Positions 1-64,000 of a stretch of DNA of 64,000 nucleotides are shown piece by piece. The notes beneath the pieces were generated by a model. The model was not told the DNA's origin. It searched no databases and saw nothing but the letters and a program-made list of their open reading frames with translations. Numbering within the stretch: position 1 is the stretch's first letter; each line of letters starts with the position of its first letter. The stretch comes from Hemileia vastatrix. Its lineage: Eukaryota > Basidiomycota > Pucciniomycetes > Pucciniales > Zaghouaniaceae. A program made the position numbers and the translations under genes. The stretch is from assembly GCA_030280995.1 (NCBI GenBank), contig JASXTE010000001.1:33289700-33353699 (forward strand), in the 5' to 3' direction.

Positions 1-352
1 TTTATTTTTATTTTTATTTTTATTTTTATTTTTATTTTTATTTTTATTTTTATTTTTATTTTTATTTTTATTTTTATTTTTATTTTTATTTTTATTTTTA
101 TTTTTATTTTTATTTTTATTTTTATTTTTATTTTTATTTTTATTTTTATTTTTATTTTTATTTTTATTTTTATTTTTATTTTTATTTTTATTTTTATTTT
201 TATTTTTATTTTTATTTTTATTTTTATTTTCATTTTTATTTTTATTTTTATTTTTATTTTTATTTTTATTTTTATTTTTATTTTTATTTTTATTTTTATT
301 TTTATTTTTATTTTTATTTTTATTTTTATTTTTATTTTTATTTTTATTTTTA

Positions 353-383
<31 letters not shown>

Positions 384-1373
384 TTTATTTTTATTTTTAT
401 TTTTATTTTTATTTTTATTTTTTTTTTATTTTTATTTTTATTTTTATTTTTATTTTTATTTTTATTTTTATTTTTATTTTTATTTTTATTTTTATTTTTA
501 TTTTTATTTTTATTTTTATTTTTATTTTTATTTTTATTTTTATTTTTATTTTTATTTTTATTTTTATTTTTATTTTTATTTTTATTTTTATTTTTATTTT
601 TATTTTTATTTTTATTTTTATTTTTATTATTTTTATTTTTATTTTTATTTTTATTTTTATTTTTATTTTTATTTTTATTTTTATTTTTATTTTTATTTTT
701 ATTTTTATTTTTATTTTTATTTTTATTTTTATTTTTATTTTTATTTTTATTTTTATTTTTATTTTTATTTTTATTTTTATTTTTATTTTTATTTTTATTT
801 TTATTTTTATTTTTATTTTTATTTTTATTTTTATTTTTATTTTTATTTTTATTTTTATTTTTATTTTTATTTTTATTTTTATTTTTATTTTTATTTTTAT
901 TTTTATTTTTATTTTTATTTTTATTTTTATTTTTATTTTTATTTTTATTTTTATTTTTATTTTTATTTTTATTTTTATTTTTATTTTTATTTTTATTTTT
1001 ATTTTTATTTTTATTTTTATTTTTATTTTTATTTTTATTTTTATTTTTATTTTTATTTTTATTTTTATTTTTATTTTTATTTTTATTTTTATTTTTATTT
1101 TTATTTTTATTTTTATTTTTATTTTTATTTTTATTTTTATTTTTATTTTTATTTTTATTTTTATTTTTATTTTTATTTTTATTTTTATTTTTATTTTTAT
1201 TTTTATTTTTATTTTTATTTTTATTTTTATTTTTATTTTTATTTTTATTTTTATTTTTATTTTTATTTTTATTTTTATTTTTATTTTTATTTTTATTTTT
1301 ATTTTTATTTTTATTTTTATTTTTATTTTTATTTTTATTTTTATTTTTATTTTTATTTTTATTTTTATTTTTA

Positions 1374-1404
<31 letters not shown>

Positions 1405-1580
1405 TTTATTTTTATTTTTATTTTTATTTTTATTTTTATTTTTATTTTTATTTTTATTTTTATTTTTATTTTTATTTTTATTTTTATTTTTATTTTTATT
1501 TTTATTTTTATTTTTATTTTTATTTTTATTTTTATTTTTATTTTTATTTTTATTTTTATTTTTATTATTTTTATTTTTAT
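1..1580. repeat. (TTTTA)n pentanucleotide satellite, at least 1.58 kb
   Basis: Almost pure TTTTA repeat from the window edge to 1580. Interruptions are few: a C at 231, a shortened unit near 380, a T9 run near 420, and one TTA-type slip near 626, 1400 and 1565. It occupies the position that a short ATTTT-rich tract (about 44030-44170) has in the related element Ty3-2, directly beyond the same hairpin-bearing 3' segment. I read it as an expanded copy of that internal tract. The true length is unknown because it runs off the window. Confidence 0.97.
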
Positions 1581-1664
1581 CTAATAAACTACTAACATAC
1601 TGAAAAAATTTGAAAATGAAATTTAAATGAAATGCATAAAATAATATGAACTAAATAATTATTA

Positions 1665-1741
1665 CAAATGGTATCCCCCAGCCAATTCATGAGTTAATCC
1701 CCTGATATCTTACCCACATCCAAGTGTACCTTGATGTGGAT
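1665..1741. promoter_or_regulatory. Conserved hairpin segment H1 of Ty3-1 3' region
   Basis: A stem is formed by CCACATCCAAG (1714-1724) and CTTGATGTGG (1730-1739), with one bulged C. The same stem with the same bulge occurs at 44385-44410 in Ty3-2, and a weakened copy at 3844-3868. It is part of the 3' non-coding region of the element. The solo LTR at 1742 landed at its 3' edge, and the TSD TGGAT overlaps the end of the stem. Confidence 0.6.
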
Positions 1742-3687
1742 TGTCAGCCAGGCTATTCCAGGAGCCCAGTAAATGACATGTTAACTTATAGGACCTGAAA
1801 GAGGGCATAAATTATTGCATTTGGTGTATATAAAGTAATATTTTATTGCATATTAAAATTATATAAGTGTCAAGGTACGCTTTTGGTCTAGAAGATTTGG
1901 TATGAAGTTTCTATGAGGATTTTAAGGATTTTAAATGAACTCTCAAAAATTGGTATGTATTTCTTAATCTAAGTGATTTGTTACTCAAATATAAGAGGTA
2001 GTGTTTAAATATTGTTATAAGTTATTGATTATAATTCCGCTCTTGTAACTACTAATGAGATAAGATATAAAAATAAGTATTGTGTTGTAAATAGTAATAA
2101 TAAAGTAAGGTGGTAAAGGAATGGTTTGAAAAGCACAAAATCAGAGGCCTTTTATAGGCAAAATATGAGGAAATAAAATGTAAGGAATTTACACCGTCTA
2201 CTGTGAGTGTGAGAGAAAAGAATGGCAAGAAAAAGGAGTACATAACTGAAATAAGAAAGTAATAAATTAGTACGTCAACAAGGGCATCAAATTTATTAGC
2301 AACAAGGTTTGAATTCCTTGGACTGTCACAATTATTACACAATAAATAATCAATTACATTACTTTCACGGGATTACAGATCTCTCACTGAGGTAATATAA
2401 TTGTTTTAAAGTTTTTATATTATTAATTTATTATTAATTTTACTCCCTTTGACATATAATTTTGAGCACGGTGTTAGGGAGTAAAATTGTAAGGGAAATT
2501 TTATTTATATTATTTATTTATACTACTTATTGTACTTAACTTTAGTTAATTGTAAGTACTACTTAAGTAAATAAATAAATAATTATTATTAGGAAGAAAG
2601 GCATGACTTTAACTCAGTAAAATAATTAATTATTTTACCGGGTAAGTCTAGTAGCCTGCCTGACAATAAATATCTTATTAAATATAAGTGTTATATTAAT
2701 TTTATTGTTATACAAATTATTTATACATTTAAATTAAGCATAATATATTTTATATTCTACAAATAATGGCACATTTTTTATGTATTTAATAATTATAAAT
2801 TAATATTTAATTAATTAACAACATATATTATAATTATAAGTGTAAAATTGACTTATAATATAATTAAATTAATTATTTAAATTTATATATTAAATAACAC
2901 CTTTCATATAGTATTAAACAATAATTAATGGCGCTTCTTTTGACACTTAATTGTGTCAGGAAAAAAATAATTAATTTATACTAAATTGAGATTAATTACA
3001 TATTTTGTTGTGTCAAAATATTTTTTGTTTCACTTAAAAATCCTTAAATCAGACTGTACCATCTGTTTTGAATTATCTTTCTCATAGTTCCTATGTCCCA
3101 GGCTTGTTTAGTTATTCAGTATTTTTACTTACTGATTTGGGAATTAATTGTGGGTAAAATTGGATTCTTAATTGGGGTTTTTAATTATTTGTTTCATATT
3201 TTTCTCTACATTTTTATGTTTCACTTATTCTTTTATATTCTTGTTTCATCCTATTATAATTCTTGTATTTACAAATATAGTGGTGCTTAAGAGAACCCAT
3301 TGCCTATAAAAGGGCCTTGGATAATCCCCTGTAGCCTCATCACTTACTATACACTCAACAACTTGAATACATTTTTATATTACGTTTATATTATTTTTTA
3401 TTAGTATCAAAATTCTAATTGAAATTCTATATAACAATTGAAAGGTTTCCTTAAGTCTGATAGTGATCATAGTGTCTGCCGCGCATAGCCCTTACATTAA
3501 AATAATTTGTTATTTAAATAAAAACCTCATTGTTATATCATCTCTCAAGAAATTGGTCGTTGCTCCTTTTCAATAAATTAAATAATTTTTTATATTTTAT
3601 TTCTTTTATTTCTCAAATACCTTTTTTTTCCTTGTCCTCCTCTATTTCTTCCCCTTTTTCTTTCCTCTTCTAGACGACTGACCAACA
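1742..3687 (+). mobile_element. Solo LTR X1 in Ty3-1, itself split by another solo LTR
   Basis: Starts TGTCAGCCAGGC and ends in ACCAACA, flanked by a perfect 5 bp target duplication TGGAT (1737-1741 and 3688-3692). It has a TATA-like CCTATAAAAGGGCC at about 3303-3316 on the plus strand, as expected for an LTR promoter. Without the nested LTR it is about 1.14 kb. It is similar over long stretches to the LTR at about 12.5-14.2 kb. No internal coding region is present, so this is a solo LTR left by LTR-LTR recombination. Confidence 0.85.
1868..2665 (-). mobile_element. Solo LTR nested in X1, chromovirus family
   Basis: Bounded by TGTCA (1868) and TGACA (2661-2665). It is similar to the 812 bp LTRs of chromovirus B, including the terminal palindrome around AATAATTAATTATT and the minus-strand TATA box (2151-2156). 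The flanks ATAAG (1863-1867) and ATAAA (2666-2670) are the target duplication with one mismatch. The related LTR ending at 14194 lacks this insertion and reads ATAAG directly into TATCTTATT, giving an empty site that confirms the event. Confidence 0.88.
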
Positions 3688-4689
3688 TGGATACACCTTT
3701 AAATATTTTTAATATTTAAGATAAAAAAATTAGAGATTAAAGAAAATAATAAAAAAATGAAACACAGAAGAAAAATGAGATAAATAAAAAAAGAAAATTG
3801 CATTGCTCATCCATTTGATGAGCCTTTCCCAACAAATGCTTGCCCACATCCAAGTGTCCCTGATGTGATAACACCATAATTTTGTGATTTTTCCCTTTTT
3901 ACATCCTAATGACCCCCATAAAAAAATTAAAAGAAAAAAAGAGAAAAAAGAAAAAAATCTAAAACTACTTTCTAACACAACTGTAACCAAAAATCAGAAA
4001 AAATAAAAACAAAAATAAAATTTCTGGCTCCATAGAAAGTCCAGTTCAAAGAAATAATCACTGGATGGGCTACCTCCAATAATTAAAAATGATGGGAGAC
4101 CACCAGTGATTGGCCACCACTCCAAGAAAACAAAGAAGCCAGTCCAAAGCCAGTTTAAAGTCATAGTGGACTAAAAACCTGAATAACAAAAACCAGAACT
4201 AGGATTCAACTAGGATAAAAAAAATACTTGAAACAGACATTATGGGGTAACTTTTCTACAGAGCAGCCAGCTCATCAGTTACCCCCACACTTCCCAAAAG
4301 AAAATATAGAAGCCCCCCCTGGGTACCTTCTAACAAAAACACAACATCCAACACAAAAACAACAACCAATAATCATGAAGAGTCTGGCACTTGAAGACCA
4401 AAAGAATTTTAAGTTTGAAGTCATAGAGGACTAAAACTTGTAAAGAAAAACCAATACTAGGGTTCAACCAAATTAAGTAAAGGGGTTGGAAACAGAAAAT
4501 CTGGGGTAACTGTTGATAGAGCAGCCAGCCCATAAGTTACCCCAACACTTGCAAAGGCAAAATCTGGAGGCCCCACCCATGGGTACCTTCTAACAAAAGG
4601 CTACCAACAAAATAAATGCACAGCATCACCACAGAAAAATTCAAAATTAAAGAATGGACCATAGCTTATCTTCATTGCGGATTCAATTT
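3688..4689 (-). other. Ty3-1 3' non-coding region with hairpins
   Basis: Continues the element after the solo LTR. It holds a second, weaker H1 (3844-3868); hairpin H2 with arms AATCACTGG(A)TGG (4056-4068) and CCACCAGTGATT (4100-4111); two hexaloop hairpins (4151, 4411); and two copies of hairpin H4 (4244-4285, 4503-4543). Order and sequence match 44340-44820 of Ty3-2. No convincing protein-coding sequence; the short reading frames overlap the hairpins. Confidence 0.7.
4150..4670. repeat. Two-copy tandem duplication, period about 261 bp
   Basis: Unit 1 (about 4150-4410) and unit 2 (about 4411-4670) each contain, in order, a hexaloop hairpin, an ACTAGGRTTCAAC block, hairpin H4, and a CCC..GGGTACCTTCTAAC block. 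Ty3-2 has one such unit at 44673-44860, so the duplication is specific to Ty3-1 or has been lost in Ty3-2. The units have diverged, so it is not recent. Confidence 0.8.
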
Positions 4690-6330
4690 TCTTCACTTCT
4701 GGTGCCTCTAGGGTAAAATCACTTCACCTGGTCAGAAACCACTCTCTTCTTTAAGACTGCACCATCCAACTCTTCCAAGACATAAGAACCTCCAGGTACT
4801 GGAGATCTGACTCTGTAAGGTCCATTCCATCTGTCAGCAAACATCTTTCACCACTGACTCTCCAAACTTCTATTATACACCAAAACCAAACAACCTGGTT
4901 TCAAAGGATTCATGAGTCTATGAGCCAAATTCTTGTTCCAGTATCTGACTGATTGATTTCTTATCTTCATCACTCTAGAGAATTCCTTCTCTTGACATTC
5001 CTCTCTACATTATAACTGTTTCATCCTGGCACAGAGTCAATCTTCTGTTGAGCACACTTCATCCCAATCAATCCCAAGATAAGAGACGGCTTCCAAACCC
5101 ACTGGTAAAAAAGCTTTCTTACCAAACATTAATTCATAAAGAGAATATCCAGTTTTCCTCTTCACAGTGACCATATCAGCAAATAACACCAAGGGTAAAT
5201 AATGCCTCCACTTTTCAGCACTATCTCCACACATCTTCACCAAATCATTCTAGATAACTTGATGGCCTCTTTCAAATATGCCTTCAGCTTCAGGATAATA
5301 AGGTGTAGCCACTCTAACTTTAGAACCAATACTTGCCACAGCTTCTTTGAATTCAGCTCCAAAATCTGAGCCACCATCAATAGTCACCAGCTTCATCAAC
5401 CCATATCTAAATACCCATTCCTTCTTCAAAAATTCTGCCACATTTTTGGCAGTCAAATTAACCAGAGGCGCTGCCTCCACCCAACCAGACAAATCATCCC
5501 TAGCAACAATCAAGTATTTATACCTGCCCTCTTTAGTATGGACAGTGTCCAAACTGACTCTTCCAAATACAGTTGATTCACCAGTAGCACGGCCAAACTC
5601 TTTAGGTTTCAAGTGACTTCTTCTTTGACATTCTTCACAATATTGAACCCAACCATGCACAACCAACTTCATACCTGGCCACCAAAATCTATCTGATACT
5701 CTTCTTTAAGTCTTTCCAAAGCCTCTATGACCAAGGTCTTCATGCAAAGACTTCAACACCAACTATTGAACCTTCTTCTGAGTCACCACAACTTGAAGAA
5801 TTGGACGTCTCTTCCTCATCAACCTTCTTCCTGACACATACACCACACAATATGGGGGGCGGACTTGCTAGCAAGTCCACAACCTTGGACCCAAACTAAC
5901 CAAATATTGAACACACATTGAGATATTGATAAAGGAAACATACAATCAGGGATGAAAACCACTCAGCAGAAAAGTTTTAGGTGGGTTTTCAAGTAGAGTT
6001 CAGTATGGGTTCAGTTGAGTTCAGTCTGAGTTCCATCTGAGTTCCATCTGAGTTCAGGTTGAGGACTTGCTAGCAATTCCACCCCCTATATTGCACAGTG
6101 ATAGAATCCAGGACCTTTCTTCTTGATTGACAGCCAAGTATCATCATGACAAATATCTGGCCTCTCCAAGTTCAACATATATTCAACAAAAATAAAATAA
6201 AACCCACTCTGACCCCAGGTCTCATCTTCAAAATCCAATAAAACAACATCCAAGGGTACAACCCTGTCATTAATATCACAGTGTTCACATGAGCAACACA
6301 ACAAGCTCAACCAGGACACCAATCCCTAAA
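4690..6330 (-). pseudogene. Ty3-1 integrase, disrupted
   Basis: Catalyses insertion of retrotransposon cDNA. Pieces of the integrase core are seen at 5250-5672: the zinc-binding CEECQRRS end, first Asp in VSLDTV, second Asp in TIDGGSDFG, and PEAEGIFERGHQVI, which keeps the catalytic Glu. The C-terminal part lies at 5036-5243 and on to about 4690 (MFADRW region). It lines up with the 360-residue ORF and its C-terminal extension in Ty3-2. It is broken by stops, frame changes and the MITE at 5854-6086. At two positions where Ty3-2 has stop codons, this copy keeps CAA or CAG. Confidence 0.85.
5854..6086. mobile_element. 233 bp MITE with Harbinger-like TSD
   Basis: Terminal inverted repeats of about 24 bp: the left end starts GGGGGGCGGACTTGC and the right end is the complement of GGGGGTGGAATTGC. 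Each end continues into the palindromic TTGCTAGCAA; the left end holds a perfect 18 bp palindrome GGACTTGCTAGCAAGTCC. Flanked by TAT on both sides (5851-5853, 6087-6089). The equivalent site in Ty3-2 (near 46230) has no insertion. The interior has an imperfect TCTGAGTTCCA-type tandem repeat (about 6001-6056) and no coding capacity. The 3 bp TSD and G-rich ends fit a PIF/Harbinger-derived MITE; the mobilising source is unknown. Confidence 0.85.
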
Positions 6331-9149
6331 CTTTGGTATATCCCTTCCCTTCCCCTTAATCTTATGAGAATCCAGTTCACTAAAAAAAACACCATTTTCC
6401 AAATTTGAGCCATCCCGAACAACAGCCCCATCTTCATCAACAAAATCATCCTGATCACCAGAATCAAGATCAGAAACATCCAGTTTAACCTCTTGGGGGA
6501 GGAGTGAACAATCTTCCAGTTTAGCCTCATGGGGGAGAAGAGAGAAATCTTCAGCACCCTTTGTGCTGAACCTAACCACTGGGACATCTTTGTCAAGCTC
6601 TTCAGAATCAGAATCTTCATCTGTGGGTGGTCTTCTTGACAATCTATCTGGCATTGTAAATTTTTTACCTGGCTTGTGCACCAGGTCAAAAGAAAAATGT
6701 TGAATAAATGCCACCCACCTAGTCATTGGAGAATTTGGAAGACTAGGTGTGTAGATCATTTGAACCAGAGATTTAGCATCCACCTGCAGCTCAAAATGCT
6801 GCCCCCAAAATACAGTTTGTATCATCTTCAAAAATTTTCCTACACTGCACAATTCCAACTTTCTCTGAGAATACCTAGATTCCACCTTATTAAAAACCAC
6901 AGACTCATACCTTACTGGCCAGACCTTCCCAGCTTTATCTTCCTGAGACAAAACAGCACCAGAAGCAATATAAATTGAGTCCACTTCCAGATAAAATTTT
7001 CCAGCTTCTCTACCATAATCCAACTTGTTAAGAATAATACCTTCACCCACCACCTTATATAACTTCTGAAAAGCCTCTTCACACTCTTCAGTCTATTCCA
7101 ACTCTGCATCTTTCCTGGTCAGCCTCCTTAAAGGTGAAGCCAACAAAGAAAAATCTTTAATAAAAATCCTGACATACACACAAACTCCCAAAAATCCCTA
7201 GAATTCAGTAGTATTTTTAGGCATTGGCCATGACTGAATTTTATTAACCTTCTTCTTTACCATAATTCTCCCTTCTTTACATACCACACGACCAAGAATT
7301 TTCAGAGCCGGAAAACAACAACAAAACTTTGACCCAGAAATGGTCAAACCAGCCTCTTCAGTTCTAAACAATACTCTCTCTAGAGTAATTGCATATTCCC
7401 AAACAAATCTCCTTATACCTGGGTTCCCCTTCAGCACCTCATTTCAATAATCAGTGGAGGGTCCTTTAATTCCACCATAATAAATAAAATTACCAGAATG
7501 ACTAGGCACCTCATCCTGTAAAATCCAAGCCATTTGTGCTTGATAAACTTCTACTGAATTTATTGCTCCTTGAGGCAACCTAGTGAGCTGAAATCTTCCC
7601 AGAGGAGTCTTAAATGTTGTAAGTGGCTGTGAATCAGTTTGAAGTTCCCTTTCATCATAACCACCCATAATATCACCCAAACCATAACACACCCTTCAAG
7701 CAAAGGCTTCCACAAAGTCTTCCGCACTTGGCAGCATCCCCACATCCTTGATAGTAACTCTATTCAGGGCTCTAAGATCATGAAACACCCTAAGCTTTCC
7801 ATTCTGCTTTTTAACACAGAAAACCGGACTTAAGTAACTAGAAGTTGATTGCTCATACAATCCATTCCTGACTCTTTCCCTAAAAATCTCCACAAAATCA
7901 TCCCAGATAGCAACAGGAATTGGAATAGGTTTGATTTCCAACGTTCATTACAAACCACAGGAATGATGTAAGGTTCCCCATAAGAGTGTTTCAACACATC
8001 CCGTTCCTCTTCAAAAAATGCTACTGTCCTCTCCCTCAGCACAAAAATGTGCAACAACAACTTATTCTCCTCATCATACAACCAACCATCAGGACCAAAA
8101 TTATCAACCTTCAACCTTTCCACTGTCACTCTAGCAGTTTCCTCAAAATCAGGAGGATTCTTTACCAGAGGAGTACATTACAGATCTCTTGACAATGGAG
8201 GATTCAAACCTACAGGCATAAGCTCATTGACAGGCCTAATCTTCTGCACCACCTTCTTGTACTTTTCTGCTCCCCCATAAAATTAAAGGACCTTCAGGTT
8301 GTCTTCTCCACCAGACCTGGAACAAAAACCAATGGTTTCCCCATTGCTCACATGTGTGGCCAAGGTAATGTTTTTAAAAGGTGTAGAAGAAACCCTAGCG
8401 GTGCACAATTGGGAGGGCTTGCTTTTAGACCCCAATCTCACCACTCCAAAACTTTTCCGCAATTCCAAATCTTCATCTTCACTTCCATCTTCCAAAACTT
8501 CAAATCTTGATTCATCATCAGAATCAAATCTTCTAAAATTGTGCAGTTTATTCTCATGCGGGAGGCCCAAAACTAGATCTTGCTTATCTTAATTCTTCAA
8601 AATTTTGTGCAGTTTAACCTCTTGCTGGAGGCCCAAAAATTGATCTTCATGATCTTCACAAAAATATTTTTAATCTTCTTTCTTCATTATCTTCAGATTT
8701 TTATCTTGATTTTCTTGAATTATCTTGAAATTCTTATTTTCTTTTCTTGGGTTTTCTTCTTGCCTACAAAAATATCCAGGGGTTTCCCAATGCTCACCAA
8801 CGTGGCCAAGGTAATGTTTTTGAAAGGTGTAGAAGAAACCATAGTGGTGCACCATTGGGAGGAGTTACTTTTAGACCCCAATCTCACCACTCCACAGCTT
8901 TTCCGCATATCTTTAAATAAAGATATATAACCCATCTTCCCTTTTGAAATTGAATTAAAATTAATTGAAAATCTTGAGAAAGAACAGAGACTTGGTAAAA
9001 AAAGTTGAAGAATAATTGCAGAGAAAAGAAACATTAAAAAGAGAAACTTGAAAATGCACTTGGTATATCTCCAAGGGAGCCGACCTACTACAACCTTGGA
9101 TTTCCTCATCTTGGGGAGAGGTTGTAGCACTTGGGTGATCAGCCCTCAT
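6307..9149 (-). pseudogene. Ty3-1 reverse transcriptase-RNase H, disrupted
   Basis: RT copies element RNA into DNA and RNase H removes the RNA. Fragments in order (minus strand): N-terminal linker (8961-9149, 8283-8570), RT fingers/palm (7444-8129; LPQGAINSVEVYQ is a fungal Ty3 motif), thumb (7198-7437), and RNase H (6307-7053; QLQVDAKS-like catalytic Asp region and MPDRLSRRPP). The Asp-Asp region near 7480 reads FIYYGGIKGP, where Ty3-2 has FIDDGG, so both catalytic aspartates are changed. Several stops and frame changes. The linker contains a 449 bp tandem duplication and two pairs of hexaloop hairpins (6481, 6517; 8544, 8610). Confidence 0.88.
8326..8920. repeat. Tandem duplication in Ty3-1 pol linker, period about 449 bp
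   Basis: A segment of about 145 bp occurs at about 8326-8475 and 8775-8920. Shared landmarks are GGCCAAGGTAATGTTTTT, GGTGTAGAAGAAACC and CTTTTAGACCCCAATC. The duplicated piece lies between the protease and RT domains, and the intervening part carries a hexaloop hairpin. Ty3-2 lacks this duplication. Confidence 0.8.
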
Positions 9150-10074
9150 TACTCTAAAAAAGACAGACTCTCACTAGAGCCTGAGCCACACTCCAAAAAT
9201 CCAGAGGCAGCACCCACTTCTTTTCTTCTTCTGCAACAATCCATGCATTGACACATGGATGACAAACCAGGCCTGGTTTCCCAACCATCATCTCCAGGAT
9301 ATGGCAACCTCATGTGAAGTCTTCTTTTGTCTTCACCAGTCAGCTCCAAACTTATTCCCATGTCAAATCAGTAACCAATTCTTTCTTGAAAATACATCAA
9401 AAATGTACCACCCAAAACAGCTTTAACATTACCTTTAGCAATGTAAAAATGAGCCTTTCCGGAGGCTCCACCAACATCCAACTTCAAAAATTCAGAGGTT
9501 CCCATCAACTCAGTGACATGACCACCTATGCCTCTCAAATTCCCACCAATACCAGCTTTGATTGGGAGGCTCAAATGAGTAGCCTCAAATAAGGAAATCA
9601 GGTTGATCTGAGAACCTGAATCCACCAATTCACTAGCCTCCCTGCCATTCAGAGTGATGTTGAAATATTCCAGAGGAGCAGAAAAATGAGTTTCTAACCC
9701 CTCACCAAACTTTTCAGCAGAATCACATATGTATTCTTCCTCCCCAGAAGACACCCTTCTTCTTGTCAACAAATTCTTTTGCCTATCAGCCAACCCAGGA
9801 CTGATAGCATACAATTCCCCATATGTGAGGGAAACCTGACCCTGGTTCATCCTTTCAGAACAGAGTCCATAACATTAGATTGGCCACAAACTACAGGACT
9901 CTCAAAGTGAGCCCTTGGCTTCACTCCCTTGGTCCTAGACTTTTCCTGAGGACCAGAACCACCAAAAGATTTTCCATCAACAGGAATCAAACCAGATCCC
10001 TCACCAGAACCTCTAACTCCGGCAGGCCTTGGCAATGAAGCCAAAGGAACATCCTCCTCAGAATCAGAATACAC
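9149..10074 (-). pseudogene. Ty3-1 aspartic protease region
   Basis: Retropepsin-type protease that would process the polyprotein. LVDSGSQINLIS carries the catalytic D-S-G; a downstream VLGGTFLM corresponds to the second conserved loop (ILG). Two reading blocks (9368-9850 and 9149-9361) and an upstream block (9847-10074) align end to end with the 347-residue protease ORF of Ty3-2. Stops at the block ends break it. The frame ends at the slippery heptamer. Confidence 0.82.
9155..9161 (-). promoter_or_regulatory. -1 frameshift heptamer T TTT TTA, Ty3-1
   Basis: On the minus strand the protease frame ends TCT TTT TTA GAG TAA. The heptamer T TTT TTA is in the correct phase for simultaneous -1 slippage and lies two codons before the stop. 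After slippage the frame continues into the polymerase linker (ADHPSATTSPQDE). The same phase and spacing are kept in Ty3-2 (49211-49217), which supports function. Confidence 0.75.
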
Positions 10075-11523
10075 TCCATAGGCATTGGCTCTCCATTCAT
10101 GTCCAATGCACCAAATCTAGGGGAGCCCATATTAGCAATCCCCTTCTGCATCTTGTACAGCTCTTCCTTGCTGTACTTCCTCCTAGCTGCACTCAGCTTA
10201 GGATCCACCTTAGAAGCCTTAGGCTTTGGTTGAGCCTGAGAGCTACTCTTAGGCCTTCCCACTTTTCCTGCCTCTACATCATAGACACCAGCCAAGCATT
10301 CATCACTTGACTGTCCACCACAAGAATATAATTCCAACCCACCAAATGAAGTAGAAAAAGAGACTTTATTAAACTCCTTCCCTTTTCCCTTGACATCATC
10401 ATCTTCTTTAACAGAAGACTTCCCCTGATCAGGAATCTCCTCAAGCCTTGGCCTCCTCTGATTGAGACCAGCCTTTCTCCTGACCAAATCAACAGGCGCC
10501 TGCCCCTCACTAGGCTTCACAAATTGACCATCAGGGAACTTGAACACCCTTCCATCAAACTCCACCTTTCCCTCTGAAACATCTCTGTTCAGAGCCCAAC
10601 AATCATTGGACTTATGTCCCCCTACTTCAATAAGAGCAGACCCAAGGATCACTTCTACCATCCCTTTTGTCAAAATCTCTGGGCTGAGAAGGAGTCTTAT
10701 TGGCCTTCTTAGCCTCCTGAAAAAAAATGTGTAGCTGTTTTGTCAGGTCATCCAACTTTTCCACCACTGGGTCCCTCTCCTGTTTAGGAAACTTCACCAT
10801 ATTCTTTTCCTCCTTCTTTACTCTACTCTACTCTTCAGCCAAAGCCTCACTAGCTTTGCTGACATACTTGGAACACCCCTCTTGATAGGTGTCCACCGCC
10901 AATAACTTCAAATGGGCCTCCACCTCCTCCTTCACCTTGTCCAAGGCAGGCAACTTCTGGTCCCCATTAGAAAGAGTCTTCATCAAGTCCTTCCTTGATA
11001 GCTCCTTCAACACATCCATCCTGACATCTCTAGCCAGGGCAGACCAAAAAACATCCTTGGCAGCATTTTCATGTGCCAGCTCCTCAACTTCCACCAAGTA
11101 TTTCACCACAGGATCAAACTGTAGCAGAAACTTCCTGTAACTATGCAAGTTAATAAAACAAACAAAAGACTTCCATTCACTGACAACCTTGTTCAGATCC
11201 ACAATAGTGAACCTGACACCCCATCTATCTACCATCTCCCTACACAGTAGCTTCCAATCCCTCTTCTAGTAGACAGGCATGGCCACAACCTCCTTCTCCA
11301 CTGCACTATCACCAATGAAGAAGATAATTTGCTTCACCATGTCTAGGTAAGAAGCACCATCCACACCAGCAGCAGTTTTATGTTTCTCCAGAAACCACTT
11401 CACATCTTCACCATTAAAATATGGACCATCCCAAGTTTTAATCCTAACACATTCTCTAACCATCACAGCAGGAGGACCCCCCCCACTGACAATCACCTCA
11501 GGAATAGAAGAACCAGAAACCAT
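9987..11523 (-). pseudogene. Ty3-1 gag, disrupted
   Basis: Structural capsid protein. Blocks at 11266-11523, 10828-11235 and 9987-10673 align with the 517-residue gag of Ty3-2, with shared phrases such as MVDRWGVRFT and LSRKDLMK. The zinc knuckle (CX2CX4HX4C in Ty3-2) is damaged here by a TGC to TGA type change and a frame shift. The gag-protease junction reads YKMQKGIANMG with CAG (Gln) where Ty3-2 has TAG. The start is the Met at 11521-11523, just downstream of the PBS. Confidence 0.82.
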
Positions 11524-11594
11524 TCTTCCAGTCCAAAATCACCAGAAAGGTCCAATCAAAGACAACAGAGAATCCAAAGAACTAGAAGTCCATA

Positions 11595-11611
11595 CCCCAC
11601 ATTGGGCGCCA
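11595..11611 (-). promoter_or_regulatory. Primer binding site of Ty3-1
   Basis: Minus strand reads TGGCGCCCAATGTGGGG, starting with TGG (complement of a tRNA CCA end), 4 nt after the LTR end. The Ty3-2 PBS is nearly identical (TTGGCGCCCAACGTGGGG). The primer tRNA was not identified. Confidence 0.8.
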
Positions 11612-11615
11612 GAAA

Positions 11616-12308
11616 TGTAGACAATCCTATAGTGCTAGCTATAGTCCTTGACCAAGGGAGTTGGAGAAAAACCAGAAAGAATAACCCCTGTCCCTTAAGA
11701 AAAATAAGTGATATTTACCTGCTACAGTAAATTGGTTCCTGTTTACCAAAATCCCCTTTTCCAACACACTTGACTGCCTGATCAGTCAAGAAAGTAGTCT
11801 CCAGGCAGACTACCAAACCAAAGAACTGAAATGTAGACCAATTCCCACACCAGAGAAAGAAATGATACTTGATGTAGGTTGCAAATCCACACCAGAGACA
11901 GCAATAATACTTGATATAGCTTGCAAGACTACACCAGAGAAAACAGTTCTAAGTTAAGTTAAATGAAGAACTCACTTTGCAATAAACCCAGCCAATTGTG
12001 GCCAGAAAACAGTGAAAACTGAGTGACAAATAAGGATATCACCTCTGGATGGTTGTGTGATAATTAGAGTTTCCCCAAACAGTCTTATTCACTATATAAA
12101 CACAGACTACTAAGAGCCCATGAACACCCACAAATTTGGCGTTCCTGACCACCAAATTAAATAAAACCTCCCTAGAAACGCTTCCCAGCCCTCTAGCACT
12201 GAGGCGGGCAGTCCGCCCAAACTTGGGAGGCCCGCCTGAAGCGGCCTGACCACCCTGAAGGCAGAAAACCACCAAAAATACCCAATATATTTAGAAAAAT
12301 AAACTACA
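11616..12308 (-). repeat. 5' LTR of Ty3-1
   Basis: Plus strand runs from TGTAGACAATCC (11616) to ACTACA (12308), giving TGTAG...CTACA inverted ends. It adjoins the PBS. Length about 693 bp. Contains partial direct repeats around CACACCAGAGA (about 11848-11938). The matching 3' LTR lies outside the window, so the distal boundary rests on terminal sequence only. Confidence 0.65.
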
Positions 12309-14194
12309 ACTACTAAAACCTTTAAAACACATAATTATGCTATAACAACATTGTGACATGAAATGTAGATAAAATTCAGGTGATTCCAATGGTACTAAGC
12401 ACTTAACCCTAAGACTTAAGGTTAGTCCGTAAAACACAAAAAACAAAATTCAACAGCAATGTTTTAAAATGAATAATGAAAATTATACCCCAAATACTTA
12501 GACTATGAAAAATGTCATCTAGATATAAAATATAGAGAATAACCGTGGCTATCCAATGGTAATATCCATATCTCTGTAGTCCCAATATTTTCTGTTTAAA
12601 TCAAGAAAAACACCTAATTATTTAAACAATGCCATTTAAGGCATACCAAAACAACACCAAATAAACCAACAAAGGGCTCTGCCAATTTTGGAAGACCACA
12701 GCAGCAAACAATTCCTATTATTAATAAACTTAATGCAACCTTAGATTTATTATTGAAAGTTAATATTAGGATTTTTAGTACTATTAAAAATAAAAAGAAT
12801 GCATTTTAAGTATTGAAAAAATGTGTATAATATAAGTGATGAGGCTACAGGGGGTTACCCAAGGCCCTTATATAGGCAAGGTATTGAAACTTTATGTTAT
12901 ATTATTAGTTATCAATGGTTAGTAAAAGCCCCTCGCTGTTATCAAGTATTGTCAATCACCTGTCCCCAGTGATTGATGAGTGGACAATGAATTGATTTAT
13001 ACGTTAACAATAAATAATAATGTAATATAAAGAGATAAGAAAAAGAAAAATTGCAATCAATCAGTATTTAGTTGAGTAATGAGAAATAGAGATTTGATAG
13101 CAAAAGAATAAAAAAAACTATCCACTATATAAGTACTCATATTATCATTATTCACCCTTACATCTTGATCACAAAATAAGTATATATTTCTACACATAAA
13201 CGAATTAATCAACGTGCTAAGCAAATGTAGAAGATGACAGAATATAACCACTCAATCTGTAGAGTAGTAACTCAGTCAACCGCTTCCTCCAATACAAGGG
13301 GCCCTCTGAAGCGCCACAGTTTTGTATATACAATAAAAAATAAAATAAAAATAATCATGTAACAAAATTTGAGTAAGTGCAAGGGAACCCATGAAACAAT
13401 TAACTAACACACATAAGTAAGAGCCTAAAATTGCCCAAATTAATCCCAAAAATTCACAAAAAAAATTAGGAGGCAATTAAATAAGTTTAAGGTTCAATAA
13501 AACAATTATTTTAATTTAAAACATGTCTGATAACTCTTTTAAAGAAACCAATTTTAAGTGAAACATAAAAAGGAAATTATCTTAACATATAAAAATAGTG
13601 TAATTAATTAATTTACTATAAAAAATGAATAATTAATGATTATAATTACTTTTATTAGTGTAACAATTATTTTCAAGTAAAACAAATACTTATTATAATA
13701 AAATTACTTTTTTTTTAGAATAAAACATTAATCATTTATTTAATAAAGTGTTTTAAATTGTTTAATACTTTGATGACACAATTATGAATCAAAAAAGCGC
13801 CCAATATTTTTGTTTAATAAGATATTTAAGGCTTTATATAATATATAAATTTAATTAATTAATTTAATTACATTATAAGTTAATTTTACACTTATAATTA
13901 TAATATATGTTTATAATTAATTAATCATTAATTTATATTTATTAAATACATAAAAATGTGCCATAATTTGTAGAATATAAAATATATCATGCTTAATTTA
14001 AATGTATAAATAAATTATATAACAATAAAATTAGTATAACCCTCATTTTATTTTTATTCAATAAGATACTTATATAATTTTATTATGCAATAAAATATTA
14101 ATTTATATACATAAAATGCATATTTTTATGCCCTCTTTTGGTTCCAGTAAATTTACATAACATTTACTGGGCTCATTGTATAGCCTAGCTGACA
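12309..14194 (-). mobile_element. LTR X2, related to solo LTR X1
   Basis: Read on the minus strand it starts at 14194 with TGTCAGCTAGGC and matches X1 for several hundred bases, including the CCTATATAAGGGCC promoter-like block (complement of 12863-12876). A TGTCATCTAGA at 12513 could be its far end, but no target duplication supports that. More likely it continues to 12309 and was cut by insertion of Ty3-1. At 14195 it abuts coding sequence of the Harbinger Myb-like gene. It lacks the solo LTR found in X1 and so serves as an empty site. Confidence 0.65.
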
Positions 14195-14698
14195 CTCCTC
14201 CCACTCAAACTCAAATTTCTAAAAATATTAATTATTCCAGAAATGAAAATCGTGCTTAAAAAGATGCTTTAGATGAACTTCTTGAACCCTCTAGCTCAAA
14301 CTCCAAAACATAAGTGTTGGGCTTCAACTTCAATGAACTTGAAACATCTTTTAAAGCATGTTAATACTTCAACCACCTCTTTATCCTCCCTTGATGATTA
14401 TTTTGAGAAAAATGATATAAGTAAGATTCAGTCACTATATATCTTCTTCAATAACATATTTATTTTTTTCTATTCAATTTTCTCAGTAAAATCCTCTATT
14501 GAAAAAAATGCCCTTGAATTTGAGAAGATGAAGATTGATCATATGCTCATTAAATATAAATGGTCCTTAGATATGGAGGAAATTTTTTTTTTCTTCAATC
14601 AAATTTTGAAAAGGCTAAATGTAAAGCAGAAGAGATTGAAAGAGCTCAAATATTTCTGGAGAAAACAAATGACAGTGAATTTCAAAGAGAAATGACCA
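14195..14698 (+). pseudogene. Harbinger Myb/coiled-coil protein, 3' part (H-a)
   Basis: Corresponds to the last exons of the H-b gene at 38987-40348: a basic/polar stretch, then SSLDDYFEK, an intron 14421-14486 (GTAAG...CTCAG), then a charged helical tail (EFEKMKID...). The matching intron is at 39349-39423 in H-b. The DNA-binding N-terminus has been removed by the LTR ending at 14194. A stop occurs in the upstream part. Assignment rests on alignment with H-b. Confidence 0.6.
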
Positions 14699-14699
14699 G

Positions 14700-15457
14700 T
14701 TGTGAATTTTAATAACAAGATAGTTTTTAAAAAAAAGAATTCATAACAGAATGGATAAAAAATGGCCAATCATATTAAGTCATTATTAAATTACTTGACT
14801 TATTTAATAGATTGATTGTTTGTTTTGTTAAATTAATTTTTTTTATTTCTTTTTGTTGATAATTTCAATTGTGCTGACTTTTTACAGGTTTGATTCTAGA
14901 TGATTTTTTTTTTGCAAAAATTTGAAAAACTCATACATTATTTATTCTTTACATTCAAATCATTAAATTTTCTTTTCTAAATACAGTTAAGTCAACAAAA
15001 CTCTATATCTGTTTTAAAAATTTGGCAATACCCTCTCCTAAATTTTATTGAAGAAAGGGGTGGGTATCACCAAAATTTTTCTAAGTCATCAATTTAACAT
15101 GTCAGATTTGAAAATTTGGTGAAACCTTTCCCTGAATTTTATTGAAGCAAGGGGTGAAAATCACCAAAATTTAATATAATTCCATAAATTAATTAATAAA
15201 TAAATAAGAAATCTCAAATTTTCTAGTTTTAAAGTAATTACAATTCCTCAAGATAAAATGTGGACCAAGTTGAGAAACTAAGTTTGGTACTTTCCACAGG
15301 TATAGGTGAGATGAATGCCATGAAACAAATTAATGTGATCATGATTACCTTTTATACAACACAAGGTTGTTGGCTCAATACCTTAATTTAGTAAATTGAA
15401 ATATAAGATTTAATTTTTAAAAATTTATGAAAGAATAAAAAATATCAAATGACTTTA
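14700..15457. other. AT-rich interval of H-a with two repeat units
   Basis: Non-coding. Two copies of a unit of about 105-125 bp lie around 15020-15180 (CCTCTCCTAAATTTTATTGAAG... / CCCTGAATTTTATTGAAGC...). They match, in the opposite orientation, the tandem array at 38395-38850 in H-b. The rest is AT-rich sequence with nothing recognisable. Confidence 0.6.
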
Positions 15458-16670
15458 TTAATCTGCATACTTTTTAGATATACTTAAAATTTTATTAAAT
15501 TTATAGCTTTTACCTTCTTTTTTTACCTTGTTGATCTGTTGGATTAGTTTTTGACTAATTTTGATGGAGCAGCAAAAATGAGTAAAGTTGTGAAAAGATT
15601 CCAAACTAGGGGGAGCTTTTGTTGTTTGGTGATTATCCTTGGAAGAGTTTCAAATAGTTTCAATGATTACATTTCCCAATCCAAAATTTATTACACAGTT
15701 TTTATCCAGAAAGTTTAATCCATGACCTTTTATTTTAGCTGGATAAGGAATAGGTTGTCCAGTAATAGGATTAATATAAGAGAAAATCCTTAAAGTAATA
15801 TAATTGGTGTCATTCTTATTGGTATGAATCTTTTTATGAGAACCAGAATGAGTAATTATAACATTGGAGAATAATAGATAATCACTGCTAACCTCTTCCC
15901 ACTCAGAGTCACACCAATTTGGAATTACAACTCTGGTTGCAAGTTCATGATTGGATTCAAAGGCTTTGTTACAGATTTTTTTGAGTCAAAGAGCAAGAAA
16001 AGAATTAAAGGAAGGTAATGAGCCCCATAATCATAAATCATTATTTTTCTCCACTTTAGATAAGTTTATAAGTAACATATATATGCCTATGGAATTAAAT
16101 TTAGTGAAAAATATAATGAATGAAACCAAAAAAACTAATTGACTTACCAAGAGAATAAAATTTAATAAATCCTGCTCTCCATCCAAAACCAATCATGATA
16201 CCACCCAAAAAATTCTTATTTTTAATTGATAATCAAACCAAATCCATTTGATATAGTATAGAGATGAGATCAGATAGTTGTTTAAAGGCTTCATCTTTTA
16301 CTCCATCAAATGAATAAATTTTATAAATAATTTGAGGTTTAAAAGTACTACTGATTACTGCCTTCACTTCATGTTGTCCTAAGCTTATTATATATTCAAT
16401 ATCTTCAGGTAACTTCCTGGGATATTTTTCTTTTTTATTGAATTTAGTTTTGAAATACTTGATAATTGATATATGGCCAAATAGAATATCCATGTAAATT
16501 TTTTTTTAAATATCTTTTGCATTGCTAAGATTGATCTTAATTTTTTATTGTTAAAGGTTTTGAAGAAGATTGGAAAGAAGTTGAAATTGAAGAAGATGAT
16601 AAAGAAGATAATGATGAACAAAGAGGTGTAAGGCTTGAATAAGAATAAAAAGTCTTTTTTTTTTTGAAAA
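15458..16670 (-). pseudogene. Tet/JBP-like 2OG-Fe(II) oxygenase of H-a
   Basis: Homologue of the gene at 36890-38101. Ser-rich N-terminus, then LPEDIEYI, DEAFKQLSDLI, and an intron at 16087-16147 (GTAAG...CATAG) in the same place as in H-b. It continues with PNWCDSEWEE, FSNVIITHSG, INPITGQPIPYPAKIKGHG and KDNHQTT. Fe(II) and 2-oxoglutarate dioxygenases of this group use an HxD...H triad. Here the HxD position reads H-T-N (15818-15826), so the carboxylate ligand is lost. Stops also interrupt it. Family assignment is by motif memory; moderate confidence. Confidence 0.6.
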
Positions 16671-16924
16671 AAATTTTTACTGGTCAAAAAAACATCAAAT
16701 TTTTTTTAAAAAATAATGATAAACTCACACAATTTAAATTAAATAACCCTAAAGATTTTCATTAAATAATAAATAAGAATAATTATTACTTTACTTCAAT
16801 TTGACAAGTTTTTTTTGGTTAATTCTGGACAAAAAAAATAAAAAAAAGAAAAAGAAAAATTTAATAATACTTTTATGTTAATTTTTTAATTTCTCCCTTA
16901 TTGATACCTGTATAACTTTTTTTA

Positions 16925-17193
16925 ATGTTTTTATTACTCCCTTATTGTTCCCCTTTCTGCACTTGTAAAGCTTCTCTAAAGCCCATTTCAAACTCCCTCC
17001 CAACCACCCAAATCTTCATCAAAAACCCCCAACACACCTCCCAAACCCTCTCCAAACCACCCCAAAAAGCCACCCATAACCCTCTTCAAAAGCCCCTTAA
17101 TGCCCCCCTATAACCCCCTTTAATAAAACCTTCAATCTCCATTGGTACACACTTTAAATCCCCCCAACCCTCTTCAAAACACCTCCTGAAACC
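16925..17193. repeat. C-rich (pyrimidine) block of H-a, left part
   Basis: CCC-rich degenerate repeats (CCAAACCCTC-like). Interrupted by the solo LTR at 17194 and resumed at 17967, then followed by a G-rich block (18225-18430). Forms one half of a long pyrimidine/purine inverted arrangement between the transposase and oxygenase genes. Confidence 0.75.
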
Positions 17194-17966
17194 TGTCACC
17201 GGAGGACCTACGCACAAGGTCAAGGATGTTCCTGAAAATGAGATGAGGGATTTAGAAACTTCTTTGAAGCACAGAGGAATGATTCGAGGAAGTGATTCAA
17301 AGGTCACTCGAAGTAAGAGCTACGGGTTCAAGGTATGTTTGAGAAGAATTATAATATAGTTTCAAAGGTAATAGGAATTCTTAAGATCTCACAAAGGGTT
17401 GGAAACTCAACAATCAAGGATTTAGGATTTTAGACATGATTACTGAGAAAGTTTAAAGAAAAATACAATAACAATGATTTAATTTTGTAATTTTACCACT
17501 ATTAAATGTAAATACGTTTTATAATTTAATTCTAAGGAATGTCGAACCAAAAACCCAACCCTTTTATATCCTTTATTCCTCCTTGCATTGACCTCCCTCT
17601 CATTGCACCATTCCCATACCACAGACCATTAATAACATACACTTAGACCCTCTTTGCTAATATCCGTCCATGTTCAATTTACCCCTTTTAATTAATTAAC
17701 AAAATTTTTAATGAAAACTACTAATGTACTATTACGTTGATCATAGCGCTGTGCGTCACTTATTGAAATTAAGACTAAGACACACTATTGAGAGATTGAC
17801 TTATTTAGATTTAGAGTTTAGGCTAGCGCAGTTGAATAGTAAGTACACAAAGGGGAATCACAGTTGCTATGGAGAATTGCTTTCTGCGCTTCGAGTATAG
17901 ATTTAGAACTTGATATTATTGATTTAATGAGCTGCTTTTGCCTCGAGTGTCACGTGGCGCATGACA
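17194..17966 (-). mobile_element. Solo LTR in H-a, TSD AAACC
   Basis: Bounded by TGTCA (17194) and TGACA (17962-17966) with a perfect 5 bp duplication AAACC at 17189-17193 and 17967-17971. A TATA-like GATATAAAAGGG is on the minus strand (complement near 17562-17573), giving the orientation. 773 bp, no coding content, not closely similar to the other LTRs here. It is more GC-rich than its surroundings. Confidence 0.85.
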
Positions 17967-18450
17967 AAACCCCCCAAACCCTCTTAATCCCCCCCCCTCA
18001 AACCACCTCTAGATTCCCTTCAAAAATGTTGTTTAACCCCCAATTTTTATCAATTTTTCATTAGTTAATGAAAAATTGATAACAATCATTTTCTAACTAA
18101 TCAAATCATTAGCAATTTGATAAGTTAATGAATTATTTTTACCAGTTGATTATTAACTAAAAAACAATTGAGAGAAATAAATAGTTAACTAAAAACAATC
18201 AAAAAAAATTTTTTTTAATAAATAATTAGGGAGAAAGGGGTAAGGGAGTTTATAGGGGGGTGTTTGAAGTGGGTGTAGGGTTAGTTTGAGGGGGTTAAAG
18301 GGGGGTTTGAAGCAGGTTTAGGGGTAGTTTGAGGGGGGGAAATGAGGGATTAATAGAGGGGAGGAAAAAGGGGGTTTGAGGGAGTAATAGGGGGGGAGTA
18401 AAAGGGGGTTTGTGGCTGCCAAAGAGAAGGGAATGTAAGGAATAAGGAAA
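17967..18450. repeat. C-rich then G-rich inverted block of H-a
   Basis: C-runs at 17970-18040; a perfect 17 bp-arm palindrome centred near 18063 (arms TTATCAATTTTTCATTA, 18046-18081); then G-runs at 18225-18430 built from GGGGGTTTGAGG-like units. Many closely spaced G3-G7 runs give G-quadruplex potential on the plus strand. H-b has an equivalent block at 35810-36410. Confidence 0.75.
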
Positions 18451-19189
18451 TTAAGGAGGAGGGAAAGGTGGTATAATAACCAGGCCAAGGAGGGATAAAG
18501 AGGGGATGATGGAGAGTAAAAAAAAAGAGAAAAAAGAGAGTGAAAGAAAAGAGTGTTGATTTAGCCTTGAAAAACAGAAAAATAACCAATTAAAAAAAAG
18601 AAAAAAGAAAACAGAAAAAATAACAAAAAAAAGTATAATTAGCAAACAAAAAATCAAAAGAAATGAATAGAATGACTTACCTTGAAAGATAAGATGAGAA
18701 AACAATTGACTTCCAATGATTTGAGGGATATTTGAGGAGAGGAAGAAAAATGGATATGAGGGATGTAAAAAAGAAGAATGACTGAAAAATTATGTGATAG
18801 CTGTAAATATGCATTTTCATGTTGAGGTGGTGACCAAAAATAAAAGAGACAGAGACAAAGAGAATTTCACTGAAAATTCAAAATAAGAGCCAATATGCAA
18901 AAAAGAAAATTACAAAAAAAAAGAATAATACATGCAACTTGATCATTTGAAGAGTATGAAAAAAAAAAATTAAAAGGGTTTTATTGAGAAAAGTTAGAGT
19001 ATTATTGGCATAATGATGGAGAGTATCCCAGTTAGAAGAAAGATTAATAGTAGATAAAAATGAACTGAATTTCATAATAATTTAAGAATGAATTGCTAAA
19101 TATCCCAATGTGCTAGCGTGATTGGAAGAATTTTGACCCATATGCTAGTGGTTTCAGAAATAGAAGTTTTGCATATAGTAGAGGTGTTT
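18451..19189. other. A-rich downstream flank of H-a transposase
   Basis: Purine-rich and A-rich sequence between the G-rich block and the 3' end of the transposase. Hydrophobic reading frames on the minus strand here are products of T-rich composition. The equivalent stretch in H-b (35342-35810) is likewise T-rich. No feature recognised. Confidence 0.5.
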
Positions 19190-20357
19190 CAACTTCTTCA
19201 TCCTCATATAAATATACCCATTATTATTTGAGGTAAGCAAGCAGGTTATGAAGTATAGTTCAACACAGAATCCAGTTGATCACTGCCTCCATTTTGGACC
19301 TATTTCTAAGAGGACTTTTTAATTCCCTTAAACTTGAAAAACAGCCTTTCAAGCTTTGAATAGAATGTTCAATATGGACTCTTGACTTTTGCAAATGATT
19401 GTTGAACTTGGCATTTTGACTGTCTTCAGATTCTTCTCCCCAAAAAGCAGGAAGTACATACTTTCCATTCACACAATCAGAATCAGCCAGAAGATTCTTT
19501 TCTTTATCAAAGAATTTTTCAGGCTCTTTTAAAATTTTCATTATTTTAAAAGCATAGGAATCATGACATGATCCAGGATAGACAGAAAGAAAGATATAAT
19601 TTTTTTATTGATGTCACATATAAGCTGAACAGAAATTGAATATCTGTAGAGAATATATAGTTTCTTTTGTTATTATGAAGAAAAAGAAAGAATGTAATTA
19701 AAAATAAGCCACTTCTTTTTATGGTCAAAGTAATTGTTTCCACATTGAGCAGGTTAATGACTCAAAGGAATAGTAGTACCATCAACAAAACCAATACATC
19801 CTGGGAAGCCCTCTGCTTGCATAACCTGAGATGATTCAAGTCACTCTTCTTTAGTTTGCTAGGTGAGAAGTTTAGATTCCAAACAATTGATAGCAGTGAT
19901 GCATGATTTTTTATAAGTGTTAACAGAGCCATACCCTAAATCAAATACATTTTCAAAATGTTTCAAGGCAGCTCCATTACCATTGGAACTCAAATGGCAT
20001 AGTGTGATGGCAAATTGAATTGAAGGATCATGTTGAGGATTTTGAGAATTATTGTGAAAGATGAGGTGTTCCTGAATAAGATAAAGCAATTTATGAAAAA
20101 ATTCCTGAGAAGTCCTGAAAAACTGTCTAAAACTTGGTACAGATAGGTTAAGAAGGGTTTGAATGGTGTACTTGGGGGTGTGAAGTACCTGAGGCTTTCT
20201 AGGAAGAAGGTAACATTTTCTGGACATTCTTGATAAAAAAAAGAAAATATTCTTCAAGATCAGAATCAGAATAACAATCAGAGTCAAAGAGGAGGTCAAG
20301 AATTATTTAAGACATTTCTTGATGTAGCTTATCACAATTTGAGTGTGAGGAAGGCAT
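19190..20357 (-). pseudogene. PIF/Harbinger DDE transposase of H-a
   Basis: DDE_Tnp_4-type transposase. The start is ATG at 20357, downstream of a TATATAAGAG-like box. N-terminal fungal block (FRQFFRTSQEFFHKL; HNNSQNPQ; NGNGAALKHF) is at 19859-20299. GFVDGTT with the first catalytic Asp lies near 19780, DSDCVNGKYVLPAF (second Asp) near 19480, and the Glu region SRVHIEHSIQ at about 19370. Several stops. One TAG (about 19859) falls at the same codon as a TAG in H-b, where the family normally has Trp (WPT motif). Confidence 0.85.
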
Positions 20358-20429
20358 GACTCTTATATGGTGTAGAAAAAGAAGATTTCTATAATACTAA
20401 GCTATGGACAAAATTCCTAGATGGGTTGG

Positions 20430-21006
20430 TTCTTCTTTCTAAATCTAATTCAAAAAAGAAGTGCCTTCCACTCTAATATTTAAAGACAGTCAAATCACAT
20501 ATTGTAAGTCTTGGTTATCTATATTTTTCTAATGGAAGAGAAAGTAGAATAGATTTGTAGAGATATTTTTTTTAAAAGAAAAGGGGAAACATATTTTAAA
20601 ATAAGCAATCAAACTGTTGGCTAGATCTATTATCAGTAAGCGCTAGTACTCTCAGTCACTCCCTCTTGAAGTGCTCTATCTAATACTATCCTTACTGTAG
20701 CAATAAAATAACTCTACAGTGCTACTTCTGGTATGCACACCCAATATTTAAAAAAAATAAAAATATATCTATTTCACTTTTTTATTTAAAAAAAATATCT
20801 ACTGTTATTTATTTTCTAACTTTTTCTATTCTATATTTTTCTACTCCCCCTACACTATTTACAAGTGAGTGCTTATATACATTTATATTATCAGTGCCCC
20901 TTTCCTATATTTCCTTGCACTTTGTGTTTTTCTTCACAAGTTCAACGCTAATACAAGCATATCAAATGGTATCTAAGTATCTCATTACTCTATTTACAAT
21001 TATTTT
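20430..21006. other. Copia-LTR-like sequence with AGCGCT motifs
   Basis: Similar over about 300 bp (GATGGGTTGGTTCTTC..., CTACTCCCTCTTG...) to the solo LTR inside the leader of chromovirus A (24419-25509). It lies just downstream of a copia RNase H fragment on the minus strand, so it may be the 3' LTR of that element. Ends not resolved. Confidence 0.45.
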
Positions 21007-21249
21007 TTAAGTCTTGGTTCTAATTGCACCTGAAACTCCACTCTTCTGTACATACCCTACTCTTCCTGAGATTCCTAACTTAAATAATAGGTACTGTATC
21101 TCCTTCATACCTATTGTATAGCTCACACATTCTACATGAGTCTCTGATAATAATAAAACTATATTCTCTAAGAAATTGACTTCCTTATTCTGGATCTTAC
21201 CTGCTATCATTTGTTTGAGCGCTACCTCTTTCCTTGACATATTTTTCAT
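21007..21249 (-). pseudogene. Copia RNase H fragment (element C2)
   Basis: LSETHVECVSYTIGMKEIQYL matches the copia RNase H pattern in which ALS.aEAEY is followed by a KE..WL helix. The upstream part is missing; it ends at 21260 where the LTR of C1 begins. It is separate from the RNase H of C1 at 22523-23063, so a second copia element into which C1 inserted is the simplest reading. Non-functional fragment. Confidence 0.5.
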
Positions 21250-21260
21250 CTCACTGGTTG

Positions 21261-22433
21261 TGTCAGCCTAGGTATCCCCAGGACTGAGTATTTCTTATGC
21301 TAAAAATAAGATAACCTTAATTAAATTTAGCTTATATCTTAAAAATAAAGTTAAAACACTTATATATATGGTTATGATACATATATATATAATTATTACA
21401 CTATTATATGACTTATAGTAATTTAAACAGCTTATCCATAGCCTAATATTACTTATTAAGGTGTTAATGGAGTCATAATATACTTATACTAAGTGATATT
21501 AAGTAATTATAAACATACATAAGCTTATATGTATACATAAATCTCATATTCAGTGAAATATGTGGTATATTATGTATATTTAGGTCTATAAGTGGGTTTT
21601 ACCTCTTAATAGTCTATAAACTTTGTTTTCCTGCTTATTTTAGGTCATATGGACATATTAAGTGGCTTCACAACGCCTAAAAAGCATATACACCTATTTC
21701 AGGTGCATATACTCAGTTTGGACAACTTAATCTGCTTCCTTGGATGGATTTTCACGGATTTATGGGTTGGGAGATCAGTGCTGGGTTGATATGGATGCTT
21801 GGGGATTTTATTGGAGGCTTGGACATTTAATTTGATTCTTAATATGCTTTTGGTTTCATTATATTCTCTTTGGATGAGTTATTTTACCTGTTTCTTTATG
21901 GTATCCACTTTCATCTGTTTATTCTATTTATGGTACGGGTCTGTGGTATCATTAATTGTGATGGAGGGTCCTTACTAGAGGTCTAGGTGTTGAATCTGCT
22001 TGAATTTGAAGCCATGGGGAGGTTATGGGACCTCAAAGTGCTGTAATAGCCAGGGATAGCAGTGAAATCATCTGGATTGAAGGTCTGTGCACTCCAGTGG
22101 ATTTTGGTATAAGTAAGGGAGGATTTGACGGGTTATTTGACATCACTTACTTACTACACATCAAATAACCATTATAACACAATTTTATCATATAGAAATA
22201 TATTATAAAGCATCTATAAATTGATATTATCTTTATATAAGCTATAACTATATTTTATTTATCTATTTTCCACCACTAGCACGCATAAAAATCCAAGTAT
22301 TGTGAGTTTATATTGAGAATAACTATTTTATTAGTCTTCCCCTGAGGTTTAATCACTAAATCATTTATAAATCAGTAGTTGGACCATTAAAATTTACTAT
22401 TAAATCATTCTTAGATACTAGCATACACTGACA
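21261..22433 (-). repeat. 3' LTR of copia C1 (W1)
   Basis: Minus strand starts TGTCAGTGTATGC (22433) and ends CCTAGGCTGACA (21261), 1173 bp. It is an inverted match to W2 (23064-53322, interrupted). It follows the RNase H C-terminus of C1 by about 90 bp. The alternative is an unrelated solo LTR: no target duplication is visible at its far end (GGTTG against TATAG). Confidence 0.6.
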
Positions 22434-22522
22434 TATAGTATATAGTTTTGTGAAGTAGAAAAAGAAAGATAAAAAAATAAACAGATTTAAAGAAAATTGA
22501 GTAATAAAATACCAAATAAAAA

Positions 22523-23063
22523 TCATGTCACTAAACCCATTTCCCCAAAAATTTTCAACATATTAACACTGTATAATGATTTTGTCATGCTGTCTGAATT
22601 TTGTGATTTTCTGAATATCCAGATCAATTTCAATTTTTTTTCAAAATCCAATTGATTCAAGAAATAAAAATCTCTAGTAGCTTTTCTTGTGTCTTTGTTG
22701 GAGGGTTGATTATACCCAATATCAATTGCCATGTTTTTTTTCAATACAACATTACCCCAGAATCATTACCTGTATAATCTTCTATCAGATTTCTAACCCA
22801 TAAACTTGTTCTTGCCCCCATACCTAGTGCCATGTACTCAGCATATGAGGTAGCAAGAGCAACTGATTTCTGTCACTTTTCCATCCAACATACTGGTACA
22901 TTACACACTCATATCACATTAACATTCCCTTCTCTCCACCCCTCCCTCTCTATTCCATGTCTACAAATACTTCTATTTCAACTTGAACTACTTTACCTGG
23001 AGCAATCTTGAACTTTAGATATCTATTTTTTGTAACACGTTATATTAGGTGGTTGAGAGTATT
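22523..23063 (-). pseudogene. RNase H of copia C1
   Basis: KIAPGKVVQVEIEVFVDMEW (first catalytic Asp region), then QKSVALATSYAEYMALG (catalytic Glu region), and LNQLDFEKKLKLIWI...MTKSLYSVNMLKIFGEMGL at the C-terminus. This is a typical fungal copia RNase H in several frames with stops. It is cut on its 5' side by W2 at 23064. RT is continued at 53323. Confidence 0.75.
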
Positions 23064-23363
23064 TGTCAGTGTATGCTAGTATGCAAGTATGATTTATTAG
23101 TAAATAATAATGGTCCAACTACCTATTGATAAATTATTTAGTGATTAAACCTTGGGGGAAGACTAATAAAATAGATATGCTTGGTGTTAACTCACAACAT
23201 TTGGATTGGTGCATGCAAGTGGTGGAAATTAAGTTAATAAAATATAGTTATAGATAATATAAAGATAATATCAATTTATAAATGCTTTAAAATATATTTA
23301 TATACTAAAATAATTGTGTTATAATATTTATTTTAATTTTAGTAAGTAAGTGATGTCCAATAA

Positions 23364-24157
23364 TTTCAGCCAGGCTACTAGACTTACCCAGTAAAATAAT
23401 TAATTATTTTACTGAGATGAAGCCACACCTTTTTAAATGCTTATTAAGAATTAATTATTTAGTACTTACTTATGTATTACTTACAACTAACTAGCTAAGT
23501 ATATTAAGTAATATAAATAATTAATAAATTTAAGTAATTGTCCCATACATTTTTACTCCCTAACACCGTGCTCAATACTACAGCTGATTGGGAATAAAAA
23601 TAATAATAATAATATAATTATTATCAAATTCTTTTATTGAGAGAATTAGATTTCTGTGAAATCAATATATTTAAATCAAATATGTTGTATTAATTGTGAC
23701 AGTCCAAGGGAACTCATATTTTATTGCAAATGGAAATTATACCCTTGTTGATGTACCAATTAACTTATTTTTTATTTATTTCATATACATTCTTTTTCAT
23801 TCAGTTTTCTTCTCACACTCTTGTCTTAGGTGGTGTTATCTCTGTGTCTTTATTTCCTGTATTTTTGCCTATAAAAGTCCCTCACTTTTTGTACTTTTCA
23901 ACTCATTCCTTACTTACTTATATATATTACACATTTTTATTTACAACCTCTATTACTTTTCTTTATCATTTTAGTAGTTACATTCACGTACTCCTAATAT
24001 ATAAATAATAATAATAATCTTTCCCACCTCTTATAACTTGAGTAAAAACATTATAAATTGAAAGAAATATGTACCATACCTTTAAGAGTCTCATAAAACC
24101 CTTCAAATCCTCGTAGTACCTCCAATTCTACCTTCTAGACCAAGAGAACCACTGACA
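23364..24157 (+). repeat. 5' LTR of chromovirus A
   Basis: 794 bp. A palindrome of 26 bp follows the terminus (around 23390-23415, arms CAGTAAAATAATT). TATAAAAG at 23870-23877 is the likely core promoter. Ends CCACTGACA. The first two bases are TT where the 3' LTR has TG. Confidence 0.9.
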
Positions 24158-24159
24158 GC

Positions 24160-24172
24160 TGGGGACCCTTCC
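24160..24172 (+). promoter_or_regulatory. Primer binding site of chromovirus A
   Basis: TGGGGACCCTTCC two bases after the LTR. Chromovirus B has TGGGAACCTTTCC at the same place. Starts with TGG as a tRNA-primed PBS should. Primer tRNA not identified. Confidence 0.65.
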
Positions 24173-24284
24173 AAATTTTCAACAGCGCATTGTTATTTGA
24201 GGCCGGAGACCGTGGGGACAATCGCCATTGAGGTACCTATAAGGACAAATGGACGACAAAAACGAAAAACGTCATATATCATGT

Positions 24285-24345
24285 GAATTATTTTTTTCTG
24301 CAAACAGGAATCGAACCATGTTCCAAATCTTAGGTATATATAGTG
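24285..24345 (-). other. tRNA-like antisense segment with B-box in leader
   Basis: The minus strand contains GGTTCGATTCC, an exact match to the tRNA T-arm/B-box consensus. About 33 nt upstream there is a TTTAGTCAC block resembling a D-arm. Chromovirus B has the same arrangement (GGTTTGATTCC near 62761). The spacing is too short and the T-stem pairs poorly, so it is not a tRNA gene. It is antisense to the element, as an extended complement of a primer tRNA would be. Confidence 0.4.
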
Positions 24346-24418
24346 ACTAAAGTCATATATTTTTGTGGTAATTATTGTAATTACTATTCGTGGGTCACTT
24401 TGCACTCTTCATTCTCTA

Positions 24419-25509
24419 TGTTGTAGAGAGTTCTAAAGTAATAAGCAGTAGACACAATGCAGGATGGGTTGGTTCTTCTTTTCATATTATAAAAAGATGT
24501 GCCTGCCACTCTTGTAGCACTAATATGTGATTAGAAAGCTTATAAGTTGAGATCTGAGTTTAAAAGATCAGAAAAACAAGTATTACTATCTGGATATTTC
24601 TATTCTTAACAAGTGCTAATATCCACAGCTACTCCCTCTTGCAGCGCTCTCTTTGAATATGCCTTATTATAGCAATAAAATAACTCTAATAATAGATAAT
24701 CCTACTGAATCTATATATTCTAAATCAATTGATTGCAGAAAATCTAATATCTTTGAATCCACAATTATTAGCTACTCGTATGTTAAATAACTATTTGTCA
24801 TTTCTTTCTCCTCTTTATTACTAGATGTGATCCCCTTTTTATATTTTTCCAGTGCTCTAAACACAGTTCCCTAGTGGATCTCCAGCGCTGACTCCAGCGC
24901 TACATTAGTAAAACAGTAACTTATCTATTATTAAACTACATACACCGCTTGTAACAACTACAGCACCTAAAACATACCCTCTCCTTACTAACACTAGTAT
25001 TAACTTGTTTCACTCATACTTGACATCTTGACATGCGCGCCCCTGACTGTACCTTTGTTTGTTTCAGCGCTACTTCCAAGTTTGACTCCTTCTAATGCTG
25101 ATCCTAGTTGCTTTGGTTTTTAACTAGTTAACCTCCTATATCACCTGTTTCAGTAAGTTACCACACTAGCCGTGGTGCAGTATACTTTGCACTTGAGTCT
25201 TTCCTTAAGCCATAATTCCTTCCTTAGTGCGTAACACACAATTATTGGAAAATCCAAGTCCATATTGTTCAGCGCTTGCAGTCTTAAATCGATAACACAC
25301 AATTCTCTGTTGTGCGGCCCATCCTGCTGAAAAATCCAAGCGCAAAGACCCTGAATCCTCTTCCTCACTTCTATTTCCCTTTGTCCTTGAAATACACAAA
25401 CACATATTAGAGTTTAGCACTACCTACTGCGCTATGAATCCCCTTTGTTCTTCCGGACTATGCAAGCTGATTGGTCCAAAGTCAAACTACCTGCAAGGCG
25501 TGTACCACA
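24419..25509 (-). mobile_element. Solo LTR in chromovirus A leader
   Basis: Chromovirus B lacks about 1.09 kb here: its leader runs directly from CTTCATCTGCTA into TATTTCCTTTTACTC. The insert is bounded TGTTGTAG...CCACA; flanks CTCTA and ATGTA agree at three of five positions. It is partly similar to 20430-20740. Contains at least five AGCGCT-type sites (about 24646, 24887, 24896, 25066, 25271). Orientation is inferred from C2. Confidence 0.6.
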
Positions 25510-25700
25510 ATGTATTTCCTTTTACTCAGCACTCTGTAAGTGGCATTAATTTGCTCATTTTACAGGGGGAGGTGTCTAGTAAATTGGAATTCTTTTTATA
25601 TATTTATTTTATTTTTCCTAGTTGACAAAGATAGAGCAATTGTGTTCTTAGTCCTAGAGGTAATAAAATTATATTTTAAAAAATTAATTATTATAATTTT

Positions 25701-26002
25701 CAGTTGACTTTTGTCCTGATAAATTAAATTTTGATTGTTCCAGTTGACAAATTTTCCAGACAAGAAATTTTTTTTTTTTGATAATTAATAAAAATAAAAT
25801 TATATTTAATTATTTCAGTTGGCGTTAAGTCCTGGTAATTAATTATTTTTTCAGTTGATTTAAAATCCTGATAAAAATTATCATAGATTTGTTAATAAAA
25901 ATTTTAATTTATTTCTTCAGTTGATTATTTTATAAACCTGGTTATTAAATTGTTTTGAATTTATAGATAAATTGATTATTAATTTTGTTGATTTTTATCC
26001 TG
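25701..26002 (+). repeat. Leader hairpin array of chromovirus A
   Basis: Six degenerate repeats at 25701, 25741, 25816, 25852, 25918 and 25987. The pattern is CAG-TT-GAY, a short spacer, then RTC-CTG, so each can fold with a TT bulge. Stem bases change in pairs (GAC/GTC; GAT/ATC). Chromovirus B has seven matching copies. Just upstream of the gag start. Confidence 0.65.
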
Positions 26003-26114
26003 AAGGATTTTTTATTTTTTTTATTTTTATTTTTCTTTTAAATAAATAGTAAAAATAAAAACTAATTCATTGTATTGTTTCCCTCCCTCATTTCAGTTTA
26101 AAAAATTTAAAAAA

Positions 26115-29100
26115 ATGACTGATCAAGGTGTTTCTGCTGCACGTGAAGAGGAATCGGATCTGATTGATTATGATGAGGCTACTTCTGTGAATTCTTCTTT
26201 AACTAAAAAATAATCTCAAATTAATCAATCATTGAACCAATCAGGATGTGGAAATGGAGGAAGTAGAAATTCTGGTGGAGACAACTCAGGAACAGAAACC
26301 TTCAGTCAACCCCCCAGAAGGAATTTTAAAAGGCTTCAAGATAAAAAAGATGCCACTGCCTCAGCAATTAAAGAACCTTTCAACACACATAAAAGAATTG
26401 AGAACAGAAAACCCAAAATTGAGGTCAAGAAAAGATGCTCTAGAAGAAACGGTAAGAAGAATAGATGCTTTTCCTCAAGAGAAGAGGAGACCTCCTCCCC
26501 CCAGGGATCTTCAACAATTGACTCTCCAGCAGCCAGAGAAGGTGGAAGTTTCCAAGTGGCAGTGGGATTGGCTGAAAACTCAGTGGGATTACCTGTCTCA
26601 AAATTAACAGACTCAATTGCCTCAAGCAGGTCCATCAAGACCCAGCCAATTCAACCCCACACCTCCTCATCCTTATCAAGGAGGCAGAAAAAGAAAAAAC
26701 AATATGATCTTGCCCAGAAAGCCTTGGTAAGCCCCTCTATTGAATCTCAAGTACCATTTCTTGTAGCTGATTCAGTTCCTTCAGGTAATCCTGGAAGAGG
26801 AGATGAAACTAAGAGACCAGTAGAGGCAGGGAGTAGTATACAAATCACTCATGTATCTAATCCTTTAGTTTTAATTTCTACTTCAATGATAAATCCTGAT
26901 ATGGCTTTTATTGATGAAACACTTGATCCTGAGTTTTATGCGAATCTGGAAAGTTAACCTATTTCCTTATTGAGAAACACTCCAGATAAAGCAAAAATTA
27001 ATGATGAGTATTTGAGAGAAATTATTGCAAAGAAAAATCATATTATAAACAATATGCAATTAACTCAAAGGTTTAATAGTTTGTTAACTGAAAAAGGTTA
27101 TCAATCATTAAGGAGTGAATTGCAGAGAGTTTCTGATGATTTGTTTAATTATTAAGCAACTCATGAAAAGAAGGTTGCTTTATGGAAAAATATGAAAAAT
27201 GATTTGTCTAAATTACAAGTTACTGTGTCTATCTGTTTTCAGGAGCTGGAGATAGATAAGATTAATCTGAAAAGATTGAATGACCATTATTCATCTTTTC
27301 AAAATAAAAATTAGTTATCTTTTGCAAAAATTAATGAGAGTTTATCTAGTCTTCCAAGAGTGAAACCCAGGCTAACAACCATTGAAGAGAAATTGAACTC
27401 ATGGTTTAATGATCAAAAATATTCTGAAATTTTATTAAAGGAACATATGGTGCAGGATGCTCCAAGGTTACCTGTTGCTAGTTCATCTAAAGTAAAATTA
27501 GTTCCAGAAATACCTGTTGATACCACTGAGTTTCCATGAAAAATTGATGATGCACCAGGATCATCAACAGAAGGATTAAAAAATGAGATTACTGCACAAT
27601 TGGAGAAGTTACAGCTGCTTCTTACTCAGAAACAAGCTAGTACTAAGGAGACTATTTCAAATAAAAATAATTGGCCAAAACTTGTCCAGTATCCAACATT
27701 TGATGGTGATTCTTCTTCTGATTGGCAGTAATTAATTTGCAGAATTGATAAATTGAATAACTCTTACAAACTTCCAGATGAGGAAATTGTGTCTAAGTTA
27801 ATTTCTTTATTTACCAATGTAGCCCTAATGTGGTATGAATCTGTCCTCCTGGATGGGAATAATTACTCATGGGAAGATTGGAAAAAATTAATTAAAGCAC
27901 AATTTGGGGGCTCCAAGTTTAGGATGGCTCAACAATGGCAGTATGATGAAACTAGATATAGTTCTTCTACTAATAAAACTATTGAGTTATTAATGAAACT
28001 TGTAAAAATCTTGAGAGCTATGGACCCAAAAATGGAGTTTGAGTTATGGAAGGACAGGATCCTTTATAAATTACCAATTTCATTGAGAGACTTGATTGTG
28101 GCTAGGACTGAGTTTTCCAGAGAACCTTCTTTTTTCATCAATACTTGTAATGAGATTCTTCTAAACAACGAGTATCTTTCCAGAAGATTCATTGCTAGAA
28201 CCACTTGGGAGAAACCCTCCAATTACCAACAGAAACCTCTGGAAAAGGTTGGTAAACCTTCTACCCCTGTTGAACCTAAAAAGTATGCAACAAACACTTG
28301 CTTCAAGTGCAACAAGCCTTGGCAGAAAGGCCATGTTTGTGACAAGCAGATAAATCTTGTGGAACAAACAGAGGAGCATTCTGATGACACAATAGCACTG
28401 GATGATACTTCAAGTCATTGTGCTAGCAATATTTCATATGAATCTCAACAAGAAATCTTGATGTTGGAAGAGGATATTCATTATTTAAATACTATTTATA
28501 TTGATAATAATGATTTATCTCTAGTTGAGGATTCTGGGATCATAAAGAACATTTAGGATAGCTCAATTGTTATTGCCCCTCTCAAGGCACCAGTCTTGAT
28601 TAATGGAACCAGCATTGAAGTTGTTCTGGATTCTGGAGCTGGAGGAAGTGTAGTATGTGAATGAGCACTTGCTTCATTGGATTTAGACTATAAATCAAAA
28701 CTTACGCCTATCATTTCTGAAAACTGGAGAGGTTATGTCTCTGTTTTTTCCCCCATTTGTAAATACAAGGCCACAGTGTTATTTAACTATAACCTTGGTT
28801 TTGTAAGAGTTATTTGTGATTTTTCTGTCATGAAAAATGATAACTTAAGCAATTGGTTTATTGTAGGGAATAATATTTTAACCAAGTATGGCATAAAATT
28901 GGATCCTTCAAACCAATGTTTCACAATGGGGATGAATGAGAAGAGAAAACTTAAGATTTCCTTCCCTAAAAAATTATTAAAACCAGAATTAATCACATGT
29001 AATTATGTGATTCAATATAAAGGAAGATCTACAAAAGAAATGCATGCCCTTATGTCTGAAATTGACAATGCTTCTTTTGGAGAACAACTTTCTGGTGAGG

Positions 29101-32100
29101 ATAAAGATTCCATCATTAACTTGATTTAATCTTTTCCTATGGCCTTTTCCCATGGGTCACATGAACTGGGATTAGGTTAAGAAGAAATGAAACTTTAATT
29201 ATCTTGTCCATTGACTGATATAACACCTAGATTAAAGAAGAAGCCTTATCCTGCTTCTCCCACAAAGAGAAAAGATATTGAAGACAATATCTCTACCCTT
29301 TTGAAAATGAATATTATTGAAAAGGTAGTTGGAACACCTAAATGTTGTGTTATATCACCTGTCCTTATTTCTAATGAGAAAGATAAAGCCAGGTTACATG
29401 GTGATTATAGAGCACTGAATACTTATACTGTTGATGATATCTATCCTTTACCTAGAATTAGCTCCATACATTATACCTTACAGGGTGCTAAATATATCAG
29501 CTGTTTGGATGGTAACAAGGGATATCACCAGGTACCTTTTAAGAAGAATTCTCAGAATTTTCTGATGATTGCTACTCATATGGGTATTTATAAGTATGTT
29601 AGGATGCCATTTGGACCTAAAAATGCCCCTTCAGTTTTCCAAAAAGTTATGGATAACAAATTCCATCAAGAGATAATTGAAGGATGGCTGATGGTTTATA
29701 TTGATGATATCATTATATTCTCAAAATAATTTGAGGACCATCTTAACCACCTGTGTAAAGTGTTCCAGAAAATGGATGAAAAAAATATGACACTGGCTTT
29801 AAAGAAATGTAAATTTGGTTTACATTCTTTAAAATTTCTTTGTCATGATGTTTCAGGGTTACAGATATGTGTTTACCAAAACAAAGTGGCAGCCATACAA
29901 CAGGTGAAGGCTCCTACTACAGTTAGAGAGCTCCAAAGTTTTTTGGGAATGTGTGGATACTATAGACATTATATTAAAAATTAACATGTCATAGCTTTAC
30001 CACTTACCTAATTAACTAGAAAGGATGTTGCTTTTGTCTGGAATAGTGAAAGACAAAGAGCTTTTGACACTATGAAACACTGTTTGATGTCAGCACCAAT
30101 TCTTGCTTTACCAGACTTTAATCAACCATTTGTTTTTTAAACTGATGCCAGTTTTATTGCTCTAGGTTCTGCCCTCTAACAAAAACAAGTGATGAATGAT
30201 AAAGTATCAGAAGTAGTAATTTGTTATATTTCAAGAACCTTGAGAAATAGTGAATTGAAATATGGTGCTACTAAACTGGAATGTTTAGCTGTAGTGTGGG
30301 ATCTAGAGAAGCTACATTATTACCTAGATGACCAGAAATTTGAACTTGTCACTGACTGCAGTGCAGTTAAAACCCTTTTAAGCTTGAAAACACCTAACAG
30401 ACATATGTTCAGATGGCAGTTAGCTGTTCAAGAATACAGAGGGTGAATGAAAATTATTCATAGGGCTGGTATTGTTCACTCAAATTTGGATATGTTATCA
30501 AGGTTACCTCTACCAAATGATGACTCTAATCCTGCTTATGATCCTGAGGATGAAAATATTCATATTCATGGGATATATGTGGTTGATATGGAGGAAGAGC
30601 TATTACAGCTTATTCTGGATTCATATGATAAGGACCCTGACTTGAAAAAGTTATGCACCATATTAAATGATCCAAAGAATGCTTCAATACAAGAATTAAT
30701 TAAAACCTTTCCACCAAAGTACCAAAAGGCTTTGGAAAAAGTTAAATTTTCAATAGATGAAGTATATCTATATTATAGAAGGAAGTTGAGTTATTTTATT
30801 GTTATTCCTCCTTCTATGAAGAAATCATCTTGAAAATTTGTCATGATGACATATTAGCTGGACATTTTGATCTTGAAAAAACAATGATCAGAATTAAGAA
30901 CACTGCTTGGTGGGTTAATATGTCTGAAGACACCAAATTATATGTTGAATCTTGTGATTCTTGCCAAAAATCAAAAAGATTGACTGGTAAGAGAGCTGGA
31001 TTGATGCAAAATATTGAACCTCCTGATACACCATGTCAGATAATAAACATGGATTTTGTAACATGATTACTTATTTCTGGAAAAGACAGTTATAACTCCT
31101 GTTGGGTTATTGTGGACAGATTCACAAAAATGTGTAAATTTATCCTTACTCACAAGGATGTTTCCACTAAAGAATTAGCTTTCTTATGGTGGTCTCATAT
31201 GTTTAATACTGCTGGTTTTCCTAAAGCCATAATCTCTGACAGAGACCCTAAATTTACTTTTGAACTTTGGATGTCTCTGATGGATGTTTGTGGATGTGAT
31301 CTGAAACCTTCTACTGCCCATCACCATTAAACTGATGGATTAGCTGAAATAATGATTCAGACTTTAGAGGACATGATAAGAAGGTATTGTGCCTTTGACC
31401 TTGAGTATAAAGACAATGACAGATTTACTCATGATTGGGTTACCTTACTTCCTGGGTTGGAATTTGCTTATAATAGCACCGTTCTTTCTGTTACTCAAAG
31501 AAAGCCTTTTGAGCTCTGGCTCGGATATGTTCTAAATACTCCTTCCCAAATTCTCAATAACAAAATAACTAAATTGGATTTAAATCCTGGTGTAAAATCT
31601 TTTTTTAAAATGCAACATCTTTGCAGAAATACTGCTCAAAAATGTATTAAAAAATCATTTGAATAAGAGAAGAAGAGATGGGAAAAATCCCATAAAGAAT
31701 TTAAAAGGGTGATGAGGTGTTGATTTATACAGTCCACTTCAATTTACAAGGTAATAATAAATTGAAAGACTCATTTGTTGGTCCATTTGTTGTCAGAAGA
31801 ATGATTGGAGATAATGCAGTTGAAGTTATTTTGTATTCTCCATATGACAGAAAACATCCTGTTTTTCCAATATCTCTTCTGAAACCTTACACATCCAATA
31901 GTGATTTATTTCAAAAAATGAGGGGAAGACCAAAGAAAACCCCAAATGAAATCACTGAAACAGCAGAAATTGAAAAGATTCTGAATGACAGAATAGTCAC
32001 TGCTGAAAAAGGTACAGAATACTTATTGAGATTCAAGAATAAATCATCTGAATATGATTCTTGGATACCTGGAAAGGAGATATCTAATCTTCCTACTCTA

Positions 32101-32151
32101 CTAAAAAAGTATACAAAAAAAATCATAGCATTTTTTTTATTGTTTTTTTAG
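26115..32151 (+). pseudogene. Chromovirus A gag-pol polyprotein, disrupted
   Basis: A single frame starting at ATG 26115 that would encode about 2000 residues. Order: Ser/Pro/Lys-rich N-terminus; gag (27753-28380) with zinc knuckle CFKC...GHVC; protease LDSGAGG (28628-28648); RT (29211-29984) with intact YIDD at about 29698; RNase H (30130-30446); integrase zinc region CDSCQKSK; DDE core from about 31050, where E is lost in ETDGLAEIMIQT-like sequence (31340); and a chromodomain-like C-terminus (about 31940-32110, ending LPTLLKKY). At least ten stops and frame changes from about 30830 on. Confidence 0.92.
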
Positions 32152-32161
32152 AGTGAGGGGG
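32151..32161 (+). promoter_or_regulatory. Polypurine tract of chromovirus A
   Basis: GAGTGAGGGGG immediately before the 3' LTR; primes plus-strand DNA synthesis in LTR retrotransposons. The same tract (GAGTGAGGGAG) precedes the 3' LTR of chromovirus B. Confidence 0.85.
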
Positions 32162-32966
32162 TGTCAGCCAGGCTACTAGACTAACCCAGTAAAATAATTA
32201 ATTATTTTACTGAGATGAAACCACACCTTTTTAAATGCTTATTAAGAATTAATTATTTAGTACTTACTTATGTATTACTTACAACTAACTAGCTAAGTAT
32301 ATTAAGTAATATAAATAATTAATAAATTTAAGTAATTGTCCCATACATTTTTACTCCCTAACACTGTGCTCAATACTACAGCTGAGTGGGAATAAAAATA
32401 ATAATAAAAATATAATAAAATTCTTTAAATTATCAAATTCTTTTACTGAGAGAATTGGATTTCTGTGAAATTAATATATTTAAATCAAATATGTTGTATT
32501 AATTGTTACAGTCCAAGGGAACTCATATTTTATTGCAAATGGAAATGATACCCATGTTGATGTACCAATTAATTTATTTTTTATTTATTTCATATACATT
32601 CTTTTTCATTCAGTTTTCTTCTCACACTCTTGTATTAGGTGGTGTTATTGCTGTGTCATAATTTCCCATATTTTTTCCTATAAAAGGCCCTCACTTTTTG
32701 TACTTTTCAACTCATTCCTTACTTACTTATATATCTTAAACATTGTTATTTACAACCTCTATTACTTTTCTTTATCATTTTAGTAGTTACATTCACGTAC
32801 TCCTAATATATAAATAATAATAATAATCTGTCCCACCTCTTATCACTTGAGTAAAAACATTATAAATTTAAAGAAATATGTACCATACCTTTAAGAGTCT
32901 GTTAAAACCCTTCAAATCCTCGTAGTACCTCCAATTCTACCTTCTAGACCAAGAGATCCACCAACA
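32162..32966 (+). repeat. 3' LTR of chromovirus A
   Basis: 805 bp, TGTCAGCCAGG...CACCAACA. Differs from the 5' LTR by scattered substitutions and short indels near 32400-32440. TATAAAAG at 32679-32686. Followed by target copy AATAA. Confidence 0.92.
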
Positions 32967-33718
32967 AATAACCTGTCAAATCCTTCGTTACTTATATCAA
33001 AGCTCACTGGAGTGCACAGACCTTCAATCCAGATGATTTCACTTCTCTCACCAGAAATTACAGAACTTTGAGGGCTCATCACCTCCCTATGGCATCCACT
33101 AATAGCAGGTTCAACACCCAGACCTCCAGTAAGGATCCTTCATCACAATTAATGATATCATAAACCCATACCATAAATATAATAAACAGATATAAGCCGA
33201 TACCATAAAGAAACAGGTAAAATAACTCATCAAAAGAGTATAGAATGAAACTTAAAGCATATAAAGTAATTAAACCAGCTTTACAAGCTTCCAATAACAT
33301 CCCCAAGCATCCATATTAACACAGAAATCATATCCCAACCCATAAATCTGTTTAAATCCATCAAAGGAAGCAGATTAAGTTGTCCAAACTGGATATATGT
33401 GACTGAAAAAGGTGCATATGGTTGTATAGGCATGTTTATTCCATTGAATATGTCCATATGACCTAAAAGAAGCAGAAAAATGAATCTTATAGTATATTTA
33501 GAGGTTTATACCTGCCTAGAGACCTATATATACATAATATAACTACATGGTGTTATGAATATGAGGTTTATGCATACATATAAGCTTATGTATGTCTATA
33601 ATTACTTAATATAACTTAAGATAAGTATATTGTGACTCCATTACCACCTTAGTAAGTATAAGGGGGCTATGGTTAAGCTATTTAAACTTATATAAGTCAT
33701 TTAAGAATGTATAAAATA

Positions 33719-33895
33719 GGGGGTATCAATGTTCAGGGATCCGCAATTAGGGATCAGGAATTTTTTTTCTGGGATCAGACATTATTAATTGCAGAAGATT
33801 CTTATCCACTAGCCCAGGGGCTAGTGGATAAGAAATCCACCATAATGTATTATCCCACCTCTTATACCCCAATTTCCATTCATAATTCCTGATCC
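33719..33895 (+). repeat. Left TIR and subterminal repeats of H-b
   Basis: TIR 33719-33749. Inside it lies GGGATCAGGAATT (about 33751) with its inverted copy AATTCCTGATCCC (about 33882-33894), and a perfect hairpin with 15 bp arms CTTATCCACTAGCCC and a 2 bp spacer at 33801-33832. These are plausible transposase or Myb-protein binding sites. Confidence 0.75.
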
Positions 33896-33994
33896 CAAAC
33901 TCATCTCATCCATGATGGAACTGAAAGAAAGTCACATGACTCATAATTGCTGATGCCATTCTTAAGTCTTTCCTCACTCTATGATACTTAATTT

Positions 33995-35341
33995 TTGTGG
34001 CAAATACTTAAGTTTTTTTTCTATCTACACACCCCAACTGCACATTTGGTGGTGAATTCCCACTTCCCTCATCACATAACCCTTCCACTGGCAACAATGA
34101 AACACCTCTCTACTAGGAAGCTACTTCACTCAACAATGAATGCTATTACTTTTCTTTTAGTTCTTTACTATAAATCTGACTCTGATTTGGAAGATTCTTT
34201 TGCTTATATGTATTTTCTTTCCAAAAAGCATTACATCATCACTAGGGGGCCAAATCTTTATCATGATCCCCAATATGATCTGGCCTCCATTCTCAACATT
34301 CCTCATTTAAACTTCACCCAACTTTTTAGAACATCTCCTGATTCTTTCTTCAAACTTTATCAACTCATCTCCAATCATCCTATCTTTCATAACAATTCCC
34401 ATAACAAACAGTGTAATCCTGCCATCCAACTTGCTGTTGCACTATGTCTCTTTGACTCAAATGGAAATGGTGCTGCTGTAAGACGTTTGGATAATCTCTT
34501 TAACATAGGATATGTTACCGTGATATTATACACTAAGTGCTGTATGATTGCTATCCTTTCCCTCAAGTCTCAAACACTTGCTTAGCCAACTCCAGAACAG
34601 CAACTTGAATCCTCTCAAGTAATGCAAGCTGAAGGTTTCCCTGGCTGTGTAGGATTTGTTGATGGCACAACTATACCTTTGAGTCAAAAGCCTGCTCATG
34701 ATGGCAAAAAAAGTTTTATTCAAAATCTTCTCCAATTTCTCATTGTTCATGAACTAAATTTTTATCCTCCTTCTAGATACTCTATTGCTGTTCAACTTAT
34801 ATGTGATGTCAATAAAAAATTTATTGCTTTTCACAGTGGCTGCCCTGGATCATGTCATGACTCTTCCGTCTTCCAAAGAATGAGGATTTCTCAAACCCCA
34901 GACTCATACTTTGACAAATCTCAGTACCTCCTTTCAGACTCAGCATATGCAAGTGGGAATTACATTATACCTGCTTTCCATGGTGCAACCTTAGAAAATG
35001 ACCCCAAAACTAAATTTAATTATCACCTTGCCCAATCAAGAGTACAGATTGAAAATGCTATAGGTATCTCAAAGGGACAATTTTCTAGTTTTCAGGAGCT
35101 CAGAATCCAATTTCAAAAAAAATTGGAAATCAAAACTGCGAATCATTGGATCATGACTTGTGTTATACTCCACAATATCCTAGCTGATTTAAAGGATGAG
35201 TGGAATGATCTTTATGAAGAAGAGGATCCTGAACCAGCACCGGAGCTCCCCTCCCTTGAATCACAAAACATTCATTCAACCGGCATACACTCTGTCATTA
35301 TGCCTATTACTCTCCAACATTTCTCTTCACCACCCTTTTAA
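33995..35341 (+). pseudogene. PIF/Harbinger DDE transposase of H-b
   Basis: One frame of 448 codons interrupted only by TAG at 34583. N-terminal block DSDLEDSF, LFRTSPDSFFKLYQLI, IFHNNSH and NGNGAAVRR is typical of fungal PIF/Harbinger. Catalytic motifs: GFVDGTTIPL (D), then CPGSCHDS, LLSDSAYASGNYIIPAF (D) and SRVQIENAIGISKGQF (E). The Met at 33995 lies in frame, but the conserved region starts near 34190, so the real start may be later (34101 or so). The stop replaces the usual Trp of a WPT motif; H-a has TAG at the same codon. Apart from this the domain looks intact. Confidence 0.9.
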
Positions 35342-35809
35342 ATTATTTTTTGTACTCTCCAAATGTCCTCTTTGTGTACTTTATTCACTTGGTTTGGTAT
35401 TTTGGTATGTTGCATATTCATTTTTTTTTTGGAATTTACGGTGAATATCTTTTTTTTGGATGGTTCGTTAGTTTTCTTTCACCAGCTCAACATGAAATCG
35501 CATATTTTGTCAGTGATTTTTTTTTCATTCATCACTCATATCCTTTTCATCCTCTCCTCAAACATCACTCAAATATTTTTGTTACTTTTATTTTCTCAAC
35601 TCATCTCACCAGGTAAGTCTTTTTTTTTCTTTTTTCTTGTTTTTTATTTGCTAATCATGTTTTTTTTTATTTTGCTTTTTTTTGTTGTTTTTTTTTTTGT
35701 TTTTTTTTTTGTTTTTTTTTTGTAAGTCCTTTTTTATTTATTTTCAACGTTAGACTATTTTTTTTTTCTCTTTTTTCTCTTTTTTTTCTTTTTTTTTCTC
35801 TCCTTCACC
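35342..35809. other. T-rich downstream region of transposase
   Basis: Long T-runs. Reading frames are hydrophobic because of TTT/TTA content and have no homology that I recognise. No terminator or gene features identified. Confidence 0.5.
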
Positions 35810-36415
35810 CTATTTAGCTGCCTCATTTCACCCCTTTTCCTCTCTCTTTACCTGCCTCAAGTCTCTCCTTCTCCCCTCTCTTTACCTTCCTCAAGTCCCC
35901 CTTATTTCACCCTTTTTGCCTGTTCCAAATTCCCCCTTTCCCCCCTCTTTAGGTGCCTCATGACCCCCCCTTCCCCTCTCTTTAGGCGCCTCATTACCCC
36001 CCCTTCCCCTTTCTTTAACTGCCTCAAAATCCCCCTTCCCCCCTTTAGCCACCTCTACCCCTCCTCGTTCTAAACGAACAATTGCTAACAATCGTTTTTT
36101 AAGAACGAGGAGGGGCTAGAGGAAGCTTAAGGGGTGTTGAAGGAGGGTATGGGATCTAAATGGGGGAGTTTTTGAAGTGCATAAAGAGGGGGGGAAAGGG
36201 GGGGTTTGGAACATCTAAAGAGGGGTGAAGGGGGGGGTTTTGGGGGTTTTTGTGGCAATTAAGGAGGGGGTTTCAGAGGGATTTTGAGGCAGTCAAGGTG
36301 GAGATTTCAGGGTAGATTTGAGGCAAGGAGGGAGGAATTTTATAGGGGATTTCAGGGAAATAAAGAGGGGGAAAGGGGAATTTTATGGGAGTTAAAGAGG
36401 GGTTACCTATTTTTT
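35810..36415. repeat. Pyrimidine/purine quasi-palindrome of H-b
   Basis: C/T-rich units (CCTCATTTCACCCC-like, 35810-36060) face G/A-rich units (36110-36415). The centre is a hairpin with arms CCTCTACCCCTCCTCGTTCT (36051 on) and its near-perfect complement (36096-36117). The same arrangement lies between transposase and oxygenase in H-a. Confidence 0.8.
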
Positions 36416-36889
36416 AAAAAACATACTAAAATGTAATTTTTTTTTTTTTTTTTTGGCAGAATTTAAAAAAAAAACTTTTACTTTCTGTTAAGGTCTTTCC
36501 CTGTAAATTACAAAACAAAAAAGGTTTAGATTTTAATTTTTAATTTTTCTTCCAAATAATTTTACTGCATTTAATTTTTTTTTAATTTTTTTGTTTTGAT
36601 TTATCTTTTACTGATTTTTACTTTTTATTTTTTTTTTTAAATTATTTTGACAGGATTTTCTGTGATAGTTTTTTATAACCAAACTTCAGGTTTTCTTTAG
36701 TATTTTTTTTTTGAAATAATTTTTAATGAAAATTATTAATTTTTTTTTTGTTTTAAATTTTTTTTTTAAATTTTTTTAAAAGGATTTTGCTTTAAATTTT
36801 ATTTTAAAAGATATTATTACGTGAGTTTTTTTTTTAAAAATATGGGTTGAATTTTTTTTTGACATTTAAATTTTTTTCAGATCAAAAAA
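36416..36889. other. T-rich upstream region of the Tet-like gene
   Basis: Poly-T and AT-rich sequence ending in TTTTTTTCAG at 36880, which could be a 3' splice site just before the first Met. No further structure recognised. Confidence 0.45.
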
Positions 36890-38101
36890 ATGTCTTTTTC
36901 TTTAGATTCACCCCTTACTTCTCTATCATCTTCATCTTTATCCTCTTTATCCTCTTCATCTTTATCATCTCTATCATCTTCTTCAAAATCAACTTCAATA
37001 CAATCATCTTCTAAATCATCAAAAAAAAATTAAAGATAATCAGTCTCATCAGAAGAAAAGATATCTGAAAAAAAAAATTCTCTGCAAATGTTTTTTTGTC
37101 ATATCCCAAACATTTTTTTTCATAGAACTAAAGTAGATAAAAAAATTAAATATTCAAAAAAATTACCAGAAGATATCAAATATCTAACTGAATTTGGAGA
37201 TGATTGAGTTGTTGCAGTTTTCAGTAATACTTATAAGGCTCAATTCATTTTGGAAGTTCATACATTCGATTGTGTAAAAGATGAATCTTTTAATAAACTA
37301 TCGGATCTTATCATAACTCTTTATCAAATGGCTTTGGTTTGGTTACCTATAAGGAATACAAATTTGTTGGGTGGTATCATGATTGGATTTGGTTGGAGAC
37401 CTGGTTTCGTTAAAGGATATTCTCTTGGTATGTCTAATAATTTTTTTTCCATTCTTAATATCATTTCACTCATTTCAATTATATAGGCATATATTCATTG
37501 CTCAAGAATATCATTAAAGCTCAAAAAGATGAAGATTTTCGCTTATGGGACACTCTACCTTCCTTTAACTCTTTTCTTGCTCTTCCACTCAAAAAGCTCT
37601 GTAATAAAGCATTTGAAAAAAATCATGAACTTGCAACCAAATTGGTGTGACTCTGAATGGGAAGATATCAGCCAGGAATATCTTTTATTTTCTAATGTTT
37701 TTATCATTCATTCTGGATTCCACAATAGGATTCATATTGATAGGAATGACACCAATTTTCTTACTTTTGGTATATTCTCATATATCAATCCGATAACTTG
37801 CCAACCAATACCATCTCCAGCTAAAATTTAAGGACATGGTTTATATTTTCCAGACCACTAGTGCATTATTCATTTTGGTTTGGGAAAGGGTATCATTGAA
37901 ACTATTTGGAATTCTTCTAAGGATAATCATCAAACGACCAAAGCTTCTCCTGGTTTGGAATCCTGTAAAGATTTCACACATTTTGGTTGCTCATTTCAAA
38001 TCAGTCATAAGTTGATTCAAAGAATCAACAAGGTAAAGAAAGAAGGTAAAGTTAATCAATTTAAAAAAACTTTATCTAAACCCAAAAAGCATGGGGATTA
38101 G
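36890..38101 (+). pseudogene. Tet/JBP-like 2OG-Fe(II) oxygenase of H-b
   Basis: A putative Fe(II)/2-oxoglutarate dioxygenase of the group that hydroxylates 5-methylpyrimidines in DNA. Ser-rich N-terminus (36890-37030), LPEDIKYL, a conserved core to YSLG, an intron 37428-37486 (GTATG...TATAG), then a helical region. The core follows: NWCDSEWEDIS, IHIDRNDTNF (HxD at 37733-37741), INPITCQPIPSPAKI, FGLGKGIIETIWNSS and KDNHQTT (second His 37928-37930), ending KPKKHGD. The iron triad is intact. It is broken by in-frame stops (37033, 37206, 37829) and a deletion of about 14 bp near 37640 relative to H-a. A stop after the Ser-rich part is shared with H-a and may mark an unrecognised intron. Confidence 0.65.
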
Positions 38102-38986
38102 AGTTGTCATCAAAAAATTTATATTTTTTCATAAATTTTTAATAAATATTTTTTATATATCAATTTGCTCAAGTAAAGTGATGAGCCAAAAACCTTTGGT
38201 TGTATAACAAGTAATCATGATAGCATTTATTTGTTTCATGGGGTTCCTCTAGCCTATACCTGTGGAAAGTCCCAAACTTTTGTTTCTAGATTTGATCTGC
38301 ATTTTGGCTTGAGGAATTGTCATTACTTTAAACTAGAGAATTTGATATATATTAGATATTTATTTAATAATTTATGTAATTATATTAAATTTAGATGACT
38401 TCCACCCCTTACTTCAATAAAATGCAGGGGGGGGGGTATTGCCAAATTTTCAAATCTGACATGTGAAATTGATGACTTAGAAAAATTTTGGTGATATCCA
38501 CCCCTTGCTTCAACTTAAATGCAGGGGAGAGTATTGCCAATTTTTTAAAACAGATATAGAATTTTTTTGACTTGTAAATATTTTGGTGAAAATTTTTTGG
38601 TGATACCTGTCCCTTACTTCAATAAAATCCAGGGGGGATTTTGCCAAAATTTCTTATAAGACTTGTGAAATTCTTGACATGTAAGAATTTTGGGGATACT
38701 GGTAAAATGCAGGGGGTAGTAAAGCCAAAGTTTCAAATAAGACTTTCAAGATTCATGACATGAAAGAAATTTGGTGATACCCACCCCTTACATCAAAATA
38801 ATCCAGTGGTGGGAGATTGTCAAATTTTCAAAGGAGACATAAAAATTTTATTGAAAAAAAGAATATTTAACATTAAAAGACAAAAATTCAAGTAATGATG
38901 GATAGAGTAATGAAATAAAGGAAATTATTGTAATTTTTATGTAAAAATAAATATGAAAAGTTGAAGTGTGAAAGAAATAAAAGAAA
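38102..38986. repeat. Tandem array between oxygenase and Myb-like genes
   Basis: About 38395-38850 holds four degenerate units of roughly 105-125 bp with landmarks ACCCCTTACTTCAATAAAAT, GCAGGGG and TTGCCAAATTTTCAAAT. The two units near 15020-15180 in H-a are reverse-oriented relatives. The rest (38102-38390, 38850-38986) is AT-rich; a GGAAAGTCCCAAAC block (38271) also has a counterpart at about 15290. Convergent gene ends lie on both sides, so this may be the termination zone of both genes. Confidence 0.7.
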
Positions 38987-40348
38987 CTAGTCAACAAAAA
39001 ATTTCATTAATTGTTCTATTTCTTCAAAAGATTTGTTTGCTTTAACGCATTGGATCAAGAAATTGTTCTTTTTATCTTTCTTTTTAGAATTTTCTTTGAG
39101 ATCATGCTTATATTTCATTTGATCTAATAGGTTTTGATGTTTGAGTGTTTTCTCCTCTTTTTTTGATTTTTGAATACTTAGAGTTAACTCAAACTTCTTC
39201 TTCTCCAAATTTTGGGCCTGGTCATCCTTCTGTAAAGAGAGCTCGTACTTTCTCTCTTCAAAATATTGTAGCCTATCATCCATCATTAAAGAGAGCTTGT
39301 ATTTCTTCTTTTCAAAGCTTAGAGTCTCTTTAGCAATTTCCACTTGTTCTAGAGTGATAATAGAAATTAACATAATGTAGAAGAAAAGCAGAGTAAAGTA
39401 ATAAGAGGTATGGTATCACTTACCAGCATCACATTTCTCTAAAAATTGTTCCATAGATGAAAAAGGGGTTTGTGATGAAGTATCACTTTTTCTTCTTCTT
39501 TGGGAGTGGAAATTTAGACTACTTGAAGCCCTACGCTTCTTGTTCAAGGTCATATTTTCCTCCTCATTATTGTCACTACCTTCAGACTCAGTTGATTGAG
39601 GATCCTGGGTTTTTTCGTCAGCCTTTTAAGAAATAAGAAAAAGATAAGTAAATAAAAAAATAGAATTGATAAGATAAAAGAAAAAAGAAACAGACCTGAG
39701 TTAGATTTGGTTGGGTTAAATCACCAATAGAATCTACAGAAAAGCTATTTAGATTTGTCTCATTCAAATGAAGGGAGGCTTTAGTGGAGGAAGAGGATGG
39801 GAAAAGATTTGCTTCAATATCATGTTTGGAGATAGGATCTTCTCCATCCAACATGTTTACAGGATTAACATTGGCTTGCACTCCAAAAATTTCATCCATC
39901 TCTTTAAAGTAAGGAAATAAAGATTCAAGTTTATTGTCTATGGATTTGATGCCCTTAGTTATATCGATGTCAGTAACCCCAAACCAGTGGAAGATGAAAG
40001 AGCCTTTGCCTTCCTGTATTTGGCTCAGTAGTTCTTGAAGCGTTCAGCCATCTGTTTAGGTAAAAGATCAATCCTTCCCTTGGTCTTATTCCATAATTCA
40101 TTTGCCATTAGAAGATAGCCATTAACTTTTGATGCTGGTGGCCGTCCTACTTTAGTCGCATACTCAGTACCAAAACAAGAATCATAGTTAGATTTGGTTT
40201 TCAGCCAGTTGATAAGAATGAGATGATCGTCTTTTTTTAATTAAACAGTCTTAGATTTCTCAGCTGAGCGGGGGAAAGGGTGAGTTGTGGGATTTGAAGA
40301 ACAACTGGGTGATGGCTGCCTTTGAGAAGATCTAGGATGACGAGGCAT
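38987..40348 (-). pseudogene. Myb/trihelix-like accessory protein of H-b
   Basis: PIF/Harbinger elements usually carry a second gene for a Myb-like DNA-binding protein that works with the transposase. Start ATG at 40348 (MPRHPRSS). The DNA-binding-like part has DDHLILINWLK, LLMANELWNK and IDLLPKQMAERFK; then GVTDIDITKGI...KLESLFPYF, an acidic/Ser-rich linker, and a long charged helix (EKKKYKLSLMMDDR...) ending at 38987. Introns at 39623-39695 and 39349-39423, both GT-AG. A stop after SAEKSKTV, a TGA after RFKNY and a frame change nearby break it. Arrangement opposite to the transposase fits the family. Confidence 0.7.
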
Positions 40349-40600
40349 GTTAAAATATAAATGAAGATGAAAAGGAGCAGAAACAAGCAGATGAGATGGT
40401 GATGGGTTCTGAGCGGATAGAATGGACAGGATGGGATGAGAATGTGAGTGCGCATCAAGATAGAAGCCATATCCAGAGAGTAGTCCAAGATGTGGTTATG
40501 GCAGAAAGTAGGTCAAGATGTGGTTATGACAGAAAGTTGTCCAAGATGTTATGAAAAATTGAGTAAAAAAATGTTGGATAAGAGGTGAACATTGACACGT
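40349..40600 (-). repeat. Myb-like gene upstream region with 28 bp direct repeats
   Basis: Two and a half copies of a 28 bp unit around CAAGATGTGGTTATG at 40483-40553. Lies between the Myb-like start and the insertion site of Ty3-2 (TSD ACGT 40597-40600). May be a promoter or transposase-binding region. Confidence 0.7.
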
Positions 40601-41731
40601 TATGGTAAGGTAAACTCTTAAAGTCGCCTTGCTGTAAGCAGAATCCAGAGGAGATATGTGGATTTAGCTGAAAACCCGGTCCTTCCAACATAAATTACAA
40701 AGTAGGTGTTCTAAATCACTAATCTAACCAGTCTACTGGGATCTGATTGATAAAAATAATGAAACTCTAAAATATTTAACGCTTATTGAGATTTAATGAT
40801 TGTGGCTGTTGAGAAAGAAAAACTGATAACAACAATTAAGGTGTACCAGTGAAAGATCTGAAAAGATTGACTTTTATGTTTTTATAATAATTTGAATTTT
40901 TATGAGACAGCAATAATCAAGTCCCAACAATGAAGACCTTTCTAAAGATACCCTGTATGAAGTGTGATTTAAATTGTTGAGTAGTATTTCTAAAATGTTA
41001 TATATAAAATTTAAAGTTATAAGGGTATTACAAATTTATTTAATTTGTTGAGTAATAAAAAATAAGACCGTGGTGGTTGATGATTAAGCTGTATGATGTA
41101 TCCCCCCTCTCAATTTCGAGTTTGAGAGGCGCTTAAGTATTCCTAGTCACGTGCCTAAGTTTTCCCTTCCAGAGCTCTCCCAGAGTCAATCCGGAGCCCG
41201 TACGGAGTCGTACGGAGTCCGAATGGAGCTTGTACGGAGTCCGTCCAGAGTCCGTCCGGACTTCCGGACTCAATTAGAACCTTAAAAACTATAATAAAAA
41301 ATCTAGAAAAATTACACATAATAGAGCTACTTCCTCTTTATATTCCAAACTAATTTTCGTAGTCTGCACAGCTCTAATTACCCCATGAAAATTCATCAAA
41401 GTTAAGTAATTTCTGAAAATGTAAATATTTCTATAAAACTTTAAAATTCATTTAAAAATATAAGAAAAATAGTAAAAATTCTGGAAAAATTTCCCAATGT
41501 TCTTGAGTGACTCTACTTGTTACTAATAAACTTTTCAGACCGTAAAAATAAGTTTTCTCCGTAAAATAAATTGTTTTTGTGTAGGCATTTGCTCGTGACC
41601 AATTTCTTCATATTTAAAACTCAAATAAATTAAATAAAACCCTTTTATATAAAAATAATAACACCAATCTTGCACACCGTAATAACTCCATTTACGTACT
41701 TAGGTGTCATACTAAACTTTAGGCTACCACA
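40601..41731 (-). repeat. 3' LTR of Ty3-2
   Basis: 1131 bp. Contains a GC-rich block (about 41170-41275) of CCGTACGGAGTCCG-like repeats within otherwise AT-rich sequence; this block has one extra unit of about 15 bp compared with the 5' LTR. A 19 bp insertion near 41545 also differs. Minus-strand ends are TGTGGTAGCC and CCTTACCATA; the 3' terminus is TA rather than CA. Confidence 0.93.
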
Positions 41732-41748
41732 TCCTCCCTCCAATCGAG
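41732..41748 (-). promoter_or_regulatory. Polypurine tract of Ty3-2
   Basis: Minus strand GGAGGGAGGA directly before the LTR start TGTGGTAG; a purine run is expected here for plus-strand priming. Confidence 0.8.
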
Positions 41749-41854
41749 AATGTCCCCATTCTTAAAACTTTGCATAAGTGGTTGAACACAATATTCATCT
41801 TTAACCTTCAACCACCATCTTCTTTAATCAACTATAAAATTCATCTTCATCAAT

Positions 41855-42537
41855 ATGTCTTCCAAAGAACTTGTCGCTCCATGTGAACTCTGCGCTCGAT
41901 ACCAGGTACCTTGTTTAATGTCCAACCCTAATCTTCCTGGTAGGACAGCTTGCGACTTATGCCGTGTGAAAAAAGTCAAATGTAACCGGCCATTAGTTCC
42001 TTCTAAAACAAACGTATATTTAGGAACAGCAGCTCTCCCTGATCCCTCAACTTCTAAAAAGCGATCAAAAATTCCTGTCTTCTTAAAACAAATAAGATCA
42101 AAAGCAGCTTCAAAAGTTCAATCTTCATCAGCAGATCCCGGCCTTATTTTGCCTTCACAAGATCCTAATCCTATAACGCCAGTGCCCCTAACCAACTTTG
42201 CTGAGACTATGTTTCCTGGCTCTAAATGTAAGACCCTATTATCTTACTAAAAAAACTTTTAATCAAAATTTGACTAAACCTATGACTTAATAACATATTT
42301 GAACTTCTAGCTGTTGAAATAACCAACACTGATGATGTTGGTAGAGTGAAGACGGACTATATCAATCATTATCCAAATTTTCATTGCTATCTTTTTCTTG
42401 ACTTTACTAATGAGTTGAAACGAAAAATGCTGGCCTATTTTCAAGAAACTCCAGCTAATAACCATGAAGACCTCATGAAAAGAAGAATTTTAATGCAAAG
42501 CTTTGATAATGATGTTGAACAATTTCAAAGAAATTAG
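41855..42537 (+). CDS. Antisense Zn-cluster protein gene within Ty3-2
   Basis: Two exons, 41855-42227 and 42311-42537, joined across an 83 nt intron (GTAAGACC...CTTCTAG) that keeps frame, giving 199 residues. CELCARYQVPC and CDLCRVKKVKC form CX2CX6C-X12-CX2CX6C, matching the Zn(II)2Cys6 spacing. The basic residues are in the second half, as in many basidiomycete Cys-cluster proteins. The middle is Ser/Lys/Pro-rich; the end is a charged helix (FTNELKRKMLAYFQE). TATAAAATT lies at about 41833. It is transcribed opposite to the element, starting about 120 bp beyond the 3' LTR. The function is unknown; DNA binding is an inference. It could instead be a captured host gene. Confidence 0.75.
42228..42310 (+). 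other. Intron of the antisense Zn-cluster gene
   Basis: GTAAGACC at the 5' end and ACTTCTAG at the 3' end, with a possible branch sequence TGACTTAATA about 20 nt upstream. Splicing joins a T to CT to make a Ser codon and opens the frame through to 42537; without splicing the first exon stops at 42249. Confidence 0.75.
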
Positions 42538-43131
42538 CTTTTCTAACAGTATAACTTGATAAAATTTTGTTTTTGCTTGGTATTCTTTAACTTTCAACAT
42601 AAATGTTGTTTTCTTTCTTCTCTGGCTTGATATAACATAAAATAAAATAATATAAATCTTGTGATGATTCCACTACTGAGAGCAAGGTTTGAATCCCTTC
42701 AGACTCCCATATACCAGTCTTCCTTCTTGTCACAGCATTGAGAGAGTGGATCTTCCTATGAGCCGAATACTCCTGATTCCAACCTCATAGGGCCCCCCAC
42801 TGAGCCGAATTCTATGATTCCAATCTCGCCATAAGGTCCTCCAAGCTTCACACCAAAAATGGCCTAACACTGAGGCACTAAAAAAAATCATTCCCTAAAA
42901 TCCAACTACCATCCTAACTTCTGATTCCTTCATCACAATTTTCAAACTTTGCTATACAGCAAACCCATAAAATACTTTTGCCAGGCTTCCAATAATAATT
43001 TTAACTTTAGACCATGTTAAAGCGCCACAAATTTCACCTAATTAACCATTATGCTTTCATTAGCATCATCACCACCAAAATTTTAACCTCCTAAAGCTTA
43101 TCAGCACCCAATTCCAGAAATAATTGAATAA
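42538..43131. other. Ty3-2 3' region, non-repetitive part
   Basis: No gene seen. Holds a hairpin with perfect 8 bp arms CCTATGAG (42755-42762) and CTCATAGG (42784-42791), and two imperfect copies of a block around GAGCCGAAT...GATTCCAA (about 42760 and 42801). A possible 3' end of the antisense gene is around 42540-42600, but no clear poly(A) signal stands out. Confidence 0.5.
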
Positions 43132-43900
43132 CCAGTTTAGAGTCTTAGTGGACAGTGATAAATTAAAAGATTTAATTGAGTTATCCAAACAAGTTTGACA
43201 TTCCAATTTAAAGTCTTGGTAGACCAAACATATAATTGATTGCCAGTTTATGGTCTTGGTGGACCAAAGATTGTTTAGGTGCATAAATAACTTGATAAAT
43301 TCCTAAATAAAGCCTAGGCTTGACCAAATATTGAATAAATTTGATAATCCAGTTTAATGTCATAGTGGACCAAACATTTGATCTACAAGTAATCCAGTAT
43401 AAGGCCATAGTGGACCAATGAATGTTGAATTATCCTGAAGATATTAATTTTCCAGTTTAAAGTCATAGTTGACTAAACAATGAATGAACTACCAGTTTAA
43501 AGTCATGGTGGAGCAAACATTTGATCGATAAGAAATCCAGTTTAAGGTCATGGTGGACCCAACAGCTTGATAATAGTCCAGTTTAGGGTCTTGGTGGACC
43601 TAAAAAATCCAATAAAAAAAATTTTAACAATAGTCTTGAAAATTAGCCAGTTTAAAGTCTTGGAGGACTAAAAGCTCCAAAATTCGTATAAAACCTTAAG
43701 GAAAGTCTTGAACAGTAGCCAGTTTAAAGTCTTGGAGGACTAACAGCTCCAAAATACGTATAAAAAACCTTAAAGAACGTTATGAACAGTAGCCAGTTTA
43801 AAGTCTTGGAGGACTAACAGATCCAAAATAGGTATAAAAAACCTTAAAGAATTTCTTGAAAAGTAGCCAGTTTAAAGTCTTGGAGGACTAACAGATGTCT
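43132..43900 (-). repeat. Hexaloop hairpin array of Ty3-2 (13 copies)
   Basis: Copies begin at 43132, 43204, 43244, 43350, 43394, 43453, 43493, 43538, 43579, 43648, 43720, 43794 and 43868. Each is CAGTTTA followed by a 4 bp stem, a 6 nt loop (TTGGAG, TTGGTG, ATAGTG or similar) and the complementary stem. Stems are AGTC/GACT or GGTC/GACC, with mostly paired changes. The last four lie in a regular tandem repeat with a period of 72-74 bp. Single copies also occur at 44673 and within pol. Confidence 0.85.
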
Positions 43901-43979
43901 TGAAGTAAAATCCCATAGGTTTTAAGTTCCCCTAGACCCTGTTTCCTGTCTAACCTAAATGAATAAAACTTATAAAATG

Positions 43980-44137
43980 ATGACTGAAAAATAAAACTAA
44001 GAAATATAATAATATTTTTTATTTAATTAATTAATTTTTTTTTATTTTATTTTATTTTATTTTATTATTTTATTTTTATTTATTTATTTATATTTTTTAT
44101 TTCTTTATTTCTTTATTTTTTTTATTTTTTTATTTTA

Positions 44138-44168
<31 letters not shown>

Positions 44169-44340
44169 TTTATTTATTTTTAATTTTAATTTTGTTTTTA
44201 ATTTAAAATAAAAGATTTTAGAAAAGATAGTTTTTGAAATAAAAGTTAAAATTTAATTTTTAAAGAAAGATAAATGAATGTGAAAATAAAGATAAAAAAA
44301 GTAATAATAATAAAAAAATTTCAAAATAAAATTTCTAAAA
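43980..44340. repeat. ATTTT-rich low-complexity tract of Ty3-2
   Basis: TTTTA/TTTA-type simple sequence (strongest 44035-44170) followed by A-rich sequence. Corresponds in position to the 1.58 kb TTTTA array of Ty3-1. Confidence 0.85.
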
Positions 44341-44860
44341 GATGCCCCCCGGCCATTTGATGAGCCGTACCCTCGACATCATACCCACATCCAAGTGCAA
44401 CTTGATGTGGTTACACAATTTTGAGAAATTGAAAAGAAAGAAAATAAATGAAAGTTTTTAGAAGATAATTTTTATAATGATGATCACTGGGTGGGCTCCC
44501 TCCAATTTATAAAAATTATTAGAGACCACCAGTGAGCATCAACTTTGCAATAATTCATAATATATATTTAAAGGAAAGAAATCACAATCTAAAATAAAAA
44601 AAATCAAAATTTAAAAATAAAATAAAAAGAATCTTGAATCCGGCGTTGAGAGCGGTGTCTCTTGATTCGTTCCAGTTTATAGTCTTAGTGGACTTCCTAT
44701 AATTAAAAGACAAAGCCAGGATTTAACTAGAAACAGGGAAAAGTTTGAAAACGAACATTATGGGGTAATTGTGTATAGAGCAGCCAGCCCATCAATTACC
44801 CCCACACTTGCCAATATTAAATTAAGAAGGTTCCCCTGTGAACACTTCTTCCAATAAATA
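44341..44860 (-). other. Structured 3' segment of Ty3-2 with hairpins H1, H2, H3, H4
   Basis: H1: CCACATCCAAG / CTTGATGTGG (44385-44410). H2: TCACTGG(G)TGG / CCACCAGTGA (44484-44535). H3: hexaloop hairpin at 44673. H4: GGGGTAATTG / CAATTACCCC (44762-44802) with conserved loop AGAGCAGCCAGCCCAT. The same four occur in the same order in Ty3-1. The H4 stem differs by a paired C-G to T-A change. Confidence 0.75.
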
Positions 44861-45059
44861 TTTAAATTTTTCCAACACTATCTTCACCCATATTTTAAGA
44901 ATTTTAAATTTTGAAAATTTTCAAAGAAGGTTTTCTTGCATTTCGTTAAGTTTCATCATAGTTTCGTCGCCCATATGCAGTGTAACGACAGTAAAGTATT
45001 TTGATAAAAAGAAGATAGTTTATCCTCGTTGCGGAGGGATCCATAAAATTTCATTGATA

Positions 45060-45245
45060 TCATAGTTTATCCTCATTGCGGAGGAAGACTTCGGCACTCC
45101 TGGTGTCTCTAGGATAGAACTGCTTCACTTGATCGGCCGCTACCCTCTTCTTCAATTCTACTCCATCCAACTCTTCTAACACATATGAACCGCCGGAAAC
45201 TTGCTCCTTGATTTTATACGGTCTATTCCACCTATCTGCAAACAT
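45060..45245 (-). pseudogene. C-terminal tail of Ty3-2 integrase
   Basis: In frame with the integrase ORF but separated by two stops (TAA 45354-45356, TAG 45255-45257). FADRWNRPYKIKEQ and GSYVLEELDGVELKKRV match the SH3-like tail seen in Ty3 integrases. Ends with TGA at 45060. Ty3-1 has CAA and CAG at the two stop positions, so both stops are C-to-T changes of Gln codons or readthrough sites. Confidence 0.75.
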
Positions 45246-45353
45246 CTTTCCCCACTAACTTTCCAAACTCCTATTATACACCAGGACCATATCACCTGGG
45301 TTCAAAGGTTTCCTTAATCGATGTGCCAACCCCTCATCCCAATATCTAACTGA

Positions 45354-46436
45354 TTAATTTCTGATCTTCATCATCTGCGAATATGCCTTTTCTAAATATT
45401 CTTCTTTCTTTTCTAGCTGCATCATTCTTGCACACAATAATTCATCAGTAGTTTTGACCGTATCCCAGTCAACTCCAAGATATGATTCAGCTTCTAAATC
45501 AACCGGTAAAACTGCTTTCTGTTTAAAAACAAGTTCATAAGGTGAAAATCCGGTCGTCCTTTTGGCAGTGATTTGATCAGCAAATAAAACTAAAGGTAAA
45601 TAGTGCCTCCACTTTTCGGCACTTGTCCCACACATTTTAACTAAAGCATCCTTAATAACTTGATGCCCTCTTTCAACCATGCCTTCAGCTTCAGGATAAT
45701 ATGGGGTTGCTACCCTAACCTTTGATCCAACTTTCAATACGGCCTCTTTAAACTCTGTCCCAAATTCAGGACCTCCATCTACCATTACCAACTTCATCAC
45801 CCCATACCTATATACCCAATTATTCAAAAAAAATTCTGCCACATTTTTGGCAGTCAAATTAATAAGAGGCGCTGCCTCTACCCAACCAGATAAATCATCT
45901 CTGGCCAAAATTAAATATTTATACCGTCCCTCTTTTATATAAACGGCATCTAAACTAACTCTTCCAAAGAGCGTATATTCACCGGTCGCGCGTCCAGGTT
46001 CTTTTGGCCTTAAATAACTTCGTCTTTGACATTCTTTGCATGACTGAACCCACTGTTTAACAGCCATCTTCATTCCAGGCCACCAAAATTGATCAGAAAT
46101 TCTTCTAAACATTTCTCCAACGCCTCCATGCCCGAGATCTTCATGAAGTGATTTCAAAACTAATTCTTGCCCCTTCTGTTGAGTTATAACTACTTGAGGA
46201 TTTGGATACCTCCTCCTCATTAAACGTTGACCAGATAGGTAAAACGTAGATGACTTCCTCTTGATAGCCACCCATTCATCGTCTTCACAATCTTCTGGCC
46301 TCTCTAAAGTCAACAAATATTTGACTAACAAAAAATAAAAACCAGTCTGACCCCAGAATTCATCTTGAAAATCGATTAATATAACATCAATAGGGACTTC
46401 TCTATCACCAATATCACCTGCACATGAATGAGCCAA
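45354..46436 (-). CDS. Ty3-2 integrase
   Basis: 360 residues from the first Met, but the frame is open upstream to the TAA at 46509 and is continuous with RT-RNase H. The HHCC zinc domain includes HEDLGH and CKECQRR. The catalytic core has D in VSLDAVY, D in MVDGGPEFG and E in EAEGMVERGHQ, the DDE triad of retroviral-type integrases. It would insert element cDNA in the nucleus. No chromodomain is visible, unlike in chromoviruses A and B. All catalytic residues are present. Confidence 0.9.
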   Translation of the reverse strand: MAHSCAGDIGDREVPIDVILIDFQDEFWGQTGFYFLLVKYLLTLERPEDCEDDEWVAIKRKSSTFYLSGQRLMRRRYPNPQVVITQQKGQELVLKSLHEDLGHGGVGEMFRRISDQFWWPGMKMAVKQWVQSCKECQRRSYLRPKEPGRATGEYTLFGRVSLDAVYIKEGRYKYLILARDDLSGWVEAAPLINLTAKNVAEFFLNNWVYRYGVMKLVMVDGGPEFGTEFKEAVLKVGSKVRVATPYYPEAEGMVERGHQVIKDALVKMCGTSAEKWRHYLPLVLFADQITAKRTTGFSPYELVFKQKAVLPVDLEAESYLGVDWDTVKTTDELLCARMMQLEKKEEYLEKAYSQMMKIRN

Positions 46437-46508
46437 TAATCGTTGACCCCTAAATAAATCTTTAATCGAGCTATGTCGACGTTTTTCTTCTGAACCTTTG
46501 GATCCTTC

Positions 46509-49226
46509 TTAAACCGTATTTGAAAATACCTCTTTCTCTTTATACACCCTTTTATTTAAATTCTCTAATTCTCCAACATATACACCATTCCTTAATTTAC
46601 TACTATCCCACACTACCAATCCATCTTCCTCTACATACACCACATCTTCTTCTACCTCCTTTCTACTGAATTTATCTACACCTTTTCCAACACCTTTATT
46701 AACATAAAAACTATTTTCCAGTTTATCCTCTTGGTGGAGGTCATCATCACCATAATCTAAACACAATAGTCCTTCCAGTTTAACCTCATGGGGGAGGTAT
46801 GGAAAGTCTTCAGCTCCTTTAGTGCTGGCTTTAATTATAGGTATATCTTCATCAAACTCTTCTGATTCTGAATCTTCTTCAGTGGGTGGTCTCCTTGATA
46901 AACCATCTGGCATAGTAAAGGTTTTGCCAGGCTTATGAACTAAATCAAACGAAAAATGTTGAATAAAAGCTACCCATCTTGTCATGGGTGCATTCGGTAA
47001 ACTTGGGGAATTAATCATCTGGATTAACGATTTCGCATCCACTTGCAACTCAAAATGTTGCCCCCACAAAATATGCTGAAGTTTCTTCAGTATTTTTGCC
47101 ACACCACATAATTCCAATTTTGGTTGAGAATATCTTGATTCGACCTCAGTAAATACTACAGATTCATACCTAACTGGCCTGATGTAACCAGCTTTATCCA
47201 TCTGAGACAAAACCGCCCCAGCTGCAACCTGACTTAAATCAACTGCTAAATAAATTCTGCCAGCATCTTTTCCATAATCCAACTTGTGCAGGACTAAATC
47301 CTTTCCCACAACCTCCTTCAACTTCACAAATGCCTTCTCACACTCTTCATCCCACTCCCAGTCTGCATCCTTTCTCGTTAATCGTCTCAATGGAGCTGCC
47401 AATGAAGAAAAGTCCTTGATAAACATTCTAACATATACACAAACGCCTAAAAACCCTCTAACTTCGGTCGTATTCTTGGGTCTTGGCCAGGACTGAATTT
47501 TGTTAACTTTCTTCTTGGACATAATCCTACCCTCTCTACATACCACATGGCCTAATATTTCTAAGGCTGGCACACAACAGGAAAATTTTGAGCCTGAAAT
47601 AGTTAACCCAGCCTCTTCAATTCGAAACAAGATTCTTTCTAATGTAATTGCAAACTCCCAAATGAATTTGCGTATAGCGGGATTCTCTTCCAACACCTGG
47701 TTATCATAGTCGGTTGTTGGTCCCTTAATTCCTCCATCATCTATAAAGATTCCAGCATATTGTGGAATTTTGCCTTGAAGGATCCAAGCCATCTGAGCTT
47801 GATAAACTGCAACGGAATTTGTTGCTCCTTGAGGTAATCTTTTTAACTGTAAATGTCCAAGTGGCGTATCAAATGTAGTGAGAGGCCTTGAGTCCAGATG
47901 TAACTCTCTCTCATCATATCCACCCATAATATCTCCCAAACCATAACACACTCTCCCTGCAAACGCTTCAACAAACTCCTCAGCACTAGGCGGTATCCCA
48001 GCATCCTTTATTGTAACCCTATTTAATTCCCTAAGATCATGAACAACTCTAAGCTTGCCATTCGGTTTCTTGATACAAAATACCAGACTAGAATAACTTG
48101 ATGTTGATTGCTCATACAGTCCAGTGCGTATCCGTTCTCTGACAACTTCAATATAGGCTTCTTTTAATGCAGCTGGAATAGGAATCAGTTTCTGCTGCCA
48201 CGGTTCATGACATACCACAGGAATCTTGTAAGGCTCCCCATAGGAATACTTCAACACACCCCTCTCCTCTTCTACAAAAGCAATGGCCTTCTCTCGCTTG
48301 ACCATCACATCCAACAACAACTTCTTCTCTTCTCCAGACAACCAACCATCAGGTCCAAAATTAACAACACCCAGTCTCTCAAAAGTGATTCTTGACGTCT
48401 CAGAAAATTCAGGCGGATTCTTTACCAAGGGACTTTCATAAGGATTTCTTGATAACCTTGGTCTTCTCAAGGGTGGATTTAATTCAGCAGGTAGCGGTTC
48501 ATTAATAGGTCGAACTTTATTTGCTACCTTCTTATATTTGGCTGCGTCCACATCTAAATAAACTTGAGGTAAAACATTTACTTTTGTATCGCCATTACAT
48601 ATTTCATCAAATGAATCTTCTTCATTGCCAGAATCGGAATAAGAAAAATTAGAAAAATATTTTATTATATTATTAAATTTTACCCTTTTCTCCTTTCCCT
48701 TGTCTAATTTATAAACAGATTTTCCAACACCTTTGCTTCCCTTATCCAACAGTAAATCACCCGTAAAGAAAGTTGGCAGTTTATCCTCTTGCTGGAGGAC
48801 CAGAATTGAATTTTCACAAAAATTATTTTTTTGTGTTTTAATTATACTGAGATTTTTTATTGGATTTTGATGTGATATTTGCAGTTTACCCTCTTGCTGG
48901 AGGTCCAAAATAGAAGGAGATGATTGCAGTTTAACCTCTTGCTGGAGGTCATAAAACATACCCTTCCAACCTTTATCCAACCTAATTTGGCCCATTTTGC
49001 CTTTTTCACCATTTTTAAATTTTATAGAAAAACAGGGTAAATCCAATAAACATATAGAAAAGTCCATAAGGTATTTGCACTCCAAAGTAATATTAACAGA
49101 AAATAATTGAGAATCCACTTGAATTATCTCCAAGTGAGCTGACCTATTGCAATCCGGGATCTCATCCTGAGGAGAAATTACAACATTAGAGTGATCAGCC
49201 CCTGCTACCCCAAAAAATGAGGGCAT
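46509..49226 (-). CDS. Ty3-2 reverse transcriptase-RNase H
   Basis: 905 residues, in the -1 frame relative to protease. A linker of about 280 residues contains the repeated LQQEVKLQ/LQQEGKLQ peptide encoded by hexaloop hairpins. RT spans about residues 300-540: RVVHDLRELN, LPQGATNSVAVYQ and FIDDGGIKGP with both catalytic Asp. RNase H is at about 620-780: LAVDLSQVAAGA, FELQVDAKS, MPDGLSRRPP. An acidic tail follows, with a TAA at 46509. The frame reopens after it into integrase, so the intact protein was one RT-RH-IN polyprotein. The real N-terminus comes from frameshifting rather than the Met at 49226. Confidence 0.93.
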   Translation of the reverse strand: MPSFFGVAGADHSNVVISPQDEIPDCNRSAHLEIIQVDSQLFSVNITLECKYLMDFSICLLDLPCFSIKFKNGEKGKMGQIRLDKGWKGMFYDLQQEVKLQSSPSILDLQQEGKLQISHQNPIKNLSIIKTQKNNFCENSILVLQQEDKLPTFFTGDLLLDKGSKGVGKSVYKLDKGKEKRVKFNNIIKYFSNFSYSDSGNEEDSFDEICNGDTKVNVLPQVYLDVDAAKYKKVANKVRPINEPLPAELNPPLRRPRLSRNPYESPLVKNPPEFSETSRITFERLGVVNFGPDGWLSGEEKKLLLDVMVKREKAIAFVEEERGVLKYSYGEPYKIPVVCHEPWQQKLIPIPAALKEAYIEVVRERIRTGLYEQSTSSYSSLVFCIKKPNGKLRVVHDLRELNRVTIKDAGIPPSAEEFVEAFAGRVCYGLGDIMGGYDERELHLDSRPLTTFDTPLGHLQLKRLPQGATNSVAVYQAQMAWILQGKIPQYAGIFIDDGGIKGPTTDYDNQVLEENPAIRKFIWEFAITLERILFRIEEAGLTISGSKFSCCVPALEILGHVVCREGRIMSKKKVNKIQSWPRPKNTTEVRGFLGVCVYVRMFIKDFSSLAAPLRRLTRKDADWEWDEECEKAFVKLKEVVGKDLVLHKLDYGKDAGRIYLAVDLSQVAAGAVLSQMDKAGYIRPVRYESVVFTEVESRYSQPKLELCGVAKILKKLQHILWGQHFELQVDAKSLIQMINSPSLPNAPMTRWVAFIQHFSFDLVHKPGKTFTMPDGLSRRPPTEEDSESEEFDEDIPIIKASTKGAEDFPYLPHEVKLEGLLCLDYGDDDLHQEDKLENSFYVNKGVGKGVDKFSRKEVEEDVVYVEEDGLVVWDSSKLRNGVYVGELENLNKRVYKEKEVFSNTV

Positions 49227-50248
49227 TCATCCATTTCCAACAAACATAATTCACCAGAAGCCGTCCGTTTTATATGCCGCTTCTTGGTGCAAACACAACA
49301 CTGGCACAGAGTAGTAATCCCTGGCCGTGTTTCCCAACCTTCATCTCCAGGAGGCGCTAACCGCATATGTAACCTCCGCATATCTTCACCAGTGATCTCC
49401 AAACTAATCCCCATGCCAGCTTGATACCCTATCCTGGCCTCAAAATCCATCAAAAAAGGACCACCAAGAACAGTTTTGACTGCTCCTCTGGCCACATAAA
49501 AGTGAACCTTACCAACAGATCCACCAATGCCTAAACTGACATGCTCAGCTGTACCCATCAGCTCAGTTGCATGCCCTCCAATGCCTCTGAGGTTTCCCCC
49601 AGTTCCACTTTTAATTGGCAAGCCTATACTCGTCGCTTGCTCCAATGAAATTAAATTAATTTGAGACCCTGAATCGACCAAGGCCTTTACTTCTTTACCA
49701 TTAAGAGTTACCACCAGGTAACCCAGGGGAGTGGAAAAATGTGTATCTACATCTTCCCCAAACTTTTCAGCATTTTCACAAATATATTCCACCTCTCCAG
49801 TGGAAACCCGACGCCTTGTCAAATGCTTCTTTTGCTTTTCAGCAAGCGCCGGACTAATCGTAAATAACTCCCCCAAAGATAAGGGAATCTGCAGTTGATT
49901 CACCCTATTCAAAACTGCGTCCATTGCATTAGCTTGACCAGAAACTACTGGCCGCTCATACTGGACCTTTGATTTAACAACCTTGGCCCTGGGTACCTCT
50001 TGAGGTCTAACCAAGCCATCTTCACCCCCCATTATAACATCTTCACTTTCTATAACCCTAACTCCGTCACCAGCTTCTTGCACTAATCCTGATCCATCGC
50101 TAGTCCTTCTTACACCCTCCATTGGGATAGGACGGCTAAAACTTGGTCTGGGTAGAGAGGCCAATGGTACGTCCTCCTCAGAATCCAAATCATCCTCTGG
50201 CATAGGCTCACCATTTAAATCAAACTTGCCATAACTAGGGGGGCCCAT
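49205..50248 (-). CDS. Ty3-2 aspartic protease
   Basis: 347 residues, in the same frame as gag and separated from it by one TAG and five codons. ALVDSGSQINLIS carries the catalytic Asp; VLGGPFLMDF is the second conserved loop. The N-terminal 150 residues are a polar spacer. It ends ECPHFLG at TAG 49205-49207, right after the slippery heptamer. Ty3-1 has CAG instead of TAG at the gag junction, so gag-protease is ancestrally one protein. Confidence 0.9.
   Translation of the reverse strand: MGPPSYGKFDLNGEPMPEDDLDSEEDVPLASLPRPSFSRPIPMEGVRRTSDGSGLVQEAGDGVRVIESEDVIMGGEDGLVRPQEVPRAKVVKSKVQYERPVVSGQANAMDAVLNRVNQLQIPLSLGELFTISPALAEKQKKHLTRRRVSTGEVEYICENAEKFGEDVDTHFSTPLGYLVVTLNGKEVKALVDSGSQINLISLEQATSIGLPIKSGTGGNLRGIGGHATELMGTAEHVSLGIGGSVGKVHFYVARGAVKTVLGGPFLMDFEARIGYQAGMGISLEITGEDMRRLHMRLAPPGDEGWETRPGITTLCQCCVCTKKRHIKRTASGELCLLEMDECPHFLG
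49211..49217 (-). promoter_or_regulatory. -1 frameshift heptamer T TTT TTG, Ty3-2
   Basis: Protease frame reads CAT TTT TTG GGG TAG; the heptamer is in X XXY YYZ phase. Slippage by -1 continues as FFGVAGADHSN into the 905-residue polymerase ORF. The overlap between the two frames is only 22 nt, so this is the only plausible shift site. Confidence 0.8.
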
Positions 50249-50263
50249 ATCAGCAATCCCCTT

Positions 50264-51817
50264 CTACATTTTATATAATTCGTCCTTAGAGTAAGGGTTC
50301 AATTTGTTGACGGCAGTTTGAGCACTAGAATTCTTGTCCTTAGAGTAAGGGTTCAATTTGTTATTGGCCTTGCCAGGATTAGCCCTCAATTGGCTCTGAA
50401 TGCTACTTTCCGCCTTAGTAGAAGCTGCTCTTCTAGCAGCATTAACATTGTATTTGCCAGCCATACAGCTACCCTCCACCTGGGCAACCGTCGCCAGCTC
50501 TAAACCTCCAAAAGAAGTAGAAAATGTGGCTTTACTGACCTCTTTCTCTTTACCTTTGTCAGCTTTACCACCATTACCATTACCATTTTTGCCACCTTTG
50601 GCATTAACATCTTCATCGGACACCTCTTCAAATCTGGCTCTCCTATCAGCCGTTAAACTTCTTCTGACCAAATCAGAAGGAGACTGTCCATCACTAGGCT
50701 TGATGAACGAACCATCAGGAAATTTATAAACTTTACCATCAAATAAAACTCGCCCAGCATCCATATCCTTATCAAGAGCAAAACAAACTGTTGCTCTGTG
50801 CCCCCTCCTATTACAATAGGAGCACACCTTTGGCTCATCGTAGCCACCTCTATATCCATTACTACCACCATTCCCACCATTTCTCCCATTTCCTGGGAAG
50901 CGGTTACCATTATTATTGCCATTATAATTTTGACGTTCATAACCTCTGGACTGATAAGAAGTTGACGTCGACGAAGAAGCGATTGGGGCCTTATTGGCCT
51001 TCTGGGTTTCTTGAACAAATATTTTTAATTGTTTTGTTAAATCGGCCAGGTGATCGACCATCTTATTATCTACATTGCCCTCCACTTTAGCAGCAGGTAA
51101 TCCCATTTGTGCCTTCTTGGCCTCCTGGGCTTTGACCATAATATCGTTGTTTTCGGCCAAAACTTTTCTAACCTTGCTAAAATATTGAGTGCAAGACTCT
51201 TGATATTTGTCCAATGCTAACAACTTGAGATGGGCCTGAATGTTCTCTTTGATAACCTCCAGAGCCGGAAGTTTCTGCTCACCATTAGGCAGTTCCTTCA
51301 TAAAATCTTTTCTTGAAAGATCCTTCAAGACGTCCATTCGAATATCCCTGCTGCATGCTGTCCAAAACAAATCTTTTGCCTGGTTCTCATGCACTAACTC
51401 GTCCACCAATATGAGATATTCCACCACTTCATCAAACTGAACACACAGCTTTTTGAAGTCTGCCATAGAAGAAACACCACCTTTTTCTTGCCAGTCTCCA
51501 ACAATTTTATTGAGGTCCATCATAGTAAACCTAACACCCCATCTATCAACCATAGCTTTAGAAAGCTTAACCCAATCCTTGTCCTTAAATGCCTGCATAG
51601 CAATAACCTCTTTTTCCACCTCCCTATCAGCAATAAAAAATCTAACTTGCTTCACCATGTCCACATGAGAAGCACCATCAACAGCAGCAGCAGCTTCATA
51701 CCTGCTAATGAACCATTTAACCTCCTCCCCATCAAACTTTGGGCCATCCCAAGAAACAATTCTAACTGAGGGAGTAAGAGGGTTAGAAGATCCAGAAGCA
51801 ACAGCAGAAGAAGACAT
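50264..51817 (-). CDS. Ty3-2 gag
   Basis: 517 residues. An alpha-helical capsid-type N-terminal half (SWDGPKFDGEEVKWFI to about residue 230) resembles retrotransposon gag domains. A Gly/Asn-rich stretch precedes a CCHC knuckle CSYCNRRGHRATVC (CX2CX4HX4C). The C-terminal Lys/Asn-rich region has NKLNPYSKD twice. The stop is TAG at 50264-50266; Ty3-1 has CAG. The start is the first Met, 158 nt downstream of the PBS. Confidence 0.92.
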   Translation of the reverse strand: MSSSAVASGSSNPLTPSVRIVSWDGPKFDGEEVKWFISRYEAAAAVDGASHVDMVKQVRFFIADREVEKEVIAMQAFKDKDWVKLSKAMVDRWGVRFTMMDLNKIVGDWQEKGGVSSMADFKKLCVQFDEVVEYLILVDELVHENQAKDLFWTACSRDIRMDVLKDLSRKDFMKELPNGEQKLPALEVIKENIQAHLKLLALDKYQESCTQYFSKVRKVLAENNDIMVKAQEAKKAQMGLPAAKVEGNVDNKMVDHLADLTKQLKIFVQETQKANKAPIASSSTSTSYQSRGYERQNYNGNNNGNRFPGNGRNGGNGGSNGYRGGYDEPKVCSYCNRRGHRATVCFALDKDMDAGRVLFDGKVYKFPDGSFIKPSDGQSPSDLVRRSLTADRRARFEEVSDEDVNAKGGKNGNGNGGKADKGKEKEVSKATFSTSFGGLELATVAQVEGSCMAGKYNVNAARRAASTKAESSIQSQLRANPGKANNKLNPYSKDKNSSAQTAVNKLNPYSKDELYKM

Positions 51818-51860
51818 CCCAATAAGTAATGAAAAGCGTTAACAATCGATAAAATAACAA

Positions 51861-51922
51861 GCCTCTTGCAGGCCAATAACAAAAATCCAATTAGAGTTCC
51901 AGAAAATATGCCTCTTGCAGGC
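51861..51922. repeat. Two GCCTCTTGCAGGC mini-hairpins in Ty3-2 leader
   Basis: Identical 13 bp palindromic sequences at 51861-51873 and 51910-51922, between PBS and gag. They share CCTCTTGC with the CCTC-type hexaloop hairpins in pol and may be degenerate members. Confidence 0.7.
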
Positions 51923-51974
51923 TAAGAACGTTCTTGATCCAAGTAAGTCTTTAAAGAAAGCTAGAGAAATTGAA

Positions 51975-51992
51975 CCCCACGTTGGGCGCCAA
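51975..51992 (-). promoter_or_regulatory. Primer binding site of Ty3-2
   Basis: TTGGCGCCCAACGTGGGG on the minus strand, one base after the LTR end. Nearly identical to the PBS of Ty3-1. Confidence 0.85.
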
Positions 51993-51993
51993 C

Positions 51994-53095
51994 TATGGTA
52001 AGGTAAACTCTTACAGTTGCCTTGCTGTAAGCAGAATCCGGAGGAGATATGTGGATTTAGCTGAAAACCCTGTCCTTCCAACAAAAATAACAAAGTAGGT
52101 GTTCTAAATCACTAAGCTAACCAGTCTACTGGGATCTGATTGATAAAAATAATGAAACTCTAAAATATTTAACGCTTATTGAGATTTAATGATTGTGGCT
52201 TTTGAGAAAGAAACACTGATAACAACAATTAAGGTGTACCAGTGAAAGATCTGAAAAGATTGACTTTTATGTTTTTATAATAATTTGAATTTTTATGAGA
52301 CAGCAATAATCAAGTCCCAACAATGAAGACCTTTCTAAAGATACCCTGTATGAAGTGTGATTTAAATTGTTGAGTAGTATTTCTAAAATTTTATATATAA
52401 AATTTAAAGTTATAAGGGTATTACAAATTTATTTAATTTGTTGAGTAATAAAAAATAAGACCGTGGTGGTTAATGATTAAGCTGTATGATGTATCCCCCC
52501 CTCTCAATTTCGAGTTTGAGAGGCGCTTAAGTATTCCTAGTCACGTGCCTAAGTTTTCCCTTCCAGAGCTCTCCCAGAGTCAATCCGGAGCCCGTACGGA
52601 GTTGTACGGAGTCCGAACGGAGCTCGTACGGAGTCCGTCCGGACTTCCGGACTCAATTAGAACCTTAAAAACTATAATAAAAAATCTAGAAAAATTACAC
52701 ATAATAGAGCTACTTCCCCTTTATATTCCAAACTAATTTTCGTAGTCTGCGCAGCTCTAATTACCCCGTGAAATTTCATCAAAGTTAAGTAATTTCTGAA
52801 AACGTAAATATTTCTATAAAACTTTAAAATTCATTTAAAAATATAAGAAAAATAGTAAAAATTCTGGAAAAATTTCCCAAGGTTCTTGAGTGACTCGACT
52901 TGATACTAATAAACTTTTCAGACCGTAAAATAAATTGTTTTTGTGTAGGCATTCGCTCGTGACCAATTTCTTCATATTTAAAACTCAAATAAATTAAATA
53001 AAACCCTTTTATATAAAAATAATAACACCAATCTTGCACGCCGTAATAACTCCATTTACGTACTTAGGTGTCATACTAAACTTTAGGCTACTACA
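51994..53095 (-). repeat. 5' LTR of Ty3-2
   Basis: 1102 bp. On the minus strand it starts TGTAGTAGCC and ends CCTTACCATA. Followed outward by target copy ACGT. Lacks about 15 bp of the GC-rich repeat block and a 19 bp segment present in the 3' LTR. Confidence 0.93.
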
Positions 53096-53099
53096 ACGT

Positions 53100-53211
53100 A
53101 AAGTGTCTAATAACCCATTTATTAGCAAAATTAATTGCAGAAGATAATTGGGGTATGCAGATTATTTTCCACAATTAATTTAATTGTGGATCGGTCAACA
53201 TTGATACCCCC
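53100..53211 (+). repeat. Right terminal fragment of Harbinger H-b
   Basis: Complement starts GGGGGTATCAATGTTG and continues with CAATTAAATTAATTGTGG, a short palindrome. It shares TTCTGCAATTAAT-type sequence with the left end. W2 resumes at 53212. Confidence 0.8.
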
Positions 53212-53322
53212 TTATATATATAAGTATTTTAACCATAATTTTTACCTATAATCTTAATTCATTTAAGTTTATCTTATTTTAAAAATGATAAGCTTTCATT
53301 CCTGGGAATACCTAGGCTGACA

Positions 53323-54571
53323 GCAGTCCAGTGATCTTTTTTTGGATGACTGTCAAAACAACCAAGAAATTTACCAAAAAACTGATATCTGATCTTGTCC
53401 CTTGAGCAAAAAATCTTAAAGCCCTTAATCTGGATAAAAATTCAGTAGAGCAGATATGTGGTTTCATAGTGTATGCATTTTGAATATTACAGTTATATTG
53501 TAAGGGTTTTTTGGAAAAATTTAGAGATGGATTGAAATTTTTGATAATGTGTTTTATTAGTGTGTTTTGCAAAATTAAGTAACCTTCAAAATTTTTCTCA
53601 ACTTTCAGTACTATGATTTTATTTATTTTTTCCTCATATTTGAGATCCATAAAACTCCTCAGATTGTTTTTTAGTTTTATTAGCATGTCAAGAGTATCAC
53701 TTGCAACAATAATGTCATCTACATGCAGCCAAATGGCAGAAGAATGGGTCTGAGGATGAATAGTATATACAGATGAATCAAAGAAGCTTGCCCTGTAGCC
53801 CAGACCTCTGAGTTATTCAGAAATAAATTTCCACCAAAATTTTCCAGTCTGTTTGTTTCCATATAATGCTTTCTTTATGCAGAACACTATTTTCTCATTT
53901 TTTTCAAAACCCTCTGGTTGACATACATATACCTCTTCTTCAATTGAACTATTTAAGTATGCACTTACAACATCAAAAGCTTTTAAATGCCAACCATACC
54001 AAGAAACCAAGTATAAACTAAGTTGTAAGGATGTGAAGGTAGCCATAAAATTAATTGTTTCATAAAAATATTCCTTATACTGTTGAGCAAAACCTTGTGC
54101 TACAAAATGTGCCTTATGTTTGATGATTTTTCCTTCTGCATCTCTTTTGTAGGAAAATACCCATTTTTATTCTTTTTCTGTCTTCTCAGTAGGTTACAGT
54201 ACTAAATCTCAAACTTCTTTGTCATGTAGAGTTTTTATTTAATTTTTATAATCTGTTTTCCAAACAACTGCATTGGTTGCTTTTATTGCTTGTTTGAAGG
54301 TTTTTGGCACTGATAATTCCTCTTCAGTACATTCATTATGTATTTTATTGGTTAAGAGATCTTGATCCTTTATTGTCTTATCCATTGATAAATCACCTAG
54401 TGTTAATGAATTTAGAAAGAATGGGATAGAAGCTTTGTTTTCCTTTTGTTTTTCATTTGGTGCTTTTGATGATTTTAGATCTTTTATGGATGTGAATACT
54501 GCAGTTGCTGACTGTATTACAACTTTTGTTAATTTTCCCAAAATAACCACCCTTTTCCACCCTCTACACAT
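53323..54571 (-). pseudogene. Reverse transcriptase of copia C1
   Basis: Blocks in order: linker PKTFKQAIKATNA (54239-54571), AFDVVSAYLNSSIEEEVYVCQPEGFE (54046 downwards; first catalytic Asp), KKALYGNKQTGKFW, the active-site HVDDIIVASD (about 53720; the copia YVDD with Tyr to His), then FLSRLRALRFFAQGTRSDISFLVN and the KDHW end at 53323. Multiple frames and stops. Interrupted by W2. Confidence 0.85.
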
Positions 54572-55157
54572 CAGATCACCTGAAATTTAAAAGCCCTCAC
54601 ATCAAGATTTAGCCTATATTCTTTGTGTATTAGTACAAGAGCTTGTTTGCGGAAAATTTGTATAATTACTAGTTGTGGTTTTCTGTCAAAAAGTGCCTGG
54701 TATAGTGTATTATTGTTGGTAATTTTGTTTGGGAGTAAGTTGTGCAGAAAGGCAACCCATAAAAAAGCATCACTCTAGAAACTCTTATATATTTTAGTGT
54801 CAAAAAGTAATGTTCTACCAATATCAGCAATTGTGTGGTTCAGGCATTAAGCAATACCATTTTATTTGTGATGATAAGGCACATCATGTTCCCATATCAT
54901 GCTAAACTTTGTGAGGTACAATTGCAAATTATTTTTTAAGTATTCACTTCCATTATCAGATCTTAGAACCTTTATCTTTTTTCCGTTAAAGGTTTCATTT
55001 TTACCTGGAATTGCACAAAATTATCTGGTACCTGATATTTTGAAGTCAAGAGTTCACAAACAGTATAACTCGTGGAAACATCTCTGAAAGAAACAAATTA
55101 TAATGCATTATCAAAAGTCAGTTTTTCAAATGGACCCATCACATTGGAAACAATTAT
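54572..55157 (-). pseudogene. Integrase remnant of copia C1
   Basis: FLHNLLPNKITNNNTLYQALFDRKPQL matches the conserved copia integrase C-terminal block (LP.K...TPYE.....KP). Near 54850 an HHKQN-like stretch recalls the P..QNG.AER motif. Many stops. It abuts chromovirus B at 55158; the target copy ATTAT is at 55153-55157. Confidence 0.65.
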
Positions 55158-55969
55158 TGTCAAGGTCCCCTTTTGCTCTAGAAGATTTGGTACGGGGTTT
55201 TAACAAGGATTTTAAGGATTAAAATGGCTTCTCAACAAATTGGTACATATTTCTCAATCAAGGATGATTATTTACTCAATGATAAGAGGTAGGATTTAAA
55301 TATTAATATATTTTATAGATTAGAACTACGTGAATGTAACTACTAATGTTATAAAAGTATAAAAATAATTTGTTTTTATTGTAAATAAGTAAAATAAGTA
55401 AGTAATTGAAGGAATGAATCAAAAAAGCACAAAAAGGAAGGGCCTTTTATAGGAAAAATGTGAGAAAACAACACATGGGATTAATATCCCCTAATACAAG
55501 AGTATGAGAGGGAAAACTTAAAAAAAGAAATTATGTGAAATAATAGAACCTGTACTAAATAGTGCGTAAATAAAAGTATTGATTTTATTTGAAATAAAAA
55601 TTATGAACCCTTTAGTCCGTCACCTTTTAGTGTGAGAAACATTTGATTTGAAATATAGAATCAATAAAATCTAATTAAAGGAATTTGAAAAGTAGTTTTC
55701 TTTTTATAATTTTTTATATATATTTTTAATACTAGTTTTTATTCCCATCTCATCTGTATTATTGAACATGGTGTTTGGGAGTAAAAATATATGTTGGAAA
55801 ATTACTTATTTTTATTAATTATTTACTTAGTGTACTTAGTTAGTTAATTGTAATTAATACATAAGTATTTAGTAAGTAATTAATTATTAATAAGGATCTC
55901 AAAGGCATGGCTTCACCTCAGTAAGATAATTAATTATTTTACTGGGTAAGTCTAGTAGCCTGGCTGACA
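55158..55969 (-). repeat. 3' LTR of chromovirus B
   Basis: TGTCAGCCAGGC...CCTTGACA on the minus strand. TATAAAAGG on the minus strand at 55443-55451. Very similar to the copy at 62921-63732. Confidence 0.94.
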
Positions 55970-56004
55970 CTCCCTCACTCTAAAAAAAAAACAATAAAAA
56001 AATG

Positions 56005-59000
56005 CTATGATTTTTTACTTTTATACTTTTTTAATAGAGTAGGAAGATTTGATATCTCCTTCCCAGGTATCCAAGAATCATATTCAGATGATTTATTCTT
56101 CAATCTCAATAAGTATTCTGTACCTTTTTCAGCAGTGACTACTCTGTCATTTAGAATTTTATAAATTTCTGCTGTTTCAGTGATTTCATTTGGGGTTTTC
56201 TTTGGTCTTCCCCTCCTTTTTGGAAATAAATCACTATTGGATGTATAAGGTTTCAGAAGAGATATTGGAAAAACAGGATGTTTTCTGTCATATGGAGAAT
56301 ACAAAATAACCTCAACTTCATTATCTCCAATCATTCTTCTGACAAAAAATGGACCAACAAATGGGTCTTTCAATTTGTTATTACCTTGTCAATTGAAGTG
56401 GACTGTAGAAATCAACACTTCATCACCCTTTTTAAAAGTGTATTCTTTATGGGATTTGTCCCATCTCTTCTTCTCATATTCAAATGATTTTTCAATACAT
56501 TTTTGAGCATGATTTCTGCAAAGTTGTTGCATTTGAAGAAAAGGTTTAACACCAGGATGTATATCCAATTTAGGTATTTTGTTATTGAGAATTTGGGCAG
56601 GAGTGTTTGGAACATATCCAAGCCAGAGCTCAAAAGGCTTTCTATGAGTAACAGAATGAACAGTGCTGTTATAAGCAAATTCTAACCCAGGAAGTAAAGT
56701 AACCCAATCATGAGTGAATCTGTCATTATCTTTATACTCAAGGCCAAAGGCACAGTACCTTCTTATCATGTCTTCTCAAGTCTGAATCATTCTTTCAGCT
56801 AAGCCATCAGTCTGTAGATGATGGGCAGTAGAAAGTTTCAGATCACAACCACAAACATCCATCAGAGACATCCAAAATTCAGAAGTAAATTTAGGGTCTC
56901 TGTCAGAGATTATGGCTTTAGGAAAACCAGAAGTATTAAACATATGAGACCACCATAAGAAAGCTAATTCTTTAGTGGAAAAATCCTTGTGAGTAGGGAT
57001 AAATTTACACATTTTTGTGAATCTGTCCACAATAACCCAACAAGAGTTATAACTGTATTTACCAGCAATAGCTAATCCTGTTACAAAATCCATGTTTATT
57101 ATTTGCCATGGTGCATCAAGAGGTTCAATATGTTGCATTAATCCAGCTCTCTTACCAGTCAATCTTTTTGATTTTTGGCAAGAATCACAAGATTCAACAT
57201 ATAATTTGGTGTCCTCAGACATATTAACCCACCAAGCAGTGTTCTTAATTCTGATCATTGTTTTTTCAAGATCAAAATGTCCAGCTAATATGTCATCATG
57301 ACAAATTTTCAAGATGATTTCTCTCATAGAAGGAGGAGTAACAATAACATTACTCAACTTTCTTCTATAATATAGATATCCTTCATCAATTGAAAATTTA
57401 CCTTTTTCCAAAGCCTTCTGGTACTTTGGTGGAAGGGTTTTAATTAATTCTTGTATTGAAGCATTCTTTGGATCATTTAATATGGTGCATAACTTTTTCA
57501 AGTCATTGTCCTTATCATATGAATCCAGAATAAGCTGTAATAGCTCTTCCTCCATATCAACCACATATATCCCATGTATATGAATAATTTCATCCTTAGG
57601 GTCATAAGCAGGATTAGAGTCATCATTTGGTAAAGGTAACCTTGATAACATATCCACATTTGAGTGAACAATGCCAGCCCTATGAATAATTGTCATTCTC
57701 CCTCTGTATTCTTGAACAGCTAACTGCCATATGAGAATATGTCTGTTAGGTTTTTTCAAATTTAAAAGGGATTTAACTGCACTGAAGTCAGTGACAAGTT
57801 CAAATTTCTGGTCATCTAGGTAATAATGTAGCTTTTCTAGAGACCACACTACAGCTAAACATTCCAATTGAGTAGCACCATATTTCAATTCACTATTTCT
57901 CAAGGTTCTTGAAATATAACAAATTACTATATCTGATAATTTATCATTCATCACTTGTTTTTGGTGGAGGGAAGCACCCAGACTAATAAAACTGGCATCA
58001 GTATATAAAACAAATGGCTAAGTAAAGTCAGGTAAAGCAAGAATAGGTGCTGACATCAAACAGTGTTTCATAGTGTCAAAAGCTCTTTGTCTTTCAGTAT
58101 TCCAGACAAAAGCAACATCCTTTCTAGTTGAATGGGTAAGGGGTAAAGCTATGACTTGGTAGTTTTTAATATACTGTCTATAGTATCCACACATTCCCAA
58201 AAAACTTTGGAGCTCTCTAACTGTAGTAGGAGCCTTCACCTGTTGTATGGCTGCCACTTTGTTTTGGTCAACACATATCTGTAAGCCTGAAACAACATGA
58301 CCAAGAACTTTTAAAGAATGGAAACCAAATTTACATTTCTTCAAATCAAGTGTCATATTTATTTCATCCATTTTCTGGAATACTTTACACAGGTAATTAA
58401 GATGGTCCTCAAATGTTTTTGAGAATATAATGATATCATCAATCTTAACCATCAGCCATCCTTCAATAATCTCTTGATGGAATGTGTTATCAATGACTTT
58501 TTGGAAAACTGAAGGGGCATTTTTAGGGCAAAAAGGCATCCTAATATACTTATAAATACCCATATGAGTAGCAATCATCAGAGAATTCTGAGAATTTTTC
58601 TCAACAGGTACCTGGTGATATCCCTTGTTACCATCTAAACAGCTGATATATTTAGCTCCCTGTAAAGTAGCATGTATAGAGCTAATTCTAGGTAAAGGGT
58701 AGATATCATCAACAGTATAAGTATTTAATGCTCTATAATTACCACATAACCTGGCTTTATCTTTCTCATAAGAAATTAGGACAGGTGAGATAACACAATA
58801 TTTAGGTGTTTCAACTACCTTTTCAATAATATTCATTTTCAAAAGGGTAGAGATATTGTCTTCAATATCTTTTCTCTTTGTGGGAGAAGCAGGATAAGGC
58901 TTCTTCTTTAAACTAGGTGGCATATCAGTTAACGGAAAATACAATGAAAGTTTCATTTCCTCTTTAACTAATCCCAGTTCATTTGACCCATGAGCAAAGG

Positions 59001-62000
59001 CCATAGGAAAAGACTTTATCAAGTTAATGATGGAATATTTATCCTCACCAGAAAGTTGTTCTCCAAAAGAGGCATTGTCAATTTCAGACATAAGGGCATG
59101 CATTTCTTTTGTAGTTCTTCCTTTATATTGAACCACAGAATTACATGTGTTCAATTCTGGTTTTAATAATTTTTTAGGGGAGGAAATCTTAAATTTTCTC
59201 TTCCCATTTATCCCCATTGTGAAAAATTGGTTTGAGGGATCCAATTTAATGCCATATTTGGTTAAAATATCATTACCTACAATAAACCAATTGCTTAAGT
59301 TATCATTTTTCATGACAACAAAATCACAAATAGCTCTTACAAACCCATGGTTATATTTAAAAAACACTTTGGCTTTGTATTTACCAATGGGGTACAAAAC
59401 AGAGCCATAACCTCTCCAATTTTCAGAAATGGTAGGCATCAGTTTTGATTTATAGTCTTGATCCACTGAAGCAAGTGCTTTTAAAGATACTACGCTTCCT
59501 CCAGCTCTAGAATCCAGAACAACTTCAATGCTGGTTCCATTGATCAAGACTGGTGCCTTGAGAGGGGCAATAACAATTGAGCTATCCTCAATGTTCTTTA
59601 TGATCTCAGCATCTTCAACTGTAGATAAATCATTATTATCAATATCAATATTATTTAAATAATGGATATCCTCTTCCAGCATCAAGATTTCTTGTTGAGA
59701 TTCATATGAAATATTGCTGGAACAATCACTTGAAGTATCATCCAGTGCCACTGTGTCATCAGCATGCTCCTCTGTTTGTTCTACAAGATTTATCTTCTTG
59801 TCACAAACATGGCCCTTCTTCCAAGGTTTGCTGCACTTGAAACAATTTTTTGTTGCATAATTTTTAGGTGCAACAGGGGAAGAAGGCTTCCCAACCTTTT
59901 CCAGAGGTTTCTGTTGAAACGTTGAGGGTTTTTCCCAAGTGGTTCTAGGAATGAATCTTCTGGCATCATACTTGTTGTTTAGAAGAATCTCATTACAAGT
60001 ATTGATGAAAGAAGAAGGTTCTCTGGTGAACTCAGTCCTAGCCACTATCAAGTCTCTCAGAGAAATTGGTAATTTTTAGAGGATCCTGTCCTTCCATAAC
60101 TCAAACTTCATCTTTGGGTCCATAGCTCTTAATATTTTTACAAGTTTCATTAAGAACTCAATAGGTTTATTAGTAGAAGAACTATATTTAGTTTCCTCAT
60201 ACTGCCTCTGTTGAGCCATCCTAAACTTGGAGCCCCCAAATTTTGCTTTAGTTAATTTCTTCCAATCTTCCCATGAGTAATCATTCCCATCTTATAGGAC
60301 AGATTCATACCACATAAGGGCTTCATTGGTAAATAAAGAAATCAACTTAGTCACAAATTCCTCATCTGGGAGTTTGTAAGAGTTTTTCAAGTTATCAATT
60401 CTGCAAATAAATTATTGCCAATCAGAAGAAGAATAACCATCAAATGTTGGATATTGGTCAAGTTTTGGCCATTTCTTTTTATTTGAAGGAGTTTCCTTAG
60501 TATTAACTTGTTTCTGAGTAAGAAGCAGCTGTAACTTCTCTAATTGGGCTGTAATCTCATTTTTTAATCCTTCTGTTGAAGATCCTGGTGCATCATCAAT
60601 TTTTGTTGGAAACACAGTGGTATCAACAGGTATTTCTGGATCTATTTTTATTTTAGATGAACTAGCCACAGGTAATATTTGAGCATCCTGCACTATATGT
60701 TCCTTCACAGAAATGTCATTCAACAATGAATTCAATTTTTCTTCAATGGTTGTTAGTCTTGTTTTCATTTGTGGAAGACTAGATGAACTCTCATTGATAG
60801 TTGCAAAAGATAACTGATTTTTTTTGAAAAGATGAATAATGGTCATTCAATCTCTTCAGATTTATCTTATCTATCTCCAGCTCTTCACAATAGATAGATA
60901 CAGTATCTTTTAATTGAGATAAATCATTTTTGATATTTTGCCACAAAGCAACCTACTTTTCATGAGTTGCCTTATAGTTAAACAAATCATCTGAAACTTT
61001 CTGCAATTCACTCCTTAAGGATTGATACTCTTGCTCAGTTAATAAACTATTAAACTTCTGAGTTAATTGCATGTTGTTCATAATATGGTTCTTCTTTGCA
61101 ATAATATCTCTCAAGTACTCATCATTAATCTTTGCTACATCTGGAGTGTTTCTCAATAAGGAAACTGAGTAACTTTCCAGACTCTCATAAAACTCAGGGT
61201 CAAGAGTTTCATCAATTACAGCCATATCAGGGTTAATCATTGAAGTAGCAATTAAAAGTAAAGGATTAGATACATGAGTGATTTGTCTACTACTCCCAGC
61301 CTCTACTGGTCTCAAGGTTTCATCTTCCCTTCCAGATTTACCTGAAGGAACAGAATCAGCTACAAGAAATGGCACTTGAGAATCAATAGAGGGGATTACC
61401 AAGGTTTGCTGGGTATGACCATATTTGGCTTCCTTCTTCTTTTGCCTCCTTGATAGGGATGAGGAGGTGTGGGGTTTACCTGGGTGGGTCTTGACGGACC
61501 TGCCTGAGTCAACTGATGCTGGTTTTGAGACAGGTTGTCCCACTGGGTGTTTAACCAGTCCCACTGCCACTTTGCCACTTCCACCTTCTCCTCCTGGGAC
61601 TGGGGATCCAATTGTTGTTGATTCTTGGGGGGAAGAGGTTTCTTCTTCTCTTGAAGGAGGGAATCTATTTTTCTTACCTTCTCTTCCAGAGAATTTACCT
61701 TTGCCTTTAGTTAAAAATTTTCTGCCTTTAACTCCTTTATGTGAGATGACAGGCTCTTTACTTGTTGGGGAAGTGGCATCTTTTTTATTTTGAAGCCTTT
61801 TGGAAGTTCTTCTTGTTGGCTTACCACGGGCTTCTGATCCTGAGGTTTGTCTACTAGGACTTCCACTTCTTCCATCTCTACATCCTGCTTGGGGCAAGGA
61901 TTTATTAATCTGAGAAATTTTTCTTGTTAAAGGAGAACTTACAGAAGTAGGCTCATCATAGTCAATCAAGTCAAGTTACTCTTCACATGCAGCAGAGCTA

Positions 62001-62010
62001 CTTTGGTCAT
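56005..62010 (-). pseudogene. Chromovirus B gag-pol polyprotein
   Basis: One ancestral frame with a few breaks. N-terminal polar region 60953-61969; coiled segment 60412-60846 (one frame change near 60850-60950). The 58018-60051 block has gag end, CFKCSKPWKKGHVC knuckle, protease LDSRAGG (Gly to Arg in the D-S-G motif) and RT with VKIDD (Tyr to Lys in YIDD). The 56776-57954 block has RNase H, CDSCQKSK and the integrase DDE with DGLAERMIQT. The C-terminal 56005-56373 block ends in a chromodomain-like WIPGKEISNLPTLLKKY. Stops are at 58018, 56770-56775 and 56374-56388. The start near 62010 is frame-shifted. Confidence 0.92.
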
Positions 62011-62124
62011 TAATTTTAAGCCTTAACTGAAATAGAGAAAAGATACAATAGATGAATTAGTTTTTTATTTTTAATTTTTATTTAACAGAAATAAAATAAA
62101 AATAATAATAATAAATTTTTTTTT

Positions 62125-62460
62125 AGGATAAAAATCAACTAAATAAAATTAATTTATTAATTCAAAAATAATTTTAAAACCAGGATTATAAGATAATCAA
62201 CTGAAGAAATAAATTAAAATTAATTAATAATTATTATTTTCAGGATTTAAATCAACTAAATAATTACCAGGACTTAATGTCAACTGAAGTAATCAAATAT
62301 GAGTTTTATTAATTAAAAAAAAATTATTGAACTACCAGGACTCGAGTTCAACTGAAATAATTAAATATAAATTATTTATTAATTAAAAAAATATTATTGT
62401 CAGGACAATTTGTCAACTGGAACAATTAAAATTTAAATTAATCAGGACAAATGTCAACTG
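62125..62460 (-). repeat. Leader hairpin array of chromovirus B
   Basis: Seven copies on the plus strand at 62125, 62181, 62241, 62268, 62336, 62401 and 62443: CAGGAC/T, spacer of 4-9 nt, then complementary RTC, AA bulge and CTG. GAC pairs with GTC and GAT with ATC in different copies. Same motif and place as 25701-26002 in A. Confidence 0.7.
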
Positions 62461-62739
62461 AAAAATTATAATAATTAATATTAAAATATAATTGTTTTAT
62501 TACTTCTGGGACTAAGAACACTTATTGCTCTATTATGGTCAACCAGGAAAAATAAAAATAAATATAATAATAAAAATAAATTCCAAATTACCAGACACCT
62601 CCCCCTGTAAAATGAGCAAATTAATGCCACTTACAGAGTGCTGAGTAAAAGGAAATACGTAGCAGATGAAGAGTGAAGAGTAACCCAAAAATAGTAATAT
62701 CAATAATTACCACGATATATACAACGTTTAGTCAGTATA

Positions 62740-62785
62740 TGAACCTAAGTTTTGGAGCGCGGTTTGATTCCCGTTTGCAGCAAAA
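62740..62785 (+). other. tRNA-like antisense segment in leader of B
   Basis: GCGGTTTGATTCCCG with TTTAGTCAG about 35 nt upstream, on the strand opposite to the element. Counterpart of 24285-24345. Not a complete tRNA: anticodon arm missing and T-stem weak. Confidence 0.35.
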
Positions 62786-62920
62786 ACTTTTGTCACGTGA
62801 CGTATGACGTTCGTCGTTTTCTCACCTCTCTCGACCTTTACAGGTACTTGTACACTGATGGTCCCTTTGATTACGCCTCAATTAACGTTGCGCCATCAAT
62901 ATTTCGGAAAGGTTCCCAAT

Positions 62921-63732
62921 TTTCAAGGTCCCCTTTTGGTCTAGAAGATTTGGTATGGGGTTTTTACGAGGATTTTAAGGATTAAAATGGCTTCTCAACA
63001 AATTGGTACATATTTCTCAATCAAGGATGATTATTTACTCAATGATAAGAGGTAGGATTTAAATATTAATATATTTTATAGATTAGAACTACGTGAATGT
63101 AACTACTAATGTTATAAAAGTATAAAAATAATTTGTTTTTATTGTAAATAAGTAAAATAAGTAAGTAATTGAAGGAATGAATCAAAAAAGCACAAAAAGG
63201 AAGGGCCTTTTATAGGAAAAATGTGAGAAAACAACACATGGGATTAATATCCTCTAATACAAGAGTATGAGAGGGAAAACTTAAAAAAAGAAAGTATGTG
63301 AAATAATAGAACCTCTACTAAATAGTGCGTAAATAAAAGTATTGATTTTATTTGAAATAAAAACTATGAACCCTTTAGTCCGTCACCTTTTAGTGTGAGA
63401 AACATTTGATTTGAAATATAGAATCAATAAAATCTAATTAAAGGAATTTGAAAAGTAGTTTTCTTTTTATAATTTTTTATATATATTTTTAATACTAGTT
63501 TTTATTCCCATCTCATCTGTATTATTGAACATGGTGTTTGGGAGTTTAAATATATGTGGGACAATTACTTATTTTTATTTATTATTTACTTAGTGTACTT
63601 AGTTAGTTAATTGTAATTAATACATAAGTATTTAGTAAATAATTAATTATTAATAAGGATCCCAAAGGTGTGTCTTCACCTCAGTAAGATAATTAATTAT
63701 TTTACTGGGTAAGTCTAGTAGCCTGGCTGACA
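62921..63732 (-). repeat. 5' LTR of chromovirus B
   Basis: Near-identical to 55158-55969. Minus-strand TATAAAAGG at 63206-63214. Internal neighbour reads ATTGGGAACCTTTCC, the probable PBS at about 62906-62919. Confidence 0.94.
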
Positions 63733-63737
63733 ATTAT

Positions 63738-64000
63738 CTCTATAGGTTCCGGTTCTCTCTCTGTGCTATGTGGCATTAAAGAATTGATGCTCTTTTTAAT
63801 TCTGCATTGATTGCACTGAATTTCACTAGGAGGAAAAGAATGTGGTAGTCCCTCTTCTGCTTTGTGATTTATCAGTTGACTTATGACCCTCATGCTAATG
63901 TGTCCCAACCCTCTGTGCCAATGCATAAGAACTTGGTCATTCCTATCCATTTTCTCAGAATCAGGATGGCATGGAGGATACAGCAAGATGTGAGGAGCTT
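63738..64000 (-). pseudogene. GAG-pre-integrase region of copia C1
   Basis: LMHWHRGLGHISMRVISQL and CNQCRIKK give the H...H and CX2C zinc ligands of the GAG-pre-integrase domain that precedes copia integrase. Continues off the window. The open frame runs to the chromovirus B insertion site. Confidence 0.8.

Follow-up and report, generated by a model that had tools for sequence, protein, structure and literature searches.

Does a PIF/Harbinger-type DNA transposon of the rust fungus Hemileia vastatrix carry a Tet-like oxygenase gene as a regular component, and what would such an enzyme do for the element? The window, a stretch of 64,000 nucleotides, contains two related elements, H-b and H-a. 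H-b extends over positions 33719..53211 on the forward strand, as delimited by its ends and by the continuity with the ends of the copies L010 and L009. Its left terminal repeat (33719..33748, forward strand) begins with GGGGGTATCAATG at 33719 and is a 30-base end identical in other copies, while the right terminal repeat (53182..53211, reverse strand), located by the end search and by continuity with other copies, has its exact end at 53199-53211. Two matches to the GGGGGTATCAATG end within the window were not above chance; genome-wide, the 13-mer of the end matched 8645 times versus 5 times for the reversed control. The preliminary description had bounded H-b at 33719..40600, which is wrong on the right side: a 12.5-kb LTR retroelement, foreign to H-b, is nested in the right end (40601..53095, reverse strand), and the true end lies beyond it at 53211. 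The LTRs of this insertion (40601-41731 and 51994-53095) are 95 % identical, ACGT flanks it on either side (40597-40600 and 53096-53099), and the order of its reverse transcriptase, RNase H and integrase domains in Pfam reads as in Ty3/Gypsy. Without the retroelement, H-b has a length of about 6.99 kb. A sequence match revealed an uninterrupted relative of the H-b insertion site with both flanks at 21251..22139 on the reverse strand, too AT-rich for the junction to be fixed. Judged by its sequence, H-b belongs to an abundant PIF/Harbinger-type DNA transposon family of a rust fungus and has decayed, all three of its genes being broken by stops or a frame break.

The transposase gene of H-b (34097..35341, forward strand) is a reading frame with a single internal stop at 34583-34585. 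The Harbinger-type transposase proposed earlier was confirmed by the match of H-b's own frame 34586-35338 to DDE_Tnp_4 (PF13359; E 1.4e-22); the transposase of copy L012 matched with E 4.7e-26. Ten copies end in GGGGGTATCAATG with terminal inverted repeats of up to 30 bases, and transposase, inverted repeats and a 3-bp target duplication together place the family in PIF/Harbinger. The canonical 3-bp target sequence of PIF/Harbinger elements is TWA, that of the family studied is AWT. The 3-bp duplication is read from one clear empty site, the L010 insertion, where the uninterrupted GGTCTTATTGCGTAATTC is present at eight loci and a one-base variant at three more; thus ATT was duplicated, TA does not fit, and a TA duplication was rejected as the sole reading. 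In 10 of the 15 end pairs, the AWT next to one end recurred unchanged next to the other. Both observations speak against the view, in our opinion a rather unlikely one, that the family represents ordinary PHISTA elements with TA duplications, a preference for certain targets having produced the 3-bp reading by accident, as might be proposed from the 12 of 15 insertions with TA directly at either side and from the flanks of L012 and L043, which fit TA and show no matching 3-bp repeat.

The Tet-like oxygenase gene of H-b, on the forward strand, comprises exon 1 (36890..37427; matching exon 1 of L010, with stops inside), an intron of 59 bases (GTATGT...TATAG, 37428..37486) and exon 2 (37487..38101) with the motif HID at 37733-37741, a frame break and stops. 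A Tet-like oxygenase in this Harbinger family was borne out by PF20515 (Tet-like 2OG-Fe(II) oxygenase), which matched the homologue in L010 with E 1.5e-37 and that in L045 with E 2.3e-35, although H-b's own broken pieces responded only weakly: a 61-aa piece remained below the cut-off (E 0.025), and a 74-aa piece of exon 1 matched no family in the profile search. The HxD motif reads HID in 11 of 16 copies; in the remaining five Asn replaces Asp, and one of these (L023) is also without the downstream His. This His (NHQTT), aligned in five of six rows of the alignment with the sixth row cut off, is probably a metal ligand. Searches by sequence found no solved Tet structures for the family oxygenase.

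The second element, H-a, had been described as sharing the three-gene layout of H-b, a claim that holds for two of the genes. Transposase remnants are located at 19260..20302 (reverse strand), with a 114-aa piece matching PF13359 (E 1e-13) and 8 stops in 377 aligned codons. The oxygenase region at 14989..16618 (reverse strand) is related to that of H-b by sequence match; its 111-aa piece exceeded the PF20515 cut-off (E 4.2e-7), and the region agrees with copy L010 to 77 % over 1.6 kb. For the third gene no significant match was found in H-a (best E 0.32), and five pieces of the H-b third gene yielded zero matches to H-a at 1e-3, hence H-a was rejected as an equal three-gene copy. The GGGGGTATCAATG end was not found in H-a within two mismatches. 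A common intron position is supported by a splice donor at the place matching H-b's, but the common HxD core is not, as H-a reads HTN at about 15824 where H-b has HID. In H-b itself, the divergent third gene (38987..40348, reverse strand) is broken by 2 stops in 218 aligned codons and codes for a coiled-coil-like C-terminus and a weakly Myb/SANT-like N-terminal part. PF13837 (Myb_DNA-bind_4) matched in 4 of 5 copies scanned with a best E of 5.4e-4, under the curated cut-off, a weak support for the Myb-like gene suggested before; the spliced L012 product had no profile match, and the fold of a 71-residue piece was uninformative.

Across the genome, the pairing of transposase and oxygenase in the family is real. 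Eight of ten both-ended copies contained the oxygenase, two were without any and six were without exon 1, so part or all of the oxygenase was lost in some family copies. An exact oxygenase site followed 2.1-4.5 kb downstream on the same strand at 31 of 83 exact transposase sites, compared with 0 pairs in control arrangements (opposite strand or order); the repeated co-occurrence between common ends described earlier is supported. The family has very many copies, mostly decayed, and an open transposase frame is kept in L012. Among ends lacking a near partner, oxygenase exon 2 was within 9 kb in only 6 of 20. As a separate observation, L031 is only a lead toward an oxygenase-free Harbinger; as a proven lineage of this kind it was rejected, since the search gave no right end and its 9 kb include a helicase-like frame. 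Purifying selection acted on the oxygenase during its evolution, with omega between diverged copies of 0.12-0.29 (0.19 for H-a versus L010, bootstrap 0.13-0.27, 328 codons; 0.29 for L023 versus L010). These values, together with the absence of internal stops from at least 60 of the 150 PF20515 places scored, make it quite improbable that the transposon captured the oxygenase by chance and carries it as a passenger of no benefit, even if copies lacking exon 1 or the whole gene are common (8 of 10 examined) and some oxygenase-deficient copies have open transposase frames. Young copy pairs (L009 or L029 versus L015) had an omega near 0.7-1.0, the expectation for copies decaying after insertion, with no present constraint visible.

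CpG cytosines in the copies decay from C to T 3.5-23 times faster than other cytosines. Of 50 ends, 16 show TG/CA in place of the CpG of the end repeat, thus methylation-type decay reaches the ends, and it also hits the catalytic Asp codon. Such decay is what an oxygenase of this type would have to oppose, and we infer an anti-silencing role. In intact copies, the oxygenase would oxidise 5-methylcytosine and may relieve for a time the silencing of the transposon genes or ends. It would act in trans, so that oxygenase-less copies could spread too; inserted copies would then be methylated and decay. Myb-like proteins of other Harbinger elements help the transposase to bind the ends, and by analogy the third protein probably does so here. 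We consider this explanation somewhat probable as a whole, that is, jointly with a complete form of three genes, for the DDE transposase, the Tet-like 2OG-Fe(II) oxygenase and the third protein, which is divergent and weakly Myb/SANT-like. Against it count the two-ended copies without oxygenase (2/10) or exon 1 (6/10), the still open transposase of L012, the rarity of exon 2 near unpartnered ends (6/20), the omega of the young pairs and the CpG decay at the ends, which, with that of the catalytic codon, indicates that protection by the oxygenase would be temporary at best. The persistence of CpG decay, which pure erasure would reduce, is in line with an oxygenase that leaves a lasting modified base (5hmC or other) as a mark for expression of the element or for its transposase, as raised for such enzymes by Kojima 2025 (PMC12730594); a modifying partner enzyme was not seen among the element's three genes, and we regard this mark as unlikely. 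Third-position identity between H-a and L010 was 0.58 for the oxygenase and 0.41 for the transposase. With considerable doubt, the Tet-like gene might be seen as a swappable cassette and public good that moved, within one genome, between Harbinger lineages with far more diverged transposases: stripped forms with the same ends would be cheaters using the trans enzyme, and CpG decay would keep destroying the gene, so that the codon ATCGAT contains for the catalytic Asp comes to read Asn. Full, truncated and oxygenase-free copies with common ends form a ready-made comparison set in which methylomes could put the anti-silencing role to the test.

The preliminary description, which knew of no established account of such a pairing in Harbinger, is not supported on this point: Kojima 2025 (PMC12730594) describes TET+ Harbinger in rusts, with 15 families ("PHISTA") in six rust species, and proposes an escape from methylation for them. 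Hemileia is absent from its main text. PHISTA elements of Puccinia and Austropuccinia resemble the Hemileia family, whose terminal inverted repeats likewise enclose a Harbinger-type DDE transposase and a Tet-like oxygenase together with a third protein. They are defined by TA duplications, whereas the Hemileia family has a 3-bp ATT at one clear empty site, and their third protein is stated without Myb/SANT, in contrast to the weak matches observed here; the two are compared by published description. The Nuwa group of Harbinger (PMC12730594), likewise compared by description, shares the 3-bp duplication and a transposase with a Myb/SANT-type protein, but has two proteins and no Tet-like oxygenase, and the Myb/SANT match in Hemileia is below cut-off. 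KDZ elements (Kyakuja, Dileera, Zisupton; PMC12730594) are fungal DNA transposons with TET/JBP oxygenases as well, but differ in the transposase, which is DDE_Tnp_4 in the Hemileia family. CcTET of Coprinopsis cinerea (PMC12730594) is a transposon-linked fungal Tet-like oxygenase with HxD, of the AG type and with demonstrated 5mC activity, whereas the Hemileia oxygenase is known from its PF20515 match. New in the Hemileia vastatrix family thus appear to be the host, the duplication of 3 bp (AWT) rather than TA, as shown by one empty site, the weakly Myb/SANT-like third gene and the copies losing part or all of the oxygenase. The family raises the question whether TA duplications are a rule without exception in TET+ Harbinger elements, and it adds a rust unnamed in the main text of PMC12730594 to those with transposon-borne Tet-like enzymes, here in very high copy number.

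The transposase frame of H-b, the decayed PIF/Harbinger-type copy in the window (GC content 32.9%), matched DDE_Tnp_4 with an E-value of 1.4e-22, in agreement with the Harbinger identity proposed in the preliminary description; the frame of L012, a copy from elsewhere in the genome, reached 4.7e-26. The second gene had been called Tet/JBP-like. This held for the spliced oxygenase of copy L010 (PF20515, Tet-like 2OG-Fe(II) oxygenase, E-value 1.5e-37), but the gene in H-b is too broken for more than weak scores, a 61-aa piece yielding an E-value of 0.025 and a 74-aa piece no family match. Imperfect tandem repeats with units of 81 and 95 bases lie directly 3' of it (38387-38780). In H-a, the second, related copy, about 0.8 kb between oxygenase and transposase (17190-17960) has no counterpart in L010 and resembles an insertion. 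The third gene, described as Myb-like, gave no Myb match as the spliced L012 product, but exon 1 scanned alone retrieved PF13837 (Myb_DNA-bind_4) in four of five copies, with a best E-value of 5.4e-4, below the cut-off; the protein may be weakly Myb/SANT-like. H-b begins at 33719. Its right end, initially placed at 40600, lies at 53211, past a nested LTR retroelement (LTRs 40601-41731 and 51994-53095, 95% identical) with matches to reverse transcriptase, RNase H and integrase domains and with ACGT on both sides. The H-b sequence on both sides of the retroelement is continuous, as in the uninterrupted ends of L010 and L009. Both outer flanks of H-b are matched by one unbroken stretch of the window, 21251-22139, which is too AT-rich for the junction to be fixed. 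Positions 4660-10151 are related to 45061-50269 inside the nested retroelement (69-77% where alignable), which points to a further, older relative of that element at the left of the window. A TTTATT tandem array of about 265 copies occupies positions 1-1580, and two 7-kb stretches, 25793-32885 and 55241-62310, are 88% identical in opposite orientation, the latter with a reverse transcriptase frame.

L010 is inserted into the third gene of another copy. The uninterrupted site reads GGTCTTATTGCGTAATTC at eight loci (L010's own copy, L011, L012, L013, L014, L016, L018 and L040), the interrupted site GGTCTTATTA-element-TATTGCGTAATTC. Excision of the element must leave a single ATT, thus the duplication is of 3 bp and the element ends read AGGGGG...CCCCCT. 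Among 15 end pairs, the 3-bp flank motif AWT was identical on both sides in 10, TA was present on both sides in 12, and flanks were damaged in 3; L012 and L043 are consistent with TA, not with AWT.

The genome searched comprised 747.6 Mb in 791 contigs. Twelve stretches were fetched from the first 100 listed end matches, all on contig C2 (35,997,290 bases), and ten had both ends, spaced 5.5-7.3 kb; L019, a 513-base stretch with one end, and L020, which has all three genes but no right end, were excluded from the pairing count. Transposase and third gene were matched in all ten two-ended copies and the oxygenase in eight. Exon 1 was present in L009 and L010, the upstream part including exon 1 was replaced in L011, L013, L014, L015, L017 and L018, and about 1.7 kb of other sequence replaced the entire oxygenase in L012 and L016. 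Another 20 ends without a near partner were taken in sequence along C2 and followed 9 kb inward: oxygenase exon 2 was found at 6, 20% or more of the transposase at 8 (a piece of 7% only in L034), the third gene at 9, all three genes at 4 and none at 7. The many single ends without oxygenase count against the pairing. In one of them, L031 (51-3305), the end GGGGGTATCAATG leads into a transposase that has diverged to 61% identity; oxygenase and third gene were not found within 9 kb, and a helicase-like frame lies deeper in. All four short two-ended copies fetched (L041-L044, 417-448 bp) are built from both ends of H-b's family. With up to 3 mismatches, the transposase motif had 2875 and the oxygenase motif 3987 matches genome-wide, the reversed controls none. 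Spacing was assessed among the matches listed, all exact, with 100 oxygenase sites and the 83 of 100 transposase sites within the oxygenase-covered stretch: 31 of the 83 had a same-strand oxygenase site 2.1-4.5 kb downstream and none a partner in opposite strand or order, while 69 of the 100 oxygenase sites had no listed transposase partner. A PF20515 search gave 10,849 first-look candidates; all 150 scored exceeded the cut-off, and by our count no fewer than 60 were stop-free, whereas none of 14 control genomes had a match. L045, L046, L048 and L049 belong to a related subfamily of Tet-like genes, whose long open frames read across the intron position; L047 is a more distant member.

The oxygenases of H-a and L010 differ with an omega of 0.19 over 328 codons (bootstrap range 0.13-0.27), or 0.12 when exon 2 is taken by itself. 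Values were 0.29 for L023 against L010, 0.26 for H-a against L023, and near 0.7-1.0 in some young copy pairs. Third-position identity between H-a and L010 was 0.58 across 333 oxygenase codons and 0.41 across 377 transposase codons, a difference reached in none of 20,000 shuffles. This gap hints that the oxygenase segment may have been exchanged between transposon lineages; unequal constraint or saturation could also produce it. CpG sites had decayed in the copy alignments. In the left 1.65 kb, aligned for 12 sequences, C-to-T values were 0.23 at TCG and 0.17 at the remaining CpG; the right 1.9 kb, with 10 sequences, gave 0.21 and 0.12, respectively. CpA, CpC and CpT had values of 0.010-0.034, and sites whose neighbour was unresolved (0.05-0.06) were set aside. 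TCG hypermutation is known from rust repeats, as described in PMC12730594. Among 50 ends, the CpG of the terminal repeat was unchanged in 24 and had a TG/CA form in 16. The HxD motif of L010 is encoded by CAT ATC GAT; since the catalytic Asp codon follows ATC, a CpG spans the codon boundary and its decay yields Asn. AAT (Asn) was found in 5 of 16 copies with data and ATT GAT in 3 more. The CpG decay suggests that inserted copies became methylated and that the oxygenase gives them no permanent protection. Transposase and third protein are proposed to act on the element ends. The oxygenase would oxidise methylcytosine, presumably in trans, by which source copies might be expressed or ends might remain competent, until methylation and CpG mutation would prevail.

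A literature search for Hemileia vastatrix with TET and dioxygenase found no report, and Hemileia is not named in the main text of PMC12730594. The pairing itself, for which the preliminary description knew of no established account, is already known: in six rusts, Kojima 2025 (PMC12730594) identified 15 families of TET+ Harbinger elements, named PHISTA, and proposes for them an escape from methylation-based silencing. According to that paper, PHISTA families duplicate TA on insertion and their third protein lacks Myb/SANT, whereas the H-b family has a 3-bp duplication and a third protein that appears weakly Myb/SANT-like. The absence of these two features separates PHISTA in the same account from Nuwa, a Harbinger group with both. 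Membership in PHISTA is no part of our claim; the H-b family is a variant of the known pairing.
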